This document shows positions 1-64,000 of a stretch of 64,000 bases of DNA, piece after piece. The stretch is from Bacteroidales bacterium (GTDB taxonomy: Bacteria; Bacteroidota; Bacteroidia; Bacteroidales; UBA932), in NCBI GenBank assembly GCA_017459075.1, contig JAFUDQ010000005.1:1-64000 (forward strand). The letters are read 5' to 3'. Position 1 is the first letter of the stretch; the number at the start of each line of letters is the position of its first letter. The notes under the pieces were generated by a model. The model searched no databases and was not told the origin of the DNA. It saw only the letters and a program-made list of their open reading frames with translations. A program made the position numbers and the translations under genes.

Positions 1-1
1 G

Positions 2-265
2 TTTGATTCGGCGGAATTGCATAACTTTACGGTCGCAGAATTAGCAGCATACGAATTGGACATGACAACAGAAAGGGACATACGGAATTTCATCACCGAG
101 GCTAAGGCCGAAGGACGACAGGAAGGCGAAGCCATTGGTCTTGAAAAAGGACGACAGGAAGCCGCGGAGGAAATAGCCAAGAATCTTCTTGCAAATGGGC
201 TTGATCCTGCGGTAATTGCAAAGGCCACCGGACTTACAGAGGAACAGATTAAAGTTCTTTTGTAG
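2..265 (+). CDS. Rpn family nuclease/transposase-like protein, C-terminal part
   Basis: The reading frame is open from the window edge, so only the last 87 residues are seen. The visible part has the usual tail of Rpn/PD-(D/E)XK 'putative transposase' proteins: a helical stretch with repeated EGRQEG/EKGRQE motifs, then a short end reading GLDPAVIAKATGLTEEQI. In this family the nuclease core lies N-terminal and the charged helix plus small helix-turn-helix-like end follows. A TTG at 17 is in frame but is not a believable start, because the frame continues upstream. Such genes are scattered in many copies in Bacteroidales and often sit at the edges of defence or mobile regions, which fits the operon downstream. 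The nuclease residues lie outside the window, so activity cannot be judged. Confidence 0.75.
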   Translation, partial: FDSAELHNFTVAELAAYELDMTTERDIRNFITEAKAEGRQEGEAIGLEKGRQEAAEEIAKNLLANGLDPAVIAKATGLTEEQIKVLL

Positions 266-314
266 TCTGGAGATTCATCACAATTCTGGGGTCGAAACAG
301 ACTTCTATTTGTAT

Positions 315-343
315 AGGGCAACCATGCTGGTTGCCCTCGTTTT
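315..343 (+). terminator. Rho-independent terminator after the Rpn gene
   Basis: A 10-bp perfect stem (AGGGCAACCA with TGGTTGCCCT, 3-nt loop) is followed by CGTTTTG. It lies 50 bp after the stop codon of the Rpn-type gene. Confidence 0.7.
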
Positions 344-375
344 GTCGTTCCTAGCCCAGACAGGGAACCCTTTCC

Positions 376-419
376 TGTCATTTCGACAGAGGCCTTTAGG
401 CCGTAGCGGAGAAATCTCC
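376..419 (+). repeat. Dispersed TGTCATTTCGAC repeat copy
   Basis: This copy starts with TGTCATTTCGACAG, has a small central palindrome (AGGCCTTTAGGCC) and ends with GCGGAGAAATCTC. Related copies lie at 20515, 20708, 20999 (degenerate), 25230-25351, 47276, 50651, 52811 (opposite strand) and 62362. Confidence 0.75.
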
Positions 420-559
420 ATTCCTCCGATTCATTTCATCCTTAATCGGATTGTCATTTCAATCTTTTATTAACTTTTCTGGGATATTTTGAAAAAAATT
501 ATTCTTGGGGAACTATATATATTCAGATATATTCAAATATTTTGTATATTTGACGTTGT

Positions 560-745
560 AAACGAGTTTTTTAAAATATTTATATAGCATTTGCTATTTA
601 TCTGGTTGCCCGAAACCTAGGAAATTTCAGCAGTCACCCCAGATAAGTCAGTGAATGTCTGCGCTTTGGCGTGGACTCGACTTATCTGGTGACAAGGCTA
701 TCCTAGGGCCGCGGGCATGGATAAGAAAAGTCCATGCCTTTTTTG
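560..745 (+). ncRNA. Structured small RNA with 6S RNA-like shape
   Basis: The sequence folds into a long rod. GCCCG (608-612) pairs with CGGGC (712-716), CCTAGG (616-621) with 702-707, GTCA (633-636) with TGAC (690-693), an 11-bp perfect arm CCAGATAAGTC (639-649) with 679-689, and an apical hairpin spans 658-675. A large internal loop (622-632 opposite 694-701) separates the stems. A terminator hairpin with a 9-nt loop and six T residues follows (714-744). A TATATTTG -7 box at 545-552 would give an RNA of roughly 185-190 nt. Closing stem, large bubble, apical arm and size match 6S RNA, which binds RNA polymerase. A Bacteroidales-specific 6S-like family is known, but I cannot confirm membership. 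It could instead be a leader or regulator of the defence operon, which starts 100 bp downstream. The exact 5' end is a guess. Confidence 0.6.
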
Positions 746-846
746 TTACCCTAGAGCCTTGTCTGGATAAGTAGCGCTTGCATAAAAAGTGCAGCGTGGC
801 CGCCCAAAGGAAACCCGAGGGGCTTTTGTCCCCTAAATGTCGGGAA

Positions 847-1821
847 ATGGAAGAATTATCTTACCATTTCCTAGATAATTCATTGCTCGAAAACCTTCTC
901 ACCGACCATAGCCGTCCCAAGCACGGCAAGAAATCCGCACACATCATTTGGGCCACCGACAATTACCAATCTCTTGGCCCCGAATATACCGAAAGCGAGC
1001 AAATCTACATAAAGTCCATCACCGGCGACCACGGCAACATCATCCAGCCCCGCGTCCGCAAGACTAAGGAGGAGCAGCAATCCCGTGTTCGTGACAAAGG
1101 TGAAGTCTTCACCCCGGCCTGGATCTGCAACGCCCAGAACAACCTCATTGATGCCCAGTGGTTTGGCAGCGATAGCCCCTTCAACAAGGAAACCGATAAA
1201 GGCTGGGAAACCAACCCCAACCCGATAAAATTTCCCACCAAGGACGGCAAGACCTGGCAGGACTATGTAACCGACATCCGTCTGGAGGTCACCTGCGGCG
1301 AGGCTCCTTACCTCATCAGCCGCTACGATGCCATCACCGGCGACATCATCCCCGTAGCTGAGCGCATTGGACTTCTGGGCCGCAAACTCCGCGTAGTAGC
1401 AGAGAACACGACCACGGAGGAAGAATGGTACGCCGCTGCCAAGCTGGCTTACCAGGCTACTTACGGCTACGAATGGCAGGGAGATAACCTCCTCCTTGCC
1501 CGCGAAAACGCCCTCTACACCTTCTTTGACTATTACCAGGACAAATTCGGCAAGGCACCCACCAAGGATCAGGCCCGTGAAATCGCCGAAATCATTTCCT
1601 GGAACTTCTGGCAGATGGACGGCCTCAAAGGTGTCATCCCGAATTCCTGCCACGAAGACGTTCATGTAGAACAGTCCCTTTTTGGCGACGGAGAAGAAAT
1701 CCGCATCCCATGCAAGGGCTGTGAGACTGACGACATTCGCCATCACAATGGCATATATGCCAAGATAATGGACTGGGAAATAGGCAAGCCCGTCCGATAT
1801 ATCGATCTAATAAAACAGTAG
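847..1821 (+). CDS. Restriction-system methyltransferase subunit with motif I only ('subunit M'-like)
   Basis: 324 aa from ATG 847. A TTG at 778 is in frame, but the extra residues look non-coding, and GGGAA precedes the ATG. The N-terminal half carries GEVFTPAWICN (about residues 84-94), the N-terminal signature of Eco57I/type I-like adenine methyltransferases. LEVTCGEAPYL (about 145-155) fits the AdoMet-binding motif I. No NPPY catalytic motif follows. That motif is in the next gene, whose start lies only 4 bp after this stop. I infer that the two proteins assemble one split N6-adenine methyltransferase. A late CKGCET motif may be a metal or structural site. First gene of the five-gene operon running to zorC. 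The pairing inference rests on motif complementarity and spacing, not on alignment. Confidence 0.7.
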   Translation: MEELSYHFLDNSLLENLLTDHSRPKHGKKSAHIIWATDNYQSLGPEYTESEQIYIKSITGDHGNIIQPRVRKTKEEQQSRVRDKGEVFTPAWICNAQNNLIDAQWFGSDSPFNKETDKGWETNPNPIKFPTKDGKTWQDYVTDIRLEVTCGEAPYLISRYDAITGDIIPVAERIGLLGRKLRVVAENTTTEEEWYAAAKLAYQATYGYEWQGDNLLLARENALYTFFDYYQDKFGKAPTKDQAREIAEIISWNFWQMDGLKGVIPNSCHEDVHVEQSLFGDGEEIRIPCKGCETDDIRHHNGIYAKIMDWEIGKPVRYIDLIKQ

Positions 1822-1825
1822 GAAT

Positions 1826-4800
1826 ATGGCAAGTTACGAACTATCCCTTAAGCCCTACATTATTTACTTGATGCGAATACCCGATGAAGTCCATCGCGGT
1901 TGTATCAAAGTCGGCAAGGCAGAGTTGGATACCATATATGCTCCTGTACCTGAGCCAAATAGTTCCGTTCTCAATAAGGCGGCACATAAAAGGATTCAAG
2001 AGTATACACGTACGGCAAGCATCTATTATGAGCTGAAGTATACGGAAGCGGCTTATACGATTGAAGGGAAAGGATTCCATGCTTTTGATGACAACACGGT
2101 ACACGAGATTCTTGAACGCTCTAACATAAAGCGTCATGACTTTTCCTTCCAAAACCAGGGCCGAGAATGGTATGAGTGCAGCCTTGAGACCGCAATTGCA
2201 GCAATAAAAGCAGCCAAAGAAGATCGTAAGTGTCTTGATGTTGAAGCAATAGTACCTGAACACGAAGAGATTGTATTCCGACCGGAACAAACTGAGGCTA
2301 TTGATAAAACTGTCAAACGTTTCCAGACGGGCCGCGTGATGCTGTGGAACGCTAAAATGCGTTTTGGAAAGACGCTATGCGCTCTTGAGGTTGTTAAGCG
2401 ATGCCAGTTCCATAGGACACTCATTCTTACCCATCGTCCTGTTGTTGACGAACAATGGTTTGAAGATTATAAAAAAATATTTCATAAGGGTGACGGGTAT
2501 TGTTATGGCTCACGCACTCAAGGAGATTCATTTGATTGGCTTGAGGGACAAGCTGCTTTCATAGACTGGGCGCATTACATCTATTTTGCGTCTATTCAGG
2601 ACTTACGTGGCGCAGAACTAGCAGGAGGTAAGTTTGACAAAAACCAAGAACTATTTAACACGCCCTGGGATTGCCTTATTGTTGACGAAGCTCATGAAGG
2701 GACTCAGACTGAATTGGGACAAAAGGTTCTGTCATTGCTGACTAAACCAAAGACCAAAACGCTGAGTCTGTCAGGAACGCCTTTTAACCTCATGGATGAG
2801 TATCAGGAAGATGAGATATATACTTGGGATTATGTAGATGAGCAACGCGCAAAAGCTAAATGGGACCTGGAGCATTTCGGGGATCCAAATCCTTACGCCG
2901 GTCTGCCTCGTCTCAACATCTTCACTTTTGACCTTGGAAAAGCTCTCTCCGGCTTCGAGGATATAGAAGACTCCGCCTTCAACTTCAAGGAATTTTTCCG
3001 CACATGGACAGGTGATCCGGAAAGAGACCATGGGAATATGCCAGACGGAGCCGAAGGGAAATTTGTGCATGAGATATATGTACGTAACTTCATCGATTTA
3101 ATCGTGAAATTTGATCCGGAGAGCAATTATCCGTTCTCAACCCCAGAGTATAGGTCCAATTTCCGTCATTCTCTTTGGATGGTTCCAGGAGTAAGGGAAG
3201 CGAGAGCGCTTTCTGAAATGCTTAAATGCCATCCTATTTTCACCAAATTCGAGGTTGCAAATGTTGCCGGGGAGGGTGATGACGATGTTCCCTATGATAA
3301 TGCCATGGAGTTGGTAAAGAAAGCCATGGGGAAACATCCAGAAGAAACATACTCTATCACTCTGTCATGCGGTAAATTGACAACAGGAGTTACAGTTAAG
3401 CCGTGGACTGCTGTAATGATGCTTTCGGGGTCACACAATACTGACGCGAAAGCTTACATGCAGACTATTTTCCGAGTCCAATCACCTTACACTTCAGAAT
3501 CTGGCCAGGTTAAGAAAGAGTGTTTCGTTTTTGATTTTGCTCCTGATCGGACGCTTAAAGTATTGGCTGATACCGCGCGTGTCCAAACCAAGAATACCGC
3601 ATCAGATAGTGACCGAAAGAAATTGGGAGAATTCCTCAATTTCTGCCCGGTCATCGGATACAACGGCACCAAGATGGCCACCTACAATGTGGAGAGTATG
3701 CTGGAGCAGCTCAAACGTGCCTACATATCACGTGTTACCCGCAACGGTTGTGACGACCCGCGTCTTTACAATCAGGAAATGCTCCGGAAACTGGATGCCG
3801 AGGCGCTTGCCAAGTTCAAGAACCTCCACGCCATCATCGGAGCCACCAAAGCCAACCACGCCTCAACGGATGTGGATATGGCTAAGTCCGGCCTCACCAA
3901 CGAGCAGTATGAGGAACTGGAGCGCATCCAGAAGAAGCCCAAGAAGGAACGTACTCCCGAAGATCTGGCGGCCCTGGAAGAAGCCCGGGAAAAGAAGAAG
4001 AATGCCGACAGCGCCATCTCCATCCTCCGTGGTATCTCCATTCGTCTTCCTTTGCTGATGTACGGCGCTGAACTGACTACGGATGAACAGGAAGTGACCC
4101 TGGAGAACTTTGCTTCCCTCATTGACGACCAGTCCTGGGAGGAATTCATGCCGCGTGGAGTGACCAAGGAACTCTTCGCAGAGTTTGTACCTTACTACGA
4201 CCCGGATATGTTCCGTGCTGTCAGCCGCAACTACCGTGACCTGGTCCGCGCAGCTGACCAGATGGCTCCGCTGGAGCGTACCAAGGAAATCGCCCGCATC
4301 TTCTCCTACTTCCGCAATCCGGATAAGGAAACTGTCCTGACTCCTTGGAGGGTGGTGAACATGCATATTGGCGACTGCATCGGTGGACAGGTGTTCTTTG
4401 ATACAGATATGCAGACCGAGGCAGTGAAACCGAGGTTTGTGGACCACGGAGAGGTGACTGCCAAGGTATTCAAAGACCCCAATACACGTATCCTGGAAAT
4501 CAACTCCAAGACCGGTCTCTATCCACTGTTTATGGCCTACAGCGTCTTCGCAGAGAAGTTGCAGGCCTACCGGGATAAGCACATGCTGGCCACGGACGTT
4601 CCTGTCCAGACCCAGAATCAAATCTGGGACGATGTCCTCCGGAACCACATCTTCGTCATCTGCAAAACCGAGATGGCTAAGTCCATCACCAAGAGGACGC
4701 TCAGGGGCTTCCGGCAGGCGAAGGTTAATGCACGGTACTTTGAAGACCTTATCAACAAAATCACGAACCAGCCGAATCTGTTCATCAACAAGGTGCAGAA

Positions 4801-6109
4801 CGGCATCAATTATTGGAATAACAAAGAACTTGAAGAGAATATGAAGTTCAATGCTATAGTAGGAAACCCGCCGTATCAAGTAATTAGCCATGACGGACCA
4901 CAAGCATCCCAGGCCACACCAGTGTATCATTACTTCATAAATATTGCACGTCGACTAAATGCCTCTTACGTGTCCATGATTATGCCGGCAAGGTGGTATT
5001 CTGGCGGCATGGGGATGAACGATTTCAGATCGTCTATGCTAAACGATAAAAGACTGTCCCTTATTGTCGATTTCCCTAAGAGCCGTGATTGTTTCCCCAC
5101 GGTTGATATCGCTGGTGGAATTTGCTATTTCCTAATGGACGAGAATCATAGTGGAGACTGTGTAATAGTTAACAAAGAGGGAAATCTCTCAAACCAAGAC
5201 TCGCGTGAACTCAATGAATTCCCGATATTTATTCGAAACAATATCGGTGTTCACATTATCAGGAAACTCAATCTTTCTACGAACCTATCATCAGTTGTTT
5301 TCCCCATCTCTCCGTTTGGACTTCCTACAAACACAGAGGGAACACAAAAAGCTTCTGCTGATTCTATTACACTAATTAGTAGTAAAGGCCGTAGTTTTAT
5401 CCAGAGGCAAAAGGCTAATAATCAGAAACTAGTTGGCCAGTATAAAGTAATGATTGGTCAACTAAATCCTGACCGTGGAGGGGTAAGCAATACATCTGGG
5501 GGAAGCAATGTCACAACAAAAGTTACAGTCTTAGAGCCAGATGAAGTTACAACTGCCACTTATATCATTCTTGGTGGATTTGACAGTCGGGACGAAGCAG
5601 AAAATTATGCAACCTATATTAGGACTAAGTTTGTGAGATTCCTTGTATTCCAGACTCTATCATCCATGCATATAACACAGTCGAATTTTCAATTCGTGCC
5701 TATCCAGGACTGGACTAAATCATGGTCTGATAGCGAGCTATATCGCAAGTACAATCTCACCAAAGAAGAAATTGATTATATAGAGTCCCTTATTAAGCCA
5801 ATGCAATCCGATGTATTATTTGAAACAGAAGACACATTAGATCCACAATTCGGTGAGTTTAATCTTCTTGAACACGGAGTAAAAGTTGGGGATCATATTA
5901 TTTACACACCTACAGGAACAGAGGTAATTGTTGCGCAGGACAATATGGTTGAAGTTGATGGCGAAATTATGACATTGTCCAGTTTTACTGCGCGTTTTAT
6001 GCCTCACAACAAACGAAGTATTTCAGGAGTATGTCAAGGCCCTAAGTATTTCTCATACAAAGGTGTAAGTCTTTATAAAATAAAAGAATCCTTCCTCGGA
6101 GGAAAATAG
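1826..6109 (+). CDS. Fused GIY-YIG-like domain, SF2 helicase and Eco57I-type methyltransferase
   Basis: 1427 aa. Residues about 10-130 resemble the T5orf172 branch of GIY-YIG nucleases (YIIYL, then IKVGKA, a KRIQEY arginine, and REWYECSLETA at the end). A superfamily 2 helicase follows: FRPEQTEAI near 151, Walker A AKMRFGKT near 177, DEAH box IVDEAHEG near 284, SLSGTPF near 313 and QTIFRVQSPY near 546. The methyltransferase motif IV, NAIVGNPPYQ, is near 1009-1018. The C-terminal 400 residues should hold the target recognition domain. Motif I is absent here and present in the preceding gene. The protein thus has cutting, translocating and modifying parts, like single-chain type I/IIG enzymes. 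Bases before about 3600 and after about 4830 are visibly more AT-rich than the middle, suggesting domain exchange. It sits where a type I Zorya locus would have its ZorD helicase. Confidence 0.8.
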   Translation: MASYELSLKPYIIYLMRIPDEVHRGCIKVGKAELDTIYAPVPEPNSSVLNKAAHKRIQEYTRTASIYYELKYTEAAYTIEGKGFHAFDDNTVHEILERSNIKRHDFSFQNQGREWYECSLETAIAAIKAAKEDRKCLDVEAIVPEHEEIVFRPEQTEAIDKTVKRFQTGRVMLWNAKMRFGKTLCALEVVKRCQFHRTLILTHRPVVDEQWFEDYKKIFHKGDGYCYGSRTQGDSFDWLEGQAAFIDWAHYIYFASIQDLRGAELAGGKFDKNQELFNTPWDCLIVDEAHEGTQTELGQKVLSLLTKPKTKTLSLSGTPFNLMDEYQEDEIYTWDYVDEQRAKAKWDLEHFGDPNPYAGLPRLNIFTFDLGKALSGFEDIEDSAFNFKEFFRTWTGDPERDHGNMPDGAEGKFVHEIYVRNFIDLIVKFDPESNYPFSTPEYRSNFRHSLWMVPGVREARALSEMLKCHPIFTKFEVANVAGEGDDDVPYDNAMELVKKAMGKHPEETYSITLSCGKLTTGVTVKPWTAVMMLSGSHNTDAKAYMQTIFRVQSPYTSESGQVKKECFVFDFAPDRTLKVLADTARVQTKNTASDSDRKKLGEFLNFCPVIGYNGTKMATYNVESMLEQLKRAYISRVTRNGCDDPRLYNQEMLRKLDAEALAKFKNLHAIIGATKANHASTDVDMAKSGLTNEQYEELERIQKKPKKERTPEDLAALEEAREKKKNADSAISILRGISIRLPLLMYGAELTTDEQEVTLENFASLIDDQSWEEFMPRGVTKELFAEFVPYYDPDMFRAVSRNYRDLVRAADQMAPLERTKEIARIFSYFRNPDKETVLTPWRVVNMHIGDCIGGQVFFDTDMQTEAVKPRFVDHGEVTAKVFKDPNTRILEINSKTGLYPLFMAYSVFAEKLQAYRDKHMLATDVPVQTQNQIWDDVLRNHIFVICKTEMAKSITKRTLRGFRQAKVNARYFEDLINKITNQPNLFINKVQNGINYWNNKELEENMKFNAIVGNPPYQVISHDGPQASQATPVYHYFINIARRLNASYVSMIMPARWYSGGMGMNDFRSSMLNDKRLSLIVDFPKSRDCFPTVDIAGGICYFLMDENHSGDCVIVNKEGNLSNQDSRELNEFPIFIRNNIGVHIIRKLNLSTNLSSVVFPISPFGLPTNTEGTQKASADSITLISSKGRSFIQRQKANNQKLVGQYKVMIGQLNPDRGGVSNTSGGSNVTTKVTVLEPDEVTTATYIILGGFDSRDEAENYATYIRTKFVRFLVFQTLSSMHITQSNFQFVPIQDWTKSWSDSELYRKYNLTKEEIDYIESLIKPMQSDVLFETEDTLDPQFGEFNLLEHGVKVGDHIIYTPTGTEVIVAQDNMVEVDGEIMTLSSFTARFMPHNKRSISGVCQGPKYFSYKGVSLYKIKESFLGGK

Positions 6110-6133
6110 AAAATCAAAACAACATATTATTAT

Positions 6134-7771
6134 ATGAACTTAGCTTCTCTGTTTCACGGAACGTTGGGAACTATTACGATTGTGTGGGTGGTTTTTATCA
6201 TCTTGCTGTTCGTATATGCCCTTATCCGTGCATTTAAAAAGACCGGTGTTGTCATCAAGGATTGTGACTCGCTGTCATTCCCGACCACCGAGAATGAATT
6301 GAATAAGACCCCTGTAGGGAAGATGCTGCTTGAGAACGAGCTGGAGCAGACCTCCGATTATATCGAGGATGCGGTCAGCACTCAGGCGGTGGCAGCGGAA
6401 TACAAACTGAATGTGCGTCTTATGCAGGCAGTCCCCAGCATCCTCACGAGCTTGGGTATTCTGGGAACTTTCGTTGGTCTTTCAATAGCCGTCTTAAACT
6501 TTGACACTTCATCATCCGAGAGCATCCGCGCCAGCATCGAGACCCTGCTCGCCGGTATGGGTACGGCATTCTTTACATCAGTTGCCGGTATGTTCTTCTC
6601 GCTACTTTACCTTTGGTTTGAGAGGAACCGATACAACCATCTTAGCAATTCCGTAGATGCCCTTTGCAGCCGTATCAACAAGCAGTACCACCGTCCCTCT
6701 GGTGCTTTACTGGATGCCGGTCTGGAGAAGATTTCCGGCAAGATTGATGGCCTGCAGCTCACCTTTGGAGACAACCTGGACAAAGTCTTTGACGAGAAAG
6801 TTACGCCCGTAATGACGGAGATTTCCCGCAAACTGGAGAATCCTGCCCAGACGGTTGTCGATGGCCTCCTCAACGAATTCCGGAAACTCAGTGATGGTTT
6901 TGCTGACCGTCTCACAGAGAAGGTGAACAACAAAATGAATGACCTTCTGGAGCAGTTCATTCTGGCTACCGATGAGATGAAAATAATTCCGGGAGCTATC
7001 AATACGGCAACGGATAATCTGCTCAAATCCGGCGAAACCACCATAGAGACACAGAAGGCTTACACCAAGGAGACGAAGGAACGTTTCGATAAATACACCG
7101 AGGATCTGACCAATGCTGTCAAGGGGCAGCTTAGCGAGATTCAGAAGCAGTTTGCTTCGGCATCCGGTGCATTGAAGGGCATCCCCGAGGAGATTACCCA
7201 CTCTGTTGAGGCCCAGAAGACCGTCACGGAGGATTTCGCCCAGCAGATTGCCAAACTCGACACCATTGAGGAAATCTACTCCGCAGCCATCGAGAAGATA
7301 GCCACCGCTAACAAAGACCTGGCAGATGCTAAGTCCAACATCAATGTTCTTACAAGGAGGATTGGCGAGGCATCTAAATCTATCGAAAGTGCTTCCACCG
7401 GTATGATTGAGAATAACAATAAGATGCTTAGCGATTTTGCCGCTATCTACGAACTCAACCGTGACGTTACAAGTCAGGTAAAGGATTACAGCGAGCGCGT
7501 GAGTGGCATTGAAAAAGGCTTGAAGGGTATCTTTGGTGAAATCGAGAAAGGCCTTACCAACTACGCCACCACTTCTTCTAAGAATATGCAGGGTATGCTG
7601 GACGTTTTCACCGGTGCCGTGACAAAGGCAAGCCAGGAAATATCCAACTCTACCGCACCTCTTCACGAGGCTATTTCAGGTATTCTCAACGCCCTGGATA
7701 AGACCGAGAGAAGCGCCAAGTCCCTGCTGGAAAGGGTAGAAAAACTCCCGCAACAGAAAGCAAACCAATAA
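6134..7771 (+). CDS. zorA: ZorA-like MotA/ExbB family proton-channel subunit
   Basis: 545 aa. Three membrane spans are visible: near residues 13-33, 99-122 (ILTSLGILGTFVGLSIAVL) and 138-162 (GMGTAFFTSVAGMFFSLLY). The last two form the MotA/TolQ/ExbB core with its Gly/Thr-rich helices. From about 165 on there is a long soluble helical tail rich in coiled-coil segments, as in ZorA, where it projects into the cytoplasm and links channel activity to effectors. ZorA of type I is usually longer, about 700 residues, so the tail is short here. It follows the helicase gene by 24 bp and precedes zorB by 3 bp. A MotA or TolQ of a motility or Tol system is unlikely, given the tail and the OmpA-domain partner next to zorC. 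Confidence 0.85.
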   Translation: MNLASLFHGTLGTITIVWVVFIILLFVYALIRAFKKTGVVIKDCDSLSFPTTENELNKTPVGKMLLENELEQTSDYIEDAVSTQAVAAEYKLNVRLMQAVPSILTSLGILGTFVGLSIAVLNFDTSSSESIRASIETLLAGMGTAFFTSVAGMFFSLLYLWFERNRYNHLSNSVDALCSRINKQYHRPSGALLDAGLEKISGKIDGLQLTFGDNLDKVFDEKVTPVMTEISRKLENPAQTVVDGLLNEFRKLSDGFADRLTEKVNNKMNDLLEQFILATDEMKIIPGAINTATDNLLKSGETTIETQKAYTKETKERFDKYTEDLTNAVKGQLSEIQKQFASASGALKGIPEEITHSVEAQKTVTEDFAQQIAKLDTIEEIYSAAIEKIATANKDLADAKSNINVLTRRIGEASKSIESASTGMIENNNKMLSDFAAIYELNRDVTSQVKDYSERVSGIEKGLKGIFGEIEKGLTNYATTSSKNMQGMLDVFTGAVTKASQEISNSTAPLHEAISGILNALDKTERSAKSLLERVEKLPQQKANQ

Positions 7772-7774
7772 TAG

Positions 7775-8491
7775 ATGAAACGCTCCAAAGACATAGAGAG
7801 TTCAGAGAATCCCTTCTCTCTCTCCATTGGCGACCTGATGGCAGGGGTGCTGTTCATCTTCGTACTCTTGTTGGCTTCGACCATGCTGGACATTCAGCAG
7901 AAGGCCGAGGCTGACGCAGAAATCGCGAGCCGCTACAACAATATCAAGTCCGAACTGTATCTGGATATTGCTAAGGAGTTCCACGACGACCTTGCCAGTT
8001 GGAATGCAGTGGTGGATTCCACTGACCTTGCAGTCAGGTTCCTGACAAATGAGTCACTTGATGCCAAGGTTTCCTATTTCTCCAAAGGCAGTTCTGCTCC
8101 CAGTGAACACTACAAAGACATCCTCAATGATTTCTTCCCGCGTTTTATGGCAGTCATATCTGACCCGCGATACAGGGGTGCCATTGAGGAGATAAGAATT
8201 GAGGGCCATACGGATTCGGACGGCGGGTATATGTACAACATCAACCTATCCCAGAGCCGTGCCCGTGAAGTTCTTAACTACTGCCTCAAAATCTCAGACA
8301 CTATGGAGAATGGCGAGGAGATAATGAACTGGGCGCGCTACAAGATTACCGCCAATGGTCTCTCCTATAGCCATCCTATTCTCAATTCCGATGGAACAGA
8401 AAATAAGGACCTGTCACGCCGCGTGGAGTTCAAAATAAGGACGAACGCCGAGCAGCAGCTGGAAGAAATCGCCAAAATCCGTCTGCAGTAA
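7775..8491 (+). CDS. zorB: ZorB-like OmpA-domain stator subunit
   Basis: 238 aa. One membrane helix near residues 15-38 begins with SIGDLMAGVLFIF. Asp20 is placed like the proton-carrying Asp of MotB/ZorB. A periplasmic linker follows, then an OmpA-like peptidoglycan-binding domain from about residue 120, with EGHTDSDGGYMYNINLSQSR (near 148-167) and DLSRRVEFKI near the end. In this family ZorB anchors the ZorA5B2-type ion-driven motor to the cell wall. The gene follows zorA by 3 bp, and its TAA overlaps the ATG of zorC by one base, so the three are translationally linked. Confidence 0.87.
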   Translation: MKRSKDIESSENPFSLSIGDLMAGVLFIFVLLLASTMLDIQQKAEADAEIASRYNNIKSELYLDIAKEFHDDLASWNAVVDSTDLAVRFLTNESLDAKVSYFSKGSSAPSEHYKDILNDFFPRFMAVISDPRYRGAIEEIRIEGHTDSDGGYMYNINLSQSRAREVLNYCLKISDTMENGEEIMNWARYKITANGLSYSHPILNSDGTENKDLSRRVEFKIRTNAEQQLEEIAKIRLQ

Positions 8492-9852
8492 TGGATCGTA
8501 CCGATGTCAAGAAACTGTTGGGCTTTGGCTACAACGAGGATCGGGTCTTCGGATTTGTGAAGGCTGGATTCAACGCGGAGAAGTTCAATAAGAATCTCGA
8601 AATCCTCAAGGGCATCGGAGATAAGATGCTGGAGGTTCGTGATACCCTCAGTGATGACGAAATACGCAAACTGCTGGCCCGGCTGCACAAGTCCTGGAAG
8701 GATGGTGTACCTCCGGAGTCCATTGAATTGACGCTGATGGAATCCAGAAGTGCCGGATATGGTCTTACAGAAAAGACAGAAATAGATTTCCTGTATTATC
8801 TGATAAAAGTTGAGGAAGCTGATGGTAATTGGACTCCATCATGCTTAAAAGGGTATCTGCATAGCGTCCTTCGGCACTGGTATGACTTTAAGCCAGGTGT
8901 TCGTGAGGCAATCGGTTGGTTCATCCTTAATCGCGCCGATAAAGACGCGAAGGATTTGTCCGTGCTCATTCCCTTCATTGATACCGACGGACCGGCCAAA
9001 CTGGGTACTCATCTTCGAAAGAAGAAACAATCCTGGCAGTGGGCACCGCCTACAGTCTTGATGCCGACAACCCGCATCAACTATCCCTACTTTGGTGACA
9101 CCCTGATGACGTATTTCAAAGACGTGCAGAAGGGTGAATACGACGATTTGCGTTCAGCGCTCAACCTGCATAACCAGACTCGCACCGACAAAATCCTGCT
9201 GCCGCAGCTCATCATCAAAGCAGGAAAATTCAATAAAGACCTGCTGGACATTGCTACAAAACGCATCGGAGACCCATTCGACGAATCTTGGTGGGCACCA
9301 TTCGATGGGGCGAATGCAGAGCAAAAGAAGAATCTCCGCCTGGCACGGAAAATCCTGCTCAGTTGGATAATGCAGGAGGTCATCCGCATGTTCTTTGATG
9401 TACTATGTCGAGACAAAGAACGGAAAGATTTTTGGAGCAAACAAGCCCATAAAGTGTCGGATTTTACTGTCTATGGTTCATACCAATCCAAGCAACTTGC
9501 TTTGCAGAGTCTTCCGACTCAGAACGTAAATCGGCATTTCCGTACAGTTGATTCTTCAATGGATAATTGTGCCCTGGCAATGTGTATAGGCGAATATGTT
9601 ATTATCGAATTTACTAAAGTGGGAGCTCTTTATGCTTATAAGAAAGATAGTAAAAAATACCGTGAAGCTTTTCGCGGTGCTAACAGTTTGACCAATGTCG
9701 AATCCCTAAAAGTATCTGGAATGCAGATGCTCTATGATATGGATTATCACCGATTTGCTCCTGAAGGAAAACTGGAACATAGAGGCATTGGCTGGAGAAG
9801 TAGAATGGAGAGATGGATTAGCTTTCAGATTGGAAATATAGCTGATGATTAA
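8491..9852 (+). CDS. zorC: ZorC-like EH-signature domain protein
   Basis: 453 aa, mostly helical and without membrane segments. The C-terminal third has features of the EH-signature domain that defines ZorC: a conserved Glu in EYVIIEFTKVGALYAYKK (Glu373) and a downstream His in LEHRGIGWRSRMERWI (His430; His420 is another candidate). In type I Zorya, ZorC is a cytosolic DNA-binding partner that works with ZorA, ZorB and the ZorD helicase-nuclease. Its presence places this locus closer to type I than to type II (ZorE) systems. No separate ZorD follows, and the operon ends in a strong hairpin. The last 400 bp are more AT-rich than the front of the gene. Assignment is from motif and context. Confidence 0.8.
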   Translation: MDRTDVKKLLGFGYNEDRVFGFVKAGFNAEKFNKNLEILKGIGDKMLEVRDTLSDDEIRKLLARLHKSWKDGVPPESIELTLMESRSAGYGLTEKTEIDFLYYLIKVEEADGNWTPSCLKGYLHSVLRHWYDFKPGVREAIGWFILNRADKDAKDLSVLIPFIDTDGPAKLGTHLRKKKQSWQWAPPTVLMPTTRINYPYFGDTLMTYFKDVQKGEYDDLRSALNLHNQTRTDKILLPQLIIKAGKFNKDLLDIATKRIGDPFDESWWAPFDGANAEQKKNLRLARKILLSWIMQEVIRMFFDVLCRDKERKDFWSKQAHKVSDFTVYGSYQSKQLALQSLPTQNVNRHFRTVDSSMDNCALAMCIGEYVIIEFTKVGALYAYKKDSKKYREAFRGANSLTNVESLKVSGMQMLYDMDYHRFAPEGKLEHRGIGWRSRMERWISFQIGNIADD

Positions 9853-9974
9853 TGAGCTTAGTTGATTAAGTAATAATTGCTATATATGCTGCAAATGCTG
9901 GATATTAGTGGAGTCGCGCCATTATCCGGACTAGCAAACTAATACTCCGGTTTTCTTTTGAAATGCTTCTGCCA

Positions 9975-10065
9975 GGTGCAAAATGGCCTTTCTTGCACCG
10001 CGCGGTGACAAAAAACAATAGTTGCGGTGCAAAACAAGCCATTTTGCACCGCAACTAAGTTTTTT
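9975..10065 (+). terminator. Double hairpin ending the defence operon
   Basis: The 282-bp gap between zorC and DUF3737 has no gene. It holds a first hairpin (9975-9999, GGTGCAA/TTGCACC) and then a 16-bp perfect stem (10019-10034 with 10042-10057, 7-nt loop) followed by AGTTTTTT. The two hairpins share sequence in inverted form (GCAAAATGGC at 9978 against GCCATTTTGC near 10038), so alternative pairing between them is possible. Confidence 0.75.
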
Positions 10066-10079
10066 GGTAGTATTTCATA

Positions 10080-10123
10080 GAGTTGCCTGGGCCGGGGGCC
10101 CACCGAGGGCTGCCCGGCAACTC
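10080..10123 (-). terminator. Hairpin after DUF3737 gene
   Basis: GAGTTGCC (10080-10087) pairs with GGCAACTC (10116-10123), with an inner GC-rich stem. It lies 12 bp beyond the minus-strand stop at 10135. No clear T tract follows on the minus strand, so it may be a palindromic spacer rather than a terminator. Confidence 0.4.
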
Positions 10124-10134
10124 CCTGCCGGCAC

Positions 10135-10989
10135 TTACTCTGTGGTAATGAGGCAGTTGCCCGGGGCTTTGATGTTTTTGTCTATAATGAGTTCTCCGAT
10201 GCTGCCGGCGTGGATGGAGCCGGTGCGGGGGTTCTTGACGGAGACGATGTGGCCTTTGACGGTAGCCTTGACTGAGGAGTACTCGAAGGCGAGGTCTGCG
10301 TCGGGGGCGAAGGTGCAGTCTTCAAGGACAAGGTCTTCGGCATAACAGAGGGGCTGGCTGCCGCCTATGTGGCAGCGTACCAGTTTGAGGCCGCGTGAAT
10401 GCCATCCAAGGAACTCGCCGTTAATAACAGAGTCATAAACGGTTACGTTTTCTGTCTCCCAGAAGGCGTCCTTGGTGTTGAGAACGGAATTATGAATTTC
10501 TACATTCTTTGTCCACTGGAAAGAATAGTTGCCGTTAAGCTTGAAATTGTGAAGTACTATGTCGTGGCATTTCATGAAGATATAGTCTGCGCGGTCCGCT
10601 ACAAGGTCCCGGGCCTCTATGTTGCCGCAGTGCCAGAAGGTCTCGGCGGCAGAGCCTATTATCACATTCTTAATCTTGATGCCTTCCATCTCGCGGAACA
10701 TCTTGGGAGCGTCCACGATTGTGTCTTCCATCACAAGATTCTTTGAATACCACAGCGCGGCACGGGCGCCTACGGTGAAGATGCAGTCGCGTACCTCAAA
10801 GCCGTCGCAGCACCAGAAGGGATACTTGCCCTCAAAACGGCAATGTGTCGCGCGGATGTTGGAGGTCTCCTTAAGTGCGGATTCTCCGGCATGGATAATC
10901 ACGCCTTCAAGGTCAAGGTTATGTTCACAGTAAAGCGGACGTTCTCCGCCAAATTCCTGATTCTTAATTGGTTTTAGTTCGGTATTCAT
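10135..10989 (-). CDS. DUF3737 family right-handed beta-helix protein
   Basis: 284 aa. The whole protein is a run of short, roughly 20-residue repeats of beta-helix type, such as EVRDCIFTVGARAALWYS, NLVMEDTIVDAPKMF and GLKLVRCHIGG. The start NQEFGGERPLY and the DCxF/xSVxN pattern fit DUF3737, whose function is not established. No signal peptide is seen, so it is probably cytoplasmic. It is the last gene of a likely minus-strand operon, 16 bp after the MATE exporter gene. Fold is clear; role unknown. Confidence 0.8.
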   Translation of the reverse strand: MNTELKPIKNQEFGGERPLYCEHNLDLEGVIIHAGESALKETSNIRATHCRFEGKYPFWCCDGFEVRDCIFTVGARAALWYSKNLVMEDTIVDAPKMFREMEGIKIKNVIIGSAAETFWHCGNIEARDLVADRADYIFMKCHDIVLHNFKLNGNYSFQWTKNVEIHNSVLNTKDAFWETENVTVYDSVINGEFLGWHSRGLKLVRCHIGGSQPLCYAEDLVLEDCTFAPDADLAFEYSSVKATVKGHIVSVKNPRTGSIHAGSIGELIIDKNIKAPGNCLITTE

Positions 10990-11005
10990 AGTTTTAAATT
11001 ATTTG

Positions 11006-12442
11006 TCATTTTATCTGAAGCCCGCCAACCAGGGCCTTTTTCATCCATCCGCGGCCGCGAATCCTCAAAAGGAACAGGATACCGCGGATGTTAAGTTCTA
11101 TACACATCGGAATCCAGTATCCAAGAAGCCCCATTTTAGGCGTGAGAATAAGGGCCAGTCCGATTCTGACTATCCACATTGTGGTAAAATTAAGGATACT
11201 TGGAATCATCGTATCTCCGGCGCCCACACAAGAGCCGTAGGCTACGATGGATGCAGCGTAAAGAGTCTCTGCAAACGCCTCTATTCTAAGTACTTGCGCC
11301 CCAAGCTCAATCACAGAGGCATCGTTGCTAAGGATAGACATTATCTGAGGGGCAAAAAGGAACATTACGGCCGCCAGAATGGTCATCATCGCCATTCCTG
11401 AAAGAAGGGTGATGCGAGAGAAACTGCGCGCCAGCTTCTCACGTGCGGCGCCAAGGCTCTGTCCCACAAGGGTCGTGGCAGCATCGGCCATACCGAAACC
11501 GGGCATGTAGCAAAGGGCCTCGGCGGTGATGGCAAAATTGTTGGCGGCAATGGCTACGGCACCGAGCGGCGCCACGATAATGGTTCCGGCTATATGGGCC
11601 CCGCGCATGGCAACGTTCTGAAGCCACATCGGCCCGGAAATACCAAGGGCGTTCTTAAGGCATTTGGCCGACGGGCGGAAGCTTCCCCTGTCCTGTCGCA
11701 GGTTCAGCTGGGGGGAACGGACAAGCACGCACCACATCATAATGCCGGCTGTGATAGCCATGGCAAGGCCTGTCCCAAGGGCCGCTCCGGTAACGCCAAG
11801 ACCGGCGCCAGGCATTGTGATATCCATCCCGAGTACAGTCACCTCCCGGGTGGGGAATATCAGGAAGAAATTGAATATCACGTCCATAAGGCACATCACA
11901 ACGTCCAGGATGCTGGGAAGTTTCATGTTTCCGCTGCACTGGAGCATCGTTCCGCCAAGCCAGGTAATCTGCATGAACGGAAGGCTCAGCGAATATATGA
12001 AAAAGTAACTGGAAGCATCGGCCGCAATATCTTCACTCCCGCCAAGCCAGTGTGGGAGGAAAGGACTTATCGCAACCCCAATCAGTGCCAGCGTCAGGCT
12101 TAAGCCAATGCAGGACGTGAGGCTTTCGCGAAGCACCTGCCTTGCCGCCTTGAAGTCATTCGCCCCTATCAGATGGGCAACCTGGACCGAAAAGCCCTGG
12201 CAGGCTGCGAACAGGAAGCCTCCGAACAGCCATGTCGTAGTTGCTATAAGGCCGATGGAAGCGGATGGATTCGCCCCCAGGCTGCCAACCATTGAGGCGT
12301 CGATGAACTGAAGCAGCACCGATGCCAGCTGTGCGACAATGGCCGGCCCGCAAAGAAGCATAGTAAGGCGGAACTGCTGTTTCGTAGTCAGTTCCGCCCC
12401 TGTCCTGATGCCTTCCAGCAATATGTCTTTGCTGACTGCCAC
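11006..12442 (-). CDS. MATE family efflux transporter
   Basis: 478 aa with about twelve hydrophobic segments in two halves, as in MATE exporters that use a Na+ or H+ gradient to expel cationic drugs or metabolites. The N-terminal half carries LLCGPAIVAQLASVLLQFID and the second half GISGPMWLQNVAMRGAHIAG, matching the pseudo-repeat of the family. Length is normal. It starts 6 bp after the GH53 stop codon, so it is probably co-transcribed with that gene. Substrate cannot be told. Confidence 0.88.
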   Translation of the reverse strand: MAVSKDILLEGIRTGAELTTKQQFRLTMLLCGPAIVAQLASVLLQFIDASMVGSLGANPSASIGLIATTTWLFGGFLFAACQGFSVQVAHLIGANDFKAARQVLRESLTSCIGLSLTLALIGVAISPFLPHWLGGSEDIAADASSYFFIYSLSLPFMQITWLGGTMLQCSGNMKLPSILDVVMCLMDVIFNFFLIFPTREVTVLGMDITMPGAGLGVTGAALGTGLAMAITAGIMMWCVLVRSPQLNLRQDRGSFRPSAKCLKNALGISGPMWLQNVAMRGAHIAGTIIVAPLGAVAIAANNFAITAEALCYMPGFGMADAATTLVGQSLGAAREKLARSFSRITLLSGMAMMTILAAVMFLFAPQIMSILSNDASVIELGAQVLRIEAFAETLYAASIVAYGSCVGAGDTMIPSILNFTTMWIVRIGLALILTPKMGLLGYWIPMCIELNIRGILFLLRIRGRGWMKKALVGGLQIK

Positions 12443-12448
12443 CCCGGC

Positions 12449-13597
12449 TTACTGGTTTTTGAAAAGTTTAACTACATCGGAGACTTTTCCGTCCGATGTG
12501 AACGCTCCCATATCGTAGGCATTCCAGCCAAGTTGGGTGTATTTGGATGGTTTCCATCCTCCGTAAACCTCAGGTTCCCAGTAGAGAATGCCTTTGCAGG
12601 CGGTAATCTTGTAGATGCTTTCTATGAAGCTCTTCAGGCAGGTGACTCCTGTCGCAATGTCGCTGGACTTGATACCGGTCTCAACTATCATAATGTCCTT
12701 GCCGGTCTTCTCTGCCAGCTTGGTGATATTCGAGACAGCATCGGCATTGACAGAAGAGTAGCTTGCGCCGCTTTTATCAGCCTGAGGGTAGTGGGAAAGG
12801 CCGATGAGGTCTGTTTTTCCGCCGCCGGCGGTGAATTTTTCAAACCACCAGAGATTGTCCTCATAGGCGTGGTTCAGGTGAACGAAGACCTTGGCACCGG
12901 AAAATACGCTCTTGGCTGCATTGTAGCCGGCATTGCTGAGCTCTATGTAGCGGGCCCATCCGCCGGAAATGTCTCCGGAATTGTTCCACAATTGTCCGTC
13001 CGGCCAAAGCATGCCGTTTCGGGTCTCATTGCCAATCTGGATATATGTGGGGTTGATTTTGTCAGCCTTAAGCTTGGTAAGAAAATCTGTAGTATGCTGC
13101 TTTACCAAAGTCACTAACTCTGCATGGGTCTTACCGCTCCATGCAGCAGGGGGAGTCTGCGTGTCCGGGTCCGCAAAAAAGTCGCTGTAATGGAAGTCCA
13201 GCATAACCGACAGACCTGCATCCTGGGCCCTCTTGGCCTTGGCGTAAACATCGTCATAAGCACACCATCCGCCGTCAGGATTCACCCATACGCGAAGGCG
13301 TACAAGTGTCTGCCCCAACTCCTTGAGCATCAGGAACAAATCTTTCTGGTTGCCGCTTGCATCATAGAACTTTTTGCCGTCTTTTTCCATCTCCGTCACC
13401 CAGCTTACATCGGAGCCGAAGACAAAGTCCGTCCTTGCCGTGCTGCCGCTTCCGCCGCCGGGATTTGTGCCGCCTCCATTGCCACCGCCGCCGGTCTCCG
13501 TGCCGGGCTCTGTGCTGCTTCCGCCACCGTCTTTACCGCATGAAACAAAGGCAAATAAACTAGCCAATATTGTAATTGCAAGAGCTATTTTCTTCAT
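12449..13597 (-). CDS. Secreted GH53 endo-beta-1,4-galactanase lipoprotein
   Basis: 382 aa from ATG 13597. The frame stays open further upstream, but that part overlaps the tmRNA gene and has no signal peptide. The N-terminus is a lipoprotein signal (MKKIALAITI ... VSCGKDGG), followed by a Gly/Ser/Thr-rich linker. The GH53 barrel starts at FVFGSDVSWVTEME. Candidate acid/base Glu is in QIGNETRNGMLWPDG and nucleophile Glu in IMIVETG. GH53 enzymes cut beta-1,4-galactan of type I arabinogalactan from plants. A full promoter lies just upstream. There is no SusC/SusD pair beside it, so it is not in a classical polysaccharide utilisation locus. Confidence 0.88.
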   Translation of the reverse strand: MKKIALAITILASLFAFVSCGKDGGGSSTEPGTETGGGGNGGGTNPGGGSGSTARTDFVFGSDVSWVTEMEKDGKKFYDASGNQKDLFLMLKELGQTLVRLRVWVNPDGGWCAYDDVYAKAKRAQDAGLSVMLDFHYSDFFADPDTQTPPAAWSGKTHAELVTLVKQHTTDFLTKLKADKINPTYIQIGNETRNGMLWPDGQLWNNSGDISGGWARYIELSNAGYNAAKSVFSGAKVFVHLNHAYEDNLWWFEKFTAGGGKTDLIGLSHYPQADKSGASYSSVNADAVSNITKLAEKTGKDIMIVETGIKSSDIATGVTCLKSFIESIYKITACKGILYWEPEVYGGWKPSKYTQLGWNAYDMGAFTSDGKVSDVVKLFKNQ

Positions 13598-13618
13598 AAG
13601 AACAAAAATTATTGGTTG

Positions 13619-13648
13619 CAAATATATTAAATATTTGCCTGAAATCAA
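13619..13648 (-). promoter_or_regulatory. Promoter of the GH53 operon
   Basis: On the minus strand, TTG (13648-13646), a 19-bp spacer, then TATATTTG (13626-13619). This is the Bacteroidales sigma-ABfr pattern, 21 bp before the lipoprotein start. It overlaps the divergent tmRNA promoter. Confidence 0.7.
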
Positions 13649-13667
13649 GATATTATTTATACCTTTG
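13634..13667 (+). promoter_or_regulatory. Promoter of the tmRNA gene
   Basis: TTTG (13634-13637), 22 bp, then TACCTTTG (13660-13667), 11 bp before the mature tmRNA 5' end. It overlaps the GH53 promoter on the other strand. Confidence 0.65.
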
Positions 13668-13678
13668 CCGATAGTTAA

Positions 13679-14073
13679 GGGGATGTTTTGGTTTTGACAG
13701 CATTGACCTCTGACGGTAAGCAAGCCGGGCGCTGTGGGGCGGCCCGTTAATCCCGACCCTCGAAAATTCAGTTGGCAACAACAACTATGCACTCGCTGCC
13801 TAATTAGACTCAGTCAATTAGCTTAATCCGCGGCGCCAAGGCTGCGCCGCAGACGAGTATCCCTCGGAACTTCCGCCCGTTATCTTCCGACCCAGGGGTA
13901 TCATTCAGAACGGGACGCACCGGCGGACGCCTTTAAAGCCGGCCAAGATTAAAGGCTAAGGGTTTGGTGGCCCGTCTTCCGGCAGCCTTTCCCCTACAAT
14001 CAAAGGAAGAATAAGCTTGTAGAAAGCCGCTGGATGCGGTGTTTGGACGGCGGTTCGAGTCCGCCCATCTCCA
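13679..14073 (+). ncRNA. ssrA: tmRNA (transfer-messenger RNA)
   Basis: The 5' end GGGGATG (13679-13685) pairs with CATCTCC (14066-14072) to form the acceptor stem. The 3' end has a tRNA-like T arm with GGTTCGAGTCC, and A14073 is the discriminator base; CCA is not encoded. The tag reading frame, starting within CTCGAAAATTCAGTTGGC, gives ENSVGNNNYALAA followed by TAA after the alanine added from the charged tmRNA. That ending is the usual Bacteroidales degradation signal. The RNA rescues stalled ribosomes with SmpB. One-piece gene, about 395 nt. Confidence 0.95.
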
Positions 14074-14091
14074 CAAATAAGATTATCTTTT

Positions 14092-14580
14092 ATGAAACAG
14101 TTAAGGTATTTGTTCTTTGTCTTGGCTGCAAGTATTGTCATGTCTTGCGGCAACAATGGTGGCTCCGGCATTAAAATGAAAGATGTCATCGGCATGCAGA
14201 AGTGGGCAGGGGCGGTAGAAGAAAAATCGGCCGGCAAGCAGCAGGCTGAAGAATTCAACGAGCCGGAGAACTTTGAGGAGCCGGAAGGCTTTGAAGAGTC
14301 CGAAGATGAGTATACAGAGGCTAACGGCATGCCTTCATGGGTATACGGAAAATGGACCTGCACCACTCCTTACGGCACTGAAAACATGTGGATAAACAAA
14401 GAACTCATCCTTTACCGCTCCGCCAATTCAGAGGACAGCGGCACCTATTCTTATTCAAAGGGTACCATCAGGGTGACTTACAGTAAAGAAAACGGAGTCG
14501 TCACCTCCATGCAGGTAGACCTTAGGAACCGCCGCATTGAATACGGTGGCGGCTATTACTGGCAAAAATTAAGTAACTAA
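14092..14580 (+). CDS. Small lipoprotein of unknown function
   Basis: 162 aa. Lipoprotein signal with SIVMSCGNNGG, then a Glu/Pro-rich acidic linker (EEFNEPENFEEPEGFEES, near 52-70), then a compact C-terminal domain (about 80-162) beginning WVYGKWTCTTPYGTENMWIN and ending in YYWQKLSN. Short beta strands suggest a small barrel like those that bind lipids or peptides in the periplasm, but I do not recognise a named family. It starts only 18 bp after tmRNA and no separate promoter is obvious, so read-through from the tmRNA promoter is possible. Confidence 0.75.
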   Translation: MKQLRYLFFVLAASIVMSCGNNGGSGIKMKDVIGMQKWAGAVEEKSAGKQQAEEFNEPENFEEPEGFEESEDEYTEANGMPSWVYGKWTCTTPYGTENMWINKELILYRSANSEDSGTYSYSKGTIRVTYSKENGVVTSMQVDLRNRRIEYGGGYYWQKLSN

Positions 14581-14597
14581 TTCAAAACCAAAGCAAT

Positions 14598-15206
14598 ATG
14601 AAAAAATTTTTCTCAGTTTTCTGTACTCTGGCCATTGGCCTTTTTGCAGCATCATCCTGCATAGAGGATGAGTACGATCTTGAAAAGAAAATTGACAAGA
14701 CCATTGAGCTGAAGAACTTCACTTTCGCCTTGAAGGAAACGTACACTTTCAACATCAAGGACATCCTTCTTGCAAAGTATCCCGTTGCAGCCCTTCTTAT
14801 AGAGGGTACCGACATCACCGTAACTCTTGAGGATGGCGTACTTGGTGAATTCAATGTAGACGGCATTGCCGATGACCTTACCACCGATTATATCTTCAAG
14901 CACGGTGTTGTTACAGCAACTGTAATCAACGGTCTTCCGGAGCCTTTCTCTGCAACAGCCGTTGCCGTTGACAAGAGCGGAAACGCCCTTTCCAACATCA
15001 CTGCAACATGCAGCCCCTCCACCATTCCCGTCGGCACGTCACAGATTACCGTCGACGTAAAGAGCAATGGAAACATCAATTTCGACGGTGTCCGCTTCGC
15101 CCTTAAGATGGATGCAGAAAAGGTTAAGTTCAGCAGCAGCCAGAGTGTGACTGTAAAAGACTTCGTTATTTCATTCCCTGACGGTATTTCCAAGAAAAGC
15201 GAGTAA
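14598..15206 (+). CDS. Hypothetical lipoprotein with beta-sandwich-like body
   Basis: 202 aa. Signal peptide with lipobox AASSCIED (Cys near 21), then EDEYDLEKKIDKTIEL, a motif often seen at the front of uncharacterised Bacteroidales surface lipoproteins. The rest alternates beta strands without Cys. It lies 17 bp after the preceding lipoprotein gene and 3 bp before the DUF5723 gene, so the three are probably one transcript and may work together at the outer membrane. No known family recognised. Confidence 0.75.
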   Translation: MKKFFSVFCTLAIGLFAASSCIEDEYDLEKKIDKTIELKNFTFALKETYTFNIKDILLAKYPVAALLIEGTDITVTLEDGVLGEFNVDGIADDLTTDYIFKHGVVTATVINGLPEPFSATAVAVDKSGNALSNITATCSPSTIPVGTSQITVDVKSNGNINFDGVRFALKMDAEKVKFSSSQSVTVKDFVISFPDGISKKSE

Positions 15207-15209
15207 ACC

Positions 15210-16511
15210 ATGAAAAAGATACTTTTGACCATTGCAGCCGTAGCAATGTCAGCATCGGCATTGTTTGCACAGGATTTCCAGACCGGATACTTCCTTAACG
15301 GATATACCCAGGCATACAAACTGAATCCGGCTCTTCGCCCGGACAAGGCTTTCATCTCCCTTCCTGTAATCGGTGGTTCAAGTGTTGCAAGCCGAAGCAA
15401 TATCGGCCTTGACAACATCCTGTTCCCTGTAAGCGACGGCAAACTTGGATTCTTCATGCATCCTGAGGTTAGCTCACAGCAGTTCCTCAGCGGCCTGAAG
15501 AGTACCAACCGTTTCACTGAGAATGCCCAGATTAACCTTCTGTCCTTCGGTTTTAAGACCGGCCCTCTCTTCCATACTGTGGATGTTGGAGTTCGCTCAC
15601 TGGGTTATGCAAAGGTTCCTTATGAGCTCTTTGCTTTCCTTAAGGACGGTGTTACCAACAGGATTGACATCCCTTCTGTCAGCATTGGTGAGAATGCGTT
15701 TGCAGAGGTTGCCTACGGCCTCAATCTCAAGATTGGAAACATCGTTTCCGTCGGCGGCCGCATCAAATATCTTGTAGGTATAATGAACGGCAATGTCAGC
15801 ATCGATGACCTTTCCGTAACCAACAATAACGGCGTCTGGACTGTAAAGGGCAGCACTAAGGGCCAGATTGCTCTAAAGGGCGCTTCTTTCAAGACAAAGG
15901 TTTCAGAGGACGGCTCCCGTGTTATTGATGACATCGACTTTGATGACTTTGACGGAACTTCCGGCAATGGCGTTGCCCTTGACCTTGGCGTTGCAGTTAA
16001 TATCATCCCTGGTCTTAAGCTTTCTGCAGCTCTTTGCGACATCGGCGGTATAAACTGGAAGTACAATATCAATGGTAAGAGGGACAGTCAGTGGGTTTAT
16101 GACGGAGACAGTGATGACCTTGGCGACGAGCTTACCAACCTTCTTGAACTTGAGGATCTTGGTTCGAAGTCAGAATTTAAGATGCTTCCCGCTACCGCCC
16201 GTCTTGGTGCGGAATTCTCTGCCCTTCCTTTTGTAACTGTAGGTCTTCTCGGAACTCAGCAGCTTGGTGAAATGCCTTGGACAGAGGTTCGCGCTTCCGC
16301 CAACTTCAAGCCTTTCAAGCTCCTCGGTGCATCTGTTTCCGCTGCAACAGGAACCTTCGGATTCAGCTGGGGCGCAGCCCTGAACCTGAACCTCAAGGTT
16401 GTGAACCTCTGCATCGGTATGGACGCAATTCCTACAAAGTATACTCCCCAGTATGTTCCGCTTGGAGCAGCTAACTTTGGCGTAAACTTCGGACTTAACA
16501 TTACCATTTAA
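15210..16511 (+). CDS. DUF5723 family outer-membrane protein
   Basis: 433 aa. Signal peptide ending ASALFAQD, then GYFLNGYTQAYKLNPAL near residue 26, which is typical of DUF5723 and related PorV/FadL-like barrels of Bacteroidota. Repeated amphipathic strands (such as VALDLGVAVNIIPGLKLSAA) run to the end, FGVNFGLNITI, consistent with a beta barrel. Family function is unknown. The stop codon overlaps the ATG of the phosphonate gene that follows (TAATG), so the two could share a transcript even though their roles look different. Confidence 0.8.
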   Translation: MKKILLTIAAVAMSASALFAQDFQTGYFLNGYTQAYKLNPALRPDKAFISLPVIGGSSVASRSNIGLDNILFPVSDGKLGFFMHPEVSSQQFLSGLKSTNRFTENAQINLLSFGFKTGPLFHTVDVGVRSLGYAKVPYELFAFLKDGVTNRIDIPSVSIGENAFAEVAYGLNLKIGNIVSVGGRIKYLVGIMNGNVSIDDLSVTNNNGVWTVKGSTKGQIALKGASFKTKVSEDGSRVIDDIDFDDFDGTSGNGVALDLGVAVNIIPGLKLSAALCDIGGINWKYNINGKRDSQWVYDGDSDDLGDELTNLLELEDLGSKSEFKMLPATARLGAEFSALPFVTVGLLGTQQLGEMPWTEVRASANFKPFKLLGASVSAATGTFGFSWGAALNLNLKVVNLCIGMDAIPTKYTPQYVPLGAANFGVNFGLNITI

Positions 16512-18520
16512 TGAAGGCGTTAATCCTTAATTCCGGACTTGGTCACAGAATGGGGGTGCTCACAAGCGAGCACCCCAAATGTATGACAGAGATTTCGGCT
16601 ACGGAAACTATCCTTAGCCGTCAGCTGCGTCTTATTGCAGATGCCGGAATCAGGGAGGTTGTCATGACGACGGGTTATTTCCACGAGGTCCTGGAGCGTT
16701 ACTGCGACTCCCTGAGCCTGCCTCTGGAGTACAAATTCGTGCTTAACCCGCTGTACGACAAGACTAATTATATTTATTCAATCTGGTGTGCCAGGGATTT
16801 CCTGAGGGATGATGACGTCCTTCTTATGCACGGGGATTTGGTATTCCAGAATACTGTTTTTGACGATGTCCTTTCATTCCCCGACAGTTGCATGACGGTA
16901 AGTTCTACTGTGCCACTGCCGGAGAAGGACTTCAAGGCCGTTCTTAAGGACGGTTGCATAAGCAAAGTCGGCATTGAGTTTTTTGAAGATGCCGTTGCCG
17001 CCCAGCCTTTATACAAGCTGTGCAAGGCAGACTGGAACGTATGGCTGGACAGGATAGGGGAGTTCTGCGAAAGCGGACAGACCGGCGTTTACGCCGAGAA
17101 TGCCCTGAATCAGGTTTCTGCGGCCTGCCGTATCAAGCCTCTTGACGTAGAGGATCGCCTGTGTGCGGAAATCGACAATCCGCAGGACCTTGAAACTGTG
17201 TATGCCTGTTTGAAAGAGGTGGAGAACCGTATCGTCTACATGTGCTTTTCTACCGATTTCATCCATAGCGGCCATGTGGCCATCATCCGGAAGGCACAGA
17301 GGCTCGGCCGCCTTGTCATTGGTGTGCTGTCAGATGAAGCCATTGCTTCTTACCGGCATTTCCCGATGATTCCTTTCCCTGAGAGGAAGTCTTTGATGGA
17401 GACTTTGGCCGGTGTGTATAAAGTGGTGGAACAGAAGACTTTAAGCTATAAGGAAAATCTTTTGTCCATAAAGCCTGACTATGTTGTCCATGGCGATGAC
17501 TGGAGGGAGGGCTTCCAGAAGCCTGTGCGCCAGGAGGTCTTGGATGTACTTGCAAGCTACGGTGGCCGGTTGGTGGAGTTTCCTTATTCCAACGACCCCA
17601 AGTATGAAGATATAGAAAAGCTTTCCCGTGCAAAACTGGCTATGCCTGACCTTAGGCGGGGCCGCCTTCGCAAGCTCATTGAGATGAAGGGTCTTGTCAC
17701 GGCGATTGAGGCTCACAGCGGCATTACGGGCCTTATTGCAGAGAAGGCTACGGTACTTCAGGATGGCAAGACTTATCAGTTTGATGCCATGTGGCTTTCC
17801 AGCCTGTGCGATTCTACAGCCAAGGGAAAGCCGGACATTGAGCTGGTTGACATGACAAGCCGCTTCCGCACCGTTGATGACATCATGGAAGTCACTACCA
17901 AGCCTGTTATTTTTGACGGGGATACCGGAGGTTTGGCAGAGCATTTTGTCTATACTGTCCGCAGCCTGGAGCGAATGGGTGTTTCCATGGTTATTATTGA
18001 GGATAAGACCGGGCTTAAGAAAAACTCCCTGTTTGGTACGGAAGTAGTTCAGAGCCAGGACAGTACAGAGAATTTCTGCGCTAAGATTGCTGCCGGTAAG
18101 AAGGCTCAGAAGACGCGTGACTTTATGATTTGCGCCCGTATTGAGAGCCTTATTCTTGAGAAGGGGATGGAGGATGCCCTGGCCCGCGCTTTTGCCTATG
18201 TCGGTGCCGGTGCCGATGCCATCATGATTCACAGCAGAAAAAAGGAGCCTGCGGAGGTATTTGAATTTGTGGAGCGTTTCCGTGCCGATGATTCACTGAC
18301 TCCTATTGTTGTTGTTCCCACTTCTTACAACAGCGTAACAGAGGATGAACTTAAGCGTCGCGGGGTGAATGTGGTTATTTATGCCAACCAGCTGATGCGC
18401 AGTTCTTTCCCTGCCATGATGAAAACCGCCGAGTCTATTCTTTCCCATCATCGTGCCCTTGAGGCGGATGAGTTCTGCATGTCTATTAAGGATATTATCA
18501 ATCTGATTCCGGATGCTTGA
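16511..18520 (+). CDS. aepX: Fused nucleotidyltransferase, cytidylyltransferase-like domain and PEP mutase
   Basis: 669 aa in three parts. Residues 1-230: NTP-transferase of the IspD/GlmU type (LNSGLGHRMGVLT, then PKCM). Residues about 235-375: a second cytidylyltransferase-like domain with the HxGH motif as HSGH near 255 and HGDDW. Residues about 385-669: phosphoenolpyruvate mutase with EDKTGLKKNS at 497-506, the family's EDKxxxKxNS signature. PEP mutase turns PEP into phosphonopyruvate, the first step of phosphonate biosynthesis. In relatives the fused transferase activates the finished phosphonate as its CMP ester (PntC-type), ready for transfer to a glycan or lipid. It overlaps the next gene by 8 bp. 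Three-domain fusion is clear; which phosphonate is activated is inference. Confidence 0.9.
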   Translation: MKALILNSGLGHRMGVLTSEHPKCMTEISATETILSRQLRLIADAGIREVVMTTGYFHEVLERYCDSLSLPLEYKFVLNPLYDKTNYIYSIWCARDFLRDDDVLLMHGDLVFQNTVFDDVLSFPDSCMTVSSTVPLPEKDFKAVLKDGCISKVGIEFFEDAVAAQPLYKLCKADWNVWLDRIGEFCESGQTGVYAENALNQVSAACRIKPLDVEDRLCAEIDNPQDLETVYACLKEVENRIVYMCFSTDFIHSGHVAIIRKAQRLGRLVIGVLSDEAIASYRHFPMIPFPERKSLMETLAGVYKVVEQKTLSYKENLLSIKPDYVVHGDDWREGFQKPVRQEVLDVLASYGGRLVEFPYSNDPKYEDIEKLSRAKLAMPDLRRGRLRKLIEMKGLVTAIEAHSGITGLIAEKATVLQDGKTYQFDAMWLSSLCDSTAKGKPDIELVDMTSRFRTVDDIMEVTTKPVIFDGDTGGLAEHFVYTVRSLERMGVSMVIIEDKTGLKKNSLFGTEVVQSQDSTENFCAKIAAGKKAQKTRDFMICARIESLILEKGMEDALARAFAYVGAGADAIMIHSRKKEPAEVFEFVERFRADDSLTPIVVVPTSYNSVTEDELKRRGVNVVIYANQLMRSSFPAMMKTAESILSHHRALEADEFCMSIKDIINLIPDA

Positions 18521-19637
18521 GCCTCGCTTCTTCACAGAGTCTCTTCTTAAACATGGGACTGATTTTTACGCCGGCGTTCCGGATAGCTTGTTGAAAAGTC
18601 TTTGTGCTTGGCTTTCAGATACTTGCGCGCCTGAAAAACATATTATCACTGCGAATGAGGGGGCGGCTGTGGCTCTTGCCGCCGGGCATTTCCTGGCAAC
18701 GGGCCGTCCCGGTTGCGTCTATATGCAGAATTCGGGGGAGGGAAATGCCATTAATCCCTTGGCTTCGCTTACTGATGCCGATGTCTACAATATTCCTGTC
18801 CTGCTTCTGATTGGCTGGCGTGGCTGCCCCGGCATTCATGACGAGCCGCAGCATGTCAAGCAGGGTAAGGTGACGCTGCCGCTTCTTGAGGCGATGGGAA
18901 TTCCGTATTCTATTTTAAGTGCCGATGCTGCCGAGGCTTCGGCCCAGATTGATACCGCTTTCCATGTTCTGTCCTCCGGCCAAACTTATGCTCTTGTTGT
19001 CCGTAAAGATACATTTGCCCTTTCGGGCAGACCCTCCGTCATTGCCGACAGCGATCGGCAATCTCTTCTTACACGGGAAGAAGCTATTCAGATAGTTGCG
19101 GGTGCAACAGGACCTTCGGATGTGATAGTATCATCGACTGGAATGATAAGCCGGGAACTTTTTGAGTACCGTGAGTCTTCCGGTGAGGGCCATGGGCGGG
19201 ATTTCCTTACTGTCGGCTCAATGGGGCATGCCAGCCAGATAGCCCTTGGTATCTCTTTGGAACAGCCACAGAGGCGCGTATGGTGCTTTGACGGCGATGG
19301 GGCCGTTATCATGCATATGGGTTCCCTCGCGATTACTGCATCAAAAGCCGGAGTCAATTTTATTCATGTGGTATTCAATAACGGGGCTCATGATTCCGTC
19401 GGCGGACAGCCTACGGTGGGCTTTCAGATAGACCTTGCCGGCGTTGCCCGTGCCTGCGGGTACAAACAAGTTTACTCGGTTTCTACAAAAGATGAGTTAG
19501 TAAATGTTTTTAGCCATTTGGATGGCCCAGTCTTTATAGAAGTCAAAGTCCGCAAGGGCAACCGTCCTGACCTGGGCCGACCGACGACCACTCCCATTCA
19601 GAACAGGGATGCACTAATGTCTTTCTTGAAGAAGTAA
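18513..19637 (+). CDS. aepY: Phosphonopyruvate decarboxylase
   Basis: 374 aa. N-terminal pyrimidine-binding part with GVPDSLLKSLCAWL and the catalytic Glu of ANEGAAVALAAG. The C-terminal thiamine diphosphate part has the GDG...NN signature: CFDGDGAVIMHMGS near 258-271 and HVVFNNGAHDSVGG near 283-296. The enzyme removes CO2 from phosphonopyruvate to give phosphonoacetaldehyde, which pulls the unfavourable mutase reaction forward. Single-chain length is normal for this family. It overlaps the mutase gene and is followed by the reductase after 6 bp. Confidence 0.92.
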   Translation: MLEPRFFTESLLKHGTDFYAGVPDSLLKSLCAWLSDTCAPEKHIITANEGAAVALAAGHFLATGRPGCVYMQNSGEGNAINPLASLTDADVYNIPVLLLIGWRGCPGIHDEPQHVKQGKVTLPLLEAMGIPYSILSADAAEASAQIDTAFHVLSSGQTYALVVRKDTFALSGRPSVIADSDRQSLLTREEAIQIVAGATGPSDVIVSSTGMISRELFEYRESSGEGHGRDFLTVGSMGHASQIALGISLEQPQRRVWCFDGDGAVIMHMGSLAITASKAGVNFIHVVFNNGAHDSVGGQPTVGFQIDLAGVARACGYKQVYSVSTKDELVNVFSHLDGPVFIEVKVRKGNRPDLGRPTTTPIQNRDALMSFLKK

Positions 19638-19643
19638 AAGGCT

Positions 19644-20849
19644 ATGCAGCAGGTACTTACGGGAATATCGTCACTTGAAAAAGCATTGGAAGGAAGCCGC
19701 AAAGTGCTTCTGGTCTGCGACTCATCCTGGCCATATATTAACATCGGCCCGGAAATAGAGTCTGCAATAAAGGGCATCGGCAGCCCTCTTCTGAAGTTTA
19801 ATGATTTCGCTTCGAATCCGCTCTATGAGTCTGTGTGCAAGGGGGTTGAGGTTTTCAATTCTTCCGGTTGCGATACTATCCTGGCCGTAGGTGGTGGAAG
19901 CAGCATCGATGTTGCAAAGTGTATCAAATTATTCTGTCGGCTGAGCCCGGATGCGCTTTATTTCAAGCAGCAGTATGCTGATTCCGGAATTAAGCTGATA
20001 GCTATTCCTACTACGGCTGGAACTGGCAGTGAATCAACGCGTTATGCCGTTATCTATTATGAGGGTGCAAAGCAGTCTATAACTCATTCCAGCATTGTTC
20101 CGGACTATGCAATTCTGGAACCGTCGGTTCTGGAGTCGCTGCCTGTTTACCAGAAGAAGTGCACTATGATGGATGCGCTTTGCCAGGGGATTGAGTCTTG
20201 GTGGAGTGTGAATGCGACGGATGAGTCGCGCGTGTACTCCCGCAAGGCCATAGAACTGATTATGGCTAATTGGCAGGAGTATATCTTTAGTTGCGGTGGA
20301 GACACTGTTTCCACCGCTGCAAAAGCTGTAATGCTGGCGGCGAATTATGCCGGAAGGGCAATCAATATAACGCAGACTACAGCGCCGCATGCCTTCAGTT
20401 ATAAGCTGACATCCCTTTTTGGACTCCCTCATGGCCATGCCGTAGCCCTCTGCCTCCCGGAAATCTGGGACTTTATGCTAGATTCCCCGTCTTCCCTCCC
20501 GAACGATCCTGCTCTGTCATTCCGACCGAGTGAAACGAGTGGACGACTCTCCATCCACGCGGTGTTCACTGACATCGCCCACGCCATGGGAGCCGAAACC
20601 CCTCAGGACGCAATCGCCATGTTCCGCTCCATGATGTCCCAACTGGACCTCAGCAAGCCACGCCTTGCCATCTCTTCCAATACCACTGCTCTTTCCAGTG
20701 GTGCTTCTGTCATTTCGACCGAAGCGGAGAAATCTCCCACCCTTCTGGACACCCTGGCCTCCTCCGTCAACCCCATCCGCCTCGCCAATAACCCCATCCC
20801 CATATCCCAGCAGGACGCCCGCCAAATCTACTCCATAATCCTTTCGTAA
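19644..20849 (+). CDS. Phosphonoacetaldehyde reductase (iron-type alcohol dehydrogenase)
   Basis: 401 aa. NAD-binding AVGGGSSIDVAKCIK (near 90) and metal-binding PHGHAVALCLP (near 265-275) mark a group III Fe-dependent alcohol dehydrogenase. Beside aepX and aepY it most likely reduces phosphonoacetaldehyde to 2-hydroxyethylphosphonate. A class V 2-aminoethylphosphonate transaminase is absent next to it. Two copies of the dispersed repeat lie inside the frame: 20515-20552, encoding SFRPSETSGRLS, and 20708-20738, encoding SVISTEAEKSPT. They sit in the helical C-terminal domain and in a low-complexity Ser/Thr/Pro stretch. Whether the enzyme tolerates them is unknown, but the frame is kept. Confidence 0.85.
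   Translation: MQQVLTGISSLEKALEGSRKVLLVCDSSWPYINIGPEIESAIKGIGSPLLKFNDFASNPLYESVCKGVEVFNSSGCDTILAVGGGSSIDVAKCIKLFCRLSPDALYFKQQYADSGIKLIAIPTTAGTGSESTRYAVIYYEGAKQSITHSSIVPDYAILEPSVLESLPVYQKKCTMMDALCQGIESWWSVNATDESRVYSRKAIELIMANWQEYIFSCGGDTVSTAAKAVMLAANYAGRAINITQTTAPHAFSYKLTSLFGLPHGHAVALCLPEIWDFMLDSPSSLPNDPALSFRPSETSGRLSIHAVFTDIAHAMGAETPQDAIAMFRSMMSQLDLSKPRLAISSNTTALSSGASVISTEAEKSPTLLDTLASSVNPIRLANNPIPISQQDARQIYSIILS
20515..20552 (+). repeat. Dispersed repeat copy inside the reductase gene
   Basis: TGTCATTCCGACCGAG followed by a TGAAACGAGTGGACGACTCTC end. It lies in frame at residues about 291-303 of the reductase. Confidence 0.7.
20708..20738 (+). repeat. Second dispersed repeat copy inside the reductase gene
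   Basis: TGTCATTTCGACCGAAGCGG then AGAAATCTCC, the most compact form of the repeat in the window. It adds about ten residues (355-365) and keeps the frame. Confidence 0.8.
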
Positions 20850-21116
20850 AACCCTACGCTTATACCTTTATTGATTATCAGGCACTTACGCATATCAATT
20901 TGGCCGTTTTTGCCAAGTTGAATCATGTAACTTGTTGATAATCAATAGTCGCTTTATACGTAGTTCCCCCTCCTCCTGTTATTCTAAGTACACTCTTTAT
21001 TATTTCGACATAGCGAAGAAATCTCCTCCCGCTACAGAGCTGTGGGGTTTGGAGCGTAAGTTTCCAAACCACACCGACTCTGTAGCGGTGGACGCAAAGA
21101 TTCTGTAAAATAATCC
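20850..21116. other. Intergenic region with two inverted repeats
   Basis: No gene seen. ATTGATTATCA (20870-20880) has its complement at 20936-20946, enclosing a TTGGC/GCCAA hairpin. A degenerate dispersed repeat lies at about 20999-21025. A second structure has CCGCTACAGAG (21029-21039) pairing with 21078-21088 and, inside it, GGTTTGGA (21046-21053) with 21063-21070. The second hairpin could end the phosphonate transcript, although no T tract follows. Confidence 0.6.
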
Positions 21117-21147
21117 TTTGGATTATGGCGCGGATTTTCTAAATTTG
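21117..21147 (+). promoter_or_regulatory. Promoter of the FAD-linked oxidase gene
   Basis: TTTG (21117-21120), 19 bp, TAAATTTG (21140-21147), 28 bp before the ATG at 21176. Full match to the Bacteroidales consensus. Confidence 0.75.
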
Positions 21148-21175
21148 TAGATTGGATTTTTGCGCAAGAAAGAGT

Positions 21176-24007
21176 ATGTCACTTTTCAGAAAGAGACTTA
21201 AAGAGATAATTCCGGCTGGGAGAAGGTATACAGACCCTCTCAGGACCCTCGCGTGGGGTACAGATGCCGGTTTTTACAGGATGATTCCGCAGGTTGTCGT
21301 CCGCTCCAAGACAGAAGAAGAAGTGTCCCAGATACTTGCGGCCGCCAATGAAGAAGGCGTAGCCGTAACCTTCAGGGCAGCCGGAACAAGCCTTTCCGGA
21401 CAGGCCGTGAGCGACTCCGTGCTCCTTGTGGCCGGGAAAAACTGGGAAAAATATCAGTTTCATCCCCAAGACAATACAATTACCCTACAGCCAGGAATCG
21501 TAGGCGCAAGGGTAAACGCCATCCTATCAAAATATGGCCGCTGCTTCGGCCCGGACCCTGCCTCCATCGGCAGCTGCATGGTCGGCGGAATCGTAATGAA
21601 CAACGCCTCCGGCATGAGCTGCGGCACCCATGCCAACAGCGACAAAGAGATGGTATCGGCCAGAATAGTTTTTGCCGATGGCACCATTCTTGACACTGCA
21701 TCCGCAGAAAGCAGAAATGAATTCAGGCTCTCCCACAAGGCTTTCCTGGAAGGCATAGAGGGCATCAGGGATGAGATTCAGAGCGACAGGAAGCTCTCTG
21801 AAAGAATAAAATACAAGTACTCCATAAAGAACGTAACCGGCCTGAACCTGTTGCCGTTCGTACGCTTTACAGACCCCTTTGACATCATCGCCCATCTGCT
21901 TGTAGGCTCCGAGGGAACCCTGGCCTTCCTGAGCGAAGTTACCATGAACACCCTCCCAATAGCCCCGTTCAAGGCGAGCGCCATGATTTATTTCGATACA
22001 ATCAGCGACGCCGCAAGAGCCGTGGTGGCAATGAAAAAGCTGGATGTAAGCGCCGCGGAACTTTTGGACATAAGGTCGCTGACATCTGTAAACGACCCTC
22101 ATCTAAGCCCTTCGAAACAGGACCTTACGGCCGTCCTGACGGAAGTCAGGGCAGCATCGGCAAAAGAGCTTGATAATAAAATATCGGCCGTACAGGCCGC
22201 CTTGAAGCCGTTTGGCTGCGAAGTTAGGTTTACATCGGACCCTAAAGAGTATGCACCGTACTGGGCTATCAGGGCCGGAATCTTCCCGACGGTGGGAGGC
22301 CTTCGCAAACAGGGAACGACCTGTCTTATAGAGGACGTCGCTTTTCATATTGAGGACCTGCCACAGGCGACCGCAGACCTTTCCGCCCTGCTGGATAAAC
22401 ATGGTTACGATGATTCATGCATCTATGGCCATGCCTTGGAAGGAAACTTCCATTTCATTATAAATCAAGCATTTGACTCTGATGCAGAGGTGGCTCGCTA
22501 TGAGGCCATGATTCGCGATGTAGCTGAAATGGTGGTCGGTAAATATGATGGTTCCCTGAAGGCGGAGCATGGCACCGGACGCAATATGGCCCCGTTCGTG
22601 GAATATGAATGGGGAGAGAAAGCCTTTGGGATAATGAAGAGGGTGAAGGCTCTCTTTGACCCCAAGGGAATTTTGAATCCGGGAGTCATTTTTAACGATG
22701 ACCCTAAGTGTTTTATAAAGAATTTCAAGGCCCTGCCTGTGCTGAAGCCAAAGACAGGAGCGGACGAACCGGAACTTGCTGAGGCTTACAAACGCCTGAA
22801 CAAGTGTATAGAATGCGGATTCTGCGAGGTGAACTGCCTCTCTTGCGGATTTACCCTTAGTTCGCGAACAAGGATTGTGGCCCAGAGGGAGATTGCCCGT
22901 CTTGAGGCCGATGGTTCAAATCCCAAGCGTCTGAAGGCTCTCAAAAAGCAGTACGGATATCTTGGAGAAAAAACTTGCGCAGGGGACGGACTTTGTTCAA
23001 TGTCCTGCCCGATGGGCATTAATGTGGCAGACCTTACTCACCAGCTGAGGCGTGAAAAATACCCTGTCGGAAGTCTGGGGTATAAGGCCGGAGAATTTGC
23101 TGCCGATCATCTTGCAGGCCTTAAAAAAGGTGTCCGCGGTGCCCTGCGGACGGCTTCCTTTACCAGCAACATCATTGGCGGCACCGCTATGGGCGCTGTT
23201 TGCAAAGGTTTGCACAATGGCATCAAACTGCCCCTGTGGACTCCTTCTACTCCAAAGGCTTACAAGGTCCCCAAATCCCTTAAGAAGGGGGTGGGCGATG
23301 CTGCCATGAAAGTAGTCTACTTCCCAAGTTGCCTTAACCAGATGATGGGGATATCGGCAAAAAAGAGTCCGGTAAAAACGCCTCTGGCAGAGGAAATGAC
23401 TGCCCTGCTTCGCAAAGCCGGTTACGAAGTCATTTTCCCGGAGAATATGGATTCGCTTTGCTGCGGAACCATATGGGAGAGTAAGGGTATGCCGGAAATC
23501 GCAGACAGGAAGACGGCTGAGCTGGAAGAAGCTCTTTGGGAGGCGTCGCAGCAAGGTAAGTATCCTGTGCTCTGCGACCAGAGCCCCTGCCTTCACAGGA
23601 TGCGTAAAAAGATTAAGAAAATGCAGCTTTACGAGCCTGCAGAGTTTATTTATGACTTCCTGATGCCACATCTGGAAGTTGTCCGCAAAGAACCGAAGGT
23701 TGCCGTTCATACTACTTGTTCCACCCGCGAAATGGGCCTTAAGGACAAATTGATTGAACTGGCTAAGCTTTGCGCAGAAGATGTAATCGTTCCCGAAGGC
23801 GTAGGTTGCTGCGGATTCGCAGGGGACAAGGGTATGAATACTCCGGAACTGAATAAATACGCCCTTCGTAAGCTGAAGGATGAGGTTGCCGGCGTGCCGG
23901 TAGGCTATTCCAACAGCCGCACCTGCGAGATTGGTCTTGCAACCCATTCTGGAATTCCTTATGTATCAATCGCTTACCTTGTTAATAAGTGTACAAAGGC
24001 AAAATAA
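21176..24007 (+). CDS. FAD-linked oxidase with Fe-S and CCG domains (D-lactate dehydrogenase-like)
   Basis: 943 aa from ATG 21176; an in-frame TTG at 21152 falls too close to the -7 box. Residues about 30-270: FAD-binding PCMH fold with FRAAGTSLSGQA and GIVMNNASGMSCGTHAN. Residues about 270-530: FAD-oxidase C domain ending FDPKGILNPG. Residues about 540-620: ferredoxin-like segment with CIECGFCEVNC and CSMSCPMG. Residues about 700-943: two Cys-rich CCG domains (SLCCGTIWESKGMPE, GVGCCGFAGDKG) that hold an Fe-S cluster. This fused layout is that of the large D-lactate/2-hydroxyacid dehydrogenases feeding electrons to quinone or cytochrome. Glycolate oxidase (GlcD/F fused) is the main alternative. 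Confidence 0.85.
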   Translation: MSLFRKRLKEIIPAGRRYTDPLRTLAWGTDAGFYRMIPQVVVRSKTEEEVSQILAAANEEGVAVTFRAAGTSLSGQAVSDSVLLVAGKNWEKYQFHPQDNTITLQPGIVGARVNAILSKYGRCFGPDPASIGSCMVGGIVMNNASGMSCGTHANSDKEMVSARIVFADGTILDTASAESRNEFRLSHKAFLEGIEGIRDEIQSDRKLSERIKYKYSIKNVTGLNLLPFVRFTDPFDIIAHLLVGSEGTLAFLSEVTMNTLPIAPFKASAMIYFDTISDAARAVVAMKKLDVSAAELLDIRSLTSVNDPHLSPSKQDLTAVLTEVRAASAKELDNKISAVQAALKPFGCEVRFTSDPKEYAPYWAIRAGIFPTVGGLRKQGTTCLIEDVAFHIEDLPQATADLSALLDKHGYDDSCIYGHALEGNFHFIINQAFDSDAEVARYEAMIRDVAEMVVGKYDGSLKAEHGTGRNMAPFVEYEWGEKAFGIMKRVKALFDPKGILNPGVIFNDDPKCFIKNFKALPVLKPKTGADEPELAEAYKRLNKCIECGFCEVNCLSCGFTLSSRTRIVAQREIARLEADGSNPKRLKALKKQYGYLGEKTCAGDGLCSMSCPMGINVADLTHQLRREKYPVGSLGYKAGEFAADHLAGLKKGVRGALRTASFTSNIIGGTAMGAVCKGLHNGIKLPLWTPSTPKAYKVPKSLKKGVGDAAMKVVYFPSCLNQMMGISAKKSPVKTPLAEEMTALLRKAGYEVIFPENMDSLCCGTIWESKGMPEIADRKTAELEEALWEASQQGKYPVLCDQSPCLHRMRKKIKKMQLYEPAEFIYDFLMPHLEVVRKEPKVAVHTTCSTREMGLKDKLIELAKLCAEDVIVPEGVGCCGFAGDKGMNTPELNKYALRKLKDEVAGVPVGYSNSRTCEIGLATHSGIPYVSIAYLVNKCTKAK

Positions 24008-24035
24008 TACAAACTATAATAAATCTTAAAACAAA

Positions 24036-25229
24036 ATGCCACAGATTTCACAAAGAGGCTCTGAAATGCCCGCTTCTCCTATCCGTAAACTTGTTCCTTT
24101 TGCAGACGCAGCCAAGAAACGCGGAACCAAGGTCTTCCATCTTAACATTGGCCAGCCTGACCTGCCTACCCCGCAGAAGGCTCTGGACGCCCTTAAGCAC
24201 ATTGACAGAAAGACTCTTGAGTACACCCACTCCCAGGGTCTGCTTTCTTTGAGGGAAAAACTTACCGGATACTATGCAAAATTCGGAATCAATCTTACTC
24301 CGGATGAGATAATGATTACTTGCGGCGGCTCCGAGGCTCTTCTTTTTGCCTTCCTGTCCTGCCTTAACCCCGGTGATGAACTCATTATGGTTGAGCCCGG
24401 TTATGCCAACTATCTTGGCTTTGCCGTTACCGCCGGCCTTACCGTAAAGACTGTTACTTCCCGTATTGAGGACGGCTTCGCCCTTCCTTCAGTTGAAGAT
24501 TTTGAAAAGGCGATTACTCCAAAGACCAAAGCTATCCTTATCTGCAATCCTAACAACCCTACCGGATATCTTTACAGTGAGGATGAGCTCCTTTGCCTTC
24601 GCGATATCGTGAAGAAGCATGACCTTTTCCTTCTTGCTGACGAGGTTTACCGTGAGTTTGTTTATAACGGAAAGCCTTACCGCAGTGCCCTTACTCTTGA
24701 GGGAATTGAGGATAATGTTATTGTAATTGATTCTGTTTCAAAGCGTTATTCAGAGTGCGGCGTTCGCGTTGGTATGCTTGTTACCCATAATGCAGAGGTC
24801 CGTTCTACCGTTATGAAGTTTGCCCAGAGCCGTCTTTGCCCTCCTCTTGTAGGTCAGCTGGTGGCTGAGGCTTCAATTGAGGGAACGGAAGGCTATGCAA
24901 AAGAGTGCTTCGATGAGTACAAGGCTCGCCGTGACTTCTTCATTGCCGGTCTTAACAAGATTGAGGGTGTTTACAGCCCTATGCCGGAGGGTGCTTTCTA
25001 CACTGTTGTTAGTCTTCCTGTTGACGACGCAGAGGCTTTCTGCAAGTGGTGCCTTACTGATTTCAGCTATGAGGGTGCTACTGTTATGATGGCTCCTGCT
25101 GCCGGCTTCTACGGAGATCATGAGATTGGCCGTAAGCAGGTTCGTATGGCTTATGTTCTTTGCATTGAGGATCTTGCAAAGGCGTTGAAGTGTCTCGAAG
25201 AGGCCCTCAAGGCTTATAATCGGAAGTAG
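24036..25229 (+). CDS. Class I PLP-dependent aminotransferase (aspartate aminotransferase-like)
   Basis: 397 aa. Fold type I aminotransferase: LNIGQPDLPTP near 32, GGSEALLFAF near 95 for cofactor phosphate, CNPNNPTGYLY near 171, and DSVSKRYSECGVRVGM near 231-246 with the Schiff-base Lys. The arginine for the substrate carboxylate is in QVRMAYVLC near the end. The SKRYSECGVR form, in place of SKTFSMTGWR, is common in Bacteroidales AspC-like enzymes. It probably moves amino groups between aspartate or related acids and 2-oxoglutarate. It lies 28 bp after the oxidase. It is not a class V AEP transaminase, although a role in the phosphonate pathway cannot be excluded. Confidence 0.87.
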   Translation: MPQISQRGSEMPASPIRKLVPFADAAKKRGTKVFHLNIGQPDLPTPQKALDALKHIDRKTLEYTHSQGLLSLREKLTGYYAKFGINLTPDEIMITCGGSEALLFAFLSCLNPGDELIMVEPGYANYLGFAVTAGLTVKTVTSRIEDGFALPSVEDFEKAITPKTKAILICNPNNPTGYLYSEDELLCLRDIVKKHDLFLLADEVYREFVYNGKPYRSALTLEGIEDNVIVIDSVSKRYSECGVRVGMLVTHNAEVRSTVMKFAQSRLCPPLVGQLVAEASIEGTEGYAKECFDEYKARRDFFIAGLNKIEGVYSPMPEGAFYTVVSLPVDDAEAFCKWCLTDFSYEGATVMMAPAAGFYGDHEIGRKQVRMAYVLCIEDLAKALKCLEEALKAYNRK

Positions 25230-25351
25230 ATGTCTCGACTTCGCTCGACATGACAGAAGTTGTTTCGCCTGACATGACAGAAGTTGTTTCGCCTGACATG
25301 CCAATTTTGTCATTTCGACCGTAGTCCGAAGGACGTAGTGGAGAAATCTCT
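25230..25351 (+). repeat. Cluster of dispersed repeat units before licD
   Basis: The 122 bp between the aminotransferase stop and the licD ATG are almost all repeat: an inverted arm (CTCGACTTCGCTCGACATGACAG), two 26-nt tandem units (ACATGACAGAAGTTGTTTCGCCTG type), and a full copy from TGTCATTTCGACC, with palindrome GTCCGAAGGAC, to GGAGAAATCTC. Only one base separates it from the ATG at 25352. Its GGAG is 8 nt from the start codon and could serve as ribosome binding site. Confidence 0.8.
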
Positions 25352-26188
25352 ATGAAAAGCCAGTATAAGTCAATACTTATTGCCACATTGAAGGCCTTCG
25401 CGGAGCTGTGCGATCGTGAAGGCCTCCGGTGGTATATGGCTTTTGGCAGTGCCATCGGGGCGGTACGTCATGGCGGCATCATCCCTTGGGACGATGACAT
25501 CGACGTTTACATGCCCAGGGAGGACTTTCAGCGAATGCTCACCCTTCAGAATCCGGAGGGGTACGAAATCCTGCACCTGAGCCGCTCCTCGCAACCCCTG
25601 CCTTACACTTATGCCAAATTCTGCGACGCTTCTTCAACCATCTGGGAGCAGCGCAAATACCCTTGCCTTATAGGGGTTTTCATTGATATTTTCCCTCTGG
25701 ACCAGGTCTCTGCCGGTATAGCGACGCCGATGCGGAAGATTTACGCAAAGACTCTTGTGGCATATAAGCGGGGTATCCGCCGGACAACCTTCGGTCAATG
25801 GTGGCACGGAACAATTCACGATAAATTGGCCGCTGTCCAGGATTTACTGTATTACAGGCCGATGCGTCGTCGTAATAAGGACTTTCTGATGAAGGTCGAT
25901 GAGGATGTTACTTGCCTTGGAGGAGATAATTACATACTCTACGACAACATTTACGGTGACTCAAAAGTAGTATATGACAAGAGCCTGTTCGAGGGTGAGC
26001 CCTTAATGGCCAATTTTGAAGGGATGAAGGTTCCGCTCCCTTCCGGAAACGATACCTTGTTGACTCAGATTTACGGAGACTATATGACTCCTCCTCCGGA
26101 GGATAAGAGGGTTTCCGGGCATCATCACTATTTTATGGACCTTGACCGCCGCCTTACCATGGCCGATATTAAAGAATTACAGAAATGA
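25352..26188 (+). CDS. LicD family phosphotransferase
   Basis: 278 aa. The LicD nucleotidyltransferase-like signature is clear: MAFGSAIGAVRHGGIIPWDD then DIDVYMPREDF (about residues 29-59), with the metal-binding Asp residues. LicD proteins move phosphocholine or similar groups from a CDP/CMP carrier onto sugars of surface glycans. With a CMP-phosphonate-forming gene nearby, the donor could be CMP-hydroxyethylphosphonate or a related ester; that is inference. The next gene overlaps its stop codon (ATGA). Start is set by the ATG right after the repeat cluster. Confidence 0.88.
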   Translation: MKSQYKSILIATLKAFAELCDREGLRWYMAFGSAIGAVRHGGIIPWDDDIDVYMPREDFQRMLTLQNPEGYEILHLSRSSQPLPYTYAKFCDASSTIWEQRKYPCLIGVFIDIFPLDQVSAGIATPMRKIYAKTLVAYKRGIRRTTFGQWWHGTIHDKLAAVQDLLYYRPMRRRNKDFLMKVDEDVTCLGGDNYILYDNIYGDSKVVYDKSLFEGEPLMANFEGMKVPLPSGNDTLLTQIYGDYMTPPPEDKRVSGHHHYFMDLDRRLTMADIKELQK

Positions 26189-26793
26189 GTTTCCTAAAGT
26201 CACTGGCCCGCCTGCCAAGAAAAACAGGCACTGCTTTTACACGGCTTCGTAACAAGCTGAATTTCAAGGTGAATGGGGCTAAATATGGTAAAGGATGCCG
26301 CCTTGAAGGCCGCATTCGCCTGTCTGTAGAGGATGGTGCAGTGGTGTCCATAGGGAACAGTTGCCATATTACCGGAGGGCGTTTCATTAACAGAATCGGC
26401 CGGAACATGGAGTCTTCAATCAGCGCTGCCAGCGGGGCGGAGGTAAACATCGGAAACAGCTGCGGAATCAGTTCCAGCTGCATCTGGGCCAGGAAAAACA
26501 TCACCATCGGCAATAATGTAAACATCGGCGCAGATTGCATAATCCTGGATCATGATGCCCACAGCATCCATTATCTGCATCGTCGTTCCTATTCTGCCGA
26601 TGCCGCCCATATTCAGGCTGCTCCCGTGACGGTAGGGGACGATGTCCTTCTTGGCACCCGGGTTATCGTGCTAAAGGGGGTGACGATTGGCGCCCGTGCC
26701 ATTGTGGGCGCAGGCAGCGTCGTTTCTTGCGATATTCCTTCGGATGAAATCTGGGCTGGCAACCCTGCCAAGTTTATAAAAAAAGTTCAATGA
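26185..26793 (+). CDS. Left-handed beta-helix acyltransferase
   Basis: 202 aa. Hexapeptide repeats run through the protein (such as NIGADCIILDHDAH, VTVGDDVLLGTRVIVLKGV, IGARAIVGAGSVV) and it ends with IWAGNPAKFIKKVQ, the usual end of sugar O-acetyltransferases of the Maa/WcaF type. Such enzymes acetylate sugars in capsule or lipopolysaccharide assembly. The catalytic His is likely in LDHDAHSIHY. Translationally coupled to licD before and the glycosyltransferase after. Confidence 0.87.
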   Translation: MSFLKSLARLPRKTGTAFTRLRNKLNFKVNGAKYGKGCRLEGRIRLSVEDGAVVSIGNSCHITGGRFINRIGRNMESSISAASGAEVNIGNSCGISSSCIWARKNITIGNNVNIGADCIILDHDAHSIHYLHRRSYSADAAHIQAAPVTVGDDVLLGTRVIVLKGVTIGARAIVGAGSVVSCDIPSDEIWAGNPAKFIKKVQ

Positions 26794-28037
26794 GGGTCCT
26801 GTGGTTTTCAAATACTCCGTCCAATTACTATAGCGGGGGTTCCGGAAAGGGATATAACGGCGGAGGCTGGATATCTTCCCTTGAGGCTCTTATGCGAGAC
26901 GAGGTGGAACTTGGAATTGTCTTTTTAACTTCTTCCCGGGCTGATGAACCGCGGGTGGTTGATGGCGTGAAATACTTCCCGGTATTTGACCCTTCAGACA
27001 ACCGCAATGGCAGGATAAAAAAACTTTTCACGGGTTTTGAAAAAGCGGATAAATATTTGGTCTCCAAGTATTTGGAAATTGTAAACGAATTTAAGCCGGA
27101 TGTTATTCAGGTATTTGGCAGCGAGCATTCCTTCGGCCTTGTAGCGCAGCACACGAACGTCCCTGTAATACTTCATGTCCAGGGGATAGTCAAACCTTAT
27201 TACGAAGTCTACCTGCCTTTTTGCTCCTGGATGCGTTACGTGTTTTCCTCCGGAGGCGGATTCGGCGGTGTCCTACACCGCCTTTATATCCGTAGCCGAT
27301 GGCGTCACGGAGTACGCCGGGAGGCTCATATTCTGCGCACGGTGAGCCATTACCTGTGCCGTACCGATTGGGACAAGGCGGAGATACAGAAAGTTAATCC
27401 GGATGCTAAAATACAATGGGGCGGGGAAGTGCTGCGCCCTGTCTTCTACGAGGCGAAAGCCTGGCGTCCGTCAGGTGAAAAGCCCGTTTTCGTAACAACT
27501 ATTTCTGAACCGCCATACAAGGGGATGGATGTTGTGCTTCGCGCTGGCAAACAGCTGAAAGACAGTGGGCTGGATTTTGAATGGCGCGTTTTCGGTAATG
27601 TAAATCCGGCGTTTTTTGAGAAAGTAACCGGTATTGCTTGCTCCCAATCTGGTGTGACACTTTGCGGGGTGGCAAATGCAGAAACATTGGCAAAAGAGTT
27701 ACAGCATTGCTCTGCCTATGTCCATCCTTCATATATAGACAACAGCCCCAACAGCGTTTGCGAGGCGCAGATGCTTGGAGTTCCTGTAATAGCTGCCGCT
27801 GTCGGCGGAGTACCCTCCCTAATCGATGATTGCAAGACCGGACTTCTTTTCCCCGCAGGCGATGCTTCTGCCCTGACCTCCATTATGTCCCAATTCCTGC
27901 CTTCCAGCTTTAATGCTGAGCGAATTCTAAGCATCTCCGCCGCAGCCCGGCATGAAGCCATCCGCCGTCATGACCGTCTTGCAATAAAAAAGGAACTGCT
28001 TACTATTTACTCTACTAATGGAACTCTATTCGCGTAA
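26790..28037 (+). CDS. Glycosyltransferase, GT4-like
   Basis: 415 aa. GT-B fold: N-terminal LWFSNTPSNYYSGGSGKGYN, central GMDVVLRAGKQLKDSG, and C-terminal nucleotide-sugar motif SVCEAQMLGVPVIAAAVGGV followed by LFPAGD (E-x7-E region of GT4). It probably adds one sugar during assembly of a surface glycan, together with the licD and acyltransferase genes that overlap it upstream. The stop codon (28035-28037) lies inside a 20-bp sequence (28026-28045) repeated in inverted form 531 bp downstream. Confidence 0.87.
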   Translation: MRVLWFSNTPSNYYSGGSGKGYNGGGWISSLEALMRDEVELGIVFLTSSRADEPRVVDGVKYFPVFDPSDNRNGRIKKLFTGFEKADKYLVSKYLEIVNEFKPDVIQVFGSEHSFGLVAQHTNVPVILHVQGIVKPYYEVYLPFCSWMRYVFSSGGGFGGVLHRLYIRSRWRHGVRREAHILRTVSHYLCRTDWDKAEIQKVNPDAKIQWGGEVLRPVFYEAKAWRPSGEKPVFVTTISEPPYKGMDVVLRAGKQLKDSGLDFEWRVFGNVNPAFFEKVTGIACSQSGVTLCGVANAETLAKELQHCSAYVHPSYIDNSPNSVCEAQMLGVPVIAAAVGGVPSLIDDCKTGLLFPAGDASALTSIMSQFLPSSFNAERILSISAAARHEAIRRHDRLAIKKELLTIYSTNGTLFA

Positions 28038-28596
28038 AAGAAGATATACTTTCGGAAATCTATCTTTCACATCACAAATCATTGAATCTGGTTTACTACG
28101 ATACTGTAAACCAGCCTCGATATACCCCAAAACGCATTTTTTTTTCATCAATTGAGTCTATTGACTTAATAAATGAATCCTCACCAATAATGTTAATTAT
28201 ATCCACAATTACAGCTCCGTGATCATAGCCAACTGCATCTTTGAAATCTAAAAGAGCTATTTTTCTTATGGAATCCGAATTGCCATTCAGTGCTCCCTTT
28301 AACAATTCTTCATAATGAATTTTTTGCTGTTCTGATGCTAAAAGTAATAATTCAGACAATTCTATGCGGTTCGGAAGTATTATTATAACAAAGAAAACGT
28401 TGGCTGTCAGGAATTGTTTTCATTTAGCCCAGATTTATCATTTAAAGGGTATAATGAGGAATATAGCCCATTCATGACATATTTTCTAATGTTTGACAAG
28501 GAGCATAATCTGTCCTTGTCGTATGGTTCAAGTGCTTTTGGAGGGCTACCGGAAAATAGTGTTTCTCTTCTTCTCAATCTTCTTTTACGCGAATAG
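28026..28596. mobile_element. AT-rich segment bounded by 20-bp perfect inverted repeats
   Basis: The 20 bases at 28026-28045 (CTATTCGCGTAAAAGAAGAT) recur as an exact reverse complement at 28577-28596. The 531 bp between are clearly more AT-rich than the genes on both sides. They hold a short minus-strand frame (28096-28359) and a plus-strand tail of a frame (about 28345-28596) without a start. No transposase or recombinase is inside and no target duplication is seen. It could be an invertible segment, a MITE-like insertion or a decayed gene insertion. Inversion would leave the glycosyltransferase end unchanged, because it lies within the repeat. Confidence 0.5.
28096..28359 (-). pseudogene. 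Fragment of a hypothetical protein
   Basis: 87 residues, starting at best from a TTG. The body (LLLLASEQQKIHYEELL, then DFKDAVGYDHGAVIVDII, then DSFIKSID) reads like a natural helical protein of an uncharacterised Bacteroidota family. Upstream the frame continues with FFVIIILPNRIE and meets an ATGAAAACAA, where dropping one A would join a start codon to it, so a single-base frameshift is likely. The C-terminus (FGVYRGWFTVS) looks cut short. Probably a broken gene carried in the inverted-repeat segment. Confidence 0.4.
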
Positions 28597-28603
28597 TGCG
28601 GCG

Positions 28604-29050
28604 TTAATTGCGGCCTTTGCGTCTTTCGCGGCGGGATTTGCGAAGGGAGGAGGAGCTTTCTACAAGGAGCTGGTCTGCCAGGATTCCGCGGGCGGCAAGC
28701 ACATTCAGGATGATGCAGGCGGCGGGAAAGACGCATGGCAGGCGGAATACAAGCTCGCTGGAATAATTGAAGTAGTCAACTACAATCCATGCCTGGAGCG
28801 CCAAGGTAACTATGGCGGCAAGTACGGCTGTCCTCATCTGGAAAACCCTGAAGCGGAAAGTGGTGAGTGCCAGGATATTCAGAAGGAGTATGATAATGAG
28901 CATGATTAGGTATACGATTTTCTGGGAGAATCGTATAGCGTCGGCGACTTCGCCGTCGGCACCCAAAAGAACCGCTTCATTGGAAAACAGCATTACTGCT
29001 ATAAGGATAGTAGAAATTGCAAGGTATAAGGTCTGAACTCTTTGCCACAT
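28604..29050 (-). CDS. DUF4293 family membrane protein
   Basis: 148 aa. The start MWQRVQTLYLAISTILIAVM is diagnostic for DUF4293, a four-helix inner-membrane protein found across Bacteroidota. Four hydrophobic segments are visible (near 8-26, 45-62, 72-92, 102-122). The C-terminal tail is Arg/Lys/Ser-rich (SSSSLRKSRRERRKGRN). Function unknown. Divergent from the nucleoside phosphorylase gene. Confidence 0.85.
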   Translation of the reverse strand: MWQRVQTLYLAISTILIAVMLFSNEAVLLGADGEVADAIRFSQKIVYLIMLIIILLLNILALTTFRFRVFQMRTAVLAAIVTLALQAWIVVDYFNYSSELVFRLPCVFPAACIILNVLAARGILADQLLVESSSSLRKSRRERRKGRN

Positions 29051-29143
29051 AATAATTGTCGTTTAACAAACTTGGGTGCAAAAATAGGAATAATCGAAAT
29101 AAAATCCTATATTTGTTCTTTGTTGAACTTAATAGCAATAACC

Positions 29144-30013
29144 ATGAGAATAGCAGAATCTGAACTTATCATCAACGCGGACGGCTCCGCATTCCACATT
29201 CACATCCGTCCGGAGGAACTTGCAGACACCGTAATCCTTGTGGGAGACCCTGGCAGGGTAGACATGGTATCTGAGTTCTTGTCAGATATCGAATTCCGCC
29301 ACGCATCACGTGAATTCGTATCAGTTACAGGAAAATACAACGGCAAACGCATCACAGTCCTTTCAACAGGTATCGGAACAGACAATATCGATATCGTAAT
29401 GAATGAACTTGACGCTCTTGCAAACATTGATTTCAAGACCCGTGAGGTTAAACCGGAGCACAGGACCCTTACCGTCCTCAGAATCGGTACCTGCGGCGCC
29501 ATTCAGCCCGATATTCCCATCGGCTCATATATCTTCTCACATATTTCAGTGGGCTGCGACGGCCTTCTCAACTGGTATGCAGATCGTGAGAAAATCTCCC
29601 AGATGGATATGGAAGAGGCTTTCAAAAAGCACGTTGGCTGGAACAAATATCTTGCTTCCCCTTATTTCGTACGTGCAAGCCAGAAACTTATCGACAAGTT
29701 CAAGGATGTTACGGTAAAGGGTGTTACCATCTCTGCAGGCGGCTTCTACGGCCCTCAGGGTAGGGTTCTTCGCCTCCCTCTGGCTATGCCGGACATGGTA
29801 TCCAAATTCGAGTCCTTCAAGTATGGGGAATACCGCATTACCAACTTTGAGATGGAAGGCTCTGCACTGGCAGGAATCTGCGCCCACCTTGGCCATGATG
29901 CCGCAACAGTATGCTGCGCAATCGCCAACAGGCATATAGGCAGCAGCAATCCTGACTATAAAGCCCTTGTGCGCGGTCTGGTAAAACTCTCACTTGACAG
30001 ATTAACAGAGTAG
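29144..30013 (+). CDS. udp: Nucleoside phosphorylase (uridine phosphorylase type)
   Basis: 289 aa from ATG 29144; the open frame upstream overlaps a -7 box (TATATTTG, 29108-29115). PNP/UDP fold: ILVGDPGRVDMVSEF for phosphate binding, LSTGIGTDNIDIVMNEL, RIGTCGAIQPDIPIGS, and FEMEGSALAGICAHLG with the Glu-Met-Glu that contacts the ribose. It splits uridine or a related nucleoside with phosphate, for salvage. It is followed by the Clp ATPase after only 6 bp. Confidence 0.87.
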   Translation: MRIAESELIINADGSAFHIHIRPEELADTVILVGDPGRVDMVSEFLSDIEFRHASREFVSVTGKYNGKRITVLSTGIGTDNIDIVMNELDALANIDFKTREVKPEHRTLTVLRIGTCGAIQPDIPIGSYIFSHISVGCDGLLNWYADREKISQMDMEEAFKKHVGWNKYLASPYFVRASQKLIDKFKDVTVKGVTISAGGFYGPQGRVLRLPLAMPDMVSKFESFKYGEYRITNFEMEGSALAGICAHLGHDAATVCCAIANRHIGSSNPDYKALVRGLVKLSLDRLTE

Positions 30014-30019
30014 CAGTTA

Positions 30020-32383
30020 ATGGATTTAAAGATTTCCGAAGAATTAAACGGCATTATAGCATACGCCCGTGAGGAAGCCATGCGTACCGGCAGCTACGGC
30101 ATTGGCCCGGACCATTTGCTTCTTGGCATAATAAGACACAGCAACAACGAGGCATCGACAGCCCTGAAAGGAGTTGATGTGGATGTGCAGCAGCTTAAAT
30201 CTTTCATCGACAGCCGCATATTCACCAATGAACACATTCCGTATTCGGAACTGGAGAATATAACCTTCTCCAGGGCCGCGCAGAATGTGCTCAGCCTCAC
30301 CATTTTGGAGGCTGGCAGGCTCCGCAGCCCAGAGGCCGGGGCGATTCATCTGCTGCTTGCCCTGTGCCGCACCTCGGGAAGCTACGGGCAGTCATTCCTG
30401 AGAAGCGTGGGCGTAGATTATACACGCATCATCGGCTGGATGGGCGACAGGGGACTGATTCCGGGCATGCAAAAGCAGGAAAAGCCTTCCCAGCCGCAGG
30501 ATAACGGGCAGGCTTCCGGGCAGCAGAACAATGCTCCGTCGGAAGAAGACGATGAAGAAAGCCGTCCGAAAGGGGAGGATGCCATGGAAGGCTTCAGCTT
30601 CGACCTTACCAAGGCAGCCCGCGAGGGCAAGCTGGACCCTGTCATAGGCCGTGAACAGGAAATCTCAAGAGTCATAGAAATCCTTGGCCGACGCAAAAAG
30701 AACAACCCTATGCTTATAGGCGACCCTGGAGTTGGCAAAAGTGCGATTGTAGAAGGCATCGCCATAAAAATAGCCTCGGGTGAAATATCGCCTTCACTGG
30801 CCAAGAAGCGTATTATTTCCCTGGATATCGGGGCCGTAGTCGCCGGCACCAAGTTCCGCGGAGACTTTGAAAAACGCATAAAAAACATAATCGAAACGGC
30901 AAAATCGGACCCTGACCTTATCCTTTTCATTGACGAATTTCATACAATCGTCGGTGCCGGAGGAGCGCAGGGCAGCCTGGATGCCGCCAATATGCTTAAA
31001 CCGGCCCTCGCGAGAGGGGAAATCCAGTGCATCGGCGCAACAACCGTTGACGAGTTTACAAAAATAGTGGAGAAGGACGGAGCCCTTGACAGAAGGTTCC
31101 AGAAAATAACCGTTTCTTCAACCGACGTCCCGCAGACAATAGCTATTCTCAAAAAGATAAAGGGCAATTACGAACAGTTCCACGGTGTTGTTTATACCGA
31201 TGAGGCCATTTCCGCCTGCGCCCGCCTCACGGACAGGTATGTAAGCGGACGTGCCCTTCCTGACAAGGCGATTGATGCCCTTGACGAGGCTGGTTCGATG
31301 GTGCGCCTGACGGCTTCCGACGGCTCTCGGGGCAAGACTGTCACAGATGAAGACATCGCTGCGGTGGTGTCCAAGATGACGGGAATTCCCGTAAGCAAGG
31401 TGGCGGAGAGCGAGGCCGGCCGTCTGATGAAGATGGAAGAAAGGCTGCGCTCAAGGATTGTGGGGCAGGATGCTGCCATTGCAAGCGTAGTGGGGGCTAT
31501 CCGAAGGAACAGGGCAGGCCTTAAAGACCCAAACAGGCCTATCGGCTGCTTCCTTTTCTTCGGCCCGACGGGTGTCGGAAAAACCAAGCTTGCGAAATGC
31601 TTGGCTGAGCTTCTGTTTGATTCAGAGGACAATATCGTTCGCCTGGACATGAGCGAATATATGGAGAAAATCTCTGTTTCACGCCTTATTGGAGCGCCTC
31701 CGGGATACGTTGGCTACGAAGAAGGCGGGCAGCTTAGCGAAAGGGTTCGCCGCAAGCCGTATTGCGTAGTTCTTCTGGATGAAATGGAGAAGGCTCATCC
31801 GGATATTTTCAATCTGCTCCTGCAGGTTCTGGATGACGGCCGGCTTACGGACAGCGAGGGACGTACTGTCAGCTTCAAAAACACTATCCTTATCATGACC
31901 TCCAATGTCGGAAACCGTGATTTGGAGGCCTACGGCAGCGGGATAGGTTTCGCTACCTCAGGACGTGACATAGAGAAGAACCGGGCTGCGGTGCTGGAAA
32001 AGGCCATTGCCAAGGCCTTCCCTCCTGAGTTCGTTGGGCGTCTGGATGAGAAGATTTACTTCCGCAATCTTGGGAAGGAGGACATAGAGAATATCATTGA
32101 CATAGAAATCAAAGACCTGAAGGCCAGGGTGAAGGATGCCGGATACGAGCTCCGCATTACCCCTGCCGCCAAGAAACTGGTGGCCGATGCTGGCTTTGAT
32201 CCCGCTTACGGCGCAAGGCCGCTGCGCAGGGCTGTGTCAAGGTATATCGAAGATCCCGTCTCCGAGTTTATCATATCCGACAGGATGACCGGGAAGAAGC
32301 GCGGCTCCGGGCGCGAAGGCGCTTCCGTCATCAGGGTCGGTATCTCCCATGACAGGGAAAGCACGGTTGTAAGCTGGGCTTAA
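30020..32383 (+). CDS. clpC: ClpC/ClpA-type AAA+ unfoldase
   Basis: 787 aa. Clp N-terminal repeat domain (about 1-145, YGIGPDHLLLGIIRH), a Gln/Glu-rich linker, AAA1 with GDPGVGKSAIVEG at 234 and LILFIDEFH near 300, and AAA2 with GPTGVGKTKLAKCL at 515. The IGF tripeptide at 642-644 is placed like the ClpP-contacting loop, so it should feed substrates to ClpP. The coiled-coil middle domain of true ClpC/ClpB seems missing: AAA1 passes through GRALPDKAIDALDEAGSMVR straight to the linker before AAA2. This makes the layout ClpA-like. Likely in a transcript with the phosphorylase gene. Confidence 0.88.
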   Translation: MDLKISEELNGIIAYAREEAMRTGSYGIGPDHLLLGIIRHSNNEASTALKGVDVDVQQLKSFIDSRIFTNEHIPYSELENITFSRAAQNVLSLTILEAGRLRSPEAGAIHLLLALCRTSGSYGQSFLRSVGVDYTRIIGWMGDRGLIPGMQKQEKPSQPQDNGQASGQQNNAPSEEDDEESRPKGEDAMEGFSFDLTKAAREGKLDPVIGREQEISRVIEILGRRKKNNPMLIGDPGVGKSAIVEGIAIKIASGEISPSLAKKRIISLDIGAVVAGTKFRGDFEKRIKNIIETAKSDPDLILFIDEFHTIVGAGGAQGSLDAANMLKPALARGEIQCIGATTVDEFTKIVEKDGALDRRFQKITVSSTDVPQTIAILKKIKGNYEQFHGVVYTDEAISACARLTDRYVSGRALPDKAIDALDEAGSMVRLTASDGSRGKTVTDEDIAAVVSKMTGIPVSKVAESEAGRLMKMEERLRSRIVGQDAAIASVVGAIRRNRAGLKDPNRPIGCFLFFGPTGVGKTKLAKCLAELLFDSEDNIVRLDMSEYMEKISVSRLIGAPPGYVGYEEGGQLSERVRRKPYCVVLLDEMEKAHPDIFNLLLQVLDDGRLTDSEGRTVSFKNTILIMTSNVGNRDLEAYGSGIGFATSGRDIEKNRAAVLEKAIAKAFPPEFVGRLDEKIYFRNLGKEDIENIIDIEIKDLKARVKDAGYELRITPAAKKLVADAGFDPAYGARPLRRAVSRYIEDPVSEFIISDRMTGKKRGSGREGASVIRVGISHDRESTVVSWA

Positions 32384-32398
32384 ATACTTGACAATCAA

Positions 32399-32524
32399 TT
32401 ATTCCATACTTATACCTGTGATTTCAAGTCCCAGGTCTTTAATCATGTCCATAAGGGTGTCGATGTTTGCTCCGTTACCAAGAATGCTGCCGAGGGTTGC
32501 GCTAATGTTAATTTCTGTATTCAT
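32399..32524 (-). CDS. Possible 41-residue small protein
   Basis: The minus strand has ATG at 32524 and TAA at 32401-32399. The peptide begins MNTEINISATLGSILGNGAN and continues IDTLMDMIKDLGLEI. A TATCTTTG -7 box lies at 32565-32558, 33 bp upstream. The sequence is amphipathic, without low complexity, and the region is otherwise gene-free. It is unlike any family I know. The alternative is non-coding sequence between clpC and gyrA. Confidence 0.5.
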   Translation of the reverse strand: MNTEINISATLGSILGNGANIDTLMDMIKDLGLEITGISME

Positions 32525-32654
32525 GATTTTTTGTTTAATTGGTTTCTAAATTTTTTGCAAAGATACCCCCTCAATGTGCCAAAGTACTGCACATCTAAAA
32601 ATATTTTCAAAAAATTTTCAAAAAAAATCATTGCTTTTAGTTTCGTTTAAAATC

Positions 32655-32684
32655 TTGTTATTTCCCGATAAATTATTAACTTTG
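32655..32684 (+). promoter_or_regulatory. Promoter of gyrA
   Basis: TTG (32655-32657), 19 bp, TAACTTTG (32677-32684), 49 bp before the gyrA ATG. Confidence 0.75.
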
Positions 32685-32733
32685 CATGTTTTAGAAACAT
32701 ATAAAAAACAAGCATATATTTTTATAACGGAAA

Positions 32734-35259
32734 ATGGATATAGAAGAGAACAAAACCGGTATTATTGAGCAGGTCAACATTGATCAGGAAATGCGTAGCG
32801 CATACATTGACTATTCAATGTCTGTGATTGTTTCAAGAGCGCTTCCTGATGCCCGTGACGGTCTGAAACCGGTTCAGAGGCGTGTGCTGTTCGGAATGGA
32901 CGGACTTGGCCTGAGGTATTCCGGCCAGACAAAGAAATCCGCCAGAATCGTTGGTGAGGTGCTTGGTAAATTCCACCCTCACGGAGACTCCAGTGTTTAC
33001 GATGCCATGGCAAGGCTCGCCCAGTCATGGAACCAGCGTTATCCCCTTGTCTTTGGACAGGGTAACTTCGGTTCAATGGACGGTGACCCCGTTGCTGCAA
33101 TGCGATACACTGAGGCTAAACTTGAAAAACTTACGGAAGAGGTTCTTGCAGACATTGACAAGGATACTGTTGACTTCCAGCTGAACTTCGATGATACGAT
33201 TGAAGAGCCTGTAGTACTTCCTACAAAGGCTCCTCTTCTGCTTCTCAATGGTTCGTCAGGTATCGCCGTAGGTATGGCTACGAATATGGCTCCCCATAAC
33301 CTGGGAGAAATTTGCGACGCCATCTGCGCTTACATTGATAATCCTGAGATTGATACCGAGGGCCTGATGCAGTTCCTTAAGGGACCTGATTTCCCTACGG
33401 GAGGCATCATCCAGGGCACCCAGGGCATTCGCGAAGCTTATGAGACAGGCCGCGGACGCGTAGTCGTAAGGGCAAAAACAGAAATAGAAGTTGCTGACAA
33501 CGGCCGTGAAACCATCGTTGTAACTGAAATTCCCTACATGGTCAACAAAAAGGACATGATAGAGAAAATCGGCCAGATGGTTGAGGAGAAGCGTCTTGAG
33601 GGCATAACCTACATCAACGATGAGTCTTCCCGCGAGGGTATCCGCGTTGTAATCAGGGTTAAGCAGGGCTCCAACTCAAATGTTGTGCTCAACACCCTCT
33701 TCAAATACACAGCCCTTCAGTCAAGTTTCGCAATCAATAATGTCGCCCTTGTGAAAGGCCGCCCTATGACCATGACCCTCAAGGACATGCTAAAAACTTT
33801 CGTGGACTTCCGTCATGAGGTTATCCTGCGCCGTACAAAATTTGACCTTGACAAGGCTCAGAAGCGTGCCCATATCCTGGAAGGTCTTCTCAAGGCCATC
33901 GACGTAATTGATGAAATCATCCGCATAATAAGGGCTTCTTCTTCTGTCGATGAGGCAAAGGCAGAACTTATCAAAACCTTCGATTTCTCTGATGCCCAGG
34001 CCAGCGCAATCGTAGAAATGCGTCTGCGTCAGCTCACAGGTTTGGAGCGAGAGAAATTACAGGCAGAATACGATGAACTTGAGAAATTCATCGCCTACTG
34101 CAACGAGGTTCTTTCAAACGAGTCCCTCCAGATGGAGATTATCAAGAATGAGACCCGCGAGCTTAAGGAGAAATACGGTGACAAGCGCCGTACCGAGATT
34201 ACCCTCAGCGCGGACGAATTCAATCCCGAGGACTTTTATGCCGATGAGGACGTGGTCATCACAATTTCCCACTTCGGCTATATCAAGCGTACTCCTCTTA
34301 CAGAGTTCCGTACACAGAACCGTGGCGGCGTAGGCATTAAGGGCAGCGCCACCAAGGACGAGGACTTCATTGAGCACGTTTACGTGGCCAATATGCACAG
34401 CACTTTGCTGCTCTTCACGGAGCAGGGTCTCTTCTACGGACTCAAGGTTTACGAAATCCCTGAGGGCTCCCGTACTTCCAAGGGAAGGGCTATCCAGAAT
34501 ATCCTTAACCTTTCTGCGGACAACAAGGTTCAGGCTTACCTGAACATCCCTACGATGAAGGATGAAGAATTCCTGGCAAGCCATTACATCGTTCTTGCAA
34601 CCAAGCAGGGCGTCGTCAAGAAGACTCTTCTTGAGAAATACCGTAACTATCGCCGTAACGGAGACGGAGTGCGCGGCATCATCATCCGCGAAGGTGACGA
34701 ACTCATCGGCGCAGAACTTACTGACGGTAGCGATCAGCTGCTCATCGCAGCCCGCAACGGCCGCTGCGTAAGGTTCAACGAAGAGGATGCAAGACCTCTC
34801 GGCAGAACCTCCTCCGGAGTGCGTGGCATTAATCTTGATAGTGATGATGAGGTAGTGGGCATGATCAAGTTCTCTCCCAAGGCGGAAGACGTAGACAAAC
34901 GCACCGTCCTTGTAGTCAGTGAGCACGGCTTCGGCAAGCGTACCGGAGTTGATGAGTACAGGATTACAGCCCGCGGAGGAAAGGGTGTGAAGACGATGAA
35001 TGTGACTGAGAAGACCGGTAAGGTCGTGGCAATCAAGAATGTATTGCCGGACAATGACCTGATGATTATCAACCACAGCGGTCTTACCATAAGGATGGCA
35101 GTTTCCGACATTCGCGAAGCCGGCCGTGCCACCCAGGGTGTCAAGCTCATCAATATAAAGGAGGGCGATACTATTGCAGCAGTTTCAGTAGTAGCCGGAG
35201 CTCCTGAAGAGAAACCCGCAGAAGAGGGAACACAAACCGAAACAACAAACGAAAACTAA
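32734..35259 (+). CDS. gyrA: DNA gyrase subunit A
   Basis: 841 aa. The winged-helix/TOPRIM-partner domain has [20 protein letters not shown] and the quinolone region [19 protein letters not shown] with Ser and the acidic residue both in the sensitive form. The DNA-linking Tyr is Tyr125 in [10 protein letters not shown]. The C-terminal beta-pinwheel carries six repeat blades. Its GyrA box is degenerate, [10 protein letters not shown] in place of QRRGGKG, and the end is acidic. With GyrB it introduces negative supercoils. GyrA rather than ParC is favoured by length and the blades, though the altered box leaves some doubt. The TPR gene follows by 7 bp. Confidence 0.9.
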
Positions 35260-35266
35260 TAAAACT

Positions 35267-36571
35267 ATGAAAAAGATCTTTTTAGTACTGGCTCTCATTG
35301 CCACCGTACAGATTGCAAATGCTCAGAAGCCTGAGGCTCTTAAGAAGGCCGTCGCCGCCGCTGAAGCTGCCGCAGAGAATCCTAAGAAGGCAGCCAAGGC
35401 AGCTACCTGGCTAAAGCTTGGAGAGGCTTACATGAAGGCTTACGAGGCCCCTATCGGAAACATTTGGGCCGGCGCAAGTCAGCAGGACCTTAATCTTATC
35501 CTTGGTGGCCAGAAACCTGTTGCTCAGGAAGATGTTACCATCAACGGTACTCCTTATCTCAAGCTCGTTTTCGAAGACAAGAACATTTATCTTGGCGGAG
35601 AAGAAGGCAGGGTTGCATTCTATGAGGTTACCAATCCCGTTGTAGATAACGCATTGGAGAAAGCCCTGAATGCTTACAAGAAGGCTTATGAACTTGAGCC
35701 CAAGAAAGCAAAGGAAATCAGCGAGGTTATCACAAAGATTTCCCAGAAGTACAGCGACGAAGCTGCTGCAAACTACAACAAGGGTGACTACGGTCTCGCA
35801 AGCGACTTCTTCGTAAAGGCTGCTGATGCCGCTGCAAGCCAGCCTCTTGCAGTTATCGACACCAACGCTGTTTACAACGCAGCTCTTTGTGCTATCACAG
35901 TTCCTGATTATGAGAAGGCTAACGCTCTCTATGGCAGATGCTATGAGATGGGTTACTACTCAGACAACGGTGATGTTTTCGCAAGACTTTCCGATATCAA
36001 CATGCACCTTGGCGATTCTTTGAAAGCAAAGAATTATCTTGAGGAAGGTTTCCAGAAATTCCCTCAGAGCCAGGCAATCCTCATCGGCCTTATCAACTAC
36101 TACATTGGCAGCGGAGACGGCACAGACAAACTCTTCGAGCTTATTGACCAGGCCAAGAAGAACGAGCCCAACAATGCATCACTCTATTATGTAGAAGGAA
36201 ACATCTACAGCCAGCTTGGTGAGGTAGAGAAAGCTGATCAGGCTTATGAGAAGTGTGCAGAAATCAACCCTGAGTACGAGTTTGGCTACATCGGCAAGGG
36301 TATCATGTATTACAACCTTGCAGTAGATGCTCAGAACAAGGCAAACGATGAGTATGACGATGCCAAGTACAATGAGCTTGCAAAGCAGTTCGAGGCTTAT
36401 CTTAAGGGTTGCATCGAGCCGTTCGAGAAGGCATTCAGCATCACAAAAGACGAGTCCCTTAAGCCCTCTATCGCAGAGTTCCTCAAGAACGCTTACTTCC
36501 GCTTCCGCGATGAGTCTCCTGAGAACCAGGCAGCTTACGAGAAGTATGACAAGATTGCAAGAGGTGAGTAA
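35267..36571 (+). CDS. Secreted tetratricopeptide-repeat protein
   Basis: 434 aa. Signal peptide ending IANAQK. The body is alpha-helical with TPR motifs (AAANYNKGDYGLASDFFVKA near 166, ASLYYVEGNIYSQLGEVEKA near 306, EFGYIGKGIMYYNLAVDA near 340). Such proteins scaffold complexes in the periplasm. It follows gyrA by 7 bp, an arrangement that I believe is common in Bacteroidales, and ends at a strong terminator. No catalytic motif. Confidence 0.85.
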   Translation: MKKIFLVLALIATVQIANAQKPEALKKAVAAAEAAAENPKKAAKAATWLKLGEAYMKAYEAPIGNIWAGASQQDLNLILGGQKPVAQEDVTINGTPYLKLVFEDKNIYLGGEEGRVAFYEVTNPVVDNALEKALNAYKKAYELEPKKAKEISEVITKISQKYSDEAAANYNKGDYGLASDFFVKAADAAASQPLAVIDTNAVYNAALCAITVPDYEKANALYGRCYEMGYYSDNGDVFARLSDINMHLGDSLKAKNYLEEGFQKFPQSQAILIGLINYYIGSGDGTDKLFELIDQAKKNEPNNASLYYVEGNIYSQLGEVEKADQAYEKCAEINPEYEFGYIGKGIMYYNLAVDAQNKANDEYDDAKYNELAKQFEAYLKGCIEPFEKAFSITKDESLKPSIAEFLKNAYFRFRDESPENQAAYEKYDKIARGE

Positions 36572-36594
36572 TTAATTGACTCATAGTTATTTAA

Positions 36595-36629
36595 AGAGCC
36601 GGTCTCTCAAAGGCCGGCTCTAATTTTTT
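36595..36629 (+). terminator. Terminator of gyrA-TPR transcript
   Basis: AGAGCCGG (36595-36602) and CCGGCTCT (36614-36621), loop of 11, then AATTTTTT. The T tract touches the phoH stop codon on the other strand, so it may serve both convergent transcripts. Confidence 0.85.
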
Positions 36630-37581
36630 ACTCTTCTTCCTGTTTTTTCTTCCTGTCAAAGGCTTTGACTATTTTGCCTACGAGCGGATGCCGGACAATA
36701 TCGTCATTGCTGAAGAAGATGGTTGTTATGCCCTTTATTTCTTTAAGCAGGGCGATGCCTTTCAGAAGGCCGGAGTCTTCTTTGTTCGGGAGGTCTACCT
36801 GGCTGGCGTCGCCGGTAACGATGAATTTGGCATCCGGGCCCATTCGGGTAAGGAACATTTTAAGCTGGCCGATGTTTGTGTTCTGGGCCTCGTCCAGAAT
36901 GACGCAGGCCCTGTCCAGTGTACGGCCTCTCATATAAGCCAGAGGGGCAATCTGGATGGTTCCTTCGCTCATGAATTCCTGAAGTTTCTTGCTTGGAATC
37001 ATGTCCCCGAGGGCATCGTACAGCGGTTGCAGGTAAGGGTCAAGTTTGTCCTTGAGGTCACCGGGCAGGAAGCCAAGCCTTTCACCGGCCTCCACAGCAG
37101 GCCTGGTAAGGATGATGCGCTTTATCTCCCTGTTTTTCAGGGCCCTTACGGCCAGGGCTATGGCAATGTAGGTCTTACCGGTTCCGGCCGGGCCTACGGC
37201 AAAGATAAGGTCGCTGTCAAAATAGGCTTTCACCATCTCCTGCTGGGTCTTGTTACGGGCCCGTATCGGCTTGCCGTCTGTACCGTGAACTATGATGGCA
37301 TCGCCGTTAAGCTTGAATTTTTCGGCAGTGTTCTCTCCGTCAAAAAGGCTTTCAATATCGTACACCGTAAGGTTCAGTTTCCGTTTCCGAAGTTCCAGGA
37401 GCTCTGAAAAACGGATGTTGAATTCCTCAATCTGGCTGGTCTTTCCTTCAAGAATCAGCTCATGTCCGCGGGCCACAACCTTAAGGCCCGGGAAGTAGGT
37501 GCAAAACTCTTCAAGAAGTTTGTTCCCGATGCCGAAGACGGCCACCGGATCAATACCGTCAAGAGTGATTTTGTGCTTCAT
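36628..37581 (-). CDS. phoH: PhoH-family ATPase
   Basis: 317 aa. P-loop VGPAGTGKTYIAIALAVRAL near 129-148, then RPAVEAGERLGFLPGDLKDK, Walker B-like ACVILDEAQNTN and TGDASQVDLP. An N-terminal KH-like domain is suggested before the P-loop. PhoH/YbeZ proteins work with the YbeY endoribonuclease in ribosomal RNA maturation. It lies 18 bp after the capA-like gene on the same strand. Confidence 0.9.
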   Translation of the reverse strand: MKHKITLDGIDPVAVFGIGNKLLEEFCTYFPGLKVVARGHELILEGKTSQIEEFNIRFSELLELRKRKLNLTVYDIESLFDGENTAEKFKLNGDAIIVHGTDGKPIRARNKTQQEMVKAYFDSDLIFAVGPAGTGKTYIAIALAVRALKNREIKRIILTRPAVEAGERLGFLPGDLKDKLDPYLQPLYDALGDMIPSKKLQEFMSEGTIQIAPLAYMRGRTLDRACVILDEAQNTNIGQLKMFLTRMGPDAKFIVTGDASQVDLPNKEDSGLLKGIALLKEIKGITTIFFSNDDIVRHPLVGKIVKAFDRKKKQEEE

Positions 37582-37598
37582 AAGTTATTAATTTTCAA

Positions 37599-38738
37599 TT
37601 ATTTGCCTATACCTGTCTTTTCTTTTACCCTTTCCAGGGTGGATATCATGTTTTTATAGTCCGATTCTTTTTTCCAAAGCTCACTCCGCCCAGTCATCTC
37701 CCGCACGCGGACTGTCCTGTAGTTGTCTTCCAGCCTTCCCGGAAGGGTGCACCACAGCCATTCCAGCTGGATGTCATGAAGGCTTACCTGTCCAAGGAAA
37801 TTCCTGACAAGGGAAACGGTTGCCGCAAGTTCAAGGCGGGTGTTCGGTGCGCTCATGTTGGAAACTGCGTTGCCAAGGGAGTATATCACCGGAACTTTCC
37901 TGCCGTCAGGGGCCGTGATGCTGCATGTGTCCTGCACTACGTGGGGATGAGTGCCGATGATTACGCCGGCTCCCTCTCCGGCCATCCACTCTGCATATTC
38001 TTTCTGCGCCTTGTTGTGTTTAAGGGAATACTCATCACCCCAGTGGGGGAGGGCTATTATAAAGTCAGCCCCGGCGCTCCGCGCCCTTTCAAAGAGTTCA
38101 GACGTGTCCTCCTTTTTCATAAGGCGGACCCTTGTCCCGGAGCCCTCCCAGGGTAGGGCGGCGTTAGTCCCGTAGGTGAAATTAACCAGCGCGATTTTGG
38201 CCCCTTTTGAAATGATAATCAACGGGTTGACAAGGCTGTCCGGATAATCTTCCGAGGCTGTTCCCGTGAATTTTACGCCTTTGATTTTGCCATATTGCCT
38301 GAGCGTTCGCTCAAGGCCTGCCGTGCCTTTGTCAAGAATATGGTTGTTGGCTGTCAGGAAGACATCGGCCCCAAGGCCTGCTACGTAAGTCGCTATCGAA
38401 TCAGGGGCAGAGAAGGCGGGGTATCCGCTGTGGGGTTCGCCTCCAAGTGGAAATTCCATGTTGGCTATGGCAACATCGGCACCGGAAAGAAGGGGCTTCA
38501 AATCCTGAAGGAAGGGGGTAAAGTCTCTTTTCAGTTGGGCGGTGTGCATCATGACATCGCCTATGAAAACCAGGCGGATTGTGTCGCTTGGTATCACCGG
38601 GGGGATGCGGCGCATCATTTTCCGGAACAAGGATTTGTCCTGAATACTGTCCTGCGCAATAATGGCGGAAGGCTTAAGAAGCAGCCCTCCGGCCAAAAAT
38701 AGGAAACATAGTATTAATCTGGCCCTGTCTTTGCTCAT
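37599..38738 (-). CDS. CapA family metallophosphatase-like protein
   Basis: 379 aa from ATG 38738; the longer frame crosses a TATATTTG -7 box (38755-38748). Signal peptide, then the PGA_cap fold: RLVFIGDVMMHTAQLK, ANMEFPLGG, LTANNHILDKGTAGLERTL, ALPHWGDEY and IIGTHPHVVQD, which are the metal-binding blocks of CapA. CapA proteins help make or attach poly-gamma-glutamate. Single copies in Bacteroidota away from capBC may have another role in the cell envelope. Confidence 0.85.
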   Translation of the reverse strand: MSKDRARLILCFLFLAGGLLLKPSAIIAQDSIQDKSLFRKMMRRIPPVIPSDTIRLVFIGDVMMHTAQLKRDFTPFLQDLKPLLSGADVAIANMEFPLGGEPHSGYPAFSAPDSIATYVAGLGADVFLTANNHILDKGTAGLERTLRQYGKIKGVKFTGTASEDYPDSLVNPLIIISKGAKIALVNFTYGTNAALPWEGSGTRVRLMKKEDTSELFERARSAGADFIIALPHWGDEYSLKHNKAQKEYAEWMAGEGAGVIIGTHPHVVQDTCSITAPDGRKVPVIYSLGNAVSNMSAPNTRLELAATVSLVRNFLGQVSLHDIQLEWLWCTLPGRLEDNYRTVRVREMTGRSELWKKESDYKNMISTLERVKEKTGIGK

Positions 38739-38794
38739 ATCACACGTCAAATATAGCAATATTATGTGATAAATTATGTAATAATTTAAGTTTG

Positions 38795-38829
38795 TTTGTG
38801 GCAAAATTCAAAACAGGTTCTTATCTTTG
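38795..38829 (+). promoter_or_regulatory. Promoter of the SPOR lipoprotein gene
   Basis: TTTG (38795-38798), 23 bp, TATCTTTG (38822-38829), 32 bp before the ATG. The spacing is slightly long for the consensus. Confidence 0.55.
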
Positions 38830-38861
38830 CAAATTGAGGTATTGTATAGATATAGGTTGAT

Positions 38862-39374
38862 ATGAAAAAGATATTCATTCTTCTTTGTTTGGCCGGTGTT
38901 ATGGCGCTCACGGGTTGCGATGCATTCCGTTCGCTCGCCGGTAAACCTACTTCTTCGGAGATTCAACTGAAAAAGTCCATCATAGATTCGCTGAATGCCG
39001 CCCACCAGGCACGTATTGACTCGCTAAAGCGTATAGAAAAGGCTTTGTCTGATTCCCTGGCGGTGCTGGATTCGCTTAAGCAGTCCGGCGGGACAATCCT
39101 GAATCCTTCTTCTATGGGAGGCCTGTTTACTACCAGGCTGGACTATCGCTATTATGTTGTGATTGGCGCTTTTACGCAGCGTTCTTATGCTGAAAGGCTG
39201 CTGACGAAAGCCAAGGAGGCCGGTTATATAGCAACGCTAATCAGTTTCAGGAACGGATACAATGCCGTGGGCCTGTCGCAGACAGACCACCTGGAAAAGG
39301 CGTTTGCCGCCCTTAAGCAAATAAAGGAAGAGCCTTTCTGCCCCAAGGATGTCTGGATTCTTGTAAATGAATGA
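38862..39374 (+). CDS. SPOR-domain lipoprotein
   Basis: 170 aa. Lipoprotein signal (VMALTGCDAF), a short coiled coil (about 40-75), and a C-terminal SPOR-like domain: YYVVIGAFTQRSYAERLLTK near 96-115 and ending DVWILVNE. SPOR domains bind denuded peptidoglycan strands at the division site. The last codons overlap the start of the M28-like gene (ATGA), so the two are coupled. Confidence 0.85.
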   Translation: MKKIFILLCLAGVMALTGCDAFRSLAGKPTSSEIQLKKSIIDSLNAAHQARIDSLKRIEKALSDSLAVLDSLKQSGGTILNPSSMGGLFTTRLDYRYYVVIGAFTQRSYAERLLTKAKEAGYIATLISFRNGYNAVGLSQTDHLEKAFAALKQIKEEPFCPKDVWILVNE

Positions 39375-40723
39375 AAATGAAATCGTTAGATAGGATACTG
39401 CTTATAATTACGCTTTGGTGTGGCCTGTCCGTGGCAGCATCGGCCCAGTCTGGCTATTCTGAACTGTATGACAGTGAAACGGTTACTGCCCTTAAGTCGC
39501 ATGTTGATATGTTCACTGCCTTTGACCTGCAGGGAAGGAAGGCCGGTTCTGAGGGGGAAAAGGCTGCTGCGGCTTATGTGTACGAGACCATGAAGAAGTA
39601 CGGTGTGGAGATGCTTACCTCCAAGGATGGTGAAATCTTCGGAGTAGCCCGCCCCGGCCAGGACACTCTTACTTCGCGCAATGTGTACGGCTTCGTTCAG
39701 GGATATGACAAGTCCCTTTCCAAAAGGTACATTGTCGTAGGTGCAAGAATGGATAATCTTGGCGCAGACTCGGTTGTGGTTGATTCCCAGAAGCTTCCAA
39801 GGGTATATCGCGGAGCCAACGGCAATGCCTCTGGTCTTTCCGTAATGCTGGAGCTTTCAAGAATGGTCGCCGCCGATGCTTTCCTTTTCCGCAGGTCGGT
39901 GATTTTCATCGGCTTCGGCGCTTCGCAAGAGTCTTACGCCGGTGCCTGGTATTTCCTTAACAGGGCTTTTGCCGATGCTGACTGCATCGACGCCATGATT
40001 AACCTTGACATGCTTGGCCTTAACGCTTCTTCATTCCAGGCCTATACGGGCTCGAATGAAGACATGAACAAGATTCTTGCCCTTGCGCAGGAGCAGCTTC
40101 AGCCGGTTTTACCTCAGGTTACTGCAGCGGAGGCCTATCCGTCAGATCACAGGGCTTTCTATTCGGCTGAAATCCCTTCGGTAGCGTTCTCTACCGGCAA
40201 GTATGCCGAGCATGACACGGACCGCGATGTGGTTTCGATTCTTGATTTCAACTCAATGGAGAGGGAATTGGAATACCTTTTCAATTTTACCAAGCTTCTC
40301 AGTAATGAGGAAGTGGCCCCTTCATTCAAGTCAAAATCGGCAAAAAATAAAGTTGCAGATGTCGTTTATGCCTGGTATGACTGCGACAAGAAGCCGTCTT
40401 TCCTGGGGCGCCAGGATCCAAGGTTCTTCCTTGACAAATGGGTTTATCAGTATCTGAAGTATCCTGATGAGGCTGTTCAGAAAGGCATTCAGGGTCGCGT
40501 GAGCGTGGAATTTGTCATTGACAAGGACGGCTCTGTGGTAGATGCGGAGGTGTCAAAGAGCGCGCATCCCCTGCTTGACGCAGAAGCGCTCAGGGTTGTC
40601 CTGGCTTCTCCCAAGTGGAAGCCTGCGAAGGTGAAAGGTGTAACGGTTCGTTCATCAATATCGATTCCAATTGAATTCAAACTGGAGAAAAAAGGAAAGA
40701 ATAGTTTCGGAATAAAAAAATAG
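39371..40723 (+). CDS. M28-type peptidase fold with TonB C-terminal domain, probably inactive
   Basis: 450 aa. Signal peptide ending SAAASA-like (VAASAQSG). Residues about 60-320 follow the M28 aminopeptidase fold, but key sites differ: GAHxD reads VGARMDN (His lost), GADDNASG reads GANGNASG (bridging Asp lost) and the EE pair reads SQES. NLDMLG and SDHRAFY, carrying the other ligands, remain. Residues about 350-440 form a TonB C-terminal-like domain (YPDEAVQKGIQGRVSVEFVI, VVLASPKWKPAKVKG). This suggests a non-catalytic binding protein facing the outer envelope, working with the SPOR lipoprotein it overlaps. It could still bind one zinc. Confidence 0.8.
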   Translation: MKMKSLDRILLIITLWCGLSVAASAQSGYSELYDSETVTALKSHVDMFTAFDLQGRKAGSEGEKAAAAYVYETMKKYGVEMLTSKDGEIFGVARPGQDTLTSRNVYGFVQGYDKSLSKRYIVVGARMDNLGADSVVVDSQKLPRVYRGANGNASGLSVMLELSRMVAADAFLFRRSVIFIGFGASQESYAGAWYFLNRAFADADCIDAMINLDMLGLNASSFQAYTGSNEDMNKILALAQEQLQPVLPQVTAAEAYPSDHRAFYSAEIPSVAFSTGKYAEHDTDRDVVSILDFNSMERELEYLFNFTKLLSNEEVAPSFKSKSAKNKVADVVYAWYDCDKKPSFLGRQDPRFFLDKWVYQYLKYPDEAVQKGIQGRVSVEFVIDKDGSVVDAEVSKSAHPLLDAEALRVVLASPKWKPAKVKGVTVRSSISIPIEFKLEKKGKNSFGIKK

Positions 40724-40732
40724 TTGCATAAT

Positions 40733-43498
40733 ATGGATTATAATTTTAGAGAGATTGAAAAGAAATGGCAGGCCTGGTGGGCCCAGAACAAGGTTTTCAA
40801 GACAAGTGAAGATTCAGGGAAGCCCAAGTATTATGTACTTGACATGTTCCCTTATCCTTCAGGAGCAGGCCTTCATGTAGGCCATCCGCTTGGTTACATT
40901 GCCAGTGATATTGTTTCCAGATACAAGAGGCTGAAGGGCTTCAATGTGCTGCATCCGATGGGATATGACGCCTTTGGCCTTCCGGCAGAGCAGTATGCTA
41001 TACAGACCGGCCAGCATCCGGAGAAAACTACCCACGACAACGTGGCCCGCTACCGCAGCCAGATGGATAAAATAGGCTTCTCATACGACTGGGACCGCGA
41101 ATTCCGCACCTGTGATCCTGATTATTACAAGTGGACTCAGTGGGCCTTCCTTAAGATGTTCCACAGCTTTTATTGCACAAAATGCGGCAAGGCAATGCCT
41201 ATAGAAGATCTGATTGCCCATTTTGGGAAATTCGGCACTGAGAACTGTTTTGCTGCTTGCGGAGAAGATATGAATTTTACCGCCGAAGAGTGGAATTCAT
41301 GGTCGGAAGAGCGCAAGAGCAAGGTCCTGATGAATTACAGGATTGCATATCAGGGAGAAACTTCCGTGAACTGGTGTCCTGAGCTTGGCGTTCTTGCCAA
41401 CGATGAGGTTAAGGACGGTCTTTCCGTAAGAGGTGGTTACCCGGTAGAGCAGAAGAAGATGACCCAGTGGCAGCTTCGCGTTTCTGCTTATGCAGAGAGG
41501 CTTCTTGAAGGCCTTGACCGTCTTGACTGGACAGATTCCCTCAAGGAAATGCAGCGCAACTGGATTGGCCGCTCAAGCGGAACAGAGGTTGTATTTAAGG
41601 TTATTGCCGGCGAGGTAGAGAAGGACATTACCATTTTCACCACCCGTGTAGATACAATTTTCGGAGTTACATTCATGGTTCTCGCCCCGGAGAGCGACCT
41701 TGCAAGGGAACTTACCACACCGGACCGCAAGGCGGAGGTTGAGGAATATATCTCCTTTGTAAAAAAGAAGACAGAGCGCGAGAGAATTGCAGAGACAAAG
41801 ACTGTAACCGGCGTATTCTCTGGTGCTTACGGCATCAATCCCCTGACGGGGGAGAAGGTTCCGGTATGGATATCGGAATATGTGCTGGCAGGTTACGGAA
41901 CCGGTGCCATCATGGCTGTGCCGGCTCATGACAGCAGGGACTATGCATTCGCAAAGAAGTTCGGCCTGCCGATAGTTCCCATTATCGAAGGCTGCGACGT
42001 TTCAGAGCAGAGCTTCGATGCCAAGGAAGGCAAGATGTGCAATTCCGGCTTCCTTAACGGAATGGATGTAAAGGATGCCATCGAGGCTGCCAAGGATTAT
42101 GTAGAGTCAAAAGGCCTTGGCCGCAGGAAAATCAATTACAGGCTGAGGGATGCCATTTTCTCCCGTCAGCGTTACTGGGGAGAGCCTTTCCCTATATGCT
42201 TTGACGGCGGTGTGGCAGTTCCTCTTCCGGAGTCTGCCCTCCCGCTTGAACTTCCCGAGGTTTCTGAATTCAAACCTACGGCTGATGGTCAGCCGCCTCT
42301 TGCCCGTGCAAAGAACTGGACATGGGAGGGAAAACCTCTTGAGACCAGCACCATGCCTGGTTTTGCCGGTTCAAGTGCATATTACCTCAGGTACATGGAT
42401 CCTCACAATGACAAGGCTCTTGTCAGCCGTGAGGCAGATGAGTACTGGCGTAACGTAGACCTTTACATAGGCGGAACCGAGCATGCTACCGGCCATCTTA
42501 TCTATTCCCGTTTCTGGAACAAGTTCCTTTTTGACCTTGGCTATGTCTGTGAGGATGAGCCTTTTAAGAAGCTTGTCAACCAGGGAATGATTCAGGGACG
42601 CTCCAACTTCGTTTATCGCGTTGTCGGCACAAACAAGTTCGTTTCGGCTGGCCTGAAGGACGGTTACAAGACCCAGGAAATCCACGTGGATATCAACATC
42701 GTCCATAATGACAAACTTGACCTGAAAGCTTTCAGGGCATGGCGTCCGGAGTATAAGGATGTGGAATTCATTCTTGAAGAGAACGGTGACTATATCTGCG
42801 GCTGGGCTGTGGAGAAGATGAGTAAGAGTATGTACAACGTGGTGAATCCGGACGATATCTGTGAAAACTACGGTGCCGATACCCTTCGACTATATGAAAT
42901 GTTCCTTGGACCTCTTGAGCAGAGCAAGCCCTGGGATACAAAGGGAATAGATGGCGTTCACCGTTTCCTGCGCAAATTCTGGAAACTGTTCCATGACGGG
43001 GACAAGTTCATCGTCACGGATGAAAAGGCTTCGCCCGAAGAGCTTAAGGTGCTGCACAAGCTCATCGGCAAGGAAGAGGCTGATATCGCTGAATTCTCTT
43101 TCAACACCACGGTTAGTGCGTTTATGATTGCCGTTAACGAGCTTTCAGACCTTGGTTGCCACAAGAGGGAAATACTTGAGCCGATGGCAGTTATGCTCAG
43201 CCCCTTTGCTCCGCATATTGCCGAACAGCTCTGGCATGACCTTGGTCACGAGGATACCGTAACCTATGCCCCGTTCCCCAAGTTCGTTAAAGAGTTTACG
43301 GAGGAGAACAATGTGACTTACCCTGTCTCCTTCAACGGAAAGACAAGATTTACCCTGGATTTGCCCAAGGCAATGACTCCGGCAGAGGTTGAGGCCCATG
43401 TACGCGCCCTTCCGCAGACGGAAAAATATGTCGGCGAGCTGCAAATCAGGAAGGTAATCGTTGTTCCCGGAAAAATCGTCAACATCGTTGTAAAATAA
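40733..43498 (+). CDS. leuS: Leucyl-tRNA synthetase
   Basis: 921 aa from ATG 40733. HIGH-type motif in [10 protein letters not shown] near residue 46, the editing domain inserted in the Rossmann fold ([16 protein letters not shown] near 303, then [16 protein letters not shown] near 390), and KMSKS at 695-699 (EKMSKSMYN). The anticodon-binding and C-terminal domains follow, ending in the beta-grasp tail typical of bacterial LeuRS ([16 protein letters not shown]). It charges tRNA-Leu. Starts 9 bp after the preceding stop codon. Confidence 0.97.
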
Positions 43499-43525
43499 CA
43501 CTAAAACACTGAAACTATATAACTT

Positions 43526-44452
43526 ATGAAACAAAAACAATCAACAATTACCACTATTCTGGATTATGTGTGGATGACTGTGGGCTGCGTGATTTTTGCG
43601 ATAGCATGGGAGGCTTTCCTTATTCCCAACCATATCGCAAGTGGCGGCCTGGCCGGTATCTGTACTGTGATTAACTTCAGTACCGGAATCCCTGTGTCAT
43701 TCTCTTACATTGTACTGAATGTGGTTTTGCTTGGTATTGGTTTCCTTGTACTTGGTAAGGGTTTCGGTTTCAAGACCATTTATTGCATTGCACTTACAAC
43801 GGTCCTGTTCGATATCCTTCCAAGAATGCCTTTTATTGCAAACCTCTCAGAGAATCCGTTGCTGGACGACAAGGTACTTAACCCTATCATCGGCGGCCTT
43901 ATCGAAGCAGTCGGCATAAACTTTATTTTCAAGCGTGGCGGAAGTACCGGTGGTACAGATGTAATAGCCTTGATACTCAATAAGTTCTGGCCTGTTTCTC
44001 CGGGTAAGGTTTACATGTGCTTGGATGTTTTCATCATTGCTTCCGTCCTCCTTGTTCCAGGTATGGGCATCAAGGATATGGTTTACGGCTATATAGCGAT
44101 GCTTTCGTTCACTTTGTTCCTTGACTTCCTTCTCCTTGGCAGCAAGGCTACGGTTCAGGTGCTTGTTTTCTCCAAGAAATACAAGGAGATTGCAGACGAG
44201 ATGACGGGCAACCTGCGCAGGGGTGTAACCGCCCTTAATGCGGTTGGCTGGTATACACAGCAGGAGAGCAAGGTGCTGCTTATCATGGTCCGCAAGACCC
44301 AGCTTTCCATGATTACAAGGGCTATTAAGGATATTGACCCGGGAGCCTTTGTGAGCGTATCGTCCGCCAGCGCTGTTTACGGGCAGGGCTTTGATGAAAT
44401 GCGTACCGGCATAGACAGAAAAAAGAAACAGCAAGAACAAATAAATGAGTAA
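43526..44452 (+). CDS. YitT family membrane protein (first copy)
   Basis: 308 aa. Five to six membrane segments in the first 210 residues (AIAWEAFLIPNHIASGGLAG, RGGSTGGTDVIALIL near 146), then a soluble DUF2179 domain (LLIMVRKTQLSMITRAIKDI, FVSVSSASAVYGQGFDEM). Function of the family is not settled; transport has been suggested. The stop overlaps the start of a second, related gene by 8 bp, so this is an in-tandem pair. Confidence 0.88.
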   Translation: MKQKQSTITTILDYVWMTVGCVIFAIAWEAFLIPNHIASGGLAGICTVINFSTGIPVSFSYIVLNVVLLGIGFLVLGKGFGFKTIYCIALTTVLFDILPRMPFIANLSENPLLDDKVLNPIIGGLIEAVGINFIFKRGGSTGGTDVIALILNKFWPVSPGKVYMCLDVFIIASVLLVPGMGIKDMVYGYIAMLSFTLFLDFLLLGSKATVQVLVFSKKYKEIADEMTGNLRRGVTALNAVGWYTQQESKVLLIMVRKTQLSMITRAIKDIDPGAFVSVSSASAVYGQGFDEMRTGIDRKKKQQEQINE

Positions 44453-45401
44453 TCCTTTTCAAAAAAGCGTCCTGAGGCTCATCAAGGAGTACTTCCTTGT
44501 AGCCGTCGGCATCACCATCTATGTATTGGGATGGGTGGTATTTCTTATTCCTAACAACCTCGTCGGCGGAGGTGTCACCGGTATCGGTACCATCATCCAG
44601 TATGCAACGGGCTTCAACGTCGGTTATACCTTCTTCATTATCAATGGTATACTGCTGATTATAGCCTTCTTCGTGATGGGCTCCGGCTTTGGAGGAAAGA
44701 CTATCATGGCTATTATCCTGGCCTCCATCGGCCTAAGGATATTGCCGGAAATGGTTCCGGATACTATCATTCAGGCCATCGCCCTGGATAACGGCAAGCT
44801 GATGTGTACGCTGATTGGTGCCATCATGGCGGGCCTTGGTATTGGAATCGCCATGTCCCAGGGGGGAAGCACCGGTGGAACGGACATCATCGCCCTTATT
44901 GTAAGCAAATACAGGAATGTGTCCCCCGGACGCATGATTCTGGTGATAGATGTCGTTATCATCGCTTCTTCGTTCTTCGTCCCTTCTTATACGGCCGATG
45001 GTGAATTGGTTGGCTGGGCGGACAAGTTTACCGGAGTTGTCTATGGCTTGCTCCTGGTAATCGTCTGCGGAAACGTGATTGACATTTACCTTTCCGGTAC
45101 CAAGCAGTCCGTTCAGGTTTTCATTCTCTCCCATAAGTACGCAGAGATTGCAGACTGCATTACCACCAATCTTCACCGTGGTGTTACGGTTATGCCGGCG
45201 CAGGGCTGGTACACAAAAGAAGATAGTCATGTGCTCATGGTTATCAGCCGGAAATCAGACCTTAACATAATGCTCCGTTATATAAAAGCTATCGATCCGG
45301 ATGCATTTTTGTCAGTCGCCAGCACGACGGGAGTATACGGAAGAGGCTTCGATGCCATAAAATCGAAGCCGAAAAAGGTGGCTCGAGTTGACGAATCATA
45401 A
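44445..45401 (+). CDS. YitT family membrane protein (second copy)
   Basis: 318 aa, same layout as the gene before it: membrane part with VVFLIPNNLVGGGVTGIGTI and QGGSTGGTDIIALIVSKYRN, then the DUF2179 domain (LMVISRKSDLNIMLRYIKAI, FLSVASTTGVYGRGFDAI). The two are clearly paralogues from an old duplication, differing at many positions. They may form a heteromer. A terminator follows at 45431. Confidence 0.88.
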   Translation: MSNPFQKSVLRLIKEYFLVAVGITIYVLGWVVFLIPNNLVGGGVTGIGTIIQYATGFNVGYTFFIINGILLIIAFFVMGSGFGGKTIMAIILASIGLRILPEMVPDTIIQAIALDNGKLMCTLIGAIMAGLGIGIAMSQGGSTGGTDIIALIVSKYRNVSPGRMILVIDVVIIASSFFVPSYTADGELVGWADKFTGVVYGLLLVIVCGNVIDIYLSGTKQSVQVFILSHKYAEIADCITTNLHRGVTVMPAQGWYTKEDSHVLMVISRKSDLNIMLRYIKAIDPDAFLSVASTTGVYGRGFDAIKSKPKKVARVDES

Positions 45402-45430
45402 AATTCGTAAAAATTTTCATAAGATTCGTA

Positions 45431-45470
45431 AATACCTGCATGTCTGAAAGGACACTGCGGGTATTCTTTT
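45431..45470 (+). terminator. Terminator after the yitT pair
   Basis: AATACC (45431-45436) and GGTATT (45460-45465), extended by a GC pair inside, then CTTTTG. A -7 box (TAATTTTG, 45473-45480) for the next gene follows at once. Confidence 0.65.
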
Positions 45471-45514
45471 GTTAATTTTGTCTTGTCGTCTGCTCATGAC
45501 GATTGGATGAAATT

Positions 45515-46549
45515 ATGGAAGGAAAGATCACAGTAATCCGCAAAGAAATTGTTTATACCGTACCGTTGTCTTTGGCAATAGCACTGGTACTTAGCGCCGC
45601 CGGTCCTGGCGGACTGTCAATGCTGTGGGTTATCGGGACTTTGTCAATGGCCGGTAGCATGCTGCTGGTTCTTTCCGATGGAAGCCTTGGCCGAAGGTGG
45701 TCGGTTGTTATCTTTTTCTTTCAGGTCCTGGTTCTTTTTGTGTCTTCGCTGATGCCGGAGAGAATTGACGAAATGCTCCTTTCCCCGCGCCTTATTATAT
45801 ATGGTATGGGGACTGCGGTTGCGATGTGCGCATCGATGGTAGTGAATCTCGTGTCCAAGTGCGGGGATTCGGATTTCCTGTTCGGAGAGTACCGTGGAAA
45901 GAATTTTGTCCTGGATTCCATGCGGGTTGTGTATTCCATGGTGCAGATAACAGTGCTCCTGATGGTGACAGTCACTTTCTGGGCGGACGCCAAAATACGG
46001 CTTGTGGTGAATGTCTTATGCCTGGTGGCTTCTTTTATTCTGTTTGTGCTGATTCAACTGCGGTTCCATGCCTTATATGTAATTGAAAAGACGTCAGAGA
46101 ACAACTCTGACCCTACGGATGTGGAACTGGCTTTGTACAGGCAGGTCGTTGAGGTCCTTGAAGGTCAGAAACTGTTTCTTGACCCGGCCCTGACCATGGA
46201 TGACATCTGCCGCCAGCTTGGCAGCAACAGGAGTTACACATCAAAATGCATCAATAACTGCACGGGCATGACTGTTCCCCGTTTCATAAACAATTACAGG
46301 GTGAGGTATGCCATGGAACTGTTCAGGCAAAATCCAAAGCTCAAGGTGGCGGAACTGTCCATCTTGTCCGGATTCGGCAACGGAATCACGTTTGCAACGG
46401 CTTTCCGCCTTGAAACTAATATGAATCCCCGGGATTGGTGCCGGGATGTAAGGGATGAGCTGTCAATAGAGCGGAAACGCCTTTCCAGGAAGAAGGTACC
46501 GGAGCCTGAACCTGAACCGGAGCCTTTGTCACCGGATGAGGGAGGCTGA
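45515..46549 (+). CDS. Membrane-anchored AraC-family regulator
   Basis: 344 aa from ATG 45515. Residues 1-195 are strongly hydrophobic, with about six spans (near 12-35, 37-57, 67-87, 97-117, 140-160, 165-185). The C-terminal AraC helix-turn-helix pair lies at about 230-325: LTMDDICRQLGSNRSYTSKC and ELSILSGFGNGITFATAFR. The tail ends in a PEPEPEPEP run. No ligand-binding cupin or periplasmic sensor domain is seen, so sensing must be by the membrane part. The target is unknown. The last 134 bp overlap the end of rluA on the other strand. Confidence 0.85.
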   Translation: MEGKITVIRKEIVYTVPLSLAIALVLSAAGPGGLSMLWVIGTLSMAGSMLLVLSDGSLGRRWSVVIFFFQVLVLFVSSLMPERIDEMLLSPRLIIYGMGTAVAMCASMVVNLVSKCGDSDFLFGEYRGKNFVLDSMRVVYSMVQITVLLMVTVTFWADAKIRLVVNVLCLVASFILFVLIQLRFHALYVIEKTSENNSDPTDVELALYRQVVEVLEGQKLFLDPALTMDDICRQLGSNRSYTSKCINNCTGMTVPRFINNYRVRYAMELFRQNPKLKVAELSILSGFGNGITFATAFRLETNMNPRDWCRDVRDELSIERKRLSRKKVPEPEPEPEPLSPDEGG

Positions 46550-47177
46550 TGCTCCATGCGTGCAGGCTTATGCTGCCGTCGGGGTTGCTGCGAGGAGCTC
46601 CGTATTTAAGGTCTCCTTTTATGGTGCATCCTATGCCGGCCAGCTGGCAGCGTATCTGGTGGTGACGGCCTGTCAGGAGTTCCACCTGAATGAGGTGATA
46701 CCTGTCAGTGTCTCCAAGGTGGGTGTATATGAGTTTTGCCAGTTTTGCGTCTTTGAAGCGGCCTTTTTCCGTGATGAAGCTTTTGTTCATGGCTTCTTTG
46801 CGAATGAGCCAGTTTTCAAGCAGGGCGTGGGGCTGTGCCGGGGCTGCCGTGCAAAGTGCCAGATATATTTTCCTGACGGCTCCTTCGCGGAAGGACTCGG
46901 ACAGGCGCTCAAGGGCTTTGGATGTTTTGGCGAAGACTGTGATGCCGCTGACGGGACGGTCCAGCCGGTGGGGGATGCCCAGGAATACTTTCCCGGGTTT
47001 GGAGTTCCGGATTGCGATGAATGCTTTGTATTTGTCGCAGAGGGGTTCGTCGCCGGTTTTGTCTCCCTGGACTATTTCTCCTGCCTTCTTGCATACGATA
47101 AGAAGGTGGTTGTCTTCGTACAGGATCCTGTTCTCCAGATCCTTGTATTCCTGTTCCGTCAAATTCCTGTATTCCAT
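46416..47177 (-). CDS. RluA-family RNA pseudouridine synthase
   Basis: 253 aa from ATG 47177; the upstream in-frame part lies within the promoter (TACCTTTG, 47192-47185). Catalytic motif HRLDRPVSGITVFAK near 93-107 (HRLDxxxSG with the active Asp), preceded by YEDNHLLIVCKKAGEIVQGD, and RHHQIRCQLA near 194. It changes uridine to pseudouridine in rRNA or tRNA; which site cannot be told. The extreme C-terminus (SALLTAHPLHPGTNPG) is encoded opposite the AraC gene and may be a non-conserved extension. Confidence 0.88.
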   Translation of the reverse strand: MEYRNLTEQEYKDLENRILYEDNHLLIVCKKAGEIVQGDKTGDEPLCDKYKAFIAIRNSKPGKVFLGIPHRLDRPVSGITVFAKTSKALERLSESFREGAVRKIYLALCTAAPAQPHALLENWLIRKEAMNKSFITEKGRFKDAKLAKLIYTHLGDTDRYHLIQVELLTGRHHQIRCQLAGIGCTIKGDLKYGAPRSNPDGSISLHAWSISLPHPVTKAPVQVQAPVPSSWKGVSALLTAHPLHPGTNPGDSY

Positions 47178-47275
47178 AGTGCTGCAAAGGTAGGAAAATA
47201 ATATGACAAAATGGCAGAAAATATGAATTGGCACAACATTCGATATAATGAAATGCGAATTCCGAAACTTGCCGG

Positions 47276-47372
47276 TGTCATTCCGAGTTGCAAAAGGTTG
47301 TCAATCCGAGTTGCAAAAGGTTGTCATTCCGAGTTGCAAAGGATGTCATTCCGAGCGAAGTCGAGGAATCTC
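47276..47372 (+). repeat. Tandem dispersed-repeat units before dnaK
   Basis: Three 22-23-nt units (TGTCATTCCGAGTTGCAAAA type) start at 47276, 47299 and 47322. A closing unit from 47344 ends CGAAGTCGAGGAATCTC. The array lies 29 bp before dnaK. The rest of the 223-bp gap (47178-47400) holds only the rluA promoter. Confidence 0.8.
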
Positions 47373-47400
47373 AAAAAGAAAAAAATAGGAGATTAAAGAT

Positions 47401-49302
47401 ATGGGAAAAATTATTGGAATCGATTTGGGTACAACCAATTCATGCGTAGCAGTAATGGAAGGCAACCAGCCTACCGTTATCATCAACAATGAGGGACAGC
47501 GTACAACTCCTTCAGTTGTTGCTTTCACAGACGGTGGAGAGCGCAAGGTGGGAAGCCCTGCAAAGCGTCAGGCTATCACCAATCCTGCAAACACCGTATT
47601 CTCTATCAAGAGGTTCATGGGTGAGACCTATGATCAGGTTGGAAAGGAAGTCGGCCGCGTTCCTTATAAAGTAGTCCGCGGCAACAACAATACTCCGCGT
47701 GTAGATATCAACGGACGTATGTATTCTCCTCAGGAGATATCGGCAATGGTTCTCCAGAAGATGAAGAAGACAGCAGAAGATTATCTTCGCCAGGAGGTTT
47801 CAGAGGCTGTTATCACTGTTCCTGCATACTTCAGTGATTCACAGCGCCAGGCTACCAAGGAGGCTGGTAAGATTGCCGGTCTTGATGTGAAGCTTATCAT
47901 CAATGAGCCTACGGCTGCTGCCCTTGCTTATGGCCTTGACAAGACAGACAAGAGCATGAATGTTGCAGTTTATGACCTTGGCGGTGGTACATTTGATATT
48001 TCAATCCTTGAGCTTGACTCCGGAATCTTCGCAGTTAAGTCTACCAACGGCGATACCCACCTTGGTGGTGATGACTTCGACCAGGTTATCATCGACTGGC
48101 TTGCAAGTGAGTTTGCAGCAGACAATGGCGGTGCAGACCTCAGGAAAGATCCTATGGCTCTCCAGAGACTTAAGGAAGCAGCAGAGAAGGCAAAGATTGA
48201 GCTTTCAAACCAGACTTCTACAGAAATCAACCTTCCTTACATCATGCCTGTAGACGGTGTTCCGAAGCATCTTGTAAAGACTCTTACCAGGTCTAAGTTT
48301 GAAATGCTTTGCGATGACCTCTTCCAGCGTACTATCGAACCTTGCCGCAACGCTCTTGCAGCTGCCAGGATGAATGTTTCCGATATTGACGAGGTTCTTC
48401 TTGTGGGTGGTTCAACACGTATCCCTAAGATCCAGGAGATTGTAAAGAATTTCTTTGGCAAGGAGCCTAACCGCAGCGTTAACCCCGATGAGGTTGTTGC
48501 TGTTGGTGCAGCTATCCAGGGTGGTGTGCTTGCAGGTGATGTGAAGGATGTAATTCTTACCGATGTTACTCCGCTTTCTCTTGGTATTGAGACCCTTGGC
48601 GGTGTCATGACAAAGATGATTGATGCCAACACTACTATTCCTGTAGACAAGGAGCAGATTTTCTCTACTGCTGCTGACAACCAGCCTTCAGTTGAGATCC
48701 GCGTCCTTCAGGGTGAGCGTCCTATGGCTAAGGATAACAAGCAGATTGGTGTATTCCATCTTGACGGAATTGCTCCTGCACCCCGTGGAATACCTCAGAT
48801 TGCTGTTGAGTTCTCCATCGACGTAAGTGGTATCTTGAGTGTATCCGCAGTTGATAAGGCTACCGGTAAGGCTCAGAGTGTAAGGATTGAGGCTTCTTCA
48901 GGTCTTTCAGAGGATGAAATCAAGCGTATGCGCGATGAGGCTAAGGCTAATGAGGCTGCTGATAAGGCAGAGAGGGAGCGTGTAGACAAGATTAATGAGG
49001 CTGATGCTCTTTGCTTCCAGGCAGAGAAGTTCCTCAAGGACAATGGTGACAAGGTTCCTGCTACCGTTAAGGATGAGGTAGAGAAGAATGTTGCTTCTTT
49101 GAAGGAGGCTATTAAGGCTCAGAATCTTGCAGATATTGACCGCTACAAAGAGGCTCTTAACAAGGCTTTTGAGGCTATGTATCAGCAGGCTCAGCAGGCA
49201 CAGGGTGGCCCTCAGGGTCCTCAGGGTGGCAATCCTTTCGGACAGGGTGGTCCTCAGGCTGGGCCGCAGGGTCCTCAAGATAATGCTCCGGATGAGCAGT
49301 AA
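47401..49302 (+). CDS. dnaK: Chaperone DnaK (Hsp70)
   Basis: 633 aa. N-terminal ATPase with [32 protein letters not shown] near 191 and [18 protein letters not shown] near 328. The substrate domain begins [14 protein letters not shown] near 386. The lid ends in a Gly/Gln/Pro-rich tail ([17 protein letters not shown]). It holds unfolded proteins with DnaJ and GrpE, neither of which is adjacent. I see no clear HrcA CIRCE element upstream; the leader is filled by tandem repeats. Confidence 0.97.
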
Positions 49303-49318
49303 ACATTAATTGTTTTAG

Positions 49319-49424
49319 ATTACCTGTATCTATCTTCAAACCGCCGCTTCGCGGCCCCACCGCAAGCGGTCCGCCCTCTTACGATGCCGAGGGTGGCATG
49401 GGTTTGAAGATAGATACAGGTAAT
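49319..49424. repeat. 106-bp element closed by a 24-bp perfect inverted repeat
   Basis: ATTACCTGTATCTATCTTCA plus AACC (49319-49342) recurs as an exact complement at 49401-49424, followed by TTTTTAT. The 58-bp interior forms small hairpins: GCCGC-TTC-GCGGC, ACCGC-AA-GCGGT and a GCCCTC/GAGGGTGGC stem. The cloverleaf-like shape is more elaborate than a normal terminator, though it would end dnaK transcription well. Confidence 0.75.
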
Positions 49425-49437
49425 TTTTATCTAATAG

Positions 49438-50592
<1,155 letters not shown>

Positions 50593-50650
50593 TACTTCAC
50601 AGGCCAGCGCACCCATCTGGTCATTCCCGGTCCGCCCGGGAATCCCTTTC

Positions 50651-50696
50651 TGTCATTTCGACCGGAGGCCTATAGGCCGGAGCGGAGAAATCTCTC
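50651..50696 (+). repeat. Dispersed TGTCATTTCGAC repeat copy after trpS
   Basis: TGTCATTTCGACCGG, central palindrome AGGCCTATAGGCC, then GGAGCGGAGAAATCTC. Nearly the same as the copy at 376. The surrounding stretch 50593-50917 holds no gene I can support. Confidence 0.8.
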
Positions 50697-50819
50697 TCCC
50701 CCGCGTTCAAAGACTGTGTGCATGGGAAACTTACGCTCCCATACACATAGTCCTTTTCACTCCGCAGGACGGGACACCTTGTGTTTTTTCGTAAGTGTCT
50801 GATGGATAGGAGTTTATCG

Positions 50820-50853
50820 AAAAGCCTGGTACGGGATTCCGTACCAGGCTTTT
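50820..50853. terminator. 15-bp perfect hairpin, possible bidirectional terminator
   Basis: AAAAGCCTGGTACGG (50820-50834) pairs with 50839-50853 over a GATT loop. The stem has A-rich and T-rich outer ends, so it could stop transcription from either side. Confidence 0.65.
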
Positions 50854-50917
50854 GCGTAAGTTATTGAACTGTGATTATTTACGAAAAACGGGCTGGGCCA
50901 CCGGTTTGTAAATTGAC

Positions 50918-50948
50918 TTGTAAATAGGCTAATTATTTATTATATTTG
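50918..50948 (+). promoter_or_regulatory. Promoter toward the cas9 remnant
   Basis: TTG (50918-50920), 20 bp, TATATTTG (50941-50948), giving a leader of about 125 nt that runs through the tracrRNA-like gene in antisense. Confidence 0.6.
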
Positions 50949-50957
50949 TCAAGGAAA

Positions 50958-51042
50958 CAAAAAGCCCCACGGCGTACGCGGGGCTATAGGATATAATCCT
51001 TCGGCATATAGCCTTATTGTGATAAGATGTAGAAAATCTTAC
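50958..51042 (-). ncRNA. Type II CRISPR tracrRNA-like gene
   Basis: Read on the minus strand, the RNA begins GTGTAAGATTTTCTACATCT, an anti-repeat candidate. It continues with ACAATAAGGCTATATGCCG, which closely matches the nexus of type II-C tracrRNAs (ACAATAAGGC...GCCG). It ends with an AGCCCC/GGGGCT hairpin (50985-50963) and a T tract (50963-50959). A perfect promoter lies at 51077-51047. Its position just before cas9 on the opposite strand is usual for the type. No repeat-spacer array is in the window to pair with. Confidence 0.75.
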
Positions 51043-51046
51043 ACTG

Positions 51047-51077
51047 CAAAGTTATCTGAAATTTTCGTAAAAGCAAA
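51047..51077 (-). promoter_or_regulatory. Promoter of the tracrRNA-like gene
   Basis: On the minus strand TTTG (51077-51074), 19 bp, TAACTTTG (51054-51047). Start of transcription would be near 51042. The -33 box abuts the cas9 start codon. Confidence 0.7.
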
Positions 51078-51080
51078 AAT

Positions 51081-51629
51081 ATGGAAAAGGTTTTAGGACT
51101 GGATCTTGGTACAAATTCAATAGGATGGGCTGTCGTAGAAAGAGGAGAGGATAACAAGTGTAAACTTGTCGGAAAAGGAGTTAACATTTTTCAGGACGGC
51201 GTCGCCCATGATAAAAGCGGAGAAAAACCGGCAGTGCAGGAAAGGACATCGGCCCGTTCCTCTAGAAGGCATTACTTCAGAAGGAGACTCCGGAAAATCG
51301 AGCTGTTGAAAATCCTTATGGAGAACGGCATGTGTCCGGTCCTGCCTGAAGGGGCTTTGCTTGAATGGAAAAGAAGTAAACTGTTTCCTTTGGACAAGGC
51401 TTTTCTGGAGTGGCAGCGTACAGATGACAATGTGGATAAAAACCCTTATCATGACAGGTACCTGTCATTATTCACGGAATTGGACTTAAGCAGGCAGTCC
51501 GACAGATATACTTTGGGCCGTGCTTTCTATCATTTGAATCCCTGCCGGGACTTTCCCCACTCCAGCGCACCAGTGGCTGATTCTTGGGGACGGTCCCCTG
51601 CCATCGTCTCCATCTTCCCCGTCGGATAA
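51081..51629 (+). pseudogene. cas9: cas9 remnant, N-terminal part only
   Basis: 182 codons. The front is a clear type II-C Cas9: RuvC-I VLGLDLGTNSIGWAVVE with Asp8, the Arg-rich bridge helix (RTSARSSRRHYFRRRLRKIE near 54-73), and TLGRAFYHLN near 143-152, where intact proteins go on with QRRGF-type sequence. After about 51538 the similarity ends; the last 30 residues (CRDFPHSSAPVADSWG...) look like out-of-context sequence. No REC, HNH, later RuvC or PAM domain exists, and cas1/cas2 and the array are missing. A deletion has removed the rest up to the CYTH gene. Cleavage activity is not possible. Confidence 0.88.
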
Positions 51630-51666
51630 ACTAGCTGGCAATTTCAGGAGGTGAACTTGGAGTGGA

Positions 51667-52146
51667 TTATTTGCCCCAGGTGGAGAAGGGGTGGGCGCTG
51701 AGGTAGGAGTTGTAGAACTCTTTGGCGCCGGTTACTTCTGTCGAGAGCCAGGCGGGGCGGCTGAAGGGGGTTTCCGGGGAGGGAAGCTCGATTTCTGCCA
51801 TGACCAGGCCGGTGTTGTCTCCAAGGAACTCGTCAACTTCCCATTTGAGGCCGTCGCCGGCCGGGATAATGTGGCGGATTTTCTGGATGCGCCCCCGTTT
51901 GCAAAGCGCCATCAGTTCTCTGGCATCATCGGCGGGAATCTCCATTTCCCATTCAGGACGGCTGAGTCCGTTCTCTGTTGTTCGGCCTTTAATCGTAAGG
52001 AAACCGACGCCGTCACGCAGGCGAACCCTTACGGTGTTGCCTTCTTCCCTGGCAATGTAGCCCTGGGATATTTCATAGCTCTTAACGGCCTCTTTCTTAT
52101 AGCTGTCGTCCTTAACAAGGAACTTTCTTTCTGTTTCTAAATTCAT
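51667..52146 (-). CDS. CYTH domain protein (triphosphate tunnel enzyme)
   Basis: 159 aa. The ExExK motif is at the start (METERK-like: NLETERKFLVKD), followed by strands with Arg/Lys/Glu pairs (TVRVRLRDGVGFLTIKGRT, RPEWEMEIP, WEVDEFLGDNTGLVMAEIEL) that line the tunnel. Single-domain proteins of this size hydrolyse inorganic triphosphate or similar molecules. Adenylate cyclase activity of class IV is a less likely alternative. Last gene of a minus-strand group after nadD and gmk. Confidence 0.9.
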   Translation of the reverse strand: MNLETERKFLVKDDSYKKEAVKSYEISQGYIAREEGNTVRVRLRDGVGFLTIKGRTTENGLSRPEWEMEIPADDARELMALCKRGRIQKIRHIIPAGDGLKWEVDEFLGDNTGLVMAEIELPSPETPFSRPAWLSTEVTGAKEFYNSYLSAHPFSTWGK

Positions 52147-52249
52147 ATTCTTATTATTTCAGATTCCGGATATCACTCCAAAAAGATTCTTCGGCAGATG
52201 AACCAGCCTCAGAATGACAGACTTGTCAACTTTCCCTCCATTGGAATCA

Positions 52250-52810
52250 CTACATTAGGTATAGACTCATATCTTTGCCGGAAGCCAGCCCTTCCCGGAT
52301 TTCGGTAGAAGAAATGGTAACCATCGGCGCATTCAGAAGGGATATTCTGTACGATGGGCTCTCTTTAAGAAGGCGGGCTTTCAGGTGGCCCCGATGGAAC
52401 CCTTTACGGGGATAAACCGCTATGCCATATTCAGTCAGAATGCGGGAATAGTCCTTCCAGCGCGGGAAACTTTCAAGATTATCGGCACCGACAACAATGG
52501 TAAAATCATCCTCCGGAAACATCGCCCTCAGGGTATCCAGCGTGCGGATTGTGTAATGCGGCGGCGCCATGGTAAGCTCTATGTCCGACACCTCCACTCC
52601 CTTCAGCTCCGGATGGCGGGCGACGGCTTCGCAGGCTGCCTTATAGCGGGCGGCCCCTGTTTCATTTGCCGATGCATCTTTGAACGGGTTCTGGGGGCTT
52701 ACAATGAGCATCACCCTGTCAAACCCGGCGATATCGGTCATATATTGCATTATGGCCAGGTGGCCGATGTGAAGGGGGTTGAAGCTCCCGCTGTAAACGG
52801 CTGTTTTCAT
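52250..52810 (-). CDS. nadD: Nicotinate-nucleotide adenylyltransferase
   Basis: 186 aa. GSFNPLHIGHLAIMQYM at the N-terminus contains the GxFxPxHxGH nucleotidyltransferase motif, and the C-terminus has the ISSTEIREGLASGKD (SSTxIR) motif. It makes nicotinic acid adenine dinucleotide for NAD synthesis. PnuC, a nicotinamide riboside carrier, is encoded 6 kb away. A tandem repeat array separates it from gmk. Confidence 0.93.
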   Translation of the reverse strand: MKTAVYSGSFNPLHIGHLAIMQYMTDIAGFDRVMLIVSPQNPFKDASANETGAARYKAACEAVARHPELKGVEVSDIELTMAPPHYTIRTLDTLRAMFPEDDFTIVVGADNLESFPRWKDYSRILTEYGIAVYPRKGFHRGHLKARLLKESPSYRISLLNAPMVTISSTEIREGLASGKDMSLYLM

Positions 52811-52890
52811 AGATTCTTCACTTCGTTCAGAATGACAATGTGGTTCAGAATGACAAGTTGTTCAGAATGACAAGTTGTTCAGAATGACAG
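52811..52890 (-). repeat. Tandem repeat array between gmk and nadD
   Basis: Units of 17-18 nt (TTCAGAATGACAAGTTG) start at 52826, 52844, 52861 and 52878, after AGATTCTTCACTTCG. On the minus strand they read TGTCATTCTGAAC...GAAGAATCT, a sister form of the window's dispersed repeat. Confidence 0.8.
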
Positions 52891-53481
52891 CTATTTATTC
52901 AGGAAATTGTCTACAAGGGCTTCTGCTTCTGCATAGGCAACATCCAGCTTGTCATTTACAAGCACAACGTCAAACTTGGGGGCATAAGTCATTTCTTCAG
53001 CCGCCTTGGCCACGCGTTCTGCGATAGCTTCCGGAGTATCTGTCTGGCGGGCGACAAGCCTGCTGTGCAACTCTTCCACAGAAGGCGCCTGGATAAATAC
53101 AGACAGGGCCTTGTTCCCGAAGTACTTCTTAAGATTCACACCACCTTTGACATCGACATCGAAAATAATCACATGCCCTTTGTCCCAAATCCTCTGGACC
53201 TCGCTCTTAAGGGTACCGTAATAGCGCCCCTCATAAACCTGCTCATATTCCACGAACATATCAGCCTCTATACGGCGGCGGAACTCCTCTACGCTGAGGA
53301 AGTAATACTCCACTCCGTCCTGCTCCTGGCCGCGGGGCGGGCGCGATGTCGCAGAAATGGAAAACTCAATCTCCGGATGCAGGCCGAGAATGTGATTCAC
53401 GATGGTACTTTTGCCTGACCCTGAGGGGGCTGAGAAAATCAATACTTTGTTCTTTGGTAAACTATTTTTTTTGCAAGCCAT
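52891..53481 (-). CDS. gmk: Guanylate kinase
   Basis: 196 aa from ATG 53481. P-loop IFSAPSGSGKSTIVNHIL near 16-33, GMP-binding SATSRPPRGQEQDGVEYYFL near 44-63, and IIFDVDVKGGVNLKKYF near 102. It phosphorylates GMP to GDP. The promoter region is shared with the divergent fba gene; a TATTTTTG -7 box is at 53543-53536. Confidence 0.95.
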   Translation of the reverse strand: MACKKNSLPKNKVLIFSAPSGSGKSTIVNHILGLHPEIEFSISATSRPPRGQEQDGVEYYFLSVEEFRRRIEADMFVEYEQVYEGRYYGTLKSEVQRIWDKGHVIIFDVDVKGGVNLKKYFGNKALSVFIQAPSVEELHSRLVARQTDTPEAIAERVAKAAEEMTYAPKFDVVLVNDKLDVAYAEAEALVDNFLNK

Positions 53482-53522
53482 AACTTTTATCGTTTTATCA
53501 TCCCGATGGTTGATTCTGATTA

Positions 53523-53553
53523 TTTGAACTTTCTGCAAAAATAGTTAATTTTG
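53523..53553 (+). promoter_or_regulatory. Promoter of fba
   Basis: TTTG (53523-53526), 19 bp, TAATTTTG (53546-53553), giving a leader of about 65 nt. It overlaps a minus-strand -7 box for gmk. Confidence 0.75.
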
Positions 53554-53623
53554 CCTGATTTTTGAAGTGAATACCAAAGATATTGGTAAATATCGGCAAA
53601 TAATTAACAACATAATAGTTACT

Positions 53624-54625
53624 ATGGTATCTTACAAAGAATTAGGCCTCGTTAACACCCGCGAAATGTTCGCAAAGGCCGTAGCCGGCGGATATGCAAT
53701 CCCCGCATTCAACTTCAACAACATGGAGCAGCTCCAGGCTATCATCATGGCATCTGCAGAGACTAAGTCTCCTGTTATCCTCCAGGTTTCAAAGGGCGCA
53801 CGCAACTATGCAAACCAGACTCTTCTCCGTTACATGGCAGAAGGCGCAGTTGCTTACGCAAAGGAACTCGGATGGGAGCATCCCCAGATCGTTCTCCATC
53901 TTGACCACGGTGACAGCTTCGAGCTTTGCAAGAGCTGCGTAGACATGGGCTTCAGCTCAGTAATGATCGACGCTTCTTCACTCCCTTACGAAGAGAACAT
54001 CGCCCTTACAAAGAAGGTTGTTGAATATGCACATCAGTTCGATGTTACCGTTGAGGCAGAGCTTGGCGTACTCGCAGGCGTAGAGGATGAGGTTTCTGCA
54101 GCAGAGTCTCATTATACAAAGCCGGAAGAGGTTATTGACTTCGCTACCCGCACTGGTTGCGACTCTCTCGCAATCTCCATCGGTACCAGCCACGGAGCTT
54201 ACAAGTTCACTCCTGAGCAGTGCACCCGTGACCCTAAGACCGGCCGTCTTGTACCTCCGCCCCTCGCATTCGACGTTCTCCATGAGATTGAGAAGAAGCT
54301 CCCCGGATTCCCTATCGTTCTCCACGGCTCATCTTCAGTTCCCCAGGAGTATGTAGACATCATCAACGCCAACGGTGGCAAACTTCCGGATGCAGTAGGT
54401 ATTCCTGAGGAGCAGCTTCGTGAGGCTTCAAAGAGCGCTGTTTGCAAGATTAACATTGACTCTGACAGCCGTCTTGCAATGACCGCAGCTGTTCGCAAGG
54501 TCTTCAACGAGAAGCCCGGTGAGTTCGACCCTCGTAAATACCTCGGTCCTGCTCGCGATGAGATGAAGAAGCTTTACATGCACAAGATCATTAACGTTCT
54601 TGGAAGTAACGGAAAAGCTGAGTAA
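53624..54625 (+). CDS. fba: Class II fructose-bisphosphate aldolase
   Basis: 333 aa from ATG 53624. Zinc and substrate motifs: YAIPAFNFNNMEQLQAI, VLHLDHGDSFELCKSCVDMG, EAELGVLAGVEDEV, SIGTSHGAYKF and VLHGSSSVP. It cleaves fructose 1,6-bisphosphate into two triose phosphates in glycolysis and works in reverse in gluconeogenesis. A strong terminator follows. Confidence 0.95.
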   Translation: MVSYKELGLVNTREMFAKAVAGGYAIPAFNFNNMEQLQAIIMASAETKSPVILQVSKGARNYANQTLLRYMAEGAVAYAKELGWEHPQIVLHLDHGDSFELCKSCVDMGFSSVMIDASSLPYEENIALTKKVVEYAHQFDVTVEAELGVLAGVEDEVSAAESHYTKPEEVIDFATRTGCDSLAISIGTSHGAYKFTPEQCTRDPKTGRLVPPPLAFDVLHEIEKKLPGFPIVLHGSSSVPQEYVDIINANGGKLPDAVGIPEEQLREASKSAVCKINIDSDSRLAMTAAVRKVFNEKPGEFDPRKYLGPARDEMKKLYMHKIINVLGSNGKAE

Positions 54626-54645
54626 TCCAAAGCAAAAGCAAAAAA

Positions 54646-54682
54646 AATAAGCGTTGTCCAAAAGGGCAACGCTTATTTTTTT
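54646..54682. terminator. Terminator between fba and the btuG-like gene
   Basis: AATAAGCGTTG with CC (54646-54659) pairs with 54664-54677 over AAAA with one mismatch. A-rich upstream and T-rich downstream tracts suit both convergent genes. Confidence 0.85.
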
Positions 54683-55799
54683 ACCTCCAGTCCCAGGCAA
54701 GGTGACCGGGGCAGACCCCGACGGCAATCCTTGCAATCTGGCTGCCGGAAGAATTGAAGCGGTACAGGTAGCCCGGATTGGAATAATCGCCCTTGTCTGC
54801 AATGTAAATATCGCCGTTGGCAGGATTAATCCACAGGCCTGAAGGCGCTCCGAAGCTTTCAAATGTATCCACGGGAACAGGGAATTCAGAAATACTGCCA
54901 GTAGCCGGATCATACACGCAGTTGCTGCTTTCCCATTCAAGGGTGGTATAAGAGAAGGCAGTGTCAAAAATATACAGCTTGCCATCATAAGTATCGGCGT
55001 AAGTACCTCCAAAATCGAATCTCTTTTCAACCTTTTCCGTCTCTGTATTGAAAATAAGGGACGATGCCGCTATGCCGTTATAATCTCCTGACGAGTTGAT
55101 AAAGAAGGATTTACCGTCCGGCATAAGGGTAAGAGGGGAGTAGGCGTTTACGACTCCGAGGCTGACTTTTTTAATCTCCTTGAAATCGATAAGGTCGATG
55201 ACGGAAATGCTTGCCGTCTCATTGGCTCCGCCACCGGTGAAATCAGTATGGTAACTGCATGAATTAAGGACATACAGACGGTCTCCTACAATGGCGATGC
55301 CTTCAGGTTCATGCCCCGTGGCGCAGGTTTTAATTACATCCTTTGTGGCAAGCGAAACTTTTGCAACATATCCGTCCTCTGCATATGAAGTAACATAGGC
55401 ATATTCTGCGGTGCAGGCAATCATACGGCAGTTAGGAATCTCTACCGCAGCTACATGATGGCCATCGCGGTCGCTGATTTCCAGGATGTTGGAAGCATTT
55501 ACCGTAAGCAAAACATAGTTTCCGGTAAGGCTGATGTCGTTTACAACATCTCCAAGACCACCACTGACTGAAGGGTTCAGAGAGGCCCACCAATTGCCGT
55601 TGAAGGTATTGTCATCTGTGTTGTAATACCCCAGGGAAGCGTTGTTCTTGCCCCATTGCCCCTCGCTGGCAAAATAAAAACCACTCAATCTGTAAACAGG
55701 GTCGATGATGATTTCAGGCCCGTCGTCCTTGCGGCATGAGAATACGGAAAAAACCGCTGCCGCCAAAATGATAAAACTTGCTAACTTTTTCATAATCAA
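54681..55799 (-). CDS. Surface beta-propeller lipoprotein, BtuG-like (DUF5074/YncE)
   Basis: 372 aa. Lipoprotein signal (FSVFSCRKDDG), then a seven-bladed propeller with repeats such as YAYVTSYAEDGYVAKVSLAT, RLYVLNSCSY and PSGLWINPANGDIYIADKGD. It lies 4 bp after a TonB-dependent receptor whose end resembles BtuB. In Bacteroides, BtuG is a surface lipoprotein of this fold that binds vitamin B12 very tightly and forms the lid of BtuB. I infer the same role. Another cargo cannot be excluded. Confidence 0.78.
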   Translation of the reverse strand: MIMKKLASFIILAAAVFSVFSCRKDDGPEIIIDPVYRLSGFYFASEGQWGKNNASLGYYNTDDNTFNGNWWASLNPSVSGGLGDVVNDISLTGNYVLLTVNASNILEISDRDGHHVAAVEIPNCRMIACTAEYAYVTSYAEDGYVAKVSLATKDVIKTCATGHEPEGIAIVGDRLYVLNSCSYHTDFTGGGANETASISVIDLIDFKEIKKVSLGVVNAYSPLTLMPDGKSFFINSSGDYNGIAASSLIFNTETEKVEKRFDFGGTYADTYDGKLYIFDTAFSYTTLEWESSNCVYDPATGSISEFPVPVDTFESFGAPSGLWINPANGDIYIADKGDYSNPGYLYRFNSSGSQIARIAVGVCPGHLAWDWR

Positions 55800-55803
55800 T
55801 TAT

Positions 55804-57777
55804 TTAATATTCTATTGTTAACTTTATAAGTATGTGCCTTCCCGGCATCGGATACCTTGTCACAACCTCATAATCCTGGTCAAACAGATTATTTATATCA
55901 ATGCCGATGCTGCCAAAAGCCCTTGAAACTGCAATTCCTTTCCATGCGAAAGACAGGTCTGTGGTATACCACGGCTTAAGTTCATTCTCCTTGATATTGG
56001 CGGAATTGCGGTACCTCTTGCCGGTATAAATCCATGAAACAGAGGCGGTTAAGCCGCCAGTGGCGATGCTTGCGACGGCGGAGCCGCTGTGAGTGGGGGA
56101 GTAGGCTATGCGGCCATCGTACCAATCGGACGCCCTGTCCGTCCTGTCCCTTGCATCCTCATAAGAATATGTGGCCCTTAGGCCGATATCCATATTATTT
56201 ATTTTTGCCGATGCTGCTGCGCTGACGTCTGCCCCCCTGGCCCGGACCTTGCCGTAATTAATAACCGACCACCGGAACTGGCTGGCTGCCGGGATGGCTA
56301 CTATTTTATCTGTTACAGAGGCCCCGTAGACATCGGCGGAAAGCCTGAAACTGCCCTCCGGGAGCGGCAGGGAAACATCGGCCCCGAAGTCCAGCTGGCG
56401 GGTGTATTCAGGGGAGAGGGAAGCCCTTCCTCCGATGGTGTAATAAAGGTCGTTGAACGTTGGCGCCCGGAAAATTTCTTTATAAAAGGAGCGTAATTTA
56501 AGCCATGAAAGCCCTTCGTAGGAAAGAATCACAGTTGGAGTCCATTTTGTGCGAGAGGACCAGGCGTCGCCGGCAGAAGTCCTGTCCTTGAAATGACTGG
56601 CAAGAAGGGAGGTATGGATATGCCAGCCAAGGCCCGGGGATATTGCAAGCTGGGCGGCGGCGAGGCCCGTAAGTCTCTCTGCCTCAGGTATTGACGCGGC
56701 GGCAAGAGTCTCACTCCATGAAGAGAAGCCGTTCCTTCGGGCGTCAATGGAAAAGCTTGCTCCAAGCCACTGTGACGGCCTCCATGCCGCTGCGGCGTAA
56801 AGGTAAGCCTCGCTCTGCCAGTACTTATTGTTAACCTTCATGACAGCCGCATTCTTAGTAGGGTCCTGAAGATATTTGCAATAGTCACGGGCATATTTTC
56901 CTCCAATACGAAGTTGCCACTGTTCAGAAAGGGACGTTTCCCAGCCGCCTTGCAGGAAAGCGCTCCTGTCCCACTGGCGGTCTTTAGAGGAATACTGGTC
57001 GCTTACCCTCCGGACCACGGGCCCCGGTAAACCCCTCTCGGAACTATACCAGAAGCCGCTCAGGGCCAGTTTTTCGTACCAAAGGCTGACTTCACCCTTA
57101 AGGGCCCTTACATCCCCGTTGGTGCGGGTTGCGGTAGTGTCGTAGCCGCTTTCATGAAAAGTAAAGCGGTACCGCCCGTTAGAATAAAGGTAGGATACAT
57201 TGGCAGATGCCTTGAGTTTCCCGTTGTAAGAAGCTGTAACAGAAGGATTTTGAGTGCCGAAGGCTCCTGTCCTGTATGCGGCTTTCACGCCGGATTTCTC
57301 TGGCTTACGGGTTTTTATATACACCGATGCTGCCGATGCCAGGTCAGATGCGCTTTGCAGAAGCTCTGCTTTCTGGGCCTGATACAAGGTGAGCGATTCT
57401 ATGTTTTCAAGGGAGAACCTGCCCAAGTCTACCTGCCCGTTCTGGGCGTTGTTTATTTTAACTCCATTATAAAATACGGCTGTATGCTGAGAGCCTAAAG
57501 ACCTGGTATTTATTGTTTTAAGGCCGCCTATCCCGCCGTAATCCTTAACCTGAACTCCGGCGAAATACCTTGCGGCATCGGCAATGGAAGAAGCAGGAAG
57601 GCTCTCAATGGTTTTTCTGTCTATGGTCGCAACCGGCAGTGCGGCTGTCTTGACAAAAGTGATGCGGGCTGCCTTAACGGAATCGGTTATAGCGACGGTT
57701 GAATCATTGGGTAATAAAGGGGTGGCCGGGCTGGAAAGGCCCAGATGCAGAAATATGGATATTACGGCTCCAATCAT
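55804..57777 (-). CDS. TonB-dependent receptor, BtuB-like
   Basis: 657 aa from ATG 57777; a TTG two codons earlier is also in frame. Plug domain from about residue 50 (TIDRKTIESLPASSIADAAR, TINTRSLGSQHTAVFYNGVK), then a 22-strand barrel ending YPMPGRHILIKLTIEY, the kind of end found in BtuB. No carboxypeptidase-like N-terminal extension of SusC type is present, and length suits BtuB. It would import vitamin B12 or another corrinoid, using TonB energy, with the lipoprotein downstream. No other B12 gene is close. Confidence 0.8.
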   Translation of the reverse strand: MIGAVISIFLHLGLSSPATPLLPNDSTVAITDSVKAARITFVKTAALPVATIDRKTIESLPASSIADAARYFAGVQVKDYGGIGGLKTINTRSLGSQHTAVFYNGVKINNAQNGQVDLGRFSLENIESLTLYQAQKAELLQSASDLASAASVYIKTRKPEKSGVKAAYRTGAFGTQNPSVTASYNGKLKASANVSYLYSNGRYRFTFHESGYDTTATRTNGDVRALKGEVSLWYEKLALSGFWYSSERGLPGPVVRRVSDQYSSKDRQWDRSAFLQGGWETSLSEQWQLRIGGKYARDYCKYLQDPTKNAAVMKVNNKYWQSEAYLYAAAAWRPSQWLGASFSIDARRNGFSSWSETLAAASIPEAERLTGLAAAQLAISPGLGWHIHTSLLASHFKDRTSAGDAWSSRTKWTPTVILSYEGLSWLKLRSFYKEIFRAPTFNDLYYTIGGRASLSPEYTRQLDFGADVSLPLPEGSFRLSADVYGASVTDKIVAIPAASQFRWSVINYGKVRARGADVSAAASAKINNMDIGLRATYSYEDARDRTDRASDWYDGRIAYSPTHSGSAVASIATGGLTASVSWIYTGKRYRNSANIKENELKPWYTTDLSFAWKGIAVSRAFGSIGIDINNLFDQDYEVVTRYPMPGRHILIKLTIEY

Positions 57778-57784
57778 TACCAAG

Positions 57785-57917
57785 AGTCCGATGTTTCACC
57801 TACCGTGCCGGTCACTTCCGCAGGCCCTTTCGGCCTGGAGAAAGCGGTTATTGGCGTCCGCTCCCGGCAAATGGCAGTGCTGTCTGCTAAATGTTTATCT
57901 TTGTGGGTGCAAATATA
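57785..57917 (-). promoter_or_regulatory. Structured leader of the btuB-like gene
   Basis: A TATATTTG -7 box (57917-57910) gives a leader of about 125 nt. It has a CAGGCC/GGCCTG hairpin with a GAAAG loop and GC-rich pieces such as GACCGGCACGGTAGG. A regulatory RNA is plausible here, because B12 receptors are usually under riboswitch control. I could not match the cobalamin riboswitch core (GCCACTG box), so I leave it unnamed. Confidence 0.4.
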
Positions 57918-57969
57918 AAAAGAATATTTAGTATCTTTGTAAGACGTGAATATGAAAATTATTGCAATT

Positions 57970-58575
57970 ATGGATAAAACAAGTTACGCACTGGGTATGA
58001 GCATTGCCCACAACCTCCTTCAGTCAGGAGTTAAAAACATTAACGCAGAAGACTTCCTGGCAGGTCTTAAAGCAACTTTGAACGGAGAAGACCCCAAGGT
58101 TTCCTATCAGGAGGCTGGAAAGATTCTGGAAGACTACTTCAGCAATATGGAGGTAGAAAAGGCCGCAGAAGAAGCAGAAGTTGCAGAGGCAATGAAGAAA
58201 GAGGGAGAGGAATTCCTTAAGGAAAACGCCGGAAAGCCCGGAGTTGTCACCCTTAAGAGCGGTTTGCAGTACAAAGTCCTTAAGGACGGAACAGGCCGTA
58301 AGCCTGGCAAGACTTCCAAGGTTCGCTGCAACTATGAGGGAACCTTTACAAACGGAATGGTCTTTGACAGCTCCTACAAGAGGGGGGAACCTGCCGTATT
58401 CGGTGTAAATCAGGTGATTGCAGGATGGACAGAGGCCCTTCAGCTCATGAGCGAAGGCTCAGAGTGGGAACTCTACATCCCTTATCAGCTCGCTTACGGT
58501 GAGGCCGGCGCACACGGCGCAATCCCTCCCTGCGCAGCCCTTGTGTTCAAAGTGGAACTTATAGAGGTATTGTAA
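57970..58575 (+). CDS. FKBP-type peptidyl-prolyl isomerase
   Basis: 201 aa from ATG 57970 (MDKTSYALGMSIAHNLL, the usual front of Bacteroidales FkpA-like proteins). ATG 57952 is a possible earlier start. Residues about 1-75 form the helical dimerisation part and about 100-201 the FKBP domain: VRCNYEGTFTNGMVFDSSY and WELYIPYQLAYGEAGAHGAI. It speeds proline isomerisation during folding. No signal peptide, so cytoplasmic. A TATCTTTG -7 box lies at 57932-57939. Confidence 0.9.
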   Translation: MDKTSYALGMSIAHNLLQSGVKNINAEDFLAGLKATLNGEDPKVSYQEAGKILEDYFSNMEVEKAAEEAEVAEAMKKEGEEFLKENAGKPGVVTLKSGLQYKVLKDGTGRKPGKTSKVRCNYEGTFTNGMVFDSSYKRGEPAVFGVNQVIAGWTEALQLMSEGSEWELYIPYQLAYGEAGAHGAIPPCAALVFKVELIEVL

Positions 58576-58576
58576 T

Positions 58577-59152
58577 TTGACTTTTACAGAGGTCATAGAA
58601 GTCTTAGCCCTTGTTACCGGACTGATTTATCTTTTCTTTGAAATTATTCAGTCCAACTGGATGTGGGTTGTGGGAATACTTACGGGTATCCCCGTAGCCA
58701 TATCGTTCGGCATGCAGCATATATGGGCCTCCATGACCCTGAATATCTACTACGTAATAATGTCCGTAGTGGGCATTATTATGTGGATAAATGCCTCAAA
58801 GCAGACCACGGAAGGGGCGTATCATCTGGTGCATCTGCCAAAGAAGGTATTGATAATCAGTTTGATAGCTACTGTTTTGGGAATCCCGGCAATGATTCTT
58901 GCCCTGCACCTTACAGGCGGGCAGGAGACAGCTCTTGACGCCGTGGCTTTCGTCCTTAGCGTCATCGGCACATGGTGGCTGGCAAAGTCCTATTTGCAGC
59001 AGTGGCTTGTATGGATTGTGGCCGATGTCATTTCTACAGCCCTTTGCGTTTCCATGGGCTCTTGGTGGCTTGCAGCCCTTTACGCCGCTTATGCAGGCTG
59101 GGCCGTATTCGGATACTTCTTATGGAAGAAAAAAGGAGAATATATAGCATGA
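58577..59152 (+). CDS. pnuC: Nicotinamide riboside transporter PnuC
   Basis: 191 aa with seven hydrophobic segments. The motif SNWMWVVGILTGIPVAISFG (26-45) and YYVIMSVVGIIMWI match PnuC. A TTG at 58577, one base after the isomerase stop codon, is the only start that keeps the first helix; the first ATG (58661) would delete it. PnuC carries nicotinamide riboside by facilitated diffusion for NAD salvage. The TGA stop overlaps the next ATG. Confidence 0.88.
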   Translation: MTFTEVIEVLALVTGLIYLFFEIIQSNWMWVVGILTGIPVAISFGMQHIWASMTLNIYYVIMSVVGIIMWINASKQTTEGAYHLVHLPKKVLIISLIATVLGIPAMILALHLTGGQETALDAVAFVLSVIGTWWLAKSYLQQWLVWIVADVISTALCVSMGSWWLAALYAAYAGWAVFGYFLWKKKGEYIA

Positions 59153-60234
59153 AAAAATCCATTATCATCGTGGCTGCTGCGCTTTTTGCAGGCCTATTCA
59201 TGAAAGCATCGGCCCAGGAAATTGTTTATACCGATGCCACTGTGCTTCCGCTTTACGGTAAGGCCGTTCAGGAGACATCGGCCCGGTATACCCGCTTCCC
59301 GGCCGCCTACGAAGGCGAAAGCCGCAAGGCTCTGTGGGACCTGTCCCTTAATTCCGCCGGCCTGTACATCCGCTTCCGCAGCGATGCTCCGCAGATAAAC
59401 GCAAAATGGGTGAACAAGAATTTCCAGATGCCCCACATGACAGAGGTGGGAATCGGAGGCCTTGACCTTTACACCCTAACCCCGGACGGATGGCGTTTCG
59501 TGGGCGCGGGCTTCACTTGGACAAAGGGCACTCACCATGAGCGCAAGATTGTCTCCAATATGAAGCCGCAGATGCGTGAGTACATGCTTTACCTGCCGCT
59601 TTACGACAGTATAGATTCCCTTTACGTAGGTGTTCCGGAGGGTTACACAGTGGCACTTCCTGCCGTTAACAGGCCTTCTGACAAGAAGCCGGTCGTAATG
59701 TATGGAACAAGTATCCTCCAGGGAGGTTGCGCAACCCGCGCCGGAATGGCCCATACAGCCATTATAGGCCGCAGGCTTGACAGGGAGGTCATCAACCTCG
59801 GATTCAGCGGAAACGCTCATCTTGACCCTGAAGTGGCCCGCCTCATGGCCCGCGTAGAGGCTCCCGGCGTCTTTGTACTGGACTTTGTGCCTAACTGCAA
59901 GGCGGAACTTATAAATGAGAAGGGAGAAGCCTTCTTCCGCATCCTGAGGGAGGCTCATCCGGATGTTCCCATCGTCTTTGTGGAGAATCCTTTCTTCCCC
60001 CACGCTATCGTGGATGAGAAGACGGCAAGCGACATCAAAGAGAATAATGCTGCACTCAGGGCCCTTTATGAGAAGATGAAGAAAGAGGGTCAGAAGAAAC
60101 TGTTTTACGTGACCAATGAGGGTATGACCGGTGACGATGGAGACTCTTTCGTAGATGGCGTCCACCTTACGGACCTTGGCATGCTGCGCTATGCAGAGCA
60201 TGTTCTTCCGACAATCAAAAAAGCTTTGAAATAA
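59149..60234 (+). CDS. Secreted SGNH/GDSL hydrolase
   Basis: 361 aa from ATG 59149. Signal peptide (FMKASAQE), then an N-terminal beta domain with VGIGGLDLYT (GxDLY motif, near 103). The SGNH fold follows: block I VMYGTSILQGGCATR with the catalytic Ser, GFSGNAHLDPEVA with block II Gly and block III Asn, and block V DGVHLTDLG with Asp and His near the end. Such enzymes take acyl or acetyl groups off carbohydrates. It overlaps pnuC by 4 bp and precedes the amino sugar genes. Confidence 0.88.
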   Translation: MKKSIIIVAAALFAGLFMKASAQEIVYTDATVLPLYGKAVQETSARYTRFPAAYEGESRKALWDLSLNSAGLYIRFRSDAPQINAKWVNKNFQMPHMTEVGIGGLDLYTLTPDGWRFVGAGFTWTKGTHHERKIVSNMKPQMREYMLYLPLYDSIDSLYVGVPEGYTVALPAVNRPSDKKPVVMYGTSILQGGCATRAGMAHTAIIGRRLDREVINLGFSGNAHLDPEVARLMARVEAPGVFVLDFVPNCKAELINEKGEAFFRILREAHPDVPIVFVENPFFPHAIVDEKTASDIKENNAALRALYEKMKKEGQKKLFYVTNEGMTGDDGDSFVDGVHLTDLGMLRYAEHVLPTIKKALK

Positions 60235-60250
60235 TTAAAAACCAAACTAT

Positions 60251-61108
60251 ATGAAAATCATTATTGACAGCGGTGCAACAAAGGCTCAGTGGGGCCTTGT
60301 CGCAGATGGAAAAGAAGTTGGAATGATTACAACTGCCGGTATCAACCTTGCTACCATGTCTGCAGATGCAGTTGAGGCTATCGTGGCAGAGGCTGCTTCA
60401 CAGGTTCCTGCACCTGAGAAAGTAGAGGCAGTTTATTTCTATGCCGCCGGCCTTATCACCACTCCCGGCGAGGCTGTTCCCCAGCTTGCCACAGGCCTGG
60501 ACAAGAGCTTCCGCAAGTATTTCCCTAACGGAAAATTTGAGTATGCATCGGACCTTCTGGCAGCTGCAAGGGCAGTCTGCGGTCATTCAAAGGGTATAGC
60601 CTGCATACTTGGAACCGGTTCCAACTCCTGCCTTTTTGACGGAGAGAACATCGTCCGCAACATCCACTCCTGCGGCTTCATCCTTGGTGATGAGGGTAGC
60701 GGCGCATCCCTTGGAAAACGCTTCATGGCTGCTTTCCTTAAGGACCTGCTCCCGGAAGAGGTGGCATCGGACTTCGCTTCAAAGTATGAAGTAGACTATC
60801 TTACCGTTGTTAAGAATGTGTATCGCAGTGCCGCTCCTTCAAAGTATCTTGGCGGCTTCGCTCCTTACATCATCAGCTGGTATGACAGGAATGAGTATGT
60901 CAAAGAGCTGATAGAGGAAAACTTCCGCGATTTTGTAAAGGGCTTCCTGGTTCGTTACGATCCTTCCAAGACCCTCCCTCTTGGTGCTATTGGCGGCTTC
61001 GCCTATGCAAACAAGGCCATCCTTGAGAAGGTCGCTGCAGAAGAGGGCGTTCGCTTTGACAAAATCTACAAGACTCCTATCGAGGGCCTTATCCAGTATC
61101 ACGCTTAA
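60251..61108 (+). CDS. murK: BadF/BadG-type kinase, probable MurNAc/GlcNAc kinase
   Basis: 285 aa. ATPase of the actin/hexokinase fold: IIDSGATKAQWGLVADG at the start, then CILGTGSNSCLFDG near 117-130 and FILGDEGSGASLGKRF. In N-acetyl sugar kinases of this type the enzyme phosphorylates amino sugars with ATP. The next gene, 14 bp on, is murQ, whose substrate is MurNAc-6-phosphate. So MurNAc (perhaps also GlcNAc) is the likely substrate in cell-wall recycling, as in MurK of other bacteria. Inference from context. Confidence 0.82.
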   Translation: MKIIIDSGATKAQWGLVADGKEVGMITTAGINLATMSADAVEAIVAEAASQVPAPEKVEAVYFYAAGLITTPGEAVPQLATGLDKSFRKYFPNGKFEYASDLLAAARAVCGHSKGIACILGTGSNSCLFDGENIVRNIHSCGFILGDEGSGASLGKRFMAAFLKDLLPEEVASDFASKYEVDYLTVVKNVYRSAAPSKYLGGFAPYIISWYDRNEYVKELIEENFRDFVKGFLVRYDPSKTLPLGAIGGFAYANKAILEKVAAEEGVRFDKIYKTPIEGLIQYHA

Positions 61109-61122
61109 TATATTTACATTAT

Positions 61123-61938
61123 ATGAAAGAGACTCGTACAACAGAGCAGGCTTCCCATTACGACCATCTTGAGATGATGTCTACAAGGGAGATTCTTCAT
61201 GGTATGAATGCAGAGGACAGGACTGTGCCGGTAGCAGTGGCAGAGGCCATCCCCGCAATTGAAAAACTCGTAAACGGCATTGTTGAGCGTATGCGTAAAG
61301 GCGGCCGTGTATTCTACCTTGGCGCCGGTACCAGCGGCCGTCTGGGTATTGTGGATGCTTCCGAGATTCCGCCTACCTATGGCGTAAAGGATAAGTTCAT
61401 CGGCCTTATTGCTGGTGGCGACAAAGCTATCCGCAACGCTGTTGAGGCTGCAGAGGACGATCCCAACGGCGGATGGGCAGATATGGCTCCCTTCAATCCT
61501 ACCGTAAATGATATCGTCATTGGTATAGCCGCTTCAGGTACTACTCCTTATGTTGTCGGTACAGTGAAGAAGGCTCGTGAAGAAGGTCTCCTTACCGGTT
61601 GCATCACCTGCAATCACGGTTCACCGGTTGCCGCAGAGGCGGAGATTCCGGTAGAGGTTGTGGTTGGTCCGGAGTTCGTGACCGGAAGTACCCGTATGAA
61701 GTCCGGTACCGCCCAGAAGCTTGTCCTTAACATGATTTCCACTTCCACTATGATTCTTATGGGCCATGTTAAGGGTAACAAGATGATGGATATGCAGCTT
61801 ACCAACATCAAACTTGTTGGCCGCGGTACCCGTATGATTATGGAAGAGACCGGTATTACTGATGCAGAGCTTGCAAAGGACATGCTCCTTCGCTACGGTT
61901 CCGTTCGCGATGCCGTTAACGCTTATCACAAGAAGTAA
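61123..61938 (+). CDS. murQ: N-acetylmuramic acid 6-phosphate etherase
   Basis: 271 aa. SIS domain with FYLGAGTSGRLGIVDASEIP (near 58-77), catalytic region VEAAEDDPNGGWADM and VGPEFVTGSTRMKSGTAQKL near 183-202. It removes the lactyl ether of MurNAc-6-phosphate to give GlcNAc-6-phosphate. Slightly shorter than the Escherichia coli enzyme, without its C-terminal extension. It works after the kinase gene upstream, and recR follows 3 bp later. Confidence 0.95.
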   Translation: MKETRTTEQASHYDHLEMMSTREILHGMNAEDRTVPVAVAEAIPAIEKLVNGIVERMRKGGRVFYLGAGTSGRLGIVDASEIPPTYGVKDKFIGLIAGGDKAIRNAVEAAEDDPNGGWADMAPFNPTVNDIVIGIAASGTTPYVVGTVKKAREEGLLTGCITCNHGSPVAAEAEIPVEVVVGPEFVTGSTRMKSGTAQKLVLNMISTSTMILMGHVKGNKMMDMQLTNIKLVGRGTRMIMEETGITDAELAKDMLLRYGSVRDAVNAYHKK

Positions 61939-61941
61939 TCG

Positions 61942-62667
61942 ATGCTCAGGGACCGATATCCATCCAAGCTTCTTGAGGATGCGGTAGAGGCCATCGGCAC
62001 GCTTCCCGGGGTGGGGAAGCGGAGTGCCATGCGCCTTGCCCTGCACCTTCTGAGGCAACCGTCAGAGAATGTACATCACCTCGCAGATGCCCTTGTGCAT
62101 CTGCGGGACGATGTTAAGTATTGTTCTACCTGCATGATGATTTCGGATGCCGATACCTGTTCCATTTGTGCCGACGGCCGACGTGACCATCGGACGATAT
62201 GTGTGGTAGAAACGGTCCGGGATGTCATGAGTATAGAGGCTACGGGGCAGTACAACGGGGTTTATCACGTTCTTGGCGGCAGTATCTCTCCAATAGACGG
62301 CATCGGCCCATCTGACCTAACCATCTCCGCCCTGGTTTCCCGGGTGGAATTGCTTTGCGATTCAGACCCTTCGGCTTCGCTCAGGGTGACAGAATCTGTC
62401 ATTTCGAGCTCTTCTTCTGTCATTTCGAGTTCTTCTTCTGTCATTTCGAGCGAAGTCGAGAAATCTCCTTCCTTGGAAGTGATCCTGGCCCTGGGAGGTG
62501 ACGTGGAAGGGGAAACGACGGCATTCTATATCTATCGCCAGCTCTCCCGCTTCCCTGTAAAGCTCACCACCCTGGCCCGTGGCCTTGGCTTTGGCGATGA
62601 CCTTGAGTACGCCGATGAAGTGACCCTTGGCCGCTCCCTTGCCGCCCGCCAGCCTTTTAAGCCGTAA
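61942..62667 (+). CDS. recR: Recombination protein RecR with repeat-derived insertion
   Basis: 241 aa against about 200 in most bacteria. The helix-hairpin-helix (AIGTLPGVGKRSAMRLALHL), Cys4 zinc finger (CSTCMMISDADTCSIC, near 58-73), and TOPRIM domain (CVVETVRDVMSIEATGQYNG) are complete. LALGGDVEGETTAFYI and ARGLGFGDDLEYADEVTLGR close the fold. Between SRVEL and LEVILAL, about residues 141-178, sits a peptide from the dispersed repeat (VISSSSSVISSSSSVISSEV). This joint is a surface loop in RecR. RecR loads RecA at single-strand gaps with RecO and RecF. It probably still folds. Confidence 0.9.
   Translation: MLRDRYPSKLLEDAVEAIGTLPGVGKRSAMRLALHLLRQPSENVHHLADALVHLRDDVKYCSTCMMISDADTCSICADGRRDHRTICVVETVRDVMSIEATGQYNGVYHVLGGSISPIDGIGPSDLTISALVSRVELLCDSDPSASLRVTESVISSSSSVISSSSSVISSEVEKSPSLEVILALGGDVEGETTAFYIYRQLSRFPVKLTTLARGLGFGDDLEYADEVTLGRSLAARQPFKP
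62362..62467 (+). repeat. Dispersed repeat array inside recR
   Basis: An inverted arm (CAGACCCTTCGGCTTCGCTC onward) is followed by TGTCATTTCGAG units beginning at 62397, 62418 and 62439, exactly 21 nt apart, and a GAGAAATCTCC end. The 21-nt period keeps the recR reading frame. Confidence 0.85.
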
Positions 62668-62683
62668 TTTATCCTTTGAATAA

Positions 62684-62714
62684 TTTGCAGATTAAAAGAA
62701 AATGCCTAAATTTG
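62684..62714 (+). promoter_or_regulatory. Promoter of rpsO
   Basis: TTTG (62684-62687), 19 bp, TAAATTTG (62707-62714), 70 bp before the rpsO ATG. Full consensus match. Confidence 0.8.
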
Positions 62715-62784
62715 CACCGCTTTTTCGCGACCTACGGAAAAGTGCTGATAATTAACATTTTTATTAACTAAAATTTTTTGCAAA

Positions 62785-63060
62785 ATGGCTGAATATTTGA
62801 TGCCTGAAAAGAAGCAAGAGATTTTCGCGAAGTACGGGAAGTCCAATACAGACACCGGCTCACCTGAGAGTCAAGTTGCTTTATTCTCCTACCGTATCGC
62901 TCACCTTACAGAGCACGTGAAGAAGAACAAGAAGGACGTTGTAACACGTCGTTCCCTCCTCCGTCTCGTAGGTAAAAGACGTCAGCTTCTGGATTACCTC
63001 CAGAAAGTGGATATCGAGAGATACAGGGCTATCGTTAAGGAGCTTGGCCTCCGTCGATAA
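62785..63060 (+). CDS. rpsO: Ribosomal protein S15
   Basis: 91 aa. Complete S15 four-helix protein with [20 protein letters not shown] and [17 protein letters not shown]. It binds the three-way junction of 16S rRNA helices 20-22 early in small-subunit assembly. The leader of about 70 nt could hold an autoregulatory site; none is evident. It precedes pnp, the common rpsO-pnp order. Confidence 0.97.
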
Positions 63061-63081
63061 GCTTCCACGATAGGAAAACAG

Positions 63082-63117
63082 AAAGGGAGAGGTCACAAGG
63101 TGGCTTTCCCCTTTTTT
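63082..63117 (+). terminator. Terminator after rpsO
   Basis: AAAGGG (63082-63087) with CCCTTT and GTCAC with GTGGC form an imperfect stem, then TTTTTT. It would reduce read-through into pnp. Confidence 0.65.
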
Positions 63118-63209
63118 CTTTGAAAAAGAGATGCCCGGCAATTGGGCACTACAATATAGAAATCGTCGTTTTAAGACGATGTTGACGAAATAAAGACGTA
63201 AACGAAGAA

Positions 63210-64000
63210 ATGAACATTATCAAAAAGACAATCGAACTCCCTGACGGCAGGGTAATCGAGATCGAGACCGGTAAACTGGCCAAACAGGCAGACGGTTCAG
63301 CAGTAGTAAAAATGGGTGGCACAATGCTCCTCGCCACCGTTACCTGCGCTACAGAGGTTACAGAGGGTACTGATTTCCTTCCCCTCCAGGTAGACTACAA
63401 AGAGAAATTCTATGCAGCCGGACGTTTCCCCGGCGGATTCATGAAAAGAGAAGGCAAAGCCTCTGATTATGAGGTGCTTATTGCACGCCTTGTAGACCGT
63501 GCCCTTCGCCCCCTCTTCCCGGATGACTTCCACCTTGCAGTATTTGTTAACATCTGGCTCATATCGGCAGAAAAAGACATTCAGCCCGATGCACTCGCAG
63601 GTCTTGCAGCATCTGCAGCCCTTGCAGCCAGCGACCTTCCGTTCCTCGGACCTATCTCTGAGGTTCGCGTTGCCCGCATCGACGGTCAGTTCGTTATCAA
63701 CCCTACATTCTCTGAGACAGAGAAGGCAGACCTTGAACTCATGGTTGCCGCTACCGAAGAGAACATCATGATGGTAGAGGGTGAGATGAAGGAAGTTACA
63801 GAGGACGTAATGCTTGAGGCTATCAAATTCGCTCACGAAGAGATTAAGCGTCACTGCCGCGTTCAGAAAGAACTTAACGCAGAGTGTGGTAAGACTGTTA
63901 AGCGTGACTATCCTCATGACGAGGAGGATGAAGACCTTCGCAAGGCCGTTCACGACTTCTGCTATCCCAAATGCTATGAGCTTGCAAAGAGCGCAAAGCC
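63210..64000 (+). CDS. pnp: Polynucleotide phosphorylase, N-terminal part
   Basis: Starts at ATG 63210 and runs off the window, with 263 codons seen. The first RNase PH domain has [36 protein letters not shown] and [14 protein letters not shown]; the linker helical domain begins near 230. The PNPase degrades RNA from the 3' end with phosphate and can add tails. The active residues of the second RNase PH domain and the KH/S1 domains lie outside. There is no stop codon in the visible frame. Confidence 0.95.

Follow-up and report, generated by a model that had tools for sequence, protein, structure and literature searches.

How the membrane motor of a Zorya system signals its nuclease, and on which DNA, is the open question about these defence systems. 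In Zorya type I, the nuclease is ZorD, an SNF2 helicase combined with an Mrr-type nuclease, and zorD usually follows zorC. The Bacteroidales contig segment analyzed here (the window, 64,000 nucleotides) carries zorA, zorB, and zorC in one operon with restriction-modification (R-M) genes, and it raises the question of which partner a ZorABC without ZorD would use.

Results

Five ORFs on the plus strand, between positions 847 and 9852, encode a two-part R-M enzyme and then ZorA, ZorB, and ZorC (Table 1). A sequence-only reading of this DNA had described five genes in one direction with gaps of 4, 24, and 3 bp and a 1-base overlap, and our ORF calls agree exactly. The ATG of the partner gene lies inside a longer, TTG-started frame from position 778, and the next long frame after zorC, at 10135–10989, is on the minus strand.

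Table 1. Features of the R-M and zorABC operon in the window.
Feature	Position	Strand	Basis
R-M partner protein, 324 aa	847..1821	+	PADLOC MTase_II, E 1e-113; invariant EVxTP, LExxxGE
Helicase-methyltransferase, 1427 aa	1826..6109	+	Pfam ResIII, Eco57I; conserved helicase and NPPYQ motifs
T5orf172 (GIY-YIG-like) match, candidate nuclease	1982..2212	+	20.8 bits, first 150 residues alone
C-terminal extension of the 1427-aa enzyme, ~100 aa	5807..6106	+	Beyond the end of 17/17 aligned relatives
ZorA, 545 aa, MotA/ExbB core and long helical tail	6134..7771	+	Pfam, PADLOC
ZorB, 238 aa, membrane helix with Asp20 and OmpA peptidoglycan-binding domain	7775..8491	+	Pfam, PADLOC, alignment
ZorC, 453 aa, EH-signature domain	8491..9852	+	Pfam, PADLOC, invariant Glu373/His430
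Operon end, zorD site in sister loci	9853..10134	.	Without ZorD remnant (tblastn)

The features that define Zorya membership, which the same reading had largely recognized, are borne out by Pfam and PADLOC: a MotA-like core with a long, helical cytoplasmic tail in ZorA, a membrane Asp and an OmpA domain in ZorB, and an EH signature in ZorC. ZorA matches MotA_ExbB in Pfam and ZorA in PADLOC (E 6e-25). ZorB scores 39.6 bits for OmpA (cut-off 27.2) and matches PADLOC ZorB2 (E 6e-65); its Asp20 is invariant in all eight aligned sequences, and its profile finds the solved chain 8vvi (E 1e-63). For ZorC, the EH_Signature score is 51.6 bits (cut-off 27.5) and the PADLOC ZorC match has an E of 2e-13; Glu373 and His430 are invariant in 5/5 aligned sequences, and the profile reaches the solved ZorC 8r68 (E 1e-3). 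The strict equivalog cut-offs of NCBIfam are reached by none of the three proteins, which are evidently divergent relatives of known Zor proteins.

The 324-aa partner has no Pfam match. Its EVxTP and LExxxGE residues are invariant in seven of seven aligned sequences, and it resembles the SAM-binding N-terminal region of an adenine methyltransferase encoded in two pieces; the methylase function is apparently divided between this protein and the 1427-aa protein. The latter matches the ResIII helicase (E 5e-16) and Eco57I methylase (E 6e-31) families of Pfam, and its MRFGK, DExH, SGTP, IFR, and NPPYQ motifs are conserved in at least 90% of 18 aligned enzyme sequences. It is also a candidate type IIG/II enzyme by a PADLOC IIG match, best over residues 1000–1326. 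The T5orf172 score is 15.6 bits for the whole protein, below the cut-off of 20, and passes it for residues 1–150 alone (E 5.7e-4). The C-terminal extension is peculiar to the window copy; it has no Pfam match, and its sole match is to the PADLOC candidate family PDC-S57 (E 4e-14). It may resemble a RAMA/DUF4357-type domain. A docking extension common to the modules was considered and rejected, as phmmer with the enzyme C terminus over the ORFs of all compared loci returned only itself.

Two-gene R-M systems of this helicase/Eco57I kind are found elsewhere. A plasmid search with the enzyme gave 85 records, including Eco57I proteins of Lysinibacillus, Enterococcus, and Lactococcus, with 36–42% identity among the 30 matches listed, and the Lysinibacillus plasmid system has its partner gene upstream, as in the window. 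Unlike the window, however, the 18 other Bacteroidales loci with the partner gene (one further fragment was left out of this count) and one plasmid locus have no Zor neighbours, and the 17 aligned relatives lack the C-terminal extension. The window pair is thus an ordinary stand-alone system, and the idea of a Zorya-specific enzyme was dropped. The expectation that zorABC would recur near the Eco57I/T5orf172 helicase family failed at these 18 loci, which, taken alone, suggest chance adjacency.

The ZorD effector

In the 64-kb window, tblastn with five ZorD proteins gave one match, at 57.5 kb with an E of 0.25 (control locus, E 0). A full-length ZorD was found neither in the source assembly, which is about 98% complete, nor in the genomes of three relatives described below (L125, L127, and L128), in genome-wide searches that detected three positive controls. 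ZorE gave no BLAST match in window positions 1–16000. The R-M genes had been read as taking ZorD's position. The part of this claim that stands is that zorABC without ZorD shares an operon with R-M genes; these lie upstream of zorA, and so the slot after zorC is empty rather than literally filled by them.

The window shares the zorA-zorB-zorC order and the EH-signature ZorC with Zorya type I (ZorABCD), and differs from it in lacking ZorD and in having R-M genes upstream in the operon. Its ZorB scores best with PADLOC ZorB2 and the 8vvi chain, a likeness to type II (ZorABE), although the window has ZorC and no ZorE. Two type II loci, on Spirosoma plasmid pSLIN01 (L083) and at L071, also have R-M or helicase genes upstream. 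In type III (ZorABFG), the effector genes beside the ZorAB core are likewise replaced, according to the available portion of PMC8565338; the five window proteins have no match to DUF3348 or DUF2894, sought as marks of ZorF and ZorG.

Related zorABC loci

The four nearest zorABC relatives (L125–L128) come from four species of another genus, with ZorB 89–92% identical to that of the window and ZorA 66–70% identical by BLAST (74–75% in the multiple alignment). ZorD was not seen at these loci either, the view of L126 being limited by a contig end 396 bp after zorC, before any zorD could appear; in the L126 genome, a 1371-aa frame matches the helicase part of ZorD (query 434–898, E 5e-58). R-M genes precede zorA in the same direction in all five loci of this clade, which spans two genera, and they are of three kinds: the two-part enzyme of the window, a Type ISP enzyme in L125 and L128, and Type III Mod-Res with DndD-like and HerA-like ATPases in L126 and L127. 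Type ISP enzymes such as LlaGI and LlaBIII combine Mrr, SF2 ATPase, coupler, methylase, and TRD in one chain, whereas the window enzyme matches helicase and methylase only, with no Pfam match to Mrr, the ISP coupler, or Type_ISP_C, and has a separate partner gene.

The gene nearest to zorA lies −8, 11, 24, 29, and 29 bp upstream in the five loci (24 bp in the window), the −8 bp of L125 counting from the zorA start of our ORF caller and becoming 10 bp when counted from the start homologous to the other loci. In L126 and L127, it is the HerA-like gene that touches zorA, and the DndD-like gene begins 232–240 bp after the end of Res, so in these two loci the ATPases, rather than Res, may be the partner. 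The recurring feature is ZorD-less zorABC immediately preceded by one or another R-M system, not the methyltransferase of the window; the arrangement is present in the window, L125, L127, and L128, and also in L126 with its early contig end. Two outcomes had been named beforehand as speaking against a link. The first, co-occurrence in this genome only, holds for the R-M family of the window (0/18 loci, 0/399 genomes) and not for R-M with zorABC generally; as to the second, the R-M pair does stand alone in relatives (18/18), and no ZorD was found elsewhere.

We surveyed 101 loci with our own ORF caller and BLAST labels, adding Pfam and PADLOC for selected upstream genes. A search of genome contigs found 335 relatives, of which the best 80 were kept. 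Four loci (L075–L078; one short fragment, three with divergent or no Zor match) were left out, and 17 with <1.5 kb upstream were excluded before counting. In a search of 101 relatives with ZorB, ordinary OmpA proteins overwhelmed the results. Of the 34 zorABCD loci whose upstream sequence reached 1.5 kb, only 3 have a similarly close co-directional ORF of at least 150 aa, against 5/5 in the clade (Fisher P 9.7e-5, or 4.7e-4 with L153, the five being one clade and hence non-independent). The exceptions are L129 (Type III), L143 (HsdR), and L141 (a PEGA protein), two of them R-M. L129, sister to the clade, combines Type III R-M with zorABCD; the zorABC of L153, from Desulfoferrobacter, lacks both ZorD and a neighbouring gene in the same direction. 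Some loci that keep ZorD or ZorE are likewise preceded by R-M, helicase, or BREX genes (L129, L137, L143, L145, L071, L083, and L204, the last with a tRNA-synthetase-like gene in between), so such neighbours are not exclusive to ZorD-less loci.

The ZorC of the window was found in none of 399 other genomes drawn from the source genus, and searches of viral contigs, whether by ZorC, ZorB, the enzyme, or the ZorC alignment, turned up no relative. Among plasmids, ZorC found one weak record and ZorB 23 records, five stretches of which were inspected; the 23 ZorB records share no accession with the 30 enzyme matches listed of 85.

Module exchange and selection

In a ZorB tree built by a quick method, the five-locus clade (support 96) is nested within 28 rows (support 98), and the other 23 all have ZorD. 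Across the module and the first 0.3–0.45 kb of zorA, L125 groups with L128 and L126 with L127; over most of zorA-zorB-zorC, L125 groups with L126 and L127 with L128. The mosaic comprises 20 runs against 172.7 expected (0/10000 shuffles). This pattern shows recombination inside zorA, through which near-identical zorABC bodies in L125–L128 have come to follow different R-M modules. The 5′ end of zorA is just 72–76% identical between L125 and L128, and 96–97% identical between L126 and L127. A proposal that the ZorC C terminus tracks the R-M type was dropped (L126 and L127, 92–94% identical; the Type ISP loci, 70%).

All three zor frames are open in the five clade loci. In two pairs within the clade, dN/dS is 0.06–0.08 for zorA, 0.016–0.018 for zorB, and 0.07–0.10 for zorC, values that mark zorABC as evidently under purifying selection.

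Discussion

With about even confidence, we read the locus as a type I Zorya variant coupled to R-M, in which exchangeable translocase-nucleases replace ZorD. Gene order and spacing, gene identities, searches that found no ZorD, recurrence with three module kinds, module exchange, and purifying selection form its observed part; co-transcription, physical contact, licensing, and service of the R-M enzyme as the nuclease that Zorya needs would complete it. As in Zorya I, ZorAB would be an ion-driven envelope sensor, with ZorC binding DNA or serving as an adaptor, and the R-M translocase-nuclease supplied in place of ZorD would be the two-part enzyme in the window and Type ISP or Type III Mod-Res with ATPases in the relatives. 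Where a phage injects its DNA, the motor together with ZorC would gather or license the R-M enzyme, which the motor possibly gates, and methylation would meanwhile shield host DNA. In the excerpted text of PMC11890865, defence by a tested Zorya I is lost on deletion of each component, and ZorABC should therefore need a partner. The broader idea of coupling is supported by the R-M genes upstream of ZorD-less L125–L128. More tentatively, ZorABC may be a portable envelope alarm for any R-M translocase-nuclease, which would make a Zorya type with a methylation-protected restriction enzyme as effector, self being distinguished from non-self twice, by place of entry and by methylation, and specificity changing when recombination in zorA swaps the entire R-M module.

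A doubtful but serious alternative is that R-M and zorABC share transcription and inheritance yet act independently, zorABC using an unlinked host nuclease or ion flux and R-M working as usual. The stand-alone homologues suggest an enzyme independent of Zor proteins, some complete zorABCD loci (L129, L137, L143, and L145) have R-M or BREX genes upstream, and defence genes generally cluster, as the accessible sections of PMC12458937 and PMC13192584 describe. The same sections report Zorya II–Druantia III–ARMADA arrays, in which Zorya recurrently adjoins another DNA-targeting system, and synergy of Druantia III with Zorya II and with ARMADA; Zorya there keeps its effector ZorE, however, whereas the effector gene of the window is missing. 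Independent action is harder to reconcile with the strong purifying selection on zorABC here, given that loss of ZorD disables the tested Zorya I (PMC11890865, in part), and with the rarity of genes so near zorA in zorABCD loci.

We consider it improbable that the adjacency arose by chance in a defence hotspot and that zorABC is an orphan remnant of type I Zorya after loss of zorD. The window combination is unique among the samples searched, and L153 shows that zorABC can exist without ZorD or adjacent R-M; yet the five clade loci carry three module kinds at gaps of at most 29 bp, the modules were exchanged at the same junction, and the zor genes remain open, with low dN/dS in two pairs (0.016–0.10). 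An assembly or binning artefact is hardly credible: the operon starts 846 bp from a contig end and the contamination estimate is 8.16, but the 24-bp R-M/zorA junction lies inside one contig, and four other assemblies have an equivalent junction.

Should one ZorABC work with three unrelated R-M architectures, the signal from motor to nuclease would be generic, given by a place or by DNA that ZorC has bound, and would not depend on docking specifically to ZorD. Tested Zorya systems reportedly damage host DNA (available part of PMC11890865); if R-M-coupled Zorya is real, self-protection would come from methylation, and classical restriction could come under infection sensing. The finding suggests that, in some Bacteroidales, one alarm is wired to interchangeable DNA cutters.

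The zorABC operon and its restriction-modification genes

The window runs from the start of a contig of 77,488 bases to base 64,000; the 2.3-Mb assembly consists of 53 contigs, with completeness estimated at 97.97 and contamination at 8.16. The window contains five co-directional genes that ORF calling places with gaps of 4, 24, and 3 bp and a 1-base overlap, exactly the layout described in the sequence-only reading. Family scans identify the partner gene as Type II methyltransferase-like, the large enzyme as a ResIII helicase/Eco57I methylase whose N-terminus weakly matches T5orf172, and the remaining three genes as ZorA, ZorB, and ZorC. Because the EVxTP and LExxxGE motifs are kept in the partner (7/7 sequences aligned) and NPPY is located in the large enzyme, we read the two genes as a putative split methyltransferase. 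Downstream of zorC, the next long frame lies on the opposite strand.

The same reading had proposed that zorABC occurs here without ZorD, and our searches agree. Five ZorD queries gave a single chance-level match in the 64-kb window (E 0.25 at 57.5 kb; E 0 at a control locus), and no ZorD turned up in two assembly-wide searches, one returning no match and the other a single match (E 1.5e-4, query 426–522, inside a 1092-aa frame), with E values of 7e-220 or lower in three positive-control genomes. We recognized no description of a ZorD-less zorABC with restriction-modification (R-M) genes in the literature searched, which took in only a minority of subscription journals; one may exist in print elsewhere.

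Upstream modules of the nearest relatives

A four-sequence ZorB alignment searched against the contigs of 84,980 species genomes yielded 335 relatives, and among the best 80 of these the nearest four (L125–L128) are 66–70% (ZorA), 89–92% (ZorB), and 67–71% (ZorC) identical to the window proteins. None of the four has a ZorD match, the contig of L126 stopping 396 bp after zorC. They come from four genomes of one genus, in which this ZorC is found in just these four of 99 genomes; the window belongs to a different genus (>400 genomes), where this ZorC is found in the window genome only of 400 drawn. Upstream of zorA, on the same strand, L125 and L128 carry a 1636-aa Type ISP enzyme (copies 95.6% identical; domains scanned in L125: Mrr_cat_2, ResIII, ISP_coupler, N6_Mtase/Eco57I, and Type_ISP_C) that ends −8 bp from zorA in L125 (10 bp if measured to the homologous ZorA start) and 11 bp from it in L128. 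The corresponding position in L126 and L127 holds Type III Mod and Res, followed 232–240 bp past Res by a DndD/PbeC-like ATPase and then by a HerA/DndH-like ATPase gene 29 bp from zorA (domains scanned in L126). In the fifth relative, L129, a complete zorABCD follows Type III Mod-Res after 30 bp.

In a quick-method ZorB tree of 95 rows, the window groups with L125–L128 at support 96 and, with L129 added, at 100; the clade of five sits inside a 28-row clade (support 98), and the remaining 23 rows of the latter all carry the label ABCD. The simplest reading of this tree is that zorD would have been lost once, after R-M genes had arrived ahead of the operon.

Module exchange at a shared junction

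In the zorA-zorB-zorC DNA alignment of L125–L128, 464 sites split two versus two (pairings 339, 115, and 10) and form 20 runs versus 172.7 expected (0 of 10,000 shuffles). From window-equivalent position 6139 to ~6598, nearly all split sites pair L125 with L128 (72–76% identical) and L126 with L127 (94–97%), the same grouping as that of the R-M modules. From ~6598 to ~9400 they pair L125 with L126 and L127 with L128, which are 92–99% and mostly 90–98% identical, respectively, in alignment windows 6734–8924; toward the end of zorC the split sites revert to the first pairing, carried by L126/L127 at 92–94%. L125, L127, and L128 also share DNA past zorC, which fits replacement of the front module at a single chromosomal site through recombination inside zorA. 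Between L126 and L127, the Mod proteins are 15–31% identical over columns 181–360 and 57–92% elsewhere (78–92% near both ends), which would fit a target-recognition region swapped between related species. Low dN/dS in two pairs (L125/L127 and L125/L128: zorB 0.016–0.018, zorA 0.06–0.08, zorC 0.07–0.10) indicates that zorABC is conserved at the protein level; against the window dS is saturated, hence no ratio.

Chance adjacency and background rate

The R-M pair of the window is ordinary by itself. Its partner gene is present in 19 of the 393 genomes of the order, the window genome counted, and we examined stretches of 6.4–18 kb around 18 of 19 other partner places, leaving out a contig-end fragment in genome G716. 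A full-length large-enzyme homolog lies beside the partner in 14 of the 18; two have a neighbor similar only in the C-terminal (methylase) part, and two, where the partner is fragmentary or at a contig end, have no such neighbor. No Zor gene was found in any of the 18 stretches. The EH-signature family occurs in two genomes of apparently the same 393, the window genome and G519, where the gene belongs to a zorABCD. The Zor proteins of G519 are identical to those of L168 (Acetofilamentum). Large-enzyme matches on plasmids number 85 records, all <60% identical, chiefly from Enterococcus (38) and Lactococcus (9). The sequence-only reading had held that co-occurrence in this genome only would mean chance adjacency, which seemed likely on that basis because the pair occurs without Zor genes elsewhere. 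Recurrence fails for the window's own R-M family and holds for R-M genes of other kinds, upstream of zorA in L125–L128.

We surveyed 101 loci for a co-directional ORF of at least 150 aa whose end lies −60 to 40 bp ahead of the first gene of the zor set, requiring at least 1.5 kb of upstream sequence (17 loci with less were dropped). Such an ORF precedes four of five zorABC loci without ZorD and with at least 3.3 kb visible downstream (exception, L153), one of two contig-edge zorABC loci (L126 but not L159), 3/34 zorABCD loci (L143, L141, and L129, where it is Type III), 5/36 zorABE loci (L071, L083, L079, L192, and L204), and 2/7 AB-only loci. For the clade of five versus zorABCD, Fisher's P is 9.7e-5 (4.7e-4 counting L153), for loci that share descent and are not independent. 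R-M genes ahead of Zorya are not confined to ZorD-less loci, and three kinds of module fitted to one junction are a stronger argument than the Fisher count.

Positions and neighbors of features in the window and in the Zor loci compared
Locus	Positions	Feature	Observation
Window	847–9852	Partner, large enzyme, zorA, zorB, zorC	
Window	5807–6106	C-terminal extension of large enzyme	~100 extra residues, absent from 17/17 aligned relatives; sole match, PADLOC candidate family PDC-S57
Window	6134–7771	zorA	Tail length varies between the window and L125–L128 by blocks of ~30 and ~40 residues resembling internal repeats
Window	13679–14074	Predicted tmRNA gene	Tag GNNNYALAA; overlaps 5' end of opposite-strand long frame
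L126	116–1966	Mod	
L127	202–2013	Mod	
L137	1032–14830	Type I R-M genes and complete zorABCD	Type I R-M (HsdM, HsdS, HsdR) upstream; HsdR at 87 bp
L143	3–15441	Type I R-M genes and complete zorABCD	Type I R-M (HsdM, HsdS, HsdR) upstream; close gene HsdR at 33 bp
L141		zorABCD	Close gene, PEGA-domain protein; Eco57I methylase three genes further up
L145			BREX-like PglZ, BrxL, and KAP genes upstream
L071	4097–11126	Helicase-nuclease and zorABE (type II Zorya)	Close gene, MTES_1575 helicase-nuclease, 1473 aa, 0 bp from zorA
L083	1965–9451	R-M-like genes and zorABE (type II Zorya), Spirosoma linguale plasmid pSLIN01	Type III R-M-like genes (DNA methylase, ResIII/TnsA-like) lead into zorA-zorB-zorE, gaps 8 and 29 bp
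L079		zorABE	Close gene, FtsK-like
L192		zorABE	Close gene, NERD-HRDC, behind UvrD-type helicase
L204		zorABE	Close gene, tRNA-synthetase-like, behind methylase-specificity R-M protein
L153	8228–12184	zorABC (Desulfoferrobacter)	8.5 kb downstream without ZorD; no co-directional upstream neighbor
L169	9002–10675	ZorA-like and ZorB-like genes (Butyricimonas)	No ZorE/ZorC match; by ORF reading, surroundings look like a polysaccharide cluster
L186	8513–10663	ZorA-like and ZorB-like genes (Odoribacter)	As L169

A possible role for the R-M module

For how Zorya works we refer to PMC12904381. The ZorD of a related locus, L065, combines an SNF2 helicase with an Mrr nuclease. Each kind of module before a ZorD-less zorABC contains a ResIII-type translocase, whether in the Type ISP enzyme with its Mrr nuclease, in the Type III Res subunit, or in the window with a GIY-YIG-like domain. 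On this basis, the neighboring R-M module may supply the translocase-nuclease that ZorABC is without, and host DNA would be protected by methylation.
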